Assembly: GCA_026387155.1 (NCBI GenBank)
Contig: JAPLMF010000027.1
Span: 18,317 to 60,452, forward strand
Origin: Candidatus Omnitrophota bacterium
Lineage (GTDB): Bacteria; Omnitrophota; Gorgyraeia; 2-01-FULL-45-10
Direction: 5' to 3'
Length of the DNA stretch: 42,136 bases
A model generated the notes under the pieces. The model did no database searches, was not told where the DNA came from, and was given only the letters and a program-made list of their open reading frames with translations. Below are positions 1 to 42,136 of this stretch, one piece after another. Positions within the stretch are counted from its first letter, which is position 1. Each line of letters starts with the position of its first letter. The translations under genes were made by a program, and so were the position numbers.

Positions 1-158
1 GACTCTAGATCTAACCTTAATCGCAATACGGCCCGGCAGGCTTCTTTTTTCAGATCAAGATCCGCATATATCGATAGATCCGTCTCTTTCTCCGTGACCT
101 CAAAATATACCAGGTCGTCTGCCTTTGCCCATCTTCTGTAATTCCTCGGTTTGTACAT
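1..158 (-). CDS. UPF0280 family protein, partial (runs off the window edge)
   Basis: Minus-strand translation from ATG at 158: MYKPRNYRRWAKADDLVYFEVTEKETDLSIYADLDLKKEACRAVLRLRLDLE, resembling the N-terminus of UPF0280 proteins (Y.xR.YR...ETDL.I.A). ATG is 3 nt from the hypE stop. Not in the ORF track because it is short and partial. Confidence 0.6.
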   Translation of the reverse strand, partial: MYKPRNYRRWAKADDLVYFEVTEKETDLSIYADLDLKKEACRAVLRLRLDLE

Positions 159-161
159 TCT

Positions 162-1163
162 TTAACATATCCTCGGCAGTTGTTCGCCGGATAACATATC
201 TACAAGCCTAAGTCCCCCGGAAGTTGTTCTCATGTAGACTTTGCCTTTATGATCGGAAGTTATTCTACCTATCACCCTGGAACCCTCCCCGAGACGATCA
301 CGCCTCAATGCTTTTAGGACCTTACCGGCATCCTGAGGAGCCGCGATAAATACAGCCCGGCCTTCGCACGCAAGGTAGAGAGAGTCAAATCCCAGAAGCT
401 CGCAGGCTTCCCTGACTCCCTCGCTTACCGGAATATCCTTCTCTTCCAGAGCAATGCCAAAACGCCCACTGGATACTATCTCATTTAGTGTCGTCCCAAG
501 CCCGCCGCGAGTCGGATCGCGCATCAATCTGATGTTTTGGGAAACCTTCAAAGCCCCGGCGATCATTCCATTCAGGGACGAGGAATCGCTCTTCACATTC
601 GTCCCAAAACTTATCCCTTCTCTTTTGGACAAAACGGCTATCGCGTGTTCGCCCAAACTTCCGCTGACTATGACGACGTCTTGCGGCCTTATTTTATCGG
701 TTGAGAGACCCGAATAATAGACCTTGCCGATCCCGCTCGTATTTATAAATATCTTATCGCAAGAGCCTTTTTCGACGACCTTGGTATCGCCTGTGACTAT
801 GAGGACCCCGGCAATCTTCGCCGCGGCATTTATAGATTTTATTATCCGTGTGAGCGTCTTTTTATCAAGCCCTTCCTCGATGACAAGCCCGAGGCTTAAA
901 TAAAGCGGCCTGGCGCCGCAGACCGAAAGGTCGTTTACTGTGCCGTGCACAGCCAGCGATCCTATGTCGCCGCCCGGGAATATTATCGGCTTCACCACAT
1001 ATGAATCTGTCGTGAACGCTATCTCTTCGGAGCCTACCTTTACGACCGCCGAATCGGACTTTCGCCTCAATATACTGTTGCCAAGCTCTTTCATAAAAAG
1101 AGAGTCTATTAGCGAATGCATCGCCTTACCGCCGCTTCCGTGCGAGATCGTTATCCTATCCAT
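162..1163 (-). CDS. hypE: Hydrogenase maturation protein HypE
   Basis: AIR-synthase-like fold motifs (HGSGGKAM, TTDSYVVKPIIFPGGDIG, RDPTRGGLGTTLNEI) and the C-terminal PRIC tail typical of HypE. Confidence 0.95.
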   Translation of the reverse strand: MDRITISHGSGGKAMHSLIDSLFMKELGNSILRRKSDSAVVKVGSEEIAFTTDSYVVKPIIFPGGDIGSLAVHGTVNDLSVCGARPLYLSLGLVIEEGLDKKTLTRIIKSINAAAKIAGVLIVTGDTKVVEKGSCDKIFINTSGIGKVYYSGLSTDKIRPQDVVIVSGSLGEHAIAVLSKREGISFGTNVKSDSSSLNGMIAGALKVSQNIRLMRDPTRGGLGTTLNEIVSSGRFGIALEEKDIPVSEGVREACELLGFDSLYLACEGRAVFIAAPQDAGKVLKALRRDRLGEGSRVIGRITSDHKGKVYMRTTSGGLRLVDMLSGEQLPRIC

Positions 1164-2238
1164 TTATATTACCCCTATACTTATAATAAGCCGCGCATGT
1201 GCCCTCGCTGGAAACCATGCATGCTCCTATTGGGTGCTGGGACGTGCACGCTTTACCGAACAGCATACATTCCGTCGGCGCTATCAGACCTCTTAATACA
1301 TCACCGCATCTGCATCGCTTATCCTCTTTTGGCGGACGAACCCTCGGATGGAACTTCACCTCAGCGTCAAGATCGGCATAGGCTTTCTTTATCTTAAGGC
1401 CGCTATCGGCCACCCTTCCTATGCCGCGCCATACAGAGTCGCATTTCTCGAATACCTTGTATATACAGACCCTGGCCTTCGGATTGCCGCCGGGGGCCGC
1501 TATCCTTTTATATTGTATCTCCACTTTCGCCGGACTTTGTTTTATCAGGATTGATATCGACTGCAATATGTCGAGCGGCTCGAACCCCGATACGACGCAC
1601 CGCTTCTTATAAATTTTGGCCAGGAATCGGTAAGGGCTCGTCCCCGTTATCGCGGATACGTGCCCGGGCAGGATAAATCCGTCGACGTTTAAGCCTGAAC
1701 CGGCAAGGCTCCCGAGAGCCTCCGGCATCGTCTTGTGAGCCGACAGGACCGAGTAGTTCTTTAATCCGGCCTTTTTCGCTATTATTATCGATTTGGCTAC
1801 CGTCGGCACCGTCGTCTCAAAACCGACTCCCAGAAAAACAACCTCTTTTGTCGGGTACTTTTCGGCTATCTCGAGCGCATCCGTCGTAGAGTAGACGGTC
1901 CTTATATCACGCCCGTCCGCCTTCTGGATTTCCAATGTCGAGTGAGACCCTGGAACCCTTAGCATATCTCCGAATGTCGCAATGATGACGTTCTTCATAC
2001 CGGCTATCGCTATAGCCTTATCTAGATAACCGTTCGGCGTCACACAGACCGGGCACCCGGGCCCTGAAACAAGCTCTATATCCCCGGGAAGGATCTGGCG
2101 CAGGGCAAACCTGAATATTGACATCGTATGCGTGCCGCAGACTTCCATGAAACGCCATTTCCTATTTACGGCGGCCCTTATATGCGCGGCTTCTTTCGCT
2201 ATAAGGACCTCGTCCCTGAACTCATCGACGTATTTCAT
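1156..2238 (-). CDS. hypD: Hydrogenase maturation protein HypD
   Basis: MEVCGTHTMSIFRFALRQILP, GPGCPVCVTP, GFETTVPT, VSGFEPLDIL and C-terminal Cys cluster; overlaps hypE and hypC. Confidence 0.95.
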   Translation of the reverse strand: MKYVDEFRDEVLIAKEAAHIRAAVNRKWRFMEVCGTHTMSIFRFALRQILPGDIELVSGPGCPVCVTPNGYLDKAIAIAGMKNVIIATFGDMLRVPGSHSTLEIQKADGRDIRTVYSTTDALEIAEKYPTKEVVFLGVGFETTVPTVAKSIIIAKKAGLKNYSVLSAHKTMPEALGSLAGSGLNVDGFILPGHVSAITGTSPYRFLAKIYKKRCVVSGFEPLDILQSISILIKQSPAKVEIQYKRIAAPGGNPKARVCIYKVFEKCDSVWRGIGRVADSGLKIKKAYADLDAEVKFHPRVRPPKEDKRCRCGDVLRGLIAPTECMLFGKACTSQHPIGACMVSSEGTCAAYYKYRGNING

Positions 2239-2443
2239 CTATATCCCTTATCACTCTTAGCGTTGCCTTTGCCTCTTTTGCCTTCACCCGTTCTATTGCA
2301 AATCCGGCATGTATAAGAACATATTCTCCGATGCGCGCGTCTTTTAGAAGCGACATATTGGCTTTCCGTTTGAGCCCTCCGGCCGAAACGATGGCATCAT
2401 CGCCTTCTATACGCACTATCTTCATCGGTATTCCTAAACACAT
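2222..2443 (-). CDS. hypC: Hydrogenase maturation chaperone HypC/HybG
   Basis: MCLGIPMKIVRIEGDDAIV... small 73-aa protein with the canonical MCLGIP N-terminus; adjacent to hypD. Confidence 0.93.
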   Translation of the reverse strand: MCLGIPMKIVRIEGDDAIVSAGGLKRKANMSLLKDARIGEYVLIHAGFAIERVKAKEAKATLRVIRDIDEIRR

Positions 2444-3507
2444 AGATATCTCGCTTGCGTTATAGCTATCTGTCCCACCGGAATCCCAGAATCGGTGGTG
2501 GGCAAGCCTGTATGTCTGTAAACATTAAGTCCGGACTTATCCATATATTTTATGATCTTGCCGGTCAGATACCGGTTCTGGAAGACTCCGCCGGATAGTA
2601 CTATATTCTTCACGCGTTTATTTTTCCCTAAAAGGCTCACGGTCTTTGCTATCATACGGCCAACCGTATTATGAAATCTGGCCGAAATGACCGCCTTATC
2701 TACACCTTTATGGATATCGGCTATAACGCTTTTAATTATATTCGGACAATCTTCGGGTTTAGTTATATATTTATATATGTCTTCACAATTCGTTGCCGCT
2801 ATCTTTTCAAATTCTATCGGCAGTTCAGCCTCGAAATCGGCCTTCTTCCTGCCGAGAACTAAACTTGCGATCGCATCAAATAGACGCCCGGCGCTGGAAG
2901 TAAGGGGTGAATTTATTCTCCGGTCGATCATCTTCTTAATAATGGGATTTTTACACTTACCGACGGCCGCATATCTATAGCTCTCGGTCATGCGCCAGGG
3001 TTGGCGTACGGCGGCGTCCGCTCCGGGCATCGCTACATATTCTAAATGCGCCGCTCTCCTGAAACCTTTTAAACTCCCGATAAAAAACTCCCCACCCCAT
3101 ATATTACCATCGGTGCCATAACCTGTACCGTCGAAGGCGACGCCGATAACGCTGCCCTTGATATTATTGTCAACAATACAGGAGGCTATGTGCGCTTCAT
3201 GGTGCTGAACAGCGTATAGAACATAGCGTTTAGCGTTTAGCGTATAGAATTCTGCGAAACGGGTCGAAAAATACCCCGGATGCATATCATGGGCGATGAT
3301 ATCCGGCTTTATGCCGGTCGTCTTTATAGCCTTAGCTATGGCCTTTTTATATCGCTGGAAGTTACCAAGATCGCTTAGGTCCCCAAAACCTTCGCAGAGG
3401 AAAGCTTCACTGCCCTTAGCGAGCGCAAAAGCCCCTTTTAAATCCGCCCCGCATGCCAGGATAGGCTTTCGCACCTTAAAGGGGAGCTTCACCCGTCGTG
3501 TGTCCAT
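2434..3507 (-). CDS. hypF: HypF C-terminal (Kae1-like carbamoyltransferase) domain protein, lacking acylphosphatase/zinc-finger/YrdC regions
   Basis: ACGADLKGAFALAKG, HDMHPGYFSTRFAE, QHHEAHIASC, GVAFDGTGYGTDGNIWGGEF, LSGGVFQNRYL. Only 357 aa, beginning just before the Kae1-like domain. Confidence 0.85.
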   Translation of the reverse strand: MDTRRVKLPFKVRKPILACGADLKGAFALAKGSEAFLCEGFGDLSDLGNFQRYKKAIAKAIKTTGIKPDIIAHDMHPGYFSTRFAEFYTLNAKRYVLYAVQHHEAHIASCIVDNNIKGSVIGVAFDGTGYGTDGNIWGGEFFIGSLKGFRRAAHLEYVAMPGADAAVRQPWRMTESYRYAAVGKCKNPIIKKMIDRRINSPLTSSAGRLFDAIASLVLGRKKADFEAELPIEFEKIAATNCEDIYKYITKPEDCPNIIKSVIADIHKGVDKAVISARFHNTVGRMIAKTVSLLGKNKRVKNIVLSGGVFQNRYLTGKIIKYMDKSGLNVYRHTGLPTTDSGIPVGQIAITQARYLCV

Positions 3508-3617
3508 AGGCTTATTATACCAAATAAGTTCCTTGGCTAGATAAATTTTTAGGGTCCTGCCCCCTTGTTAACCCTAAGCCTCGTTATGCTCTCATTGAAA
3601 ATACTCCTCTTACAGAT

Positions 3618-4170
3618 GGCGGTAGTTTTGCGTTACCGCCTTCCGCTCGTCGTCCCGCCGCATTGGGCATGCGGCGGGCCTGTGGTAAAATTTTGATGGC
3701 CGCTGAATCTGCATACAACACAGCGGTAGATGGGGTTTAAACCCCATCTACCGAATATGGCTCTTTATAGTGCAGTTTCAGCGTCCGTTCTGTATCGCCC
3801 ATAAGAATCAAAATTTTACAACATTCGCTCCAGGCGGATAACGCCAAAACTACCGCCCTATCAGCTCGCTCCGCTAATTCCATCCCCGGCATGGAATAGA
3901 GCCACTTGAAGGAAAACCAGCTGCCGTCTTTGCTATCGCTGATTTTCCAAAATAAGTGAGCGAGAAACTTTTCCGCTTGAATTTATAAGGACGCCGAAGG
4001 AGCTGTGCCTGGCGGGGCGTCGAAGATCGCGAGCGGGCATGGGGCTGTCTAATAAAGATGAGGCGAGCGAGCGATCTTCCGAGTAAAATTTTCTCGCCGG
4101 GAAAATTTTACGTCCCCGCCAGACACAGCTCCTGAAGGCGGCCTTAAACAGGAAAGCGGAAAATTTCGAG
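3618..4170. repeat. Bipartite structured intergenic element, copy 1 (module A ~3618-3857, module B ~3969-4163)
   Basis: Outer stem GGCGGTAGTTTTG (3618-3630) / CAAAACTACCGCC (3845-3857); TAAAATTTTGAT (3686-3697) / ATCAAAATTTTA (3807-3818); module B stems TTTTCCGCTT/AAGCGGAAAA (3969-3978/4154-4163), AGGAGCTGTG/CACAGCTCCT (3998-4007/4124-4133), GAAGATCGC/GCGATCTTC (4022-4030/4071-4079), TAAAATTTTC/GAAAATTTTA (4084-4093/4101-4110). Shares cores with the copy at 19396-19810. Confidence 0.85.
3724..3753. repeat. 30-bp perfect palindrome inside structured element copy 1
   Basis: CGGTAGATGGGGTTTAAACCCCATCTACCG is its own reverse complement. Confidence 0.95.
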
Positions 4171-4178
4171 CGAACGCG

Positions 4179-4748
4179 TTAGAATAGAAAGACTGCCGCT
4201 GCGACGACGGTCGTGAAGTTGCCCTCAGGGCCGACGACCGCGGTCTGAGTGGTATTGGACGTGCGGACTATCTTGTCACTTAGGTGGTATATAGCTTTAT
4301 TTTCGTCCCACGACTTGTCCTCATCGAATTCAAGCCCCAGTGTGGACGCTAACATTTCTACCGCGAGGTCTTCGGCAAGGTCACCGGCGACTTTTTCGTT
4401 CTGCCCGAAGGCATGGTGCTCACTTAAGTACCCGTATGCGGCAGGATCCGCCGGAACGGCACAGCCTATCGATACCGCTATCAGGCGGTGAGGCTCATTG
4501 CCGGAACAGCGCGACATAACTACATAAGTTATCATGCCGGGATAGACTTCTTTTAAGCCCTCATTCTTCGATATCATCTTGCATTCCGGCGGCAGGATGC
4601 TCGAAACCTTAACGAGATTACACTTCTCTATACCGGCTTCGCGCAGGGCCAGCTCAAAGCTCCGGAGTTCCGCTTTATGCGTACCGACACCCTTGGTAAA
4701 GAACATCTTCTTCGGGACTAAAAGGCTTTTCCTCGGCAGTAGAAGCAT
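4179..4748 (-). CDS. Pyruvoyl-dependent arginine decarboxylase (PvlArgDC)
   Basis: [10 protein letters not shown]..., [11 protein letters not shown] (Ser-Ser autocleavage region), [45 protein letters not shown]. Confidence 0.9.
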
Positions 4749-4763
4749 ATCATCTCGCTTTCA

Positions 4764-5645
4764 TCATCTCTTTGTAGGAAATATATATCCAAGAAGCCTG
4801 TATAGAAGTTTTGCGGCCAGAAAATCGCTTGCAATATTCCCTTTTATCGGACAGAGCTCCACTATATCAAACCCTACCACTTTCTTGTCCTTGACTACTC
4901 CTTTTAGAAAATCGATCGTCTCATACCATCCCAGCCCGCCGGGTTCAGGCGTGCCCACGGCCGGTACCATCGAAGGATCAAAAACATCCAGATCGACCGT
5001 TATATATACGTGCTCGGAAAGGCTGGCCGACGCCCTGTCCTTCCACATCGGCATATCGAGTATATCATATACATTTATCGACTTTATCTTGCCGTTTGGT
5101 TGTGAGGCCAGGAAGTCCTTCTCCTCTTTAGAGTAGCTTCTCATGCCTACCTGAACTATCGGGCAGATCTCCGATATCCTGCGCGCAACGCAGCCGTGGT
5201 TCAGCTTCGAACCGAAGTATACGTCCCGCATGTCGTAATGAGCGTCCATCTGCAGCACCGAAAGATCTGGATATACATCTTTAAGCGCCTTCACCGCGCC
5301 TATCGAGACGGAATGTTCGCCGCCGAGCAGGATCGGGAATTTATTGGCCTTCAATATCTCGGCCGTCGATGCGCGGACTTTTTCAAGAAGCGCCTCAGGC
5401 TCAAGGCCTTCCACCGTCAAAGGCTCCATGGTATGCAGACCTATCTTAAAAGTCTCCTGGTTGAGCTCCTCATCAAACCTCTCGAGATACCTCGAGGAAT
5501 CTATTATGGCGGCCGGGCCATCCTTAGCCCCGTGTATATATGTGGTCGTCTTGTCGTAAGGCACCTGCAATATGGCGGCCTTCGACTTCTTGAAATTGGA
5601 ATAATCTTCTTCTAATCCGAGAAAATTTTTAGGCATATTATCCAT
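4764..5645 (-). CDS. speB: Agmatinase (ureohydrolase family)
   Basis: LLGGEHSVSIGAVKAL, LQMDAHYDMRD, YITVDLDVFDPSMVPAVGTPEPGGL metal-binding motifs; adjacent to PvlArgDC. Confidence 0.92.
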   Translation of the reverse strand: MDNMPKNFLGLEEDYSNFKKSKAAILQVPYDKTTTYIHGAKDGPAAIIDSSRYLERFDEELNQETFKIGLHTMEPLTVEGLEPEALLEKVRASTAEILKANKFPILLGGEHSVSIGAVKALKDVYPDLSVLQMDAHYDMRDVYFGSKLNHGCVARRISEICPIVQVGMRSYSKEEKDFLASQPNGKIKSINVYDILDMPMWKDRASASLSEHVYITVDLDVFDPSMVPAVGTPEPGGLGWYETIDFLKGVVKDKKVVGFDIVELCPIKGNIASDFLAAKLLYRLLGYIFPTKR

Positions 5646-6660
5646 TTTTGATAAGCTTTGCCGACAATGCCACTGTCATCTCTATTACTTTAGCCGCCCT
5701 CGTCTCATCCATCGCCCCGACCCCGCAGGACGGCGTCACAAGTGATGAAATAAGATTTCTGTCCACGCCTTTGTCCGACAGCATCTTTACGGCCTCCTCG
5801 TATCTTTCTATGAGGGACTTACGGGTCTCTGTGTCTATCGCCTCGGACGTAGGCACCATGCCCCAGGCTATCGTGCCTCCCCGCGATGTAAAGTTCTTTA
5901 TATCAGCGTGATAGAGTGAAAACTCTTTCATAAAATTATAGGCGTCAAAGTTCAATATGTCAATATCCCTCTTTAAGAGTATCGACCAGTCCGTATTACC
6001 GCAACAGTGGATCCCGCAAATGGCGCCCTCTTTCTTTATTGCGTCTACGAGCTCGTCAAGCTTATCGGCGGCGTTCTCGGCGCTTATATTAACAAAGCTC
6101 GAACCTATCGACACCAGATATGGCTCGTCTATGAATATGATGACCGAGGGATGTATCTTCTTGAGACGCCTTATCTGCCACCTGGCCTTCATGACGAGCG
6201 TCTTTGTAAGGATCTCGAAAAGATCCTTATCATATATCACGGGCCTCTTGTTCTGGTCGGTAAGAAACAGGCCGTAGCTTAAAGGCCCGGTGATATGCCC
6301 TTTAATATGTTTTATATCCTTACAACCCTTTAACGCCTCCGGAAACTCGTATAGGCCCTTCGCCCTGGCTTCCGATATTCTGAAGAACTCAACATCTCCG
6401 TCGAGATATTTGGAATATACGTTCTCTATTTCAGCAGCCACTTTTGAAGTATCTATATGTATAGTCTTCTTCTCTTCATCGATAGACAAACCGGGCAGGC
6501 CTTCGGCATATTGGACATACATATTCTCGAGGAATGATCTCTTGGGGAGCTGCGGCCAGAACGGTATCGACTTAAAATTTTCACAGATGACCCGGCAGGC
6601 CGTCTTCGGGTCAGTAAAAGGAACGCTTCCTACGCCGGTGGCTTCAAAATTAAACTTCAA
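5638..6660 (-). CDS. MetE/UROD-like (cobalamin-independent methionine synthase superfamily) protein
   Basis: VGSVPFTDP N-terminus, HITGPLSYG, IFIDEPYL, GIHCCGNTDW, TPSCGVGAMDE. Confidence 0.7.
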   Translation of the reverse strand: MKFNFEATGVGSVPFTDPKTACRVICENFKSIPFWPQLPKRSFLENMYVQYAEGLPGLSIDEEKKTIHIDTSKVAAEIENVYSKYLDGDVEFFRISEARAKGLYEFPEALKGCKDIKHIKGHITGPLSYGLFLTDQNKRPVIYDKDLFEILTKTLVMKARWQIRRLKKIHPSVIIFIDEPYLVSIGSSFVNISAENAADKLDELVDAIKKEGAICGIHCCGNTDWSILLKRDIDILNFDAYNFMKEFSLYHADIKNFTSRGGTIAWGMVPTSEAIDTETRKSLIERYEEAVKMLSDKGVDRNLISSLVTPSCGVGAMDETRAAKVIEMTVALSAKLIKNG

Positions 6661-6661
6661 A

Positions 6662-7624
6662 CTATCTACCCCAGCTGCTCAAGCGTTTTATCCTTTTAAG
6701 CATATTGGGATGCGTGCTCATAAGCTCCATCATCTTGTCACCGAAGCCTAGCTTGACCTGTTTATTAGTAAGTGCGGCCATCTCCGAAGGCGATATGTCG
6801 CCGGATTTGTCAAGGTCCAGGTTTTTAAGGTCGCTTAGATCGTTCATCGCTCTTGACGGATCATTGGCAAAGAAGGCCTTCATCCCCTCGACGTCTTTTA
6901 TAGCCTCTTTAGGCATTCTGGCGGACCCGTATACGAGCTTATAAAGCGCCGAAGCAAGCGCCGAGGGCCGGTTACCTAGATCTACGGATCCTTTGTCGGC
7001 AAAATACTCCCTGATCCTTGACGCGTAAAGAACAAGGAGATTGGTTATAAAGTAGAATAGAAAAGCGACAACCCCGATAAGGGCTGTCCCGCCGGAGGAG
7101 TTCCTATCGCGCCTATCGCCGAAAAAAAGCAGTTGCCAGGCTATGCGGTATAATATCATCGGTATCACAGAGAGAAGCGTTATCGTCAGGACATCACGGT
7201 TCTTTATATGACTCATCTCATGTCCCAGCACCGCTCTAAGTTCCTCGTCGGACAATAGGTTCATTATGCCTCGCGTCACGCATATCCTACCGTCCCTTAT
7301 GCTGCGCCCGAAGGCGAATGCATTAGGTATCTCTATATCCGCCACCCCTATGCGTGGGGTGGGTATATGCGCGGCTGTGGCAAGCGCCCTGACCATCTGA
7401 TGGAGCCTGGGGTTCTCACTCTCTTTTATGTACTTTACGCGCATCGACCATTCGACTATCTTAGGCCCTATCATGTACTGAGCGAGCATTATCACAAACG
7501 AAAATACCAGGTAAAAGTAAAAGTTCGTGATGCCCATCCTGTAGCTTATCATCGAAACTACAGCATATATTATCGCGAACAATATAGCCGTTAAAAGAAA
7601 CATCCTTAATTTTAATCCCAACAT
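6662..7624 (-). CDS. htpX: M48 family zinc metalloprotease HtpX
   Basis: VLGHEMSHIKNRDV zinc motif, multiple TM segments, NAFAFGRS. Confidence 0.92.
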   Translation of the reverse strand: MLGLKLRMFLLTAILFAIIYAVVSMISYRMGITNFYFYLVFSFVIMLAQYMIGPKIVEWSMRVKYIKESENPRLHQMVRALATAAHIPTPRIGVADIEIPNAFAFGRSIRDGRICVTRGIMNLLSDEELRAVLGHEMSHIKNRDVLTITLLSVIPMILYRIAWQLLFFGDRRDRNSSGGTALIGVVAFLFYFITNLLVLYASRIREYFADKGSVDLGNRPSALASALYKLVYGSARMPKEAIKDVEGMKAFFANDPSRAMNDLSDLKNLDLDKSGDISPSEMAALTNKQVKLGFGDKMMELMSTHPNMLKRIKRLSSWGR

Positions 7625-7649
7625 AATTCTCCCTCCCCTTCGCTATCCT

Positions 7650-8549
7650 TTAAAACTGCGTCTGAACCTTACAGACCCATTCCTGATAGGCTGTAGTATT
7701 CTTTCCCCACAGCATCATGCCGTATTGGAACTCTAAATTGAATAACTTATTACCCTGTCTAAGCACGCTATCCCCTCCGAAGACTTGCCATACGCCGCCG
7801 ATACGCCATATGCCGTAGTCTTCCTTTATGTGTCCCGTTCCGGGAACACACATATATCCATCGAGCTCGCTCTTTACGAGCAGCCATGTCGTAGGCCAAA
7901 AACCGCCCTCTACAAAATACGGTATGTCATCACAAACTTGCTTCGTGCGCCATCTGTATCCGGTCTCAGCGCCAAAATAGCATGGAAGCTTGAATTTCTC
8001 GGTTATGGGTACGGAGAATGTCTTGCCTATCAGGATCCTCTGTTCAACCGCATCATCTCCTTTACCTATAGACGGTGTATTTGTCCATGGGGCTTCGGAT
8101 CCGCGGTGTATCCCATATCCGGGATATATAAATACCTTCGTCTGTGTGCTCATGACGAAAGGAGCATCCATGAATCTCCACCTGCCGCCGACTTTGACCG
8201 AAGTAATACCGTGATTTTTATGAGAAAATGATCCCCATGAGACAGGCCTATCATACTCTTTATAATGAGCTTCTTTGTATTCTATACTGCCAAGGGCTGT
8301 CAGCGAATCGGTAACGCCGAATTCCAGCTTAGGTTCCTGCACGAATTCCCAGCTTCTGGCGTTATTATTCAGCTTCTCTTTCTTCCAATTACTGTTGAAA
8401 GATTCTTTGGCCCAGTCCCACTTCATGTAGTACTCGCTCCATACATGATCTTTGGGAACAGTCCATGCGCCGGCAAATACGCTCTCTATGCAAAATAAGG
8501 ACGCTAGGATAAAAACGGAAACGGCAACAAATATAAAGCTCTTTTTCAT
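7650..8549 (-). CDS. Exported, probable outer-membrane beta-barrel protein
   Basis: Signal peptide MKKSFIFVAVSVFILASLFCIESVFA; amphipathic strand pattern; C-terminal aromatic residue (VCKVQTQF). Confidence 0.55.
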   Translation of the reverse strand: MKKSFIFVAVSVFILASLFCIESVFAGAWTVPKDHVWSEYYMKWDWAKESFNSNWKKEKLNNNARSWEFVQEPKLEFGVTDSLTALGSIEYKEAHYKEYDRPVSWGSFSHKNHGITSVKVGGRWRFMDAPFVMSTQTKVFIYPGYGIHRGSEAPWTNTPSIGKGDDAVEQRILIGKTFSVPITEKFKLPCYFGAETGYRWRTKQVCDDIPYFVEGGFWPTTWLLVKSELDGYMCVPGTGHIKEDYGIWRIGGVWQVFGGDSVLRQGNKLFNLEFQYGMMLWGKNTTAYQEWVCKVQTQF

Positions 8550-8578
8550 GCATTCCCCAACGACTTACTTTTTATCCA

Positions 8579-8606
8579 ATTATACTACGTACTGACGGTT
8601 TGTCAA
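8579..8606 (-). promoter_or_regulatory. Consensus sigma70-type promoter upstream of the OMP-like gene
   Basis: Minus strand: TTGACA - 16 nt - TATAAT (plus: ATTATA 8579-8584, TGTCAA 8601-8606), 30 nt upstream of ATG at 8549. Confidence 0.75.
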
Positions 8607-8619
8607 AATTTTATACTAC

Positions 8620-8694
8620 CCAGAATTTCACATGGGAAATTCTGGATTTTTACTAATCTACAGTTTATCCCGATTTTGCTATGTCAAAATCGGG
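8620..8694 (-). terminator. Two tandem hairpins following the sugar-binding protein gene
   Basis: CCAGAATTTC acat GGGAAATTCTGG (8620-8645) and CCCGATTTTG ctatgt CAAAATCGGG (8669-8694), directly downstream of the stop at 8698 on the minus strand. Confidence 0.6.
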
Positions 8695-8697
8695 GAA

Positions 8698-9933
8698 CTA
8701 CCTCTTGGATGCGGCGCGTTCAAGCTCCCTCTTCACATCCGAGAGCCCTGCTTTTGGGTCAACCCCTTGCAGGACGGACCTCTGTATCACGTTATCTATA
8801 TACCTCGTATAGGCATCCCAATTGGCTATCGCCGGAGGCCCCTTCGAATCTTCGGCCTGGTCGACAAGGACTTTCTTGAATTTAGGATCCATATCGATCA
8901 TGGCCCATGTCTTCTTATTCGGAGGGAAATAAGTGTCCTGTTTGATCAGAGCGGCTTCATATAAAGCCTTCTGCATCTCTGGTGTGGAGAGATACCGAAT
9001 GAAGGCCCATGCCTCTTTCTTATGTTTGGACTGTTCAAATATCCCCATTATCCTGCCGCCGATGAGGGCTGTTCTCTTGCCGGAAGGGCCTTGCGGCAGC
9101 ATAGCTATAGACCATTTACCGGCTATCTCCGGGGCTGAAAGACGTAAATCATCTATCTTCCAGTTGCCGGATATTGCCAGGGGGAAATCCCCGGTCCTCA
9201 TGCCTTGCTCGAGAGGTATCTTCGTCTTCGGTACATTGTACTTCGTATAAAGCTCGGAGAAGAACCTCATCGCTCTCTCCGCTTCCGGGGAATCTATCAT
9301 GACTTTCGAGTAGTCGGGTGAGTAGTAATCCCCGCCGGCTTGCCACAGGAACGGCGAATATCCTATCCAGCTCAAAGACCCCCAATCGAAGATCATTCCT
9401 TTGTTGGATTTATTGAGATCCGCCAGCACCGCTTCGAGTTCTTCCCATGTACGCGGAGGTTCTTTTACGATGTCACTTCTATAGTACAAGATATATTCGG
9501 TCAGATCGAACGGAACACCATACACCTTGCCTTTATATTCTATGGAATTCCACAGGCCGGGAAATATCGTCTCCTTTATAGCTCGGACTTCTTCCGGATA
9601 TGCCGCCGCCAGATCTACCATTGAATCGAGAATGCCGAACTCTGTGCCCCAGGTAAGGCCCATCGTTCCTATGTCCGGCGCAACACCTCCAGCTATCGAG
9701 GTCAAATATTTTGAATGTGCGTCGCCCCAGGAGATGGCCTCGCAATTCACTTTTATTCCGGTCTTTTTTAAAAAATCTTCCGCGAGGGACTTTATCGTTA
9801 TGGCTTGGCCTTCGGAGCCTATCAACCACATCATTATTTCCGGGGTCTTCCCGCTGCCAGCATCATCGGCTTTCTTCCCGCATCCGGATATTAACAGGCA
9901 GCTGACAAGGATCAAAGCTAGAATTTTTTTCAT
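8698..9933 (-). CDS. ABC transporter sugar-binding lipoprotein (family 1 extracellular solute-binding)
   Basis: Lipobox LLISGCGKK; EYRSDIVKEPPRTWEELEAVL, FRYLSTPEMQ. Start placed at the internal Met (MKKILALILVSCLLISGC) rather than the ORF-track start at 9975. Confidence 0.88.
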   Translation of the reverse strand: MKKILALILVSCLLISGCGKKADDAGSGKTPEIMMWLIGSEGQAITIKSLAEDFLKKTGIKVNCEAISWGDAHSKYLTSIAGGVAPDIGTMGLTWGTEFGILDSMVDLAAAYPEEVRAIKETIFPGLWNSIEYKGKVYGVPFDLTEYILYYRSDIVKEPPRTWEELEAVLADLNKSNKGMIFDWGSLSWIGYSPFLWQAGGDYYSPDYSKVMIDSPEAERAMRFFSELYTKYNVPKTKIPLEQGMRTGDFPLAISGNWKIDDLRLSAPEIAGKWSIAMLPQGPSGKRTALIGGRIMGIFEQSKHKKEAWAFIRYLSTPEMQKALYEAALIKQDTYFPPNKKTWAMIDMDPKFKKVLVDQAEDSKGPPAIANWDAYTRYIDNVIQRSVLQGVDPKAGLSDVKRELERAASKR

Positions 9934-9961
9934 TTTTTTCTTTTGGCTTCTGACTTCTGTC

Positions 9962-11218
9962 CTATATTCTAGCAAACACCTGTTGCATCACAAGCGATGC
10001 AGCACCGCAGGCTATCGAATCCTCTTCCAGGCTGGTGGGAACTATCCTGACTATCTTAAGGCTCTCCTCATAAGCCCATTTCTTCGCCCCGCCGCGTACA
10101 GCGGCCATGAATACGTCCCCGAACTTCTCTATCCCGCGTCCTATGACTACGGCATCCGGATTAAAGAGATTTATGAGGACCGCTACCTTCGCGCCGAGAT
10201 AATCTCCGGCTTCGTTGAGTATATTACCGGCCACCTTATCGTCCGTGGCAGCCGCTTCCACGATCATCTTTACCGTTATCTTATCGGGATTGCCTCCTGC
10301 CAGGTCGAGTATCCTGGAAGAAACCTTATCGTCCCTGAAATAGTGCTTCGCGCGCTGCACTATACCTAAGTCTATGCCCCTTGACCGGAAACCGCAGCCG
10401 TAGTCATATTTGGCCCAACAGTTATCATCTTTATAATCCGGTGAAGGAGGGTTTATGTTAAGCTCGCCGGCGCTTTTTGAGGCGCCATAATAGATCTCGC
10501 CGTTCAGTATGAGGCCGCAGGAAGAATCTGAACACATATAAATTATATTCTCGGCTTCCGTATTCAATCCAAGCCCCATCCACTTTTCACCGAGCGCTCC
10601 GGCTGTGGCATCATGCTCGACCAGCGTAGGCGCGTCAAGATCTTTTTCCAGCAGGGACTGCAGATTTGTATAGTTGAAGAGTCCTCCTTTTTCCACCGCG
10701 TATCTCACGACACCTTTATAACGGTCGAGCACTCCCCAACTGCCTATGCCTATCCCCCTAAGCCTCTCTTTGTCTATCCCGGACTTATCAAAAGCGTCGC
10801 GGGCGATCCTCCGTATCTTCTCAGTAAACTTATCCTGCGACTCTTCCTCTTTCTTGATCTTGGCTTTGGCGACTATCTTGCCGGCCGCGTCAACTACGAC
10901 GGCTATGGCGCAGGAATCTTCCATTATGTGGGGGCTACCAAGATCTATCCCTATGGCATAACCGTACTTGGCATTCAGATCCAAAAGTTCGGGCCTGCGC
11001 CCTCCGGTGGATACGTCGTATCCGCGCTCGAGAACGAGGCCTTTTGCGATGTAGTCGTCTATGTAGTTGGATATCGTTACTATATTCAGATGAGTTATCT
11101 TCGATATTTCGGCCCGCGATATCTGACGGGTCCTTCTTATTATATCGAGTATGGCTAGATTGCGTCGCTCCTTTTCGGTAAAGCGGTCGTTTCTTAGAAC
11201 CCTTCCCCTTATGGCCAT
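9962..11218 (-). CDS. ROK family transcriptional regulator
   Basis: N-terminal HTH (ISRAEISKITHLNIVTISNYIDDYIAKGLV) plus ROK kinase-like domain (GIDLGSPH, VEHDATAGALGEKWMG). Confidence 0.88.
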   Translation of the reverse strand: MAIRGRVLRNDRFTEKERRNLAILDIIRRTRQISRAEISKITHLNIVTISNYIDDYIAKGLVLERGYDVSTGGRRPELLDLNAKYGYAIGIDLGSPHIMEDSCAIAVVVDAAGKIVAKAKIKKEEESQDKFTEKIRRIARDAFDKSGIDKERLRGIGIGSWGVLDRYKGVVRYAVEKGGLFNYTNLQSLLEKDLDAPTLVEHDATAGALGEKWMGLGLNTEAENIIYMCSDSSCGLILNGEIYYGASKSAGELNINPPSPDYKDDNCWAKYDYGCGFRSRGIDLGIVQRAKHYFRDDKVSSRILDLAGGNPDKITVKMIVEAAATDDKVAGNILNEAGDYLGAKVAVLINLFNPDAVVIGRGIEKFGDVFMAAVRGGAKKWAYEESLKIVRIVPTSLEEDSIACGAASLVMQQVFARI

Positions 11219-11257
11219 ACTTCCTCCATCCGGTTGGTCTTAGGCTGTTACCATACG

Positions 11258-12397
11258 CTACCAGCTAGATTCTATATATATCACTCCGAAGGTCTTCCAA
11301 CCCTTAAACCCGCCCCTCATGAGCGCCCAATTCGAGACATATCTTATCCACGCAAACGTCAGGAATTTGCTGGATGGCTTCAATTTCGCTACCGGCTTAA
11401 AGTATCTGTACAGGAATACCAAAAACAGCGCCGCCCATATTGGCAGCCACATAGTGGCTACTCCGGTAACCAGCGTCTGGATCATGTTTATCACTAAAGC
11501 AAGCCCGAACGCATGCATAAAATGATAGTCGCCTATATAGATGATGCCGGGGGCGAAAAATGGTATCACCGCTGTAATGTAGTTAGGCGTATACTGCAAT
11601 TGTATCTCCAGAACATTCTTAGCGTGTTTCTTTACGGCAAGCGGGTGGCCGAAACCGTAACCGAAGAGCTGCTTGCAATAAGCTGCCAGTGTCACCCTGT
11701 GCATATGATCAACTATAGCCGAAGGCTTGTAATAGAGCTTGAAGCCTTTTTTCAATATCCGCAGGCTAAAATCGACGTCCTCGCTCGTTATCTCGTGCCA
11801 GAATTCCCTTCCTATCGCATCGGCGGCTACCTTGGATACGGCCGCGTTTGCCGTAGCAAAGAACGGGCTGTGCATATTGCCGTTCAATTCATGAGGAAGA
11901 TCCTTGATTATGCCGGGATAGTAACCCTCTTTGGTCATCAAACATCTTCCCGACACGGTAAGGAACTTCGTCTCTTCGCAATAAGCCTCTACGTCGTTAT
12001 TCGGATCGGTCCTTAAAGTATGGATCTCGCCTCCGACCATACCTATCTTAGGATCGGCAAAGAACGGCTCAAGTATTTTTTTCACCCAATCGACGCGCGG
12101 AGCGCAGTCACCGTCCGTAAATAATATATAGTCGCCTTTTGCCATTTTAAGGGCCGCATTTCTGGCTTCACCGGGTGACTTTGAATTCGGCACTATGACT
12201 ATCTTTATAAGATCGTACTTCTTCTGCCACTCCCGTATTATTTCGACGGTCTTATCGGTGGAACCGCCGTCGCCGAATACTATTTCCATCCTATCCTTGG
12301 GATAATCCACCTCGAGCAGGTATTTTAAGTTTGTGTCTATCGTCCTCTCTACGTTGCGTATAGGATTTATGATCGATATAAATGGTAACTGCTGCAT
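11258..12397 (-). CDS. Family 2 glycosyltransferase with C-terminal membrane segments
   Basis: PFISIINPIRNVERTIDTNLKYLL, VFGDGGSTDKT, LFTDGDCAPRVDWV, EDVDFSLRILKKGFKL, then hydrophobic helices. Confidence 0.88.
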   Translation of the reverse strand: MQQLPFISIINPIRNVERTIDTNLKYLLEVDYPKDRMEIVFGDGGSTDKTVEIIREWQKKYDLIKIVIVPNSKSPGEARNAALKMAKGDYILFTDGDCAPRVDWVKKILEPFFADPKIGMVGGEIHTLRTDPNNDVEAYCEETKFLTVSGRCLMTKEGYYPGIIKDLPHELNGNMHSPFFATANAAVSKVAADAIGREFWHEITSEDVDFSLRILKKGFKLYYKPSAIVDHMHRVTLAAYCKQLFGYGFGHPLAVKKHAKNVLEIQLQYTPNYITAVIPFFAPGIIYIGDYHFMHAFGLALVINMIQTLVTGVATMWLPIWAALFLVFLYRYFKPVAKLKPSSKFLTFAWIRYVSNWALMRGGFKGWKTFGVIYIESSW

Positions 12398-12422
12398 TTC
12401 CTCTAACCGCTCCTTTCTAAAT

Positions 12423-14777
12423 TTAGCCTAACTCCACTTCCACTTTATGAACTTTGCCGTCATTGAATACCGGCGTCACATTACCCTCTATCTTCATTCC
12501 GTCGACTTTAAGGTGCTTAACCCCTTTATTTATACCCTTGGGGTTTCTCACGTGGATATCATAGGTAGCGTTCCTAAAGACCCTTTTCACTTCAAACGAC
12601 TTCCACCTCTTCGGGATACAAGGGTCAATCACCAGGCCATTATAATCCGGCTTGATCCCCAGGATGTATTCCGATATGGCAACGAAGTTCCACGCCGCCG
12701 TCCCTGTAAGCCATGAATTCCTCGCGCGGCCGAAGTTCTGATTGGACTTTCCTGTTATGAACTGCGAATATATATAACATTCCGTGAGGTGGATATCGGC
12801 CATCTTATTCTTTGTAGTCGGAAGTATCGTCTTATAGTACTTATACGCTATATCTCCGCGGCCCAGGATCGTCTCGGCTATCATCGCCCAGGGATTCGAA
12901 TGGCAGAATATACCACCATTCTCTTTCAAGCCCGGCGCAAATGTCGTCACTGCTCCGAGTTTCTCGTCGTACTCGGTATACGGCGGATTTATCAGCATTA
13001 TCCCATACTCGGTATCGAGTAGCCTCTTGACGCTGTCCATACAGGTGAGGCCGCGTACGCCTTCCGCTATCCCGCTCATAACCGCCCATGATTGCGGAAG
13101 AAGGTCTATATTACCGCCTTCTTTGCATTTTGCCGATCCCACCGGTTGTCCGTATTTATCTATTCCGCGTATATACCATTTCCCGTCCCAAGCCTTTTTG
13201 TTGAAATTATCTTTTATACCGAAGGCAACCTTGCTGTACTTCTCATAATCTTCGACGCGATCGAGGAGATTTGCTATCGTAAGAAATTCCTGTATCTCGA
13301 GATACAAAAGCTCGGGGACCCATGTAGTCTCGGCGATCTCGTTGCCGACACCCAAATTAAGGCAATCGTTCCAATCGGCAAAACGCATCTTTACGAAACC
13401 CTCTTTACCCTTCTCGCTCAATACAAAATCTATGGCCTTCTTAAGGTGCTCATAAATAGAGGCGGACTCACCGTCTATGAATTTCACCCTCTCATCTAGG
13501 AAGGCGATATCTCCTGTCTCTTTCATATAAACAGCGGTCGACATTATAAGCCATAGCGGGTCATCAGAATATCCGCCCTTCTCGCCTGTCTTAGTAAGCG
13601 GGAAGAACTTATGGTACGAAGAACCATTCTTGAACTGATTTGACGCAAGCTCCATGATGCGCGCCTTTACCCTTTGGGGTATGGCGTGCACAACGCCGAT
13701 AGTATCCTGATTTGAATCCCTAAAACCCATCCCCCGGCCTATACCGGCCTCGTAATATGACGCGGAACGCGACCAGTTAAATGTAGTGCGGCACTGGTAC
13801 TGATTCCAGATGTTTACCATGGAGTTAACTTCGGGGTCCGGTGTCTTGGCATGGTAGTGGTCGAGATACTTGGCCCAGTAGGCCTTAAGCTCATCAAGTT
13901 TCTTATAAACGTCCGTCTCTTTTAAATATCTCGAGTAAGTCTTTTTTGCCTCTTCCTTCGTCTCGGCAACGCCGAGGGAAAATATTATATCTTTCGTCTC
14001 GCCTTTCTCTAGCGATACGTTTAAAGATACGCTCGCTATCGGGTTACCTCCCGAAGCTGTAGAATTAAAGGACTTGCCATTTTCAACCGCCACCGGATCC
14101 GATTCAGAGCGGTACCTGCCTATAAAATCCTCCCTATCGCAATCATATCCCGATATCTTCTTATTACATCCGAAATACGAAAGTCCGAGTTTGCCAAATT
14201 TAGGCGCGTAACCGGTCTGGTGAAATATGACGTTGCCCTCATTAACAGCGCTTGCTATATTAAGCGTATACTGGAAATCGGTCATGTCCATTTCGGCATG
14301 CCAGAGACAGAATTCTAAATACGTAAATATCTTGATCTTGCGCGTTTTTCCGGAATTATTGATTACCTTAAGCGCCCAGAACTCCATATTTTCCCCGAGC
14401 GGAACAAAATAGTCCGTCTCGGTAGATATGCCGGCGTATTTTGATTTGATCGTCGTATATCCCATGCCGTGGCGGCACTCGTATTTATACCCTTTATCCT
14501 TGCGAACCGGCTGCCCGGTAGCCGACCAATAGTCACCTGAAACCTCGTCGCGGAGATATATGTATCTCCCTGGACGATCGACGGGAATGTTATTATATCG
14601 AAACCTGGTTATTCTCCTGTCCTTGGGATCCTTATGAAAGCTGTATCCGCCCGCCGTATTCGACATTAGCGCGCAATATTCGTCGCATCCGAGATAATTT
14701 ATCCATGGGGTGGGCGTATCGGGCCGCGTTATTACGAATTCCCTATTCTTATCGTCAAAATATCCGTACTTCATCAT
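12423..14777 (-). CDS. GH94-like phosphorylase (cellobiose/oligosaccharide phosphorylase)
   Basis: MKYGYFDDKNREFVITRPDTPTPWINYLG, NTAGGYSFHKDPKDRRITRFRYNN, MRFADWNDCLNLG catalytic-Asp region. Confidence 0.88.
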   Translation of the reverse strand: MMKYGYFDDKNREFVITRPDTPTPWINYLGCDEYCALMSNTAGGYSFHKDPKDRRITRFRYNNIPVDRPGRYIYLRDEVSGDYWSATGQPVRKDKGYKYECRHGMGYTTIKSKYAGISTETDYFVPLGENMEFWALKVINNSGKTRKIKIFTYLEFCLWHAEMDMTDFQYTLNIASAVNEGNVIFHQTGYAPKFGKLGLSYFGCNKKISGYDCDREDFIGRYRSESDPVAVENGKSFNSTASGGNPIASVSLNVSLEKGETKDIIFSLGVAETKEEAKKTYSRYLKETDVYKKLDELKAYWAKYLDHYHAKTPDPEVNSMVNIWNQYQCRTTFNWSRSASYYEAGIGRGMGFRDSNQDTIGVVHAIPQRVKARIMELASNQFKNGSSYHKFFPLTKTGEKGGYSDDPLWLIMSTAVYMKETGDIAFLDERVKFIDGESASIYEHLKKAIDFVLSEKGKEGFVKMRFADWNDCLNLGVGNEIAETTWVPELLYLEIQEFLTIANLLDRVEDYEKYSKVAFGIKDNFNKKAWDGKWYIRGIDKYGQPVGSAKCKEGGNIDLLPQSWAVMSGIAEGVRGLTCMDSVKRLLDTEYGIMLINPPYTEYDEKLGAVTTFAPGLKENGGIFCHSNPWAMIAETILGRGDIAYKYYKTILPTTKNKMADIHLTECYIYSQFITGKSNQNFGRARNSWLTGTAAWNFVAISEYILGIKPDYNGLVIDPCIPKRWKSFEVKRVFRNATYDIHVRNPKGINKGVKHLKVDGMKIEGNVTPVFNDGKVHKVEVELG

Positions 14778-14791
14778 ATTTCGAAGTTCCT

Positions 14792-15385
14792 CTAATCTGA
14801 AAGCTTCACGTTATCTATATAGATCGGCCCGCGGTACTGGATCTTCCCGTTAGATTCAACACGTACGCCCATCTTCTTTACATCCGCTCTGAAACCGTCA
14901 TCTATGAAGCGCCTCCACGCCATGCTCTCCGGCGTAAGGTCAGCCTTTATAACGGTCCATTCACCCGGCGTGAGCGGTATAGATCTGTTCATCTCCGTCC
15001 ATTTCCAGCCTTCACCCACGGTAAGTATGATCTTGCCCCTCAGGCCTCTTGGCGCGTTATTCGGCAAAAATACGTCAGCCGATACAAAACTAAACGGGCT
15101 CCAATCGGTCACGTCGACTACGCGCTCTACATACGCGGCCTGCCAACCAGGGAGCCCAGAAAAGTCGACATCAAGTTCAAGCGCATACTTGCCTTCGCTT
15201 GCATTAAATTCGGAAACGCTTAAAGATCTGGCGACATGGTCTTTTTTGGTCGTTGCCCAGTCGGGTATATCCCAGCCCTGAGGGTCCTTCTCAAACGTAT
15301 ATAAAGTTACCTCTCTTGCATAGGATGGCCCGGCGACAAACGCAGCCGTTAATAAAATCATAAAAAATATGTTTAAGATTCGCAT
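14792..15385 (-). CDS. Secreted CBM-like (jelly-roll) protein, paralogue of 16587-17177
   Basis: Signal peptide; YTFEKDPQGWDIPDWA...GPIYIDNVKLSD. Near-colinear with the second copy. Confidence 0.6.
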   Translation of the reverse strand: MRILNIFFMILLTAAFVAGPSYAREVTLYTFEKDPQGWDIPDWATTKKDHVARSLSVSEFNASEGKYALELDVDFSGLPGWQAAYVERVVDVTDWSPFSFVSADVFLPNNAPRGLRGKIILTVGEGWKWTEMNRSIPLTPGEWTVIKADLTPESMAWRRFIDDGFRADVKKMGVRVESNGKIQYRGPIYIDNVKLSD

Positions 15386-15400
15386 AAAAAAATAAGGCGC

Positions 15401-16477
15401 TTATTTATAGAGACTTCTCTTCGGCGTCGGCTTCTTATACCACTCCCTTACGAGGTTCTGTGCGGGTTTATTCTGCGGTGTAAAACTCTTATTTCCCTTG
15501 CCACCCAGATTCTTATTAGTCCCCCACTTCCACCAGTACGCCCCGTAGAACCACTCCTTGGACCAAAATAGTTCGAAGACGGCGCGATAGCAATCTTCCT
15601 GCAGCTTCATGTTAAGCGGCTTACCAACTGCCTCTTCCCACGGCCTCTTAGTGATATCCTCGGCGGAGCAATACCCGATCTCGGGGAATATTATCGGTTT
15701 ATCCACCTTCTTCTGGAACTCTTCCATATCCTTTATCCAGGGGCCCCACCCGGCTTTTATCTCCTCATAAGTAGGTATCTTTTTATCTGATAGCGGGAAA
15801 TACGCATCTATGCCGACATAATCCATTTTGTCCCAGAACTTGACATATTGATATTCGTCATGCCAGTTCGCGGCATATGTGAGAGGCCCCTTGTATGCTT
15901 CTTTTATAGGGGGTATTACGATCGTCTTCCATTTATCCTCTTTGATAGTAGACACAGAAGTGAGCTCCGTCCCAATGCAGAACATATCGCATTTCGTCTC
16001 CTCGGCGATCTTTGCGTAATGGACTATGAAATCCCTGTAGTTCTTGAACCACGCATCCCACTCCGGATTAGTGGAACACGCTATCTCCCCGCGGAACTCT
16101 CCCTCGGATGTATCGCTGATATCGAGATGGGGTTTTAGCATTACCTTCATACCAAGTGAATGGGCTTCGTTTATTATGCTGATGACGCTTGAGTCACTTG
16201 GAGTACTTTCGGCGGGATACATCCTATTAGTGGAGCATTTCTCCTGATACCAGGTGGGTGTTACAGCTACCCAGGTTGTGCCGATATCTTTAACGACCCT
16301 TATCGATTCATGCGAACCATTGGAAGAAAATGCATCTTTCGACCATGTAACATAACACATGCCCTTCTGGAACTCAAAAGCAGGTCTAGGGGCAAAGAGC
16401 CCGGACCGTGAAAGGGCCATATATCCGAATACTGCAGCCGCTATCAAGAGTAATATGAGTGCTGATCTTTTTTTCAT
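15401..16477 (-). CDS. GH113-like beta-mannanase (membrane-anchored or exported)
   Basis: FQKGMCYVTW, HSLGMKVMLKPHLD, FCIGTELTSV, IFPEIGYCS; N-terminal hydrophobic segment. Confidence 0.75.
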   Translation of the reverse strand: MKKRSALILLLIAAAVFGYMALSRSGLFAPRPAFEFQKGMCYVTWSKDAFSSNGSHESIRVVKDIGTTWVAVTPTWYQEKCSTNRMYPAESTPSDSSVISIINEAHSLGMKVMLKPHLDISDTSEGEFRGEIACSTNPEWDAWFKNYRDFIVHYAKIAEETKCDMFCIGTELTSVSTIKEDKWKTIVIPPIKEAYKGPLTYAANWHDEYQYVKFWDKMDYVGIDAYFPLSDKKIPTYEEIKAGWGPWIKDMEEFQKKVDKPIIFPEIGYCSAEDITKRPWEEAVGKPLNMKLQEDCYRAVFELFWSKEWFYGAYWWKWGTNKNLGGKGNKSFTPQNKPAQNLVREWYKKPTPKRSLYK

Positions 16478-16531
16478 GATATTTCCGGTTATTATACAAT
16501 AATGGTTCTAAAAACACAACCCTTTATATAA

Positions 16532-16569
16532 TTTCATCCCGAGATGGAATTTTCCATCCCGGGATGAAA
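16532..16569. terminator. Near-perfect 38-bp hairpin between CBM-like and GH113 genes
   Basis: TTTCATCCCG a GATGGAA tt TTCCATC c CGGGATGAAA, immediately downstream of the 16587 stop on the minus strand. Confidence 0.65.
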
Positions 16570-16586
16570 AACATGAAAAACGCTCT

Positions 16587-17177
16587 TTACTTCGTCAACC
16601 TCAGGTTGTCAATATATATCGGACCGGTATATTCCGGTTTCTTGTTCGACTCGACCCTGACAGCCAGCTTGCGCACGTCTTTGCGGAAGTTATCGTCTAC
16701 GATCGTCTTCTTCCAATCCTCGCTGCCCGGGATCAGACTTGCCGATATCGTAACCCATTCGCCCGGAACCAACTGTGTCGATCTTGCCATCTCGGTGAAC
16801 TTCCAGTTCTCGCCCACCGTGAAGACCATCTTGCCTTTAAGCCCGATCGGGGCCGTCTTCGGTATATATATGTCTACCGATACCGCCTTATAAGGAGTCC
16901 AATCGAAATACTCAAAATCCTCTACAAGAGCGGCGGTCCACACTTTACCGGGAAATGCGCAGTCTACTTTAAGCGACTGGATTCCCTCACTGGCAAAGTC
17001 CTTCGATACTTCAATGTTCTTTGCCACATGGTCTTCCTGCTCCATAGCCCACTCCGGCACCTCGAAGCCCTGAGTGTCTTTCTCGAAACCGAACAGCACC
17101 TTATCTTCGGCGCGCGCGGATATCTGGAAGAGACAGGCTACGATCACCGCCATACCTAACACCACTATCTTCTTCAT
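16587..17177 (-). CDS. Secreted CBM-like (jelly-roll) protein, paralogue of 14792-15385
   Basis: Signal peptide; FGFEKDTQGFEVPEWA...GPIYIDNLRLTK. Confidence 0.6.
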   Translation of the reverse strand: MKKIVVLGMAVIVACLFQISARAEDKVLFGFEKDTQGFEVPEWAMEQEDHVAKNIEVSKDFASEGIQSLKVDCAFPGKVWTAALVEDFEYFDWTPYKAVSVDIYIPKTAPIGLKGKMVFTVGENWKFTEMARSTQLVPGEWVTISASLIPGSEDWKKTIVDDNFRKDVRKLAVRVESNKKPEYTGPIYIDNLRLTK

Positions 17178-17209
17178 ACGACACCTCCTTTTATTTTACC
17201 CACACTATT

Positions 17210-17253
17210 AGTATACATTTTTGACTGTTAAATTTCTGTTAAAATAACATTAA
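17210..17253 (-). promoter_or_regulatory. Three 11-bp-phased repeats next to a -10 box (OmpR/PhoB-type operator candidate)
   Basis: Minus strand TTAATGTTATT TTAACAGAAAT TTAACAGTCAA then TATACT. Plus-strand repeat starts at 17225, 17236 and 17247; -10 at 17210-17215. Confidence 0.55.
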
Positions 17254-17263
17254 ATATTTCTAA

Positions 17264-18715
17264 TCAAGGGCGGACTAAAGGAAGCGATACGATGAAGGTG
17301 GTGCCTTCACCCGGATGGCTTTGGACCGATATGCCGCCGCCGTGAGATTCTGCGACTGCCTTAGCTATACTAAGCCCCAGCCCAAACCCGGAACTTGAAC
17401 GGGATTTATCCACACGGTAAAACCTGTCGAATATATGGCCTATCTCATCCTCGGGTATGCCCGGGCCGGTATCCTTTATACTTATATTGGCTGAAGCGTT
17501 CCTCTTTACGGCAGATACCTCTATCCTGCCTTTTTCCGGCGTATATTTGAACGCATTCTCTATTATATTAAGGAAGAGGATCTTTAGCTGATTGGGATCC
17601 CCATATATCCACAACCCTTCGAGCCCTGAGAATGAAAGCATTATCTCTTTTAGTTCCGCCAACCCTCTTACATTATTTGTTATACCTTTCAGAAGCACAG
17701 TAATATCCAGTTTTTCGCTCTTCTGCGATATCTCCTTTGAATCGAACTTGGCCAGTATCAGAAGATTCTCTGCCAGACTTATTATCCTGTCGGTCTCCTC
17801 GAGCGCGCTCTTTAACGTCTCCTGATACTCAACGTTTGACCGCGTTTTTTTAAGTATAACCTCAAACTCCCCCTTCAGTATGGTGAGGGGCGTCTTCAGT
17901 TCATGGGAAAGGTCCGCGAATAACCTGCGCTGGGTATTAAAGGCCGACTCAAGCCTTCCCAGCATGTCGTTGAACGTTTCGGCCAGCTTCTGGATCTCGT
18001 CTTTTGTATTCGGGATCTTCAGCTTTATCATCATATTCTCGGCGCGGATCTGATGTATCGTCTCTATCATATTATCAACGGGATGAAGCGTGACTTTGGC
18101 GAGGAACGCCCCCATAACACCTGTGGTCAGGACGGTTATAGGGAAGAGCAGAAAGAGTCCCACTTTTAAGTTGTTCAAGGCTATCTTTATCGATCCAAGA
18201 GGACTTGCTACTTGTACTATGTAAGCAACCTTCTCATTCTCGAACACGGGCGCCGTATATATCCTAAAATCGGCCATGGTATCGAAACGCTGTTTCCCTT
18301 GAAGAACCGGGATAAATTCGCCGCGGGGTATCTCGCCTAAACCTGCTATATTCTTTGAGGAGGCGATGGCCTTGCCGTCTGTATCAAAGACCTGTACCAT
18401 GATGTCCAAAAGTTTCGGATCGGTCGACTCCTCCTTCACCCATCTCTGCGCTATCCTCGAGAAGTTGGCGTTCCTGCGTTTGCGCAATATCTCCGACGCG
18501 TCGGCGCCGTCCATAGCTTCGAGGTTCGCTGCCTGCCAGTAAGTATCTATCGCCTGGGCGATACCACCGGCCTTGGATTTAAGGAGAGTATCCATGTTGC
18601 TATTCAAGCTCACATTGACGTTATGGTAGAGGATGAGGCTGAAAGATGTAAGCGTCAGGGCCAGGATCGCCATATAGAGGATCGTTATCTTAAACCTTAT
18701 CGATTTTAAAAACAT
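17264..18715 (-). CDS. Sensor histidine kinase (HAMP, HisKA, HATPase)
   Basis: FADLSHELKTPLTILKGEFE (H box), IIENAFKYTPEKG, DTGPGIPEDEIGHIFDRFYRVDKSRSSSGFGLGLSIAKAVAESHGG. Confidence 0.95.
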   Translation of the reverse strand: MFLKSIRFKITILYMAILALTLTSFSLILYHNVNVSLNSNMDTLLKSKAGGIAQAIDTYWQAANLEAMDGADASEILRKRRNANFSRIAQRWVKEESTDPKLLDIMVQVFDTDGKAIASSKNIAGLGEIPRGEFIPVLQGKQRFDTMADFRIYTAPVFENEKVAYIVQVASPLGSIKIALNNLKVGLFLLFPITVLTTGVMGAFLAKVTLHPVDNMIETIHQIRAENMMIKLKIPNTKDEIQKLAETFNDMLGRLESAFNTQRRLFADLSHELKTPLTILKGEFEVILKKTRSNVEYQETLKSALEETDRIISLAENLLILAKFDSKEISQKSEKLDITVLLKGITNNVRGLAELKEIMLSFSGLEGLWIYGDPNQLKILFLNIIENAFKYTPEKGRIEVSAVKRNASANISIKDTGPGIPEDEIGHIFDRFYRVDKSRSSSGFGLGLSIAKAVAESHGGGISVQSHPGEGTTFIVSLPLVRP

Positions 18716-19367
18716 ATCCCCTTCCGCGTACTGTGTGGATCAATTTTTTCTTATGGCCCGTATCGATCTTATTCCTGAGATAATTTATATAGACATCTAT
18801 GACGTTGGTGAAGGTATCGAAATTTATGTCCCACACATGCTCCGATATCATCGTCCTGGTCACGACCGTTCCGGCATTGCGCATCAGGTATTCCAGAAGG
18901 GAATATTCTTTTGCAGTAAGGGGTATCTCTCTCCCGGCGCGCGTCACTTTGTGCGTGGAGAAGTCCATTATCAGATCCTCGACCTGTATCACCTTGGAAC
19001 CCGAATTCTCTTTCTTCCGCAGGACGGCACGTATCCTGGCCAGAAGCTCCTCAAAAGCGAAGGGCTTCGTCATGTAGTCGTCGGCGCCCAGGTCGAGCCC
19101 ATCAACTTTATCCTTGGTGGCGTCTTTTGCAGTGAGCATTATCACGGGGGAGAATATCTTCTCTTTACGGATCTCTTTAAATAGACTGTGACCGTCAAGT
19201 TTGGGGAGCATCAGATCCAGGAGGATCAGGTCATATTCGCCGGTCTTGGCCAGGAAGAGTCCCTGCTCGCCGTCATACGCCGAATCCACGGCGTAACCCT
19301 CTTCCTTAAGGCCGCGCTTAATAAAGTCGGCGATCTTTTTCTCGTCTTCGACAACAAGTATGCGCAT
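18690..19367 (-). CDS. OmpR/PhoB-family response regulator
   Basis: MRILVVEDEKKIADFIKRGLKEEGY, DLILLDLMLPKLDG, KPFAFEELLARI; C-terminal winged helix ending VRGRGYVFKI. Confidence 0.96.
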   Translation of the reverse strand: MRILVVEDEKKIADFIKRGLKEEGYAVDSAYDGEQGLFLAKTGEYDLILLDLMLPKLDGHSLFKEIRKEKIFSPVIMLTAKDATKDKVDGLDLGADDYMTKPFAFEELLARIRAVLRKKENSGSKVIQVEDLIMDFSTHKVTRAGREIPLTAKEYSLLEYLMRNAGTVVTRTMISEHVWDINFDTFTNVIDVYINYLRNKIDTGHKKKLIHTVRGRGYVFKIDKV

Positions 19368-19395
19368 ACGCTCCGCTCAAAATTTTCCGCATTCT

Positions 19396-19810
19396 AATGG
19401 CGGCACCTTCGCGGCCGGTGATAAAATTTTGATGGACAATGAACCTGCAAACACACAAACGATTAAACAGTTTCATTGTCCGTTCTGAACTGCCGTAATG
19501 TATCAAAATTTTATAACATTCGCTCCAGGCGGACCGCAAAGGTGCCGCCATTGCAGCGAACAGAAAAATTTTTCGCCTCTCTTCTATCAAGGTCCTCTGA
19601 GGGATGGGTGTTGAGCGGGGCGTCGAAAATCGCGAGCGGGCATGGTTCCCGCCAAACACCTTTGAAAATGTACTTACTGACATTCTATAGCTATCTCCTT
19701 GTTTGGCGGGAGAGCGAGCGATTTTCCGAGTGAAATTTCCTCGCAGGTGAAATTTCACGTCCCCGCGAAACACCCACCCGAGAGGACTTTGGAAATAGCG
19801 AAAAATTTTA
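19396..19810. repeat. Bipartite structured intergenic element, copy 2 (module A ~19396-19552, module B ~19563-19810)
   Basis: AATGGCGGCACCTTCGCGG/CCGCAAAGGTGCCGCCATT (19396-19414/19534-19552); ATAAAATTTTGAT/ATCAAAATTTTAT (19421-19433/19502-19514); GGACAATGAA/TTCATTGTCC (19434-19443/19472-19481); GAAAATCGC/GCGATTTTC (19625-19633/19718-19726); CCCGCCAAAC/GTTTGGCGGG (19648-19657/19701-19710); TGAAATTTC/GAAATTTCA (19731-19739/19749-19757). Confidence 0.85.
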
Positions 19811-21445
19811 CTTGAGCCTCTTGAACCACTCCGACAGGATCTTCTCGCCTTTTTTGCCGCGTAGCGTGTATCCGAGAGGACCTATGTCGGGCCTGGGGAA
19901 GTAGTTCCACCAGTAGAACCCTTTAAACCAGGGCCTGTTTGTGAGGACCATGAACAGGCTTTCAAGACAATTGGCCTGCTCGTCCTGTGACTCGATCTGG
20001 GAAGCGAGTGTAGGCAGTATCCGCCATGGCTGTTTATTGGAACCCAGCACAGTATCATATCCTATCTCGGTAAATACGATCGGTTTATCGTGGCCTGAGG
20101 TCTCAAGCCACTTCTCCAGTATATCGGCCTGCCTGTTCCACGCGGCTATCAGCTCCTCCTTCGGAGGATTATTTTTATTCGTAAGTGGGAAGTACGCGTC
20201 CATCCCTATATAGTCGACCGCGTCCCAAAATGACACCGTCTCGTACTCGTCCCAGTTTGCGGCATATATAAGGGGGCCGTTATAGACTTCCTTTACCGAT
20301 CTTATTATGTCCAGCCACTTATCCTTCCACCTTTCGGTCGTGGTGTTCGAAAGTTCAGTGCCTATACAAAGGAGCTCGACATCATACTTTGCAGCTAAAG
20401 AAGCGTAATGAAGTATGAGCTCCTTGTAGCTTGCGAACCACTCATCGCTGGGTATGATATTTGATCTGGCGTCTTCATCAACAAGATCTACGTGGGGCTT
20501 CAGCATAACCTTCATACCGAGGGAGTGTATTATGTTTATAGCGTGGCCTAAAGACTCATCACTCGTCGTCTTCTTCGCATCGTAGTATATCTTCTTAGAA
20601 GCAATGTCATCCTGATAGTAGACAGCCATTAGGGCTATCTCCTCCACACCCAGCTGTGACAGATATATGAGGCTGTAGTCGGACATATCACAGCTTAACT
20701 CATTGGTGTTCCACGAAGTGTAATTTACGCCCTTCTGGAATTCAGTATTGACTATAGGCCCCGGGGAAGGGACTATCTGACCTTCAACAAGATTTATCTC
20801 TTCCCTCTTCTTCTCTATGGCCGACTTCTCCTTCTTGCCGGAAAACACCTGGTCATAAGGAAGTTCGCCGGGGTTCTTGTCTTTAGGCCCATACGGTTCT
20901 ATCTCCCATATGGATATACCCCATTCGGGGTTAACCCTGGAGAGGCCGGCTATCTTTATATACCTTGCAGTAACGGGTTTGAAAACTACCTCATTTGTGC
21001 CGCCCCTCTGCCCCTCCAGCGCGACTACCCTGTTCCATGTTTTGGCATCGTCGGAGGATAATATCTCGAAACTGGGCGCGTAAGCCTGCTCCCATTTTAT
21101 GACGATCTTCGAGACGGTCTTCGGTTTACCGAGGTCCATATATATCCACTCGCCTTCCTTGTATGCGGAAGACCAGCGGGTCTCAAGATCTGCGTCGAAC
21201 GGCGCCATGGGATCGGGCCTCGGCGCCCAGTCCGGAGTCTCGTCGAAACCGGAGACGGAGGCCGATTGCACTTTAAGATATACGAGATCGTCGTTCGCAC
21301 TTCGCGCGGCTACAACTTCTTGGGGTTTTTGTACCTGCTGCTTATCGTTCTCCTGCGCGCACGAGGCATTCGTAAACACAAGCATGCTTAATATAACACC
21401 AAGAAATACCATTTTTGTTCTCACAATATACGGTCTTTTATTCAT
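19808..21445 (-). CDS. GH113-like beta-mannanase with N-terminal F5/8 type C (discoidin-like) domain
   Basis: Signal peptide; PFDADLETRWSSAYKEGEWIYMDLGKPKTVSKIVIKWEQAYAPSFEI (discoidin-like); FQKGVNYTSW, LCIGTELSN, IVFTEIGYDT paralogous to the 15401 product. Confidence 0.78.
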   Translation of the reverse strand: MNKRPYIVRTKMVFLGVILSMLVFTNASCAQENDKQQVQKPQEVVAARSANDDLVYLKVQSASVSGFDETPDWAPRPDPMAPFDADLETRWSSAYKEGEWIYMDLGKPKTVSKIVIKWEQAYAPSFEILSSDDAKTWNRVVALEGQRGGTNEVVFKPVTARYIKIAGLSRVNPEWGISIWEIEPYGPKDKNPGELPYDQVFSGKKEKSAIEKKREEINLVEGQIVPSPGPIVNTEFQKGVNYTSWNTNELSCDMSDYSLIYLSQLGVEEIALMAVYYQDDIASKKIYYDAKKTTSDESLGHAINIIHSLGMKVMLKPHVDLVDEDARSNIIPSDEWFASYKELILHYASLAAKYDVELLCIGTELSNTTTERWKDKWLDIIRSVKEVYNGPLIYAANWDEYETVSFWDAVDYIGMDAYFPLTNKNNPPKEELIAAWNRQADILEKWLETSGHDKPIVFTEIGYDTVLGSNKQPWRILPTLASQIESQDEQANCLESLFMVLTNRPWFKGFYWWNYFPRPDIGPLGYTLRGKKGEKILSEWFKRLK

Positions 21446-22301
21446 AAAATCCTTTCAGCCCTGTTAATACTATGCCTTTCATGAAATACTTCTGGAACAC
21501 AAGGAACGCTATGAGCATAGGCGTCGTCGCCACGACGGCACCTGCCATGACCATCGCGAATCTCGTGCCAAACTGGCCGTTGAGCACGGAGAGGGCGAGC
21601 GGCAGCGTTCGCATCGAGCTTGAGTTTATCACTATGAGGGGCCATATGAAATTGTTCCACTGCTGCAGGAACGTAAATATCGCAAGCGTCGCCAGGATGG
21701 GCTTTATCATGGGCAGTATCATGAGCCTGTAGATCATGAACTCGCCGCACCCGTCTATCTTGGCCGCATCGATAAGGTCGTCCGGTATCGACATTATGAA
21801 TTGTCTGCACAGGAAGACGCCGAACACTCCGGCCATGACAGGTATTATCAGTGAATTATAAGAATTGAGCCATCCGAATTTTCTCATCAGGATAAAGCCG
21901 GATATAATATTGACCTGCCACGGTATCATAAGAGAGCCCAGGAGCACGAAGAATATCTTATCCCTGCCCCAGAACCTGTGCTTGGCGAATGCGTAGCCCG
22001 CCAGCGAACAGAAGAAGAGGTTCGCGACCGTCACGACGGACGCGACCCAGATCGAATTCAGGATGTAGCGGAACATAGGGACTAGACCAAATAGGTCCTT
22101 ATACGGCAGGAGCGTCGGATGCTTCACTAGAAAAGAAGGCGGATACGATTGTATCTCTTCAACGGGCTTTATGCTGGTGACGAACATCCAGACATACGGA
22201 ATAGCTATGGAGATCGCGCCGAGGAAGAGGAGAGCGTATATCACGCTCTTTATCGCGACATTTTGGGACCGTTTGCTCTTCGGAATTTCCATATCGCTCA
22301 T
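21438..22301 (-). CDS. ABC sugar transporter permease (MalG/UgpE-like)
   Basis: Multiple TM helices and EAA-loop-like DAAKIDGCGEFMIYRLMILPMIKP. Confidence 0.93.
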   Translation of the reverse strand: MSDMEIPKSKRSQNVAIKSVIYALLFLGAISIAIPYVWMFVTSIKPVEEIQSYPPSFLVKHPTLLPYKDLFGLVPMFRYILNSIWVASVVTVANLFFCSLAGYAFAKHRFWGRDKIFFVLLGSLMIPWQVNIISGFILMRKFGWLNSYNSLIIPVMAGVFGVFLCRQFIMSIPDDLIDAAKIDGCGEFMIYRLMILPMIKPILATLAIFTFLQQWNNFIWPLIVINSSSMRTLPLALSVLNGQFGTRFAMVMAGAVVATTPMLIAFLVFQKYFMKGIVLTGLKGFYE

Positions 22302-22305
22302 TATA

Positions 22306-23949
22306 TCAAAAACTGTCTAAAGCTGCAAGCCTGACCATTTTTTCCAAGGCCGGTATTACCTTCTCAATCCCTATACGCACCATTTCCCTCGCCCTATCTT
22401 GCGAATCCGCAATAGCATAATTCCTGAACTCCGGTGCATTACCGGATGGCCTGAGATGCGATATCTCACCATTATTAAAAAATATTCTTATGCCGTCTGT
22501 ATAATTTACATTTTCAACTTTTCCAAAACCATCATCGCCTGAAAATACTCCTTCTATTCTCTTTTTAATAATTTTGAACTCTTCTGCATCATCCAAATCT
22601 TTAGGGGTTAAATAATTGATTATAGCCTTGCCCGTTTTCACAGGAAATTCTTTTTTCCTATCTGCATGTGTGAATCTTGAAGGGAGTGTTTTTAAAAATT
22701 GCGAAATATTATCCCCGCTTTTTACAATCAAATGTATAACACTTAAAAGTGGAAGTACCGCATCTCTGGTAGGTAAAGCCTTAAGGGTTTTATCTCCAAT
22801 CGTAAGATCGGTTCCTGTTAAAAAACCACCATTCGATTCCCATGAAAACACATTCCATCCAACTGAGTGTCTACTGATGGAATCATTCATTGCGGCAATA
22901 ACAAAAGGGGAGCCGATCTTCGTCTGGGTCAATTCTATACCTTTGTCTTTACAAATCTTCATAATAGAATCATTTGCACTAACAGGAACACACACGGCAT
23001 CTACCTTTATATTTAAATTTTGCAAACCCAATATAGCAAGTAATCCTAAAATATCACCGGATATATATTTTACAAAATCGGTCGGTTTGCCTTCTTCATA
23101 TTCCCTGTAAACCAGAAGCGGCCTATCCGAATCGCCGTCTAATGTTATCCCGATATCGAGATCATTATCCACGAGAACCTTCTTAAAGAGTAATAAAGTT
23201 TTATCAGAAACACTTTCAGTATCAACCGGAACAAACTCATCACTTCTTAAAGGTTCATTGTCTATCTTAATGTCAGGCGCAAAAACTTTAGCGCCTAAAC
23301 TTTCAAAAATGTCTTTTATGATGTCCCTGCCCACTGCGGAATGTTGATACAGAAATATCTTTGTCCCTTCAGGAAAAAATTCATTGCCGAACGCGTTTCT
23401 GTATCTATCTATATATAACTCTCCGGACTTGCCCGTATAACATTCAGCTTTTAAGAGCTCATTAAATTTAGACTCAAGCGTTGTTTTAAAGGCTCCATTT
23501 TTATCAAAAATTGAATATCTTGCGCAAGTAGAATAAACTTTTGCCCTAACTTTCATTACATTTTCCAGAATACCCGGCTCATCTAATTTCAATATCTCTC
23601 CTGAACGCTTTGTAAACTTTATACCATTCCTATCCGCCGGTATATGACTACCTGTAACCATAATACTGGCCATATTACTTTGCATTGCATAATAAGCTAA
23701 AGCAGGACTGGGCACCTGCCCTTCGTCGTTTACTATACCGCCCATATCGCAAATAGCAGCTGCAACAGCCCTCTTTATCCTATATGTGCTGGGCCTTCTA
23801 TCTCCGCCTAAAGCTACATTATTACCTTTTTTAAATTCTCCGGCATTTGCAAGATATGCGATAAACCCCCTTGCATTAACATAGCATTCCATATCGGTCA
23901 TATTTTCGACCGTGTCTCTTAATCCGCTTGTACCGAATTTTAATTCCAT
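22306..23949 (-). CDS. Phosphohexomutase (phosphoglucomutase/phosphomannomutase)
   Basis: LKFGTSGLRDTV, MVTGSHIPADRNGIKF (active Ser region), LDGDSDRPL, RPSGNAPEFRNY. Confidence 0.9.
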   Translation of the reverse strand: MELKFGTSGLRDTVENMTDMECYVNARGFIAYLANAGEFKKGNNVALGGDRRPSTYRIKRAVAAAICDMGGIVNDEGQVPSPALAYYAMQSNMASIMVTGSHIPADRNGIKFTKRSGEILKLDEPGILENVMKVRAKVYSTCARYSIFDKNGAFKTTLESKFNELLKAECYTGKSGELYIDRYRNAFGNEFFPEGTKIFLYQHSAVGRDIIKDIFESLGAKVFAPDIKIDNEPLRSDEFVPVDTESVSDKTLLLFKKVLVDNDLDIGITLDGDSDRPLLVYREYEEGKPTDFVKYISGDILGLLAILGLQNLNIKVDAVCVPVSANDSIMKICKDKGIELTQTKIGSPFVIAAMNDSISRHSVGWNVFSWESNGGFLTGTDLTIGDKTLKALPTRDAVLPLLSVIHLIVKSGDNISQFLKTLPSRFTHADRKKEFPVKTGKAIINYLTPKDLDDAEEFKIIKKRIEGVFSGDDGFGKVENVNYTDGIRIFFNNGEISHLRPSGNAPEFRNYAIADSQDRAREMVRIGIEKVIPALEKMVRLAALDSF

Positions 23950-23975
23950 CTGGCATCCTTTTCAAATATCAAGAT

Positions 23976-23984
23976 ATTATATCA
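23976..23984 (-). promoter_or_regulatory. Extended -10 promoter element for the phosphohexomutase gene
   Basis: Minus strand TGATATAAT (TGn-TATAAT), ~30 nt upstream of ATG at 23949. Confidence 0.5.
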
Positions 23985-24070
23985 GAATTGACTGAAAAAA
24001 ACTATATACTGTGAAGCCTGAAAAGGAGTAAGATGATAGTGATTAATTTCCCTATAGGAGAATTTTATCG

Positions 24071-25375
24071 GTGGATATTAAAAGCGTATTATCAAAAAAT
24101 CTTGGCATAACGAAGCTTACGCCGGCCTCTTTAAAAGAAGCCTTAGCGCATCATTATAATCACCTGCCTGATGACGAAAAGAGGCGTATAAATCGTGAAA
24201 TCGCCCATTATGTAATAAAAGCCATGGGGCTTCCGCAAGATAAGAAAAGATACGAAGCTACCGCAAAAACAGGATCCTTATCGGACACTCGCGTACTGGG
24301 AATAAATTACTTCGGTCCTCTTGATGTTACTATCCAGTGGAAGACCGAAACGGACGGCACTCTCACGCTGGCAGGATACCGTACGGATTCGGGAGGAGAT
24401 CAGATCAACGTATCGAAGGTATTCAGCGCTTTTCACGAAAATATCGCGCTGGTGGCGTGGACAGGAAAAGCGGGCGGAGAGATCACCGATGTTTGGGAAA
24501 GAAATTTCCTGAATTCAAGAATAATTCCAACACTGATCCGCGACACCGAAGAAGATGAACGGGCAGCGATTTATAATATAATTGACGGCGATACGCTTCC
24601 CGGAATGTTCGGGTGGGCAAATGAACTGTCAGGTGAAACAGTAGAGAATATCAACCAGGAAGCCTTGACGATGCTTAACCGGATGCTTAAAGGAGGATCG
24701 GATAATATCTGGATGACCCTTTCGGCGGGAGGACCTATAAGATATAACAGGCGCCTTGCCTATTACGCTTCACTTATAAAAGAGGTAAAGAAGAAATATC
24801 GGGACGATGTGAAATTACTGATCGATTTCAAGTTCATGTCCGGCCCTGCGGAGACCATGTCGGTTCTGGATATTCATAGAGAAACGCCTCAGGATATAAT
24901 TAAACCTAATCTGGAAGAATTTATACAGATCCTGACCTTGAGCGGTTTGGCAGAAAAAGGCGCTCTTGATAAAAATGCAATTACCGAAAAAGTCGTTAAA
25001 GCATACGCAATAAAATTGAGGAACAAATATAATCTTCTGGGAGTGCTTGTTTCAATGGATAAATCCGGATTGGTTCTCGTTATGAAAGATAGGATCATTA
25101 AGGAAAAAGGTATCAGTATAATACAGGCATGTCCTACAGGCGCGGGAGATTCACTTAAAGCGGGCCTTCTTTACGCGCTTTCCAACGGAAAGTCATTTGA
25201 GGAAGCTGTACATACCGGAAATCTTTTTGGGGCTTCAACGGCTTCTATGGAAGGCTCTCAAACTGTCACTCCGGATAGTCTTGCCAAGATAGAGACTTTA
25301 GCGCGCATACAAAATGTAGTGCCGGAAATAGAAATGCCGATGTCTCTCGGCACCGGCATTTCTTCAGAACAATAA
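24071..25375 (+). CDS. PfkB-family hexose kinase (FruK/LacC-like) with extra N-terminal region; GTG start
   Basis: C-terminal PTGAGDSLKAGLLYAL; IIPTLIRDTEEDERAAIYNI. The only confidently called plus-strand gene. AGGAG ~10 nt upstream of GTG. Confidence 0.8.
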   Translation: MDIKSVLSKNLGITKLTPASLKEALAHHYNHLPDDEKRRINREIAHYVIKAMGLPQDKKRYEATAKTGSLSDTRVLGINYFGPLDVTIQWKTETDGTLTLAGYRTDSGGDQINVSKVFSAFHENIALVAWTGKAGGEITDVWERNFLNSRIIPTLIRDTEEDERAAIYNIIDGDTLPGMFGWANELSGETVENINQEALTMLNRMLKGGSDNIWMTLSAGGPIRYNRRLAYYASLIKEVKKKYRDDVKLLIDFKFMSGPAETMSVLDIHRETPQDIIKPNLEEFIQILTLSGLAEKGALDKNAITEKVVKAYAIKLRNKYNLLGVLVSMDKSGLVLVMKDRIIKEKGISIIQACPTGAGDSLKAGLLYALSNGKSFEEAVHTGNLFGASTASMEGSQTVTPDSLAKIETLARIQNVVPEIEMPMSLGTGISSEQ

Positions 25376-25380
25376 ATTAC

Positions 25381-26835
25381 TTACACCGTACCTCTACGGT
25401 CTTCGAGGCTATCGCGGATATCCTCGGATTTTTGTCTTGTTAGCGGCACACGCATAACGAAAATAATAGCGACGACGAGACCCACGACCGGAAGAGATGC
25501 AAGGCTTGCGCGGATCCAGAATATAGTCTGAGGCGCCTGCACATTAACTTTCCAGGTAAAACCAGACCATGTCAAAATAAGGCCGGAAAAATAATACCCG
25601 AGTGAATTCCCCAGTTTAAGGATATAGGAACCGCAGGCCGTAAAAGAACCTTCCCTTCTTCTACCGGTATTCAGTTCATCGTAGTCCATAATGTCGGCGC
25701 CGATGGCGCTATGCAGCATCCAGAGACTAGCCGCGGCCATTCCCATCAAACCTGACGAGATCGTCTGCAGCCATTTGATCGCCGGCGTATATAAAAACCA
25801 GGAGCCGCCGTAACCGCATATGCCTATGACGCAGGCCACCACTGCCGCCTCGCGGTTGCCGATACGATCCGCCAAGAACTTATGCAATGGTACGCCTATA
25901 AGGCCGCCCACCATAAAAGCCACACCCATCCAAAACTGCCAATTATCTCCCGAAATTCTGTTGCCGCCGGCTACATAAAAGACCGTGGCGTAGTAACCAA
26001 GCGAGCCCACCATACTCGTGCCCATGGTAAAAGCACCGCCCATGACCATCATCTGACGGAATGGCTTACACTTAAGCGTCTCACCCAGGGAACTAAGAAT
26101 AGAGACCTTCTCTTTAACCTTTACCACTACTGTCTCATAGTAGCGCTCTTTAACTCTGAAGAAAATAATTATGGAAAAAATAGCCATTACTACGCCCAAT
26201 ATTGCTGTGTACATCCGCATTCCCAGGAGGGTATTCTTTTGCGCTGTTCCCGGAATTAGAAACCAGGCAAGGTTAGTGAACCGCAAAGCGTAAAAATTAC
26301 CCAATTCCGAAACCTTCTGGGTCATACTGCGATAGGACATTATGGAGGTCCGCTCATGATAATCAGGCGACATTTCCGCGCCAAGACTATAGTAAGGTAC
26401 GGTAAAGGCACTGACTATAGGATAATAAAGCATGGTGGAACCGATCATGTACCAAAAGACCGCGGAGACGCCGAGAAATTTTGCATCCGCCCAGGACGGC
26501 GACACCAAAAACAGTATCGGTAGGCAGAGTCCGCTAAAAATACCGGCTATCAAAATAAAAGGACGGCGACGACCCCATTTAGTACGTAAATTATCGGACA
26601 GCCACCCCACAATAGGATCAATAAGCGCATCCCATACCCGGATCAACGTAAGCGCCAAACCTACCAGCCACGGTTCAACACCCAAATACATGTTGAAGAC
26701 CGCAAAAGCAACAGCCGGGTACAACCAGAGGCCCCACATATCGACTGCCGTGCCAAGACTATAAGCCATCTTGGTGCCCCTCGGAACACGATCTCGCGGC
26801 GCTTTCCTTCTTTCAACAAATTTAGGTTCTTCCAT
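25381..26835 (-). CDS. GPH family sugar:cation symporter (MFS)
   Basis: IRVWDALIDPIVGWLSDNLRTKWGRRRPFILIAG, 12-TM pattern, DYDELNTGRRREG. Confidence 0.92.
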   Translation of the reverse strand: MEEPKFVERRKAPRDRVPRGTKMAYSLGTAVDMWGLWLYPAVAFAVFNMYLGVEPWLVGLALTLIRVWDALIDPIVGWLSDNLRTKWGRRRPFILIAGIFSGLCLPILFLVSPSWADAKFLGVSAVFWYMIGSTMLYYPIVSAFTVPYYSLGAEMSPDYHERTSIMSYRSMTQKVSELGNFYALRFTNLAWFLIPGTAQKNTLLGMRMYTAILGVVMAIFSIIIFFRVKERYYETVVVKVKEKVSILSSLGETLKCKPFRQMMVMGGAFTMGTSMVGSLGYYATVFYVAGGNRISGDNWQFWMGVAFMVGGLIGVPLHKFLADRIGNREAAVVACVIGICGYGGSWFLYTPAIKWLQTISSGLMGMAAASLWMLHSAIGADIMDYDELNTGRRREGSFTACGSYILKLGNSLGYYFSGLILTWSGFTWKVNVQAPQTIFWIRASLASLPVVGLVVAIIFVMRVPLTRQKSEDIRDSLEDRRGTV

Positions 26836-26871
26836 TACGTTTTCTCCTATTTCCTTTTTTGAACATTGCTC

Positions 26872-27813
26872 TTAGCGATTATAACATGCATCGATAAGAC
26901 GCTTTAAGCTTGTAGTAGCCACGCATTGAACCGTATCAGCACCGCCGTAATAAATTTTAATTTCGCCGTTATCTTCTGCCACGGCGCCACAGGTAAAGAC
27001 CACGCTGGGAGTCTGTCCCACAAGTTCGTATTGCTCCTCGGGGATCAGGATCGCGTCTGCAGACATAGCCTTGACTTTTGCCGGATTCTTCAGGTCCAAA
27101 AGACAAACACCTAATTGATAAACAAAATGCGATCTGCACTGAGTACGCACTCCGTGAAAAATAGTCAACCATCCCTCGGGTGTTTTAATAGGAACGGCTC
27201 CCGGCCCAATCTTTGTCCAGGCCCAGCGGATCCCCTCCCAGTTCCTAAATACACATTCACTCTTTCCCCAAAAGATCAGATCGGGAGAATAAGACACCCA
27301 AATATCCCCTGTATCGGATCCGGTATTGGGACGATCAAGGCGCGTATACAATCCGTTGATCTTCTCCGGGAAAAGCACTCCGTTGCGGTTATCTGTTTCA
27401 GAAATAAACCCCGCCCATTGAAATTTCTTAAAGTCCTTTGTCTTCACCAGGCTCAGCCGGCAGGTGTGGCCGCTATGCGCGGCGTGGACCATATAATATA
27501 TATCTCCGAGCTTTGTAACGCGCGGATCATAATACATACCGTCTGAATACTTCTTAAACTCCGGATCATCGTGGGGCATATCCAACGGCTTTGACCGAGG
27601 GTTAAAATGATAACCGTCCGCGCTTTCCGCGATCCAAAAACGGTCAACCAGAGCGGAATTCTCCACCCGGCAAATCATAATATAAGTTTTATTGTATTTC
27701 ACGATGCCGGAATTAAAAACATTTTTAATATCAGCCTCGGCGGGAAAATCCTTACCTGTCAAGATAGGATTTCCCTCATACCGCTTGCATATAGGATACT
27801 TCTTTGTTTTCAT
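26872..27813 (-). CDS. GH130 beta-mannoside phosphorylase family protein
   Basis: RYEGNPILTGKDFP, VFNSGIVKYNKTYIMICRVEN, YYDPRVTKLGDIYYM, GPGAVPIKTPEGWLTIFHGV, YYGGADTVQCVATTSL. Confidence 0.9.
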   Translation of the reverse strand: MKTKKYPICKRYEGNPILTGKDFPAEADIKNVFNSGIVKYNKTYIMICRVENSALVDRFWIAESADGYHFNPRSKPLDMPHDDPEFKKYSDGMYYDPRVTKLGDIYYMVHAAHSGHTCRLSLVKTKDFKKFQWAGFISETDNRNGVLFPEKINGLYTRLDRPNTGSDTGDIWVSYSPDLIFWGKSECVFRNWEGIRWAWTKIGPGAVPIKTPEGWLTIFHGVRTQCRSHFVYQLGVCLLDLKNPAKVKAMSADAILIPEEQYELVGQTPSVVFTCGAVAEDNGEIKIYYGGADTVQCVATTSLKRLIDACYNR

Positions 27814-27846
27814 ATCTAATTTCCTCTCTTTTTAGGACTCTTTTTA

Positions 27847-28626
27847 TTATGCAATATCTAACCACTCTGTATCAGCTCTATTCCATTCTAAAATTGGATG
27901 CCCTCTACCTTCAAAGTATGCCCGGACTTTTTCTTGATCGTATTTTAACAGGTCTTCAAGAATAGGCACTAGGATGGAAAGAACATTATCGGATATTACG
28001 CTTCTTCGACAGATATGTCCCATATAAGGTGACGGAGAAACGGTTATTGGATAACCATTGTAGGACATGATATGTAACATCACATGAACATCGCTTGAAC
28101 CATCTCCTACATATATTATGGCATCCCTGGGAACATTCTCTTTTTCCTTTAACATATCGAGGGTGGCTACTTTCGCATGCCCGGCATTAGTTCTTTCAAC
28201 ATCCTGGACGATGCCATTTTTATAAACAAAAGTTGTGCCGTAGACGTTGTCGGCAGGTAAGATGTGTTCTACTGCTTTCTCAACACACTCTTTAGGCGCC
28301 GCGGATACTATATACGTGCTGAAACGGCAATTATCAATTCCTTCAGCCAGGATCTTCATTAGTTCGGGGACCCCTTTCTTGAGCTGAATCTCTTTTCCTA
28401 CTTCATAAAGAAGGTCTTTAGATACTTTCCCGATATAATCAGGGTCCCGAACTATCAAATGCGCGAGCTCTCCACCGAGCTGTACGATGTTTCTGCGTTT
28501 TATATCTTCTATCTTCCGGTCGAACGCTTGAGCGGATATTCCCAGCTTTGCGCTTAGTATATTTCCTACATCTCCTACAGAGAGTGTCTTGTCAAAATCA
28601 GAAGCAAAGATAATTTTTTTCTTCAT
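27847..28626 (-). CDS. HAD-superfamily phosphatase (class IB-like)
   Basis: FASDFDKTLSVGDVG (DxDxT), VSAAPKECVEKA, YVGDGSSDVHVM. Confidence 0.85.
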   Translation of the reverse strand: MKKKIIFASDFDKTLSVGDVGNILSAKLGISAQAFDRKIEDIKRRNIVQLGGELAHLIVRDPDYIGKVSKDLLYEVGKEIQLKKGVPELMKILAEGIDNCRFSTYIVSAAPKECVEKAVEHILPADNVYGTTFVYKNGIVQDVERTNAGHAKVATLDMLKEKENVPRDAIIYVGDGSSDVHVMLHIMSYNGYPITVSPSPYMGHICRRSVISDNVLSILVPILEDLLKYDQEKVRAYFEGRGHPILEWNRADTEWLDIA

Positions 28627-28668
28627 TTTTAACGCACGCCTTCTTCCTTAAAATGTAAATGTTTTGGA

Positions 28669-28697
28669 AGTATAACACTTTCAGAACTGCTTGTCAA
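28669..28697 (-). promoter_or_regulatory. Sigma70-type promoter upstream of the HAD phosphatase gene
   Basis: Minus strand TTGACA - 17 nt - TATACT (plus: AGTATA 28669-28674, TGTCAA 28692-28697). Confidence 0.75.
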
Positions 28698-28716
28698 TAA
28701 AGGGGTTCGAAGCTTA

Positions 28717-29628
28717 CTAATACTCAACCTTCGTCTTTACAAACTTTATGTTGATTATCGTTATTATAAATACCACCGCGAATACGATATAACCCAATGC
28801 GGAGGCGTACCCCATCTGGAACTTCCTGAATCCCATGTCGTACAGATATGCTACAACGGTCAATGCTGAATCGAGCACGCCGCCTATGCCGAACTCGCTC
28901 TCCGTCATTATGTATATGCGCTCGAATACCTGGAACGACGCTATGAAGCTCATTATGACGACGAATACCATCGTAGGTTTTAAGAGCGGCAGTGTTATGT
29001 GCCTGAACTTCTCCCACCGGCTGGCGCCGTCAATATCCGCCGCCTCGTAAACGGTATTGGGTATCGTCTGGAGTCCCGCCAGGAAGAGTATCATGTTGTA
29101 GCCAATACCTGCCCATATCGACATTATCATGATGGCGGGCAGCGTCCATACCGGACTCATCAGCCAGTCTATGGGCTTAAAGCCCGCTAGCATGAGACAA
29201 TGGTTTATAAGGCCGTACTTCTCGCCTGCGAACATCCACTTCCATATCACGGATAGCGCTATTACCGAGGTGACGGTCGGGATGAAGTATATTGTGCAGA
29301 AGAAGTTCTTAAACTTTATCTTCTGGTTGACCGCCATAGCCAGAAGAAGCGAGAGTATGACCCCCGGAGGTATTACACCGACCGTATAGAAGATCGTATT
29401 ACGTATCGACTTCCAGAATCTTGGGTCATTGAATAATATAGTCCTATAATTATCGAGGCCGATCCATTTCGGCGAGTGTATGCCGTTATATTCGGTGAAC
29501 GACCAGTAGAAAGAAGCGACGAGCGGCCCCAGGACGAACACCGCAAAGAGGAGGACCACCGGCGCAATAAAAATGAACGACCACTTCTGTTCGTTCATTT
29601 TTGCTAAGAAGCTGCCTCTTTTTATCAT
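28717..29628 (-). CDS. ABC sugar transporter permease (MalF/UgpA-like)
   Basis: FIAPVVLLFAVFVLGPLVASFYWSFTEYNG; EAADIDGASRWEKFRHITLPLLKPTMVFV (EAA motif). Confidence 0.93.
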   Translation of the reverse strand: MIKRGSFLAKMNEQKWSFIFIAPVVLLFAVFVLGPLVASFYWSFTEYNGIHSPKWIGLDNYRTILFNDPRFWKSIRNTIFYTVGVIPPGVILSLLLAMAVNQKIKFKNFFCTIYFIPTVTSVIALSVIWKWMFAGEKYGLINHCLMLAGFKPIDWLMSPVWTLPAIMIMSIWAGIGYNMILFLAGLQTIPNTVYEAADIDGASRWEKFRHITLPLLKPTMVFVVIMSFIASFQVFERIYIMTESEFGIGGVLDSALTVVAYLYDMGFRKFQMGYASALGYIVFAVVFIITIINIKFVKTKVEY

Positions 29629-29641
29629 ATCTTCCTATACG

Positions 29642-30436
29642 CTAAAACGTTCCGTACTTCGCCATGTACCTTCTTATCATCTCGAACGACTTTGGTACGT
29701 ATTCCAGCTCTTCCTCTTTGCCTTCGTACTCTACGTTAAAGAAGCCGCGATAGTTGGCTTTCTTAAGTATCGCGAATATCTTGTCATAGTCAAACTCGAG
29801 TTCCCTGCAATCGGGAGAGAGTTTGTGGATCTTGGCGTGCATGTGGGTCGCATAAGGGATCGACTTCTCAAGCGCCGCGTACGGATCGGGATCGTGATAG
29901 TTGCCGGAGTCAAGATTAAGCTTCACCCACGGTGAACCCACGTCTTTTAAGAGTTTCAGCGTCTCTACCGATGTCGGGAGATATCCGCCGCTGTTGTGAG
30001 ATTCGACGGCGAGAGTGACACCTTTCTTCGCGGCGTATACCGCGCACTGGCTTATGCTCTTTACGACCTTAGGCCAAAGTTCGGCGTGCCTCTCTTTAGG
30101 CGCCCATCCGGCGAATATGCGGAGGTTTGGGGAGCCTAAAAGATATGCGGTGTCCGTCCAGCTGTTTATCTTGGCTACCTCGGCCTTCTCATCAACATCT
30201 TTATCTTTGCCGAAACTGTTGCCCGGTGAAACGGCCGATATCGTTATGCAGAGGTCCGTCGCAAGCTTCTTTATCTTCAAGAGGTAATCCGGCTCCTGGC
30301 TCTTTAAATGGATATCGATTATATCCACCCCGCCTATTTTGAGATCGTTGGCGCACACATAAAGAAGCTTCTCCATATCCATCTTGCCGGATGCGAAAGT
30401 CCTGTTATACGACCAGGTGCAGAGTCCTAATTTCAT
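29642..30436 (-). CDS. Sugar phosphate isomerase/epimerase (xylose isomerase-like TIM barrel)
   Basis: MKLGLCTWSYNR, GVDIIDIHLKSQEPDYL, LAVESHNSGGYLPTS, VKLNLDSGNYHDPDP, FFNVEYEG. Start taken at the second Met. Confidence 0.85.
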   Translation of the reverse strand: MKLGLCTWSYNRTFASGKMDMEKLLYVCANDLKIGGVDIIDIHLKSQEPDYLLKIKKLATDLCITISAVSPGNSFGKDKDVDEKAEVAKINSWTDTAYLLGSPNLRIFAGWAPKERHAELWPKVVKSISQCAVYAAKKGVTLAVESHNSGGYLPTSVETLKLLKDVGSPWVKLNLDSGNYHDPDPYAALEKSIPYATHMHAKIHKLSPDCRELEFDYDKIFAILKKANYRGFFNVEYEGKEEELEYVPKSFEMIRRYMAKYGTF

Positions 30437-31473
30437 TTTACCTTCACCCATTTTCCTTTAGCACTGGATTCGTATGCGGCGTTTATGACAGCCATAGTGG
30501 CCCTGCCCTCTTCGCCTGACACGAGCGGCTTATTCTTCGTTATGACACAATCGATGAAACAGTGGACCGCGTTCTCCCAGCCGGAAGCCGTGGACCCGAG
30601 TTCAGGATATATTTCCTCGAGTATACAGTTCGGGTCGTCGCCCTTCCCGGTCTTGGCTATGACGACCCTGACGGGCTTTTCGGTCCCGATGGACGTCGTC
30701 ATCTTACCCTTTGACCCATAGACCGCCGTCGTAACCTCGTAAGGCCTAGTCGTCCACGAGCATTCTATCTCGCCCTTCGTGCCGTCTTCGAATTTGAACA
30801 ACACAGTCGCGTTATCGTCGACCTTTACATCTTTTTCGATCGTCCTGATGGTAGCAAATACTTCCACTATCTTCTTCCCGGCGAACCATCTCACGAGGTC
30901 AGTAATGTGCACGCCTATGTCTACCATTGCGCCGCCGCCGGACTTTGACTTATCATAGAACCAGTGGGCCTTGCCTTCCGACCAGTACTCAGGACCCGCG
31001 TGGCCGATCCTGCCACGTATGTTGTGTATCTTGCCCAATACTCCTGAATCGAGTATCTTCTTCGCGGCCTGATGGACAGGATCAAACCTCTGGGTCTGCT
31101 CTACCATGAGGTATACACCGTTCTTCGCCGCGGCCTTCGCCATTTTGTCGGCGGCCTTGGCAAATATCGCTATCGGCTTCTCCACAAGGACATGCTTCTT
31201 GTGTTTGCAGGCTGCCACCGCCATCTCTTCATGAAGGTAGTTCGGAGTATCGACGAATACGACGTCGATGTCTTTGCGTTTCACGACCTTCTTCCAGTTA
31301 GTCTCTATCTCGGCGCCGCTTAGCTGGAACTTATCTTTAAGAGCCCTTGCTTTGGCCGCATCTATATCACAGAGAACTTTTACTTCCGCCTTATCCTTGT
31401 AATTAATCAGGTTCGGCAAGCTCGCGCGCTCCGCGATCTTTCCACAACCGATAACTGCCACTCTAACTGCCAT
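30433..31473 (-). CDS. Gfo/Idh/MocA family oxidoreductase
   Basis: VAVIGCGKIAERASLPNL, VEKPIAIFAKAADKM, GGAMVDIGVHITDLVRWFAG. Confidence 0.93.
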   Translation of the reverse strand: MAVRVAVIGCGKIAERASLPNLINYKDKAEVKVLCDIDAAKARALKDKFQLSGAEIETNWKKVVKRKDIDVVFVDTPNYLHEEMAVAACKHKKHVLVEKPIAIFAKAADKMAKAAAKNGVYLMVEQTQRFDPVHQAAKKILDSGVLGKIHNIRGRIGHAGPEYWSEGKAHWFYDKSKSGGGAMVDIGVHITDLVRWFAGKKIVEVFATIRTIEKDVKVDDNATVLFKFEDGTKGEIECSWTTRPYEVTTAVYGSKGKMTTSIGTEKPVRVVIAKTGKGDDPNCILEEIYPELGSTASGWENAVHCFIDCVITKNKPLVSGEEGRATMAVINAAYESSAKGKWVKVK

Positions 31474-31491
31474 TTCGGTGTTCCTCCTTTT

Positions 31492-32529
31492 TTATAAATA
31501 CACTTTCGCGCCCCTGCGCGACGATTCATAGATCGCCCAAACCAGCTTCTGGGTCTCGAGTGCATCCTCACCCGTTATTGCGGGTTTACGCCCGGCCCGC
31601 AAGGCATCATAGAAGTCCTTTATCTGGTTATAGTGGCAATAACCCCAATAGTCTCTTACACCATCGCCGTAATCGATATACTCATTTTTTTTCGGCGCGG
31701 CCTTCTCTTCTTTGCCCTTAAAATACCATATTTTCGCTGAATCTTTTACTATATTTACGCGGGCTTTTTCACAATCTATTTCTATCTCAGGATCGTCGTC
31801 GTAGGAATAGTAGTTTATAAGATAAAAACAGGCGTAAAAACCGTTCTTGAACCTGATCACGCCTTCGGCGGAATCTTCTACATTTATAAAGGAATGAAAA
31901 CGAACCGCTACCTTCGATTCTACGTAGTCGATGGGGGCGGGCGAGAGCCACCTGAGTATATCCAGGTAATGTATCGCCTGATCTATGACTACGCCGCCGC
32001 CTTCTTTGTCCTTGCGGCCTTTCCAGTCGCTCTTCTTGTAGTAGCTGTCGGGCTTGCAATATGAGAGCACCAGTTTTGCTGACTTCATCTTCCCCAAAGA
32101 ACCGCCCTGCACCCTTTTCTTTATCAATACGGAGCTGGGGTTGAACCTGTTCTGAGATATCACACCGAAAGTTATCCCGGCCCTCTTTGCCGCTACGATC
32201 TCTTTTTTAGCATCGGAAGGGTTTAAGGCCATCGGCTTTTCTGTCAATACGTTTATACCGCGCTTTGCGGCTTCGATGATCATTGGGGCGTGCAAATAAT
32301 GAGGGGTGCATATATGGACGCTATCAAGGCTCTCGGAGGAGAACATCTCCTTGTAATCTGAATAGGAGTTACATCCGTATCGGCGGGCTTTTTCCGCGGC
32401 GCGGGAATGCCTTATATCGCAGACTGCGGCTATCCGCACGCCCTTTATACGCCTCAAAGACTCGGCATGCATGGGAAATATCGTACCGCAACCGATTATA
32501 CCTACATTTATAGTGGACATGGAGCTCAT
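31492..32529 (-). CDS. Gfo/Idh/MocA family oxidoreductase
   Basis: VGIIGCGTIFPMHAESL, TEKPMALNPSDAKKE, GGGVVIDQAIHYLDILRWL. Confidence 0.93.
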   Translation of the reverse strand: MSSMSTINVGIIGCGTIFPMHAESLRRIKGVRIAAVCDIRHSRAAEKARRYGCNSYSDYKEMFSSESLDSVHICTPHYLHAPMIIEAAKRGINVLTEKPMALNPSDAKKEIVAAKRAGITFGVISQNRFNPSSVLIKKRVQGGSLGKMKSAKLVLSYCKPDSYYKKSDWKGRKDKEGGGVVIDQAIHYLDILRWLSPAPIDYVESKVAVRFHSFINVEDSAEGVIRFKNGFYACFYLINYYSYDDDPEIEIDCEKARVNIVKDSAKIWYFKGKEEKAAPKKNEYIDYGDGVRDYWGYCHYNQIKDFYDALRAGRKPAITGEDALETQKLVWAIYESSRRGAKVYL

Positions 32530-32646
32530 CAGGGCTAAAACCCTGCGTTCCTTTCAGTCTATGCGACATCCCGCCCCGTTCATTCGACTTCCGCGGCGGG
32601 ATAAGAGAGATTAGGTTATCACAAGGCCATTATACCGTCAATCTAA

Positions 32647-32689
32647 TTCCAAACCTGGTTTGGATCCGCATGCCAAACCAGGTTTGGAA
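32647..32689 (-). terminator. 17-bp stem terminator-like hairpin after the giant gene
   Basis: TTCCAAACCTGGTTTGG atccgcatg CCAAACCAGGTTTGGAA, 27 nt beyond the stop at 32716 on the minus strand. Confidence 0.7.
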
Positions 32690-32715
32690 CTTGGAACATG
32701 GGCCTGGGTGGAATG

Positions 32716-35700
32716 CTAGGCTGCTGAGAGTGATGCGATGAGCATACCGTTTAAAGTTGCAAACTCCTGCGGATCCCTTACTTCTATAGGGGGCAGGACG
32801 AATATAAACTTTCTGGCAAAATCCCTGCCGGAATCGGTCACGTCCGGTATTCTGGAAGGCGGAGCGCCGGTCAAAAGCTCATATATGCGAGAGAGCTTTT
32901 CCATCCTCTGGCTATAATCATTTATATATAAAGCCCTTAAACCGGCCAGTATACCTTCAAGCTGCCTAAATGTGCCCAGCCTTCCGCCCTCTGCCTTAAA
33001 TACAAGGAACTTGGCGTCCTTAGGCATCTTGGACATAAAGGCCTCATCGTCAAGATATCTCTCGTCATCGAGAGCAATATCCACCAAAACATCGCGTCCG
33101 GTAAGCTCCATCTCCCGGAGCTTTATCTTCTCTATCATCTTCTCGGGATGCCTCATTTCTTCTTCGGTTACAACAACTATCTTTTCACTTGAATCCGGAT
33201 ATTCATCGTTCCACCGTTTGACGACACCAGAGAAGACTGTCCTTTGCGTTTTGGATTGCCCGACATACTCGTGCGGAACAAGGGCCTCCGGTATTATGTG
33301 ATATATGACCTTACTGTCTTTGACAGGAGGAACAAGATCCTTATTTATCCGTCCTATGGCTTCTATGTCACGCTTAATCCTGTCCGAAAGCGTATCAGTC
33401 AAAGCGCTCTTTTTGATCAGCCATTCCAGCCATATCTTTCTCTCCCTGGCGCTGCCTTCCGACGTATTATACTTTACGCGGTCATATAAAGCATGGATCC
33501 TGTTTACAACTTCTCCGCCGGCCTTATATTGTCCCAATATATAACCAAGGCCTGCCGCGGCATTCCGGTACATAACGCCGGGTTCGCTATCTTCTTCCAA
33601 TATTTTAAGGAGCTCCGACGCGTATCCCGGATTACCGGATTTGCCGAGAATATTTGCCGCGACCCGCCGTACCGCAAGCGGCGCTTTAATATCCGCCAGC
33701 GCCGATCTAAGGTATTCTGTGTCGCCGCCCAGATCTTTGAGCATTACGCGCGATTTCGCTATTGTCGTCGCGGAATCAAGGCGCATCAGTTTATCTTGTA
33801 GTTTGCCAAGCGGCGCGGCATCGCTCATTAATATCTCTTTTCTCAAATCTGCTATCCTGTATGCCCTCTCCTTCATTATCTCAGAAAGCGGCCTCGCGTA
33901 ACCTTCCTTCTTCCACAGATATAGCGCCCAGTATGTATTGACCCACGCCACATCTATCACGTCGCCGCCCGTAACGTGGTCTTTAAGCCATTTCCTTTTT
34001 GTGGGCTCCAACATTGCTTTCAACCCGCCTTCAATAAATCTGTGCAGTATCTCTTCTTTGGATGTAGCTATACCGCCGTAATTGATAAGCCACGAAGGCT
34101 GCGATATTATCCCCTTCGCGAGCATTAGGCGCTCTATACGCGCCACTTCTTCCGGCCGGGACGTCTTCTTGCCGATAGGCGCGTTTGCCGCGGAAGCGAA
34201 TATCCTGACCTTTAAATTTGCCACATCTTCATCGGTCTCTATCTGATAGGCCTTCGCGGCAGGAATGGCTATCAAGGCATCTTTAAATAATATGCGCTTG
34301 GAGGCTTCCCTGGCGGCCGCCTCATCCTTAGACGACATCTCCGCGGTGGTCGCGATAACTTCGCTTGAGCCCAATATTTCGTAGTTTGCAGGATTAAAAA
34401 CAAACCTCTCGCCGCGTTTGGCGGCGGCGGCCTTATCTCCCGCAAGCCTGCCAATCTCTTCTAAGGGAATACCTCCCGAATTATAGATACTGCCGAAGTC
34501 CAGATCAGAGACGCCTACAACCCTAAAATTGTATTTATTGTAAACTTCGGGGTGTTCTAAAAATAGCTTTATGATATTTCCGCCGACTTCACCTAAACCC
34601 TGCAATATTATCGTCCGGGGTTTATCGGTAGGTATATTGAATTGTTTGATGACACTTTCATTGTCGAGAAGCGCGCAGATGCTTTCGAGCACCGACAGTG
34701 ATGTCACGCGCCATGCATCATGTGACAGGTATCCTTTTTCGGCGCTGCCGCTTGTCGTCAGCGGTATGAGCTCTGTATTCAGGTCCTTTTCCGCCTGTAT
34801 GCCTATTCCATCTATGAGCTCCATTATATCGCCTACATCCATATAGTTAGGCCGCATGTCAGGCCCTTCGATGCGGCTTACGCCGAGCGTCCCCAGATCT
34901 ATGAATGCTTTGACATACAGCTCTACGGCGCGCCTGACATTGGCGATATTCGCGGGACTCGCCTCTTTCTGGGCGCATTCGATCCTCACTCCGCCCTTTG
35001 CCACTACAAGGCCGCGGTCAAAGAGGTCTTTGTCGCCATAAACTGCCGTAGCCGCAAAATAGTTATTCCCGTCAACATAAAGGAACGACTTGCCGCCTTC
35101 AAAGAATACTTCGGCGAGAGGATTCTTAAATGACATATCCCTGGCCAGGTCCGTCGCTTCTTTAAGCGCGTTCAACGCACTGAAATCGCCGTTTTCAGAT
35201 GCTGTTATTGTGTAATAGAGAGGAAGATCTTTGTCGCGGAGCCCTAAAAGTTTGCCCAGATCGCCGCTCAGCATGATGCTAAGCCCGGCTTCACCGCGCT
35301 TATGGTAGTAGCCGTCTTCATTAGTCTTTATGACAAGGGCCCTTAGCGCCGCGAGTTTTTCTTCGGGCGTACCTTCGAGCGCGTCTCGCACTATCGGCAG
35401 CGCCGCTATCTTATTAAGAAGGATGTCGAGCTTTGCGGTCTCTCGGGCCTCGATATTTCTTATGAGGGAGCTTACGAGCTTAAGACGCTCTTTATAAGCA
35501 TTGTTCGGGCCGTGATCTTTACCGGTGAGGTGGGCAAGTTCGTCATCTTCCAGAATTGTCTTACAGAGACGTTCTGAATTCCTCTGAAAAATACGCTTTA
35601 ATAACTTCTCTCCTATATAAATGGCCCCGTCACGATAACCAGCGTGAGCGATATTGGAATGGGCTATATCGTTATTCCACCCTATGGCAGCCTCTCCTAG

Positions 35701-38700
35701 AACTATACGAAATTTAATCGGGCTGCCGCGTAGTCTATGAAGGTTGAGCCAATTTTTAACATTGGCCGATTCTTCTTCGCTAAAAAATCTTGTAATTTCA
35801 GCTGGCGGACCGCGGCACTCATTAGGATCAGTGGCCCCGGGCTTATATCCGTTGACATAACGGACCTGGTACGCCTTGAGCACTCCGTCTTCAATGGTAA
35901 CTTCAAACATCTTGCCGCTCGCGATAAGATCGCTTATTAAAGTATTGGAATCCGGAGCTTTGGGGCCTTTTAAATCCTTGTTCGGCGCGATCGCGGCTGC
36001 GGCGGTGACTTCTTTGCGCTCTACGGCCGCATTCCACTGCCTGAGATATTCAGCCGAGGTCAGACGCGCTTCAAGGATACCGCTCAGCTTGACGGCGGTG
36101 GCTTGATACTTAGCGACCTCTTCAGGGGTTTTTTCCAGGACAGCCATCAGCGCGGTAAAATACGACTCAGGTTTATTGTCTTTAGGGATGATGGTATTGC
36201 CTTCGCCGGGAATGTCCAGATTTATAGGTACGCCCTGCGACTGCAATATGCCTTCGGGCAGCGGCGGAGCGAGCTGCAAGCCTCCGCACACACCTACATC
36301 CGCTTCGGAATAACCGGCCGCTTCCGTCTTTGGATCGGAGTCCTGTATCTGGACATCCGTCGCGGCGAGGATAGCGCGCTGATCCTCAATATCTATATTG
36401 TGAATAATGGTAAAGCTGCCTTTATATACATCGGGCTCTGCCTGTTTTTTCCTGGCAATATCCCTCTCTATGTCGGAAAAACGCTTGATACTATTCACCA
36501 TATGAGGATTGACAGGCACATTAGCTCCTATCACGACCTGTATCCCTGCCCTTACCATCTTCTCTATATTCTCAGGGGAGAACGCTCTCGTCGGAGAGGC
36601 TTTTTCAGGTACCACCCTGCCGGTAAAGGAGACGACGTACTGGTCCTCTCTTAAGCCAAGCTTTTTTTTGGATTCCCGTTTTGTAGCGAGGACCTCTCCG
36701 GGGGTAGGCTCTTCCACATCCGCGTCGGGGAAGAGGCTAAGCATATTCTCGCGAAATATATGGGCCGTTGAAGCCCTCACGTCGCCATTCGTTACCGATA
36801 CCATCATATTGGTAAGATGATCCCATTCGTCGTGATTGTCATATCCGAACCCACGCGCAGGGCTTAGGATATCATCAACATGTTGGGCGCTTACACCCGC
36901 GTACCAATCGGCCGTACGGGCACCGGCCGAGGTCAGATCGACCACATTCCCATAGGTATGATAAAAATATTTCCAATATTTCTCATCGATACCGATATAC
37001 CTCAGAATATCATCGCCGGTCCTCCTGTCCCACCAGACCCTGTTTGGATACGTATGGGTACTGTACCCGACCATCGCCCTACCCAGTATGGGATCTTCCT
37101 TATAATAGATATTTCTGAAGAGGGGCGCCGACCCGAGCTGGCCGTCGTTAAAATGGATGGCGGGCGCTCGGTAATCATCTGCCGCCACGGCGGCTTTCCT
37201 TTTCTCAATAATCTTTATTAATTCAAGCGAAGCCCTCGAAAAGAAAGCGGAGAACTCCGCGTCCGATACGAGGTTGCCTTCATCCGGGTTCCTGTAGTGG
37301 TATAATCTTTCGGTATAGTAAGGCACTTCCGTCTCGGCCTGGCCTTTTTTATAGCCCTTTATAAGGTAGCTCTCAATACCGAACTTATTAACGGCCATAT
37401 AACAAACGGCTACGGCTGTAGAATTTCCTATAGGGACATCGAACCTCGCCACCTCTTTTATTTCTTCGGCTCCGACCCCTAATAACGCGGAGTAATTAGT
37501 TTCTTCATCCTGTCCGGTCTTCTTGTTCTTCGTCCTCGCGTAATATGGCTCGCAGGTCTTCAGGGGCTGCCCCCCGCATTTCAAAAGATCGGCGAATCCT
37601 ATGCTATGGGACTGCTCTACCCTGCCCAGGCCGCCTCCGGCATTCCAAACCTCGGAAGACACGACCCATACCGAACGGTCTCTAAGCGAACGGGCTTGTC
37701 TGGACATCCAATCCTCAGAGATCTCTTCTTTAAGCATTAACAGAATAGAGTCGACTACCGGCTTGCTCCTTACATCCGCGCATTCCGGGCTCGTAAGTAC
37801 GGTAACGAGCGACAGTTTCTCTTTCTTGCTGAGCAATCTTACCGCCCTGAGTATGGGGTATCTGGCTTCTACCGGATGGCGCTTGTTGGCAGCGGCAATC
37901 TGATCACATGCTGAGAGTAACTCCGAAACACTTCTGTCGCTCTCCCAGCCCACTTTAAGGGCCGCGCTCAGCTCTTTCAGCAGATACTTCCAGTTATCTC
38001 CAACCATCGCCTTAGGGACGTCCACCTGTTCCGATTTAGCCTGCTGATACCTTTTCCAGGCGCGTATCTTTTCGCCAAACTTATTCTTACCATGATTCTC
38101 AAGATCCTGGAGCGTGAGGCCCCTTATGTAATTCTCGGGCATATCCTTCCAGAAAATAGCGGCGGCTATCTGTATAGCCAGTAAATGAGTTGAAGTATCG
38201 TGCTCTGATGAATATTCGCCGCCTCTGCCGAATGCCGCGTGAAAAAATTCGTGAAAAAGCGCTTCCAGCCTGTGTTCATACAACGGACTTCTCGGATCAA
38301 AAAATTCGGCGGCGAGCCCTATCGATCTTTTGGTGCCGAAACCGAGATAGTATTTTTCCAAAGATTCGTAGACTGACTTGATAGTACCTAATTTCCAGCC
38401 CTCTGATGCATTTCTAAATAGAGCTATGGTTTCGAGCAGTTTATCTTTTACCGCATTGGGGGCGCGCGCCTTTATTATCTCTTCCAGCTCATCCAGGGTC
38501 CTTGAAAAAGACTGCGACTCATTCCACGGTGTAATGCTTATATTCTCCAGATCCACATCATTAAACCTGTGGCCTATCAACGGCTCGTCCGAAACGCCTG
38601 CCTGTGGATGTTCTGATAAGAAGATCTTTACCGCGAAACGATCCGGCGTATCATAGCCGCCTCCCAAACGCGATACAGCCGCGGAGTTTTCAAGCAGACA

Positions 38701-39084
38701 GACCCTTATCTGACCAGAAACTCCTTTTATAGGTATCGTTATTATGCCGTAGTCATCTAAGGTAATTTTGATATTCGGATCTATGTGCTCCATATAAGAA
38801 GGGTAATTATGTAAAGCCTTGACTGCATGGTCAACACCTTGCGCCTCTATAAGGCATTTTTCGCCGATGCGGCAGGCTATCTCCGTCAGAATAGCATAGT
38901 CCTTTATTTTATTATTGCGGGTAGTGTCTCCGGCGGGAGGGGTCGGATCGGAAACAATTTGCGGCGCAAGGGTATCTTTTGGAAAAACTTTAATATCGGC
39001 AAAGGCCGCGGAGGACGTGACCTGGGTCAGTATTACGAACCACGTCAGCGAGTGTAGAAGCAGATTATTTTGTTTCTTATCCAT
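32716..39084 (-). CDS. Giant exported multidomain protein: HExxH region, GT5 starch/glycogen-synthase-like region, Glu/Leu/Phe/Val-dehydrogenase-like region, repeat and C-terminal regions
   Basis: Start at ATG 39084 (MDKKQNNLLLHSLTWFVILTQVTSSAAFADIKVFPKDTLAPQ), not the TTG at 39102. HEFFHAAFGRGGEYSSEHD; VVSSEVWNAGGGLGRVEQ...AIHFNDGQ...GYSTHTYPN (GT5-like); GLVVAKGGVRIE...ILQGLGEVGGNIIKLFLE...ASAANAPIG...QPSWLINYGGIATSKEE (dehydrogenase-like). Confidence 0.85.
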   Translation of the reverse strand: MDKKQNNLLLHSLTWFVILTQVTSSAAFADIKVFPKDTLAPQIVSDPTPPAGDTTRNNKIKDYAILTEIACRIGEKCLIEAQGVDHAVKALHNYPSYMEHIDPNIKITLDDYGIITIPIKGVSGQIRVCLLENSAAVSRLGGGYDTPDRFAVKIFLSEHPQAGVSDEPLIGHRFNDVDLENISITPWNESQSFSRTLDELEEIIKARAPNAVKDKLLETIALFRNASEGWKLGTIKSVYESLEKYYLGFGTKRSIGLAAEFFDPRSPLYEHRLEALFHEFFHAAFGRGGEYSSEHDTSTHLLAIQIAAAIFWKDMPENYIRGLTLQDLENHGKNKFGEKIRAWKRYQQAKSEQVDVPKAMVGDNWKYLLKELSAALKVGWESDRSVSELLSACDQIAAANKRHPVEARYPILRAVRLLSKKEKLSLVTVLTSPECADVRSKPVVDSILLMLKEEISEDWMSRQARSLRDRSVWVVSSEVWNAGGGLGRVEQSHSIGFADLLKCGGQPLKTCEPYYARTKNKKTGQDEETNYSALLGVGAEEIKEVARFDVPIGNSTAVAVCYMAVNKFGIESYLIKGYKKGQAETEVPYYTERLYHYRNPDEGNLVSDAEFSAFFSRASLELIKIIEKRKAAVAADDYRAPAIHFNDGQLGSAPLFRNIYYKEDPILGRAMVGYSTHTYPNRVWWDRRTGDDILRYIGIDEKYWKYFYHTYGNVVDLTSAGARTADWYAGVSAQHVDDILSPARGFGYDNHDEWDHLTNMMVSVTNGDVRASTAHIFRENMLSLFPDADVEEPTPGEVLATKRESKKKLGLREDQYVVSFTGRVVPEKASPTRAFSPENIEKMVRAGIQVVIGANVPVNPHMVNSIKRFSDIERDIARKKQAEPDVYKGSFTIIHNIDIEDQRAILAATDVQIQDSDPKTEAAGYSEADVGVCGGLQLAPPLPEGILQSQGVPINLDIPGEGNTIIPKDNKPESYFTALMAVLEKTPEEVAKYQATAVKLSGILEARLTSAEYLRQWNAAVERKEVTAAAAIAPNKDLKGPKAPDSNTLISDLIASGKMFEVTIEDGVLKAYQVRYVNGYKPGATDPNECRGPPAEITRFFSEEESANVKNWLNLHRLRGSPIKFRIVLGEAAIGWNNDIAHSNIAHAGYRDGAIYIGEKLLKRIFQRNSERLCKTILEDDELAHLTGKDHGPNNAYKERLKLVSSLIRNIEARETAKLDILLNKIAALPIVRDALEGTPEEKLAALRALVIKTNEDGYYHKRGEAGLSIMLSGDLGKLLGLRDKDLPLYYTITASENGDFSALNALKEATDLARDMSFKNPLAEVFFEGGKSFLYVDGNNYFAATAVYGDKDLFDRGLVVAKGGVRIECAQKEASPANIANVRRAVELYVKAFIDLGTLGVSRIEGPDMRPNYMDVGDIMELIDGIGIQAEKDLNTELIPLTTSGSAEKGYLSHDAWRVTSLSVLESICALLDNESVIKQFNIPTDKPRTIILQGLGEVGGNIIKLFLEHPEVYNKYNFRVVGVSDLDFGSIYNSGGIPLEEIGRLAGDKAAAAKRGERFVFNPANYEILGSSEVIATTAEMSSKDEAAAREASKRILFKDALIAIPAAKAYQIETDEDVANLKVRIFASAANAPIGKKTSRPEEVARIERLMLAKGIISQPSWLINYGGIATSKEEILHRFIEGGLKAMLEPTKRKWLKDHVTGGDVIDVAWVNTYWALYLWKKEGYARPLSEIMKERAYRIADLRKEILMSDAAPLGKLQDKLMRLDSATTIAKSRVMLKDLGGDTEYLRSALADIKAPLAVRRVAANILGKSGNPGYASELLKILEEDSEPGVMYRNAAAGLGYILGQYKAGGEVVNRIHALYDRVKYNTSEGSARERKIWLEWLIKKSALTDTLSDRIKRDIEAIGRINKDLVPPVKDSKVIYHIIPEALVPHEYVGQSKTQRTVFSGVVKRWNDEYPDSSEKIVVVTEEEMRHPEKMIEKIKLREMELTGRDVLVDIALDDERYLDDEAFMSKMPKDAKFLVFKAEGGRLGTFRQLEGILAGLRALYINDYSQRMEKLSRIYELLTGAPPSRIPDVTDSGRDFARKFIFVLPPIEVRDPQEFATLNGMLIASLSAA

Positions 39085-39102
39085 CGTCCTCTTTATGGTC
39101 AA

Positions 39103-39135
39103 AAAAGGTACCCGGCAATAATTCGGGTACCTTTT
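39103..39135 (-). terminator. Intrinsic-terminator-like hairpin between the 39165 gene and the giant gene
   Basis: AAAAGGTACCCG gcaataatt CGGGTACCTTTT (12-bp stem with T tract). Confidence 0.8.
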
Positions 39136-39164
39136 ACCTTTCCCATCCCTGGATAAAATAATGG

Positions 39165-40130
39165 TTACAGCGACTTCAGCGCCGCCTGCGCGGCCCTGTA
39201 CGCTGCGCTTGCTGCCGCGAGATCCACCGGCACTATTCTCGGCAATATCCTGAAGAAACCTCTCTTAAGCAGCTCAATCACGTCGTCAATAGTAAAAGGC
39301 TTATTATCCGGTGCAAGAGCTACTCTATCGAGGGCCCAGAACACGAACCTGGCGCCATCTCTCGTATATCCGCCCGTAGCCCCATCTTTATACAGGACAT
39401 TTGCTACCGCTATCCTGAGCGCAAGGTCTTGTAGCCCGGGGACGGGCATGTAGCGCCCCCTACCGTCGCGCATCTGCTCGACATTAATGACACTTCCGTA
39501 CTGTGTGGCCGCGGCTGCGATCTTTTGGTCAGGAGTCGTCGTAACGACGGCCCGTACTTTACCCTGGTTATCTGTCATCGCCTTTTGTATGGCTTGCAGA
39601 AGAGCGCTTCCGGTACCTCGTATATTAATGATCCTATTACCGGCCTCCTGATTTATAAGACTCTGAGCAGCCTGTACTGTGCCGCGCAGCGCGTCTTCAA
39701 CAGTCGTATCGAATGCGTTTATGATCACTCCATCATCCACGTCGAGGCTCGTAATGAGACTTTTCATCTCTTTGGATGCCAGTGTATTGGCAAGATATTT
39801 GATCTGTCCGGTCTCTTTATTCTCGACAGCAGCTATCTCGGAAGCGGTCATCTCCAGAGATTCCGCGTCTCTTCGATTTGGAACGTCCTGAGTAAATACT
39901 TCGGCTGGCCCTTCCAACCCAAAGAGCTCATAAGCGCCGCCGGATGCCGCGAGAATAACATTCTCGCCTTCGTTAACTACATACCGCTTTCCCTGACTGT
40001 TCACTACTTCTATCTTGCCCTTTGTAACAAAGAGCGGTATATCTTCACCCTCATTCAAAGAAGAAGCTGATATGGAGCCACCCTGATCTATGGTATATCT
40101 GCCTGTAATATACCTATCTGTCTGGCCCAC
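39165..40130 (-). CDS. C-terminal cupin and tail region of the mannose-6-phosphate-isomerase-like protein, probably out of frame with the 40130-42136 ORF
   Basis: EFEVVGQTDRYITGRYTIDQGGSISASSLNEGEDIPLFVTKGKIEVVNSQGKRYVVNEGENVILAA cupin-like. GTG 'start' overlaps the TAG of the upstream ORF; the open frame continues upstream as AKKPEKAEFEVV. Confidence 0.6.
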   Translation of the reverse strand: MGQTDRYITGRYTIDQGGSISASSLNEGEDIPLFVTKGKIEVVNSQGKRYVVNEGENVILAASGGAYELFGLEGPAEVFTQDVPNRRDAESLEMTASEIAAVENKETGQIKYLANTLASKEMKSLITSLDVDDGVIINAFDTTVEDALRGTVQAAQSLINQEAGNRIINIRGTGSALLQAIQKAMTDNQGKVRAVVTTTPDQKIAAAATQYGSVINVEQMRDGRGRYMPVPGLQDLALRIAVANVLYKDGATGGYTRDGARFVFWALDRVALAPDNKPFTIDDVIELLKRGFFRILPRIVPVDLAAASAAYRAAQAALKSL

Positions 40131-42136
40131 TACTTCAAATTCCGCCTTCTCCGGCTTCTTAGCCCGAACGGCTCGAACTTCAAGCTCGCCGGCTCGACTC
40201 TGTTAAGTCCTCCCTGTCTCTGGGCTTCCTCCAGCGCAGCACGCGTCTTCGCAAGGGCGACCTCGTTCATCGTAAGAATGTCCTTACCTTCTCTGCCGGG
40301 ATTTTGGCTTCTCAATTCTTCCGCCGTCATTTTAAGCGAAGCACCGGGTTTGGTAATAAGAAACTTTAGGCGATCAAAGAAGGAAACCGTACCATTCTTA
40401 TCTTCTTCGGGTGTAACAGCCTTAACCTCATACACCTTTACCTGGCCGTAAGCATGGGGTACATTGGCAGGCACTATCATCGGAACGCCCGGCTCAAGCT
40501 CAATCTCGTTCATCACCTCATGCATCCTGCCCTGCATACAAGCCTCGATGATCTCTTCAGCCGTCATATTTTGTTTAAGCCCGAGATAGGCCTTACCCTT
40601 CTCGAGCGGCACTATCATCTCGCTGAATGTGTGGAGCTGCACCGATAGCGGAACTGCGGATGCGAGCACTTTCGCGGTTATCGGGGAGGCCCCGAGCTTC
40701 GAAGCTACTATGCGTTCGGCAACCTGATCATCAGCCGCTATCCCAAACTTAGCCGCAAGGGCAAGCCGCTCGGCCTCGGTCTTTGCCCCCATCTGCGCCA
40801 ATATGAAACTTTGGACGACAGACTGTCCCCACATATATCCCTTAGAACCCAGGTTAAATTGCGGCTCCATAGGTATGGGCGCAGCGGATGCAGTAAGTCC
40901 TACGACCTGCGCCGCGCGGGCGACCTGATCCGGAGTTATTATGACAACCGGCCTCGTCGAACTTCCGGTTTCAAGCGGCCTGTTTAAATATCTATCCATA
41001 TTATTATATCCATAAAGATCGCGCATAGAGATGGTTCCTTCTTTTGGGGACGTATGTGCCCTAAAACTTATCGTCAGTTTGTCTGTTCTATTGGCAACAA
41101 AGGCTTCCTGGCCATTAACGGTCACGGCAATATAAGGGACCGCTGCTGTCAATGTCCTAGGGGCAACTCCGGGGATAGTAAAAGAAAAGTCTTTGAATAC
41201 CAGGCCGCCTAAATTGACTATTTCATCAACATAGTAAGGATAGGCAACGGTCCACGATCCTCTCTCAAGACGATAGGCTGTGCCGCCCTTGTCATCTTTA
41301 TTCCACTGTATGCCTCTGCCGCTTACGACATACTTGATATCCATACTATCATTCTGTAAGTGTCCCGGCCCCGTCGATGTATGCTGTATCGACCCGGGCA
41401 GATAGTCATGCAGAAATACCGTTGTATGATATCCACCGATGTGCAACATCAGATACATGACCATCTTTGGCGACTGCGAATCAAACTTCTCTTTATCGTA
41501 TATGGCTTCGGCCGATATGTTCGAACCGAGCTTCGCCACGCCTTCGGCCCCGCGCCAGTACATACCGTAAGACGCACCTTCGGCGTCTGCTATATCTATG
41601 CCGGAATCTATCACTGAATGCGTATCGATATAGCTTAAGCCCCTGTCTTTATCCTCGGCCCTAAGCATGTCCACAGGATTTACGGTAAGAAGTAATTTTT
41701 CAGCTCCCGGAACCTTGTCTTCTATGAGTGAAATTATCGCAAGCGCCTGACCCGCCATGATCTGTAAGCCCCTGGAGACTTCAGGATCCGCGACATCGAG
41801 AGCGCGCTGCGCTACAAGTGCGAAGTACTTTTTAAGGTCCTCTTTGTTCGTAATCATCCGATAGAACTTTAAGCGGTCATTTGCATCTATCTTGAATGCA
41901 CTGAGAAGCTCGGATTCGGGTTGATATGCGGGCCTATTGTCGAATAGCTCGGCAAGTGCCACCTGCGCGTCTATCGTGGTTGCATCAGCCTTGTACGAGC
42001 CCGCTTGGCTAAGATCGGGGGATACCCCATATTTTCCGGGCGACGAGCTGATGGTCGCGACAGCCAAGGATGGAAGAGCGGGCGTTAACGGTGCGGCCTG
42101 AACAACAGGCTTAAACTCAAAGACATCCGCATCCTC
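40130..42136 (-). CDS. Type I mannose-6-phosphate-isomerase-like protein, 5' partial (open to the window edge) and probably 3' frameshifted
   Basis: SVQLHTFSEMIVPLEKGKAYLGLKQNMTAEEII...ELEPGVPMIVPANVPHAYGQVKVYEVKAVTPEE; frame stays open to 42136 (EDADVFEFKPVVQAAPLTPALPSLAVATISS), so the track start at 42067 (TTG) is an artefact. Confidence 0.65.
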   Translation of the reverse strand, partial: EDADVFEFKPVVQAAPLTPALPSLAVATISSSPGKYGVSPDLSQAGSYKADATTIDAQVALAELFDNRPAYQPESELLSAFKIDANDRLKFYRMITNKEDLKKYFALVAQRALDVADPEVSRGLQIMAGQALAIISLIEDKVPGAEKLLLTVNPVDMLRAEDKDRGLSYIDTHSVIDSGIDIADAEGASYGMYWRGAEGVAKLGSNISAEAIYDKEKFDSQSPKMVMYLMLHIGGYHTTVFLHDYLPGSIQHTSTGPGHLQNDSMDIKYVVSGRGIQWNKDDKGGTAYRLERGSWTVAYPYYVDEIVNLGGLVFKDFSFTIPGVAPRTLTAAVPYIAVTVNGQEAFVANRTDKLTISFRAHTSPKEGTISMRDLYGYNNMDRYLNRPLETGSSTRPVVIITPDQVARAAQVVGLTASAAPIPMEPQFNLGSKGYMWGQSVVQSFILAQMGAKTEAERLALAAKFGIAADDQVAERIVASKLGASPITAKVLASAVPLSVQLHTFSEMIVPLEKGKAYLGLKQNMTAEEIIEACMQGRMHEVMNEIELEPGVPMIVPANVPHAYGQVKVYEVKAVTPEEDKNGTVSFFDRLKFLITKPGASLKMTAEELRSQNPGREGKDILTMNEVALAKTRAALEEAQRQGGLNRVEPASLKFEPFGLRSRRRRNLK

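Follow-up and report, generated by a model that had tools for sequence, protein, structure and literature searches.

A repeated element that lies between ordinary genes, and that is undescribed so far, occurs in two intergenic gaps of the 42,136-nucleotide stretch of Candidatus Omnitrophota DNA analyzed here (the window). The best explanation, to which we assign a probability of roughly 0.5, is a family of intergenic elements that are mobile but non-autonomous, are read as folded single-stranded DNA, and share the layout of REPINs without being REPs or REPINs. Each unit comprises 100–200 bases, one strand of which (minus in module A, plus in module B) folds into a three-way junction with an outer stem P1, a long arm carrying an asymmetric internal loop, and a short A+T-rich hairpin; a pseudoknot, supported by covariation, joins the hairpin loop to the internal loop of the long arm. 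Modules A and B stand inverted, head to head, an arrangement that recalls the termini of a miniature transposon.

Architecture of the two copies in the window

The sequence-only reading had described modules A and B at both sites, and the positions, cores and arms that it gave were found again. In copy 1, module A extends over 3618–3857 on the minus strand, which is treated as its "sense" strand, i.e., the strand resembling module B (match to the covariance model R1, 41 pairs, at 3640–3833; 132 bits, E 1.8e-30). The outer stem P1 (GGCGGTAGTTTTG/CAAAACTACCGCC) encloses, all on the minus strand, the hairpin P2 (3652–3680), whose apical loop TTGGGC is the first pseudoknot partner; the A+T-rich stem P3, identified by sequence and covariation (left arm TAAAATTTTGAT, 3686–3697; right arm ATCAAAATTTTA, 3807–3818); the stem P4 (3700–3783), which includes an extra inner hairpin (3724–3753); and the tail GCC (3797–3799), which pairs with the P2 loop as the second pseudoknot partner, based on loop-tail covariation. 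P2 is optional, and so is the inner hairpin, which was found mainly in copies from the window's genome. Module B of copy 1 (3998–4133, plus strand) was delimited by a match to its own covariance model, R2 (4000–4131, 147.9 bits), and by stem covariation over 42 copies; it consists of an outer stem, arm a (4022–4030 with 4071–4079) and an arm b hairpin (4083–4111). A further hairpin of no assigned strand, module C (GGAAAACCAG...CTGATTTTCC, 3911–3948), recognized by sequence inspection and also present on contigs C32 and C42, lies between the two modules in copy 1 but not in copy 2. There, module A (19399–19549, minus strand; R1 match 19390–19528, 96 bits, E 1.4e-21) has neither the P2 hairpin nor the inner hairpin, and arm a of module B (19603–19778, plus strand; R2 match of 148.7 bits, DNA fold z -6.2) contains a long inner hairpin.

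Terminal motifs were noted on the left of copy 1 (AAATTTTTAGGGTCCTG, 3543–3559; ATTTTTC-type ends are enriched on both flanks of A copies), on its right (GGAAAATTTCGAG, 4156–4168, adjoining the stop of the minus-strand gene 4179–4748), and on the right of copy 2 (GCGAAAAATTTTACTTGAG, 19799–19817, overlapping the stop of the minus-strand gene 19808–21445). Both copies lie between minus-strand chromosomal genes, encoding a HypF-like protein and a pyruvoyl-dependent arginine decarboxylase around copy 1, and a response regulator and a GH113 glycoside hydrolase around copy 2. Folding of both strands, a check proposed in the sequence-only reading, placed both copies far below shuffled controls (z about -10 to -13); the A and B units also fold with DNA parameters.

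Copy number and distribution

Searching the host genome (108 contigs, 1.62 Mb) with blastn recovered further A copies on contigs C32, C42, C16, and C13, a B copy of 94% identity on contig C1, and other hairpin modules, also in intergenic gaps. The element had been reported as present twice; both window copies are real, and they are joined by many more in the genome and its relatives. The covariance models, whose construction had likewise been suggested, matched relatives of the source genome widely: R1 found module A in all 26 searched genomes of the host's family, with 1–26 copies each, and R2 found module B in 19 of 25; together with the further copies within the genome, this excludes a chance resemblance between the two sites. 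R1 matched 38 of 386 genomes sampled from the class, with weak but recognizable versions in other families; among 386 genomes sampled from the phylum, all matching genomes belonged to the host's class. The fold is conserved across at least 18 genera, with most of the paired sequence free to change. All searched genomes are draft assemblies; palindromic sequence assembles poorly, and several copies lie at contig ends.

The copies sit singly between chromosomal genes. DNA searches of plasmids and phages yielded no match; a short pattern was matched in one viral contig, which neither R1 nor R2 recognized, and this match is attributed to chance. No Rfam family matched A or B at gathering or at permissive thresholds; the sequence-only reading, too, had not recognized the element as a riboswitch or a named large ncRNA. 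A and B need not occur together, as either occurs alone and A also precedes other hairpin modules.

Modules C to F were inspected by eye. Module D is an imperfect hairpin of ~240 bases with conserved CATGGGATGGGGGTG...CATACAGACATACCAC...TGATAATGAACCCCATG, also found behind A (L006:1195-1440, L007:1195-1450, L009, L020, L023, L035); its pattern gave four matches in named GTDB genomes, about the estimated chance number and in unrelated organisms. At one locus (L044:1-250, on G000:C35) the right end of module D runs into a short contig with an ORF resembling an insertion-sequence transposase. The palindromic module E (GACCCGGCCAGTGGGTTTCGCCTAATTTTGAT...ATCAAAATTTACGGCTCAACCCACGTGGCCGG) stands behind A in place of B or D (L025:1480-1780, L083, L084, L085, L235); at L235 (G004:C143) an IS200-type Y1 gene lies inside the palindrome, as if an insertion sequence had inserted near its tip. 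Module F (AACCCTAAGCCTCGTTATG...GAAAATATT...AGGTCTTTTGTG...) is a repeat module linked to the same arrays (L021:1180-1500, L087, L211:680-1020, L261), and a fragment of it occupies 3565–3610 of the window.

Covariation of stems and variation of arms

Over 87 copies of module A, 94.7% of the stem cells are standard pairs, and over 42 copies of module B 96.5% of the stem cells are paired, figures that lean towards the models since both alignments were fitted to them. Two-sided changes number 616 in A, where 32 of the 41 pairs change on both sides, and 379 cells in B, where 42 of the 44 pairs do so. No shuffle of the A stems reached as high a value, and sliding the partner by one column reduced pairing to 41–47%; paired cells amount to 96.9% in P2, 95.6% in P3, and 91.6% in P4. 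An unbiased scan of all column pairs in the A alignment ranked stem pairs in each of the top 14 places.

The outer stem P1, which lies outside R1, pairs within every copy, and its sequence in one copy bears no relation to that in another. That outer arms differ between copies and stay self-complementary, as claimed from the two window sites, was borne out by additional copies numbering more than 120. In 78 A copies, outer arms of 24 bases show an identity of 0.82 with their own partner, compared to 0.69 when set against the partner arms that other copies of that genome carry; within genome G012, the A cores are 0.88 identical and the left arms 0.61. Two copies of genome G008 (L176 and L178) diverge by 3.8% in unpaired columns, yet 7 of their 12 P2 pairs have changed on both sides, and very close copies differ by 34 double canonical changes versus 9 single-sided ones. 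Since copies that are near-identical elsewhere differ by many two-sided changes, the arms appear to be replaced as blocks. In some copies (L101, L308, L314) the P2 arms read CTCGCTCG on both sides and form a non-pairing direct repeat, with the loop GATTAGGCATC retained.

Pseudoknot and shared three-way junction

In module A, the apical loop of P2 covaries with the tail of the internal loop through pair types that include GGC/GCC, GCC/GGC, and AGC/GCT and number at least four across genera and families. The loop ATTAGGCAT accompanies the tail CGCC in 78 copies, ATTAGCCAT accompanies CGGC in four listed copies of genome G015, and ATTAAGCAT accompanies CGCT in two copies from different genera; another family combines ATTGGCCAT with CGGC, and more distant relatives combine GATACGCGCC with GGCGCG and GATAGGCGCC with GGCGCC. 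On the alignment, 98.8% of the loop-tail cells are paired, with seven two-sided changes, a number that no shuffle reached and that reflects few independent events, perhaps four or five. An analogous contact in module B (GGGC with CGC) shows one two-sided change, at L285. A contact between distant loops cannot arise from correction of one hairpin arm by the other, and its covariation therefore indicates that a single strand must fold.

The minus strand of A and the plus strand of B have a common three-way junction with GCGTYGAA, TTCCGAG, and CGTCCGC. The minus strand of intermediate A copies has GAAGCGGCGTY...TTTTTCCGAG...GCGTCCGC, compared with GAGCGGGGCGTC...TTTTCCGAG...CGTCCCCGC in B; these common strings make homology likely, and A and B are likely to be related elements, judging from their sequences. 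In eight copies, R2 aligns along its whole length with the opposite strand of A (E about 4e-5 to 2e-8), a likeness to be read with caution because palindromes are self-symmetric and because there is also one weak match on the same strand (E 0.008). Wherever A and B are neighbors, the strands of their R1 and R2 matches show the inverted, head-to-head order (15 of 15). The element had been called bipartite, and both modules are real; the description is better given as an inverted pair of two related elements that also occur independently.

Insertion sites and mobility

At the junction between an ilvC-like and a leuA-like gene, names that rest on the encoded sequence, four species of one genus differ: genome G018 is empty, G014 has a short remnant-like gap with TAATTTTTCAC, G021 carries module A, and G024 carries a P1-like hairpin with another module. 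At a second locus, G018 and G021 share a string of genes but have A in different gaps of it, and in related species the element follows different genes. Presence and position thus differ at orthologous sites, which is the behavior of a mobile element; these differences between species at the same junctions could include losses. Orientation to the flanking genes is random (21 vs. 22, tandem gaps), the elements often begin at a stop codon, and 20 of 80 A copies bear the ATTTTTC end motif on both flanks, where about none would be expected. No target-site duplication was seen by eye at the element ends.

The search for an autonomous partner covered Y1 transposases and found no mobilizing enzyme. 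Y1 transposases are present in 21 of 25 relatives, and no Y1 gene was found in the window's genome. None of 24 Y1 loci from the family had A or B within about 2 kb, which excludes only a tight association, since chance would place about half a copy of A in that flanking sequence. As candidate mobilizers, the Y1 transposases were rejected; they never stand beside A or B and have short palindromes of their own. Single, diverse RAYT-like Y1 genes are flanked by short palindromes of their own with GTCCC/GGGAC motifs (L236-L258); these loci are ordinary REP systems of the same bacteria.

Under the mobile-DNA reading, the fold would form in single-stranded DNA, for example during replication, and a putative recombinase would recognize it in trans; insertion would target A+T-rich sites, in many cases immediately after a stop codon, and further hairpins may become nested inside the element.

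Single-stranded DNA, RNA, and other explanations

The sequence-only reading had offered a structured RNA family or a palindromic mobile or recombination element with complementary arms; this pair of options is supported, neither of the outcomes that it had named as refuting having appeared, and the choice between the two is not settled. In RNase P RNA from 20 genomes of the same set (322–570 bases long in the family; L213-L233), G.U makes up 8.7% of standard pairs, and G.U exceeds A.C by 175:28. In the core of module A, G.T accounts for 1.1% and is symmetric with A.C (36:37). On the sense strand, G.T exceeds A.C in the outer stem P1 of A (61:17) and in B (53:12, with G.T at about 3%). Wobble in the element as a whole amounts to about 1–4% of pairs. 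These counts, based on hand-set and model structures, ignore kinship, and counting each genome and column once gave the same picture; the RNAalifold choice of pairs gave higher G.U, dominated by a few conserved columns. In sum, part of the element shows a bias in favor of G.T on the sense strand, yet wobble is much rarer than in the RNase P RNA of the same hosts, and since the core stems differ from that RNA, stem covariation alone is no proof of an RNA. The equal G.T and A.C counts of the A core had raised the idea that complementarity is kept purely at the level of duplex DNA, which is weakened by the strand bias of P1 and B and by the pseudoknot. Rare wobble, block changes of arms, the head-to-head layout and random orientation to genes make us lean towards single-stranded DNA, rather than RNA, as the folded strand.

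The main rival is a multi-copy structured non-coding RNA, possibly ribozyme-like or regulatory, that spreads through the genome and whose sense strand acts as RNA. A pseudoknotted three-way junction with conserved joining segments would suit such an RNA, as would the excess of G.T over A.C on the sense strand of B and the A outer stem and the presence of the element in every family genome; RNase P RNA, however, has wobble pairs several times more often, and those of the A core are symmetric; the head-to-head order would put the sense strand of A and that of B on separate transcripts, the element is oriented at random to genes, and Rfam gave no match. We hold this explanation to be less likely than not. 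The mobile-DNA reading, for its part, has to contend with the absence of a mobilizing enzyme among the Y1 candidates and of target-site duplications at the inspected ends, and with the RNA-like excess of G.T over A.C in B and P1; selectively maintained pseudoknots are also better known from RNAs, which counts against DNA.

Neutral palindromes kept perfect by mutation, through template switching between arms at replication, would account for double canonical changes even in very close copies (34 vs. 9 single-sided), for arms that change in blocks, and for rare wobble, with a fold that has no function. Such a process cannot produce covariation of a loop with a distant internal loop, and it leaves aside the mismatches and unpaired motifs (the ATTAGGCAT loop, the tail CGCC, TTCCGAG) that are conserved across genera; it is improbable as a full account, and template switching may still contribute to the stems. 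Least probable of all, in our estimate, are host-function elements at gene ends, such as terminators or protectors of mRNA 3' ends: the strong fold that often starts at a stop codon would agree with this role, but orientation to genes is random, the element is missing at orthologous junctions, and one copy (L166) sits behind a complete ordinary terminator.

Comparison with known repeat elements

Like REP, BIME, and REPIN sequences with their RAYT (TnpA_REP) transposases, A and B are intergenic, palindromic, and dispersed, form inverted pairs, and have strand-specific features. REPs are palindromes of ~20–60 bases that carry a conserved tetranucleotide, e.g., GTAG (PMC8266576, PMC3116915), are recognized as folded single-stranded DNA (PMC8266576), and form REPINs as inverted pairs (PMC3116915). 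The inverted pairing is shared by all 15 A-B pairs; in contrast to the REP hairpins of 20–60 bases, the units described here have 100–200 bases with a three-way junction and a pseudoknot, occur in 1–30 copies rather than hundreds, have completely variable arms, and do not lie beside Y1 genes, and no common tetranucleotide was seen in the listed flanks of A copies. The sequence-only reading had not recognized the element as a REP, and it differs from one in unit size, tetranucleotide, and Y1 neighborhood.

MITEs and the ERIC, BOX, Correia, and RUP elements are non-coding, multi-copy, foldable, nested or modular sequences between genes, and A and B resemble them in being non-coding, multi-copy, foldable, modular, and intergenic. 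They differ in that neither the terminal inverted repeat of a known transposon nor a target duplication was found, and in that their covariation and pseudoknot extend over many genera. Integron attC sites have variable complementary arms around conserved boxes (RYYYAAC/GTTRRRY), are recognized as a folded single strand, and often lie just behind a stop codon, within a cassette array served by an integrase. A and B likewise have variable but complementary arms around conserved boxes and often follow a stop codon; set against this description, they lie outside cassette arrays, with different boxes, a three-way junction with pseudoknot, and no linked integrase. With the structured RNAs of Rfam they share the three-way junction, the pseudoknot and conserved unpaired segments, whereas they match no family even at permissive thresholds and their wobble is scarce.

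Implications

To our knowledge, those mobile repeats of bacteria that function in single-stranded form are short hairpins; the fold found here is much larger and includes a tertiary contact that is backed by covariation. We tentatively propose, at somewhat less than even chance, a new class of mobile element whose identity would reside in the fold of single-stranded DNA (or RNA) into a three-way junction with a pseudoknot. An enzyme that reads shape more than sequence would move it, and the arms would be free to change completely while their pairing persists. Recognition of a mobile element by shape thereby becomes directly testable, and the outcome would be, either way, a new class of single-stranded-DNA element or a new multi-copy RNA family.

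What the first reader, a model, noticed from the sequence alone, without database searches (positions are those of the whole stretch)
32716..39084. Giant exported fusion of a GT5 glycogen-synthase-like and a glutamate-dehydrogenase-like region
Seen: one uninterrupted ~2120-aa frame with an N-terminal signal-peptide-like segment, HEFFH metalloprotease-like motif (~38240-38253), GT5-like region (~35998-37677), Glu/Leu/Phe/Val-dehydrogenase-like region with a Rossmann-type QGLGEVGG (~33883-35025), and HEAT-like and C-terminal regions. Established: GT5 enzymes and GDHs are normally separate cytosolic proteins needing nucleotide cofactors. An exported fusion is hard to reconcile with ordinary metabolism. 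It may be a novel multifunctional or non-catalytic scaffold protein.
Basis: partly seen in the sequence, partly recalled or inferred. Interest (0 to 1): 0.78.

Follow-up and report, generated by a model that had tools for sequence, protein, structure and literature searches.

The report
Exported giant protein carrying cytosolic enzymes
This gene, from an uncultured relative of a tiny bacterium that preys on other microbes, encodes a giant protein apparently sent out of the cell and carrying parts of two enzymes that normally work inside cells; it belongs to a larger, apparently undescribed set of exported proteins with a shared tail that carry such cargo, perhaps for use on or in prey.

Summary
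One open frame (ATG 39084 to 32716; 2122 aa) has a ribosome site, a signal peptide and no other membrane segment. Its GT5 and Glu/Leu/Phe/Val-dehydrogenase regions exceed Pfam cut-offs, and the GT region folds confidently (pLDDT 90) as a glycogen/starch synthase (Z 28). 'Non-catalytic scaffold' is disfavoured: in 23 GT homologues the H161, R300 and K305 equivalents are invariant and an active-site Glu always sits at one of two positions, although GlgA Lys15 is lost in all. In ten dehydrogenase modules K125 and D165 are invariant. The genome also has ordinary GlgA and GDH.

The genome belongs to the class of Candidatus Velamenicoccus archaeovorus (Omnitrophota), whose 39.7-kaa giant carries the same GT module. 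The protein is one of a modular set: signal peptide, interchangeable cytosolic-type cargo (phosphofructokinase, PPDK, mannose-6-phosphate isomerase, phosphorylase, DnaJ, sigma-70 regions) and a tail domain ending 0-2 residues from the stop in 20 of 20 proteins checked. Giant Omnitrophota proteins are known; I found no description of this tail-tagged class. Action on or in prey is inferred, not shown.

The parts
32716..39084 (-). the whole gene, 2122 aa from ATG 39084 (2128 from the upstream TTG at 39102)
   Evidence: open frame, AGAGGA ribosome-site-like sequence just before the ATG, P(open by chance) about 5e-50
38998..39084 (-). Sec-type signal peptide, residues 7-35 (numbered from the TTG), likely cleavage after SAAFA
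   Evidence: basic n-region, hydrophobic core, A-x-A end; same pattern in homologues; no other TM-like segment
38623..38997 (-). head module, residues 36-160, with TLAP motif; recurs at the N-terminus of other big exported ORFs
   Evidence: nt profile
38032..38622 (-). zincin-like module, residues 161-357, intact HEFFH at 38239-38253
   Evidence: homologues in G002 and twice in G034; HExxH intact here and in one G034 copy only
37717..38031 (-). helical N-terminal extension of the GT module, residues 358-462
   Evidence: model; outside the range aligned to GT5 structures
35998..37716 (-). GT5/GT35-like GT-B catalytic region, residues 463-1035; H683, R829, K834, E927, E933, D653
35425..35997 (-). 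GT-partner module (M3), residues 1036-1226; DDELAH where a zincin would have HExxH; no known fold matched
   Evidence: lies directly before the GT module in at least five other proteins
33808..35235 (-). GDH (ELFV) region, residues 1290-1765; K113/K125/D165 equivalents K1326, K1338, D1415; GLGEVGG at 34579-34599
33433..33795 (-). HEAT-like helical stretch, residues 1770-1890
   Evidence: below Pfam cut-off (16.9 vs 27.7 bits): weak
32719..33405 (-). tail domain (type A), residues 1900-2128, at the extreme C-terminus
39165..40130 (-). neighbouring 321-aa ORF: ManA-type C-terminal cupin plus a type-B tail; the downstream part of the next giant, separated from it by a frame break
40130..42136 (-). 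end of the neighbouring 2406-aa ORF (PGM/PMM domains I-IV further upstream, ManA-like here), continues beyond the window

Best explanation
The gene encodes a Sec-exported, soluble, multi-module protein of the Omnitrophota (class of Candidatus Velamenicoccus archaeovorus). A signal peptide and head module are followed by enzyme-like cargo (zincin-like, GT5/GT35-like glycosyltransferase with its partner module M3, glutamate-dehydrogenase-like) and a tail domain that is the common C-terminus of a class of such proteins. Shown by sequence and model: architecture, modularity, export-type N-terminus, tail position, retained catalytic residues. Inferred: the tail is a sorting, anchoring or delivery tag; the GT module works on a glucan with a nucleotide-sugar or sugar-phosphate donor; the dehydrogenase oxidises an amino acid; and the protein works at or in a prey or host cell, where glycogen, glutamate and nucleotide cofactors are available, which would explain why cytosolic-type enzymes carry an export signal. 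The confidence is for an exported, catalytically competent modular protein; action on or in partner cells alone I put near 0.35.
For: Same GT module in many giant frames, including the Velamenicoccus ORF. GT model pLDDT 90, Z 28.4 to starch synthase IV 6gne (rmsd 3.0, 473 aligned) and 26.8 to E. coli GS 3cop. H, R, K and E equivalents invariant in 23 of 23, and E/G at 927/930 swapped in exact register 13:10, while only 6% of columns are invariant. GDH K125 and D165 equivalents invariant in 10 of 10; the GDH profile matches PDB GDHs at 5e-109. Tail domain at 0-2 residues from the stop in 20 of 20; signal peptide in 24 of 26 tail proteins with an assessable 5' end (my count). Other tail proteins carry cytosolic-type domains, with usual catalytic motifs readable in several. 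Stand-alone signal-less homologues of about 850 aa in methane-cycling archaea support a real enzyme family. Peptides of the Velamenicoccus giant rise 3-fold in attached cells (PMC10066038) and its intron RNA is seen inside dead archaeal cells (PMC13153191).
Against: GlgA Lys15 is lost in all 23 GT modules. The K89 equivalent of GDH is missing at its usual place here, with a displaced AKGGVR later. No NCBIfam equivalog cut-off is reached. HExxH is not conserved in all zincin-like homologues. There is no secretion-route, expression or localisation evidence for this gene, and nothing shows delivery into another cell. The tail has no convincing relative in the PDB by sequence profile.
Confidence: 0.55

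Rival explanations
1. Non-catalytic scaffold or coat: captured enzyme folds reused as sturdy or glycan-binding building blocks of a surface layer, like the coat role proposed for the Velamenicoccus giant.
For: Lys15 lost in all GT modules, K89 position lost in this GDH, zincin-like homologues partly without HExxH, M3 with DDELAH instead of HExxH, weak match to curated enzyme models.
Against: Putative catalytic residues are among the most conserved columns across copies 29-49% identical to this one, with an exactly coupled Glu swap; GDH Lys/Asp invariant; other tail proteins hold readable PFK, PPDK, PMI and DnaJ motifs.
Confidence: 0.25
2. Exported enzyme acting outside the cell or in the periplasm on leaked or prey-lysis products (glycogen, glutamate), without entry into a prey cytosol. 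This is a sub-case of the best explanation that differs in where the protein acts.
For: Signal peptide, no TM segments; the gene lies beside a mannan-utilisation locus with GH113, GH130 and sugar transport.
Against: Several sibling cargos (DnaJ, sigma-70 regions, HTH, PFK) make little sense without ATP, DnaK, RNA polymerase or DNA.
Confidence: 0.35
3. The hydrophobic N-terminus is not a signal peptide but a membrane anchor with the bulk in the cytosol, so this is an intracellular multi-enzyme.
For: The hydrophobic core is modest here (KD 2.07 over 12 residues); SignalP not run.
Against: A basic n-region before the core predicts C-terminus out; A-x-A sites recur; 24 of 26 assessable tail proteins have such N-termini with different sequences.
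Confidence: 0.07
4. Assembly chimera or decaying gene.
For: The neighbouring giant is split into three frames that are one frame in relatives; single MAG contig; the full module order is seen only here.
Against: This frame is unbroken, uniform in codon-position GC, and its modules and module pairs recur in other genomes.
Confidence: 0.04

Closest known systems
39,678-aa giant ORF of Candidatus Velamenicoccus archaeovorus LiM (NZ_CP019384; Kizina 2022, Seymour 2023 PMC10066038)
   Same: carries the same GT5/GT35-like module (35% identity), in the same stretch as a UDPGP-like match; same bacterial class
   Different: about 19 times longer; published as having 42 transmembrane helices, whereas this one has none besides the signal peptide
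Bacterial glycogen synthase GlgA and starch synthases (GT5)
   Same: GT-B fold, Z 26.8 to E. coli GS and 28.4 to SSIV; H161, R300, K305, D137 equivalents kept, a Glu in the E377 loop kept
   Different: 14-18% identity, Lys15 lost, extra ~105-residue helical extension, exported multi-domain context
Alpha-glucan phosphorylases (GT35)
   Same: the TEAAG...E stretch resembles EASGTSxMK; profile and fold matches (4l22 E 0.0013; Z 22-24)
   Different: the SGMK lysine is not present in the aligned stretch (SEAD), and the protein region is shorter
Glutamate dehydrogenases (ELFV family, e.g. 2tmg)
   Same: K113, K125, D165 equivalents, GxGxxG and N-x-GG motifs
   Different: K89 missing at its position here, inserted strand with AKGGVR; giant-borne copies 16-29% identical to this one

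Membership tests
GT5 glycogen/starch synthase | GT-B fold matching GT5 structures over the catalytic domain | tested here: met
   Z 28.4, 3.0 A, 473 aligned
GT5 glycogen/starch synthase | Pfam PF08323 above curated cut-off | tested here: met
   44 vs 22.7 bits; 9 of 10 members of A1 also match
GT5 glycogen/starch synthase | KTGGL motif with Lys15 | tested here: not met
   A, P, L, V, E or M in 23 of 23
GT5 glycogen/starch synthase | H161, R300, K305 and an active-site Glu | tested here: met
GlgA (curated subfamily model) | TIGR02095 curated cut-off | tested here: not met
   24.9 vs 328 bits
ELFV / glutamate dehydrogenase | Pfam PF00208 above cut-off | tested here: met
   40 vs 23.4 bits
ELFV / glutamate dehydrogenase | catalytic Lys125, Asp165 and Rossmann GxGxxG/A | tested here: met
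ELFV / glutamate dehydrogenase | substrate Lys89 in KGGLR before the K113/K125 segment | tested here: not met
   absent at that position here; a displaced AKGGVR occurs later, its place in the fold is unknown
GDH equivalog | NF040817 curated cut-off | tested here: not met
   23.8 vs 750 bits
Omnitrophota giant proteins | ORF longer than 20 kb (criterion of Seymour 2023) | tested here: not met
   6.4 kb
Omnitrophota giant proteins | shared modules with recognised giants | tested here: met
Sec-exported proteins | signal peptide | tested here: inconclusive
   pattern present and recurring, no SignalP, no experiment
Tail-domain (type A) exported class described here | tail at the very C-terminus plus N-terminal signal peptide | tested here: met

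The most novel reading that the evidence does not exclude
Bacteria of this class deploy a secretion-tagged protein family whose common tail serves to deliver interchangeable, catalytically live cytosolic enzymes and regulators (glycogen-synthase-like, GDH, PFK, PPDK, isomerase, DnaJ, sigma-70 regions) into prey or host cells and rewire their metabolism.
Probability: 0.25. Interest if true: 0.92.

Novelty: new variant of a known kind. Interest (0 to 1): 0.62.

Why it matters
Giant Omnitrophota proteins are among the largest known, but published work says most have few annotated domains and their function is hard to assess (PMC10066038). The module map gives many of them readable content: copies of central-carbon and regulatory proteins. 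The shared tail gives a simple marker to collect the class and a handle for testing export. If the enzymes work in prey, predation by these bacteria would involve metabolic takeover rather than only adhesion and wall digestion.

Tried and rejected
The search for related loci with the full protein found nothing in genome contigs; the alignment query worked. A viral-contig scan with the tail alignment gave no relatives. PDB sequence search with the full protein gave none; the tail profile gave no convincing match. The M3 model (pLDDT 82) matched nothing by Foldseek (best E 1.5) and reached Z 2.1 at most among rechecked chains: no statement about a new fold is made. Tail types A and B compared by hhalign: probability 11.5%, not accepted as homologous although they align end to end. 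Pseudogene and chimera ideas were considered and disfavoured. Neighbouring genes of the archaeal stand-alone homologues gave no functional hint.

Full report
Observation. The minus-strand frame 39102-32716 is open for 2128 codons. Codon-position GC is uniform and such a frame has a chance probability near 5e-50. Pfam finds Glyco_transf_5 at 478-756 and ELFV_dehydrog at 1482-1686, both above the curated cut-offs, and a sub-threshold HEAT_2. HEFFH is at 38239-38253. The N-terminus MDKKQNNLLLHSLTWFVILTQVTSSAAFA-D is signal-peptide-like, and there is no other membrane segment. Residue numbers below count from the TTG at 39102.

Where it is. The window is G000:C68:18317-60452 of a 1.62-Mb, 91% complete genome. 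Relatives found by the GT module are mostly labelled Candidatus Omnitrophota; a same-class relative, G080, has a contig of 1,974,201 bases, the length of the Velamenicoccus archaeovorus chromosome NZ_CP019384.1. The genome has its own canonical GlgA-type gene (479-aa frame, 261 bits) and GDH (447-aa frame, 307 bits), so the fused copies are extra.

Modularity. Searching relatives and comparing large frames shows shuffled modules. The GT module (360-1040) occurs in large frames of about ten relatives, including the Velamenicoccus giant. Module M3 (1036-1226) follows GT here but precedes it in G062 (the same record as L095), G033, L085, L087 and L089. GDH modules occur in G004, G019, G025 and G079, and by Pfam in frames of 1229 to 10,855 aa. 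The head (signal peptide, TLAP motif, about 110 further residues) recurs at N-termini. The complete order of this protein was not seen elsewhere, but the G001 and G002 homologues are cut by contig ends.

GT module. AlphaFold2 with 23 rows gives pLDDT 90.3, pTM 0.91. Best structural matches are starch synthase IV (Z 28.4) and E. coli GS (26.8), then GT35 phosphorylases (22-24). In 23 sequences H683 (H161), R829 (R300), K834 (K305) and E933 are invariant, and D653 (D137) is D in 22 and E in one. Lys15 is never present. At 927/930 the pair is E/G in 13 and G/E in 10, with no other state, and the two states are mixed over the tree. With 6% of columns invariant overall this reads as selection on an active site. 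The numbering of GlgA residues rests on alignment to canonical GlgA frames and on my knowledge of the E. coli enzyme. The row labelled GlgA_own was the wrong frame (a DNA-polymerase-like ORF) and was ignored. Four archaeal loci and one deltaproteobacterial locus carry the module; in L082-L084 and L088 it sits in 831-855-aa frames without an evident signal peptide. In the midpoint-rooted tree the three archaeal rows group with an Omnitrophota giant.

GDH module. Ten giant-borne copies give a profile that matches PDB GDHs at 5e-109. K125 and D165 equivalents are invariant; K113 is kept in nine of ten; K89 is missing here and in G040 at its usual place, with an AKGG-V/L-R after the GGK strand in this protein and in G020. 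Whether that lysine reaches the active site is open.

Tail and class. The last ~225 residues form a domain found in 44 of 292 genomes of the class, with about 84 matches and up to nine per genome; of 26 positives among 285 genomes sampled across the phylum only two lie outside the class. In 20 fetched frames it ends 0-2 residues before the stop. Of 31 tail proteins examined, 26 have an assessable 5' end and 24 of these begin with a signal-peptide-like segment (my count). Cargo by Pfam: PPDK_N plus PEP-utilizers plus NUDIX; PFK; PMI_typeI; Phosphorylase; GT5 plus alpha-amylase plus Sigma70_r4; Sigma70_r2; DnaJ; CofD; ARMT1 plus radical SAM; some tail proteins give no match. Motifs such as HPD in DnaJ, TSHAA in PPDK, PKTIDND in PFK, SIQAHP and NHKPE in PMI and EASGTSGMK in the phosphorylase can be read directly. 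PGM/PMM domains lie in giant frames up to 45,379 aa in many relatives. The immediate upstream giant here has PGM/PMM I-IV and ManA-like regions and a different (type-B) tail.

Mechanism. Shown: export-type N-terminus, module order, tail position, predicted fold of the GT module, conservation of catalytic residues. Inferred: export is by Sec; the tail sorts, anchors or delivers; the enzymes are active; they act on or in prey. Indirect support comes from Velamenicoccus: giant-ORF peptides rise threefold in attached cells (PMC10066038) and its intron RNA is found in dead Methanothrix cells (PMC13153191). No direct evidence exists for this protein.

Verdict. A real, unusual protein and a new variant of the known Omnitrophota giant proteins. 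I found no publication describing the tail-tagged class in the open-access library, but the two key papers (Kizina 2022; West-Roberts 2023 preprint) were not held, so novelty is provisional.

Noticed in passing
window 40130-40200 and G000:C68:65618-65666: The upstream giant (PGM/PMM, ManA-like) is split into three overlapping frames (653, 2406, 321+ aa), whereas G002 has the same parts in one frame and G003 joins the last two; sequencing error or decay cannot be told apart.
   Followed up: partly
L082, L083, L084, L099: Homologues of the GT module in Methanophagales, Methanosarcinales and Methanomicrobia archaea, mostly stand-alone and signal-less, grouping with an Omnitrophota giant in the tree: possible gene transfer between this bacterial lineage and archaea.
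   Followed up: partly
window 19808-30451: Mannan-utilisation locus (GH113 with F5/8 C domain, GH130, PGM/PMM, MFS and ABC sugar transport); the PGM in the adjacent giant resembles the local free-standing PGM.
   Followed up: partly
G050:C1 near 1182809: PGM/PMM domain inside a 45,379-aa open frame in a single-contig genome.
   Followed up: no
G000:C68:69521-72514: A further 998+ aa frame with a PEP-utilizers_C domain reaches the contig edge at its 5' end and has a similar LPPxxPI...AA terminus.
   Followed up: no
G168 (several contigs): Nine type-A tail matches in one genome, a good place to catalogue cargo.
   Followed up: no
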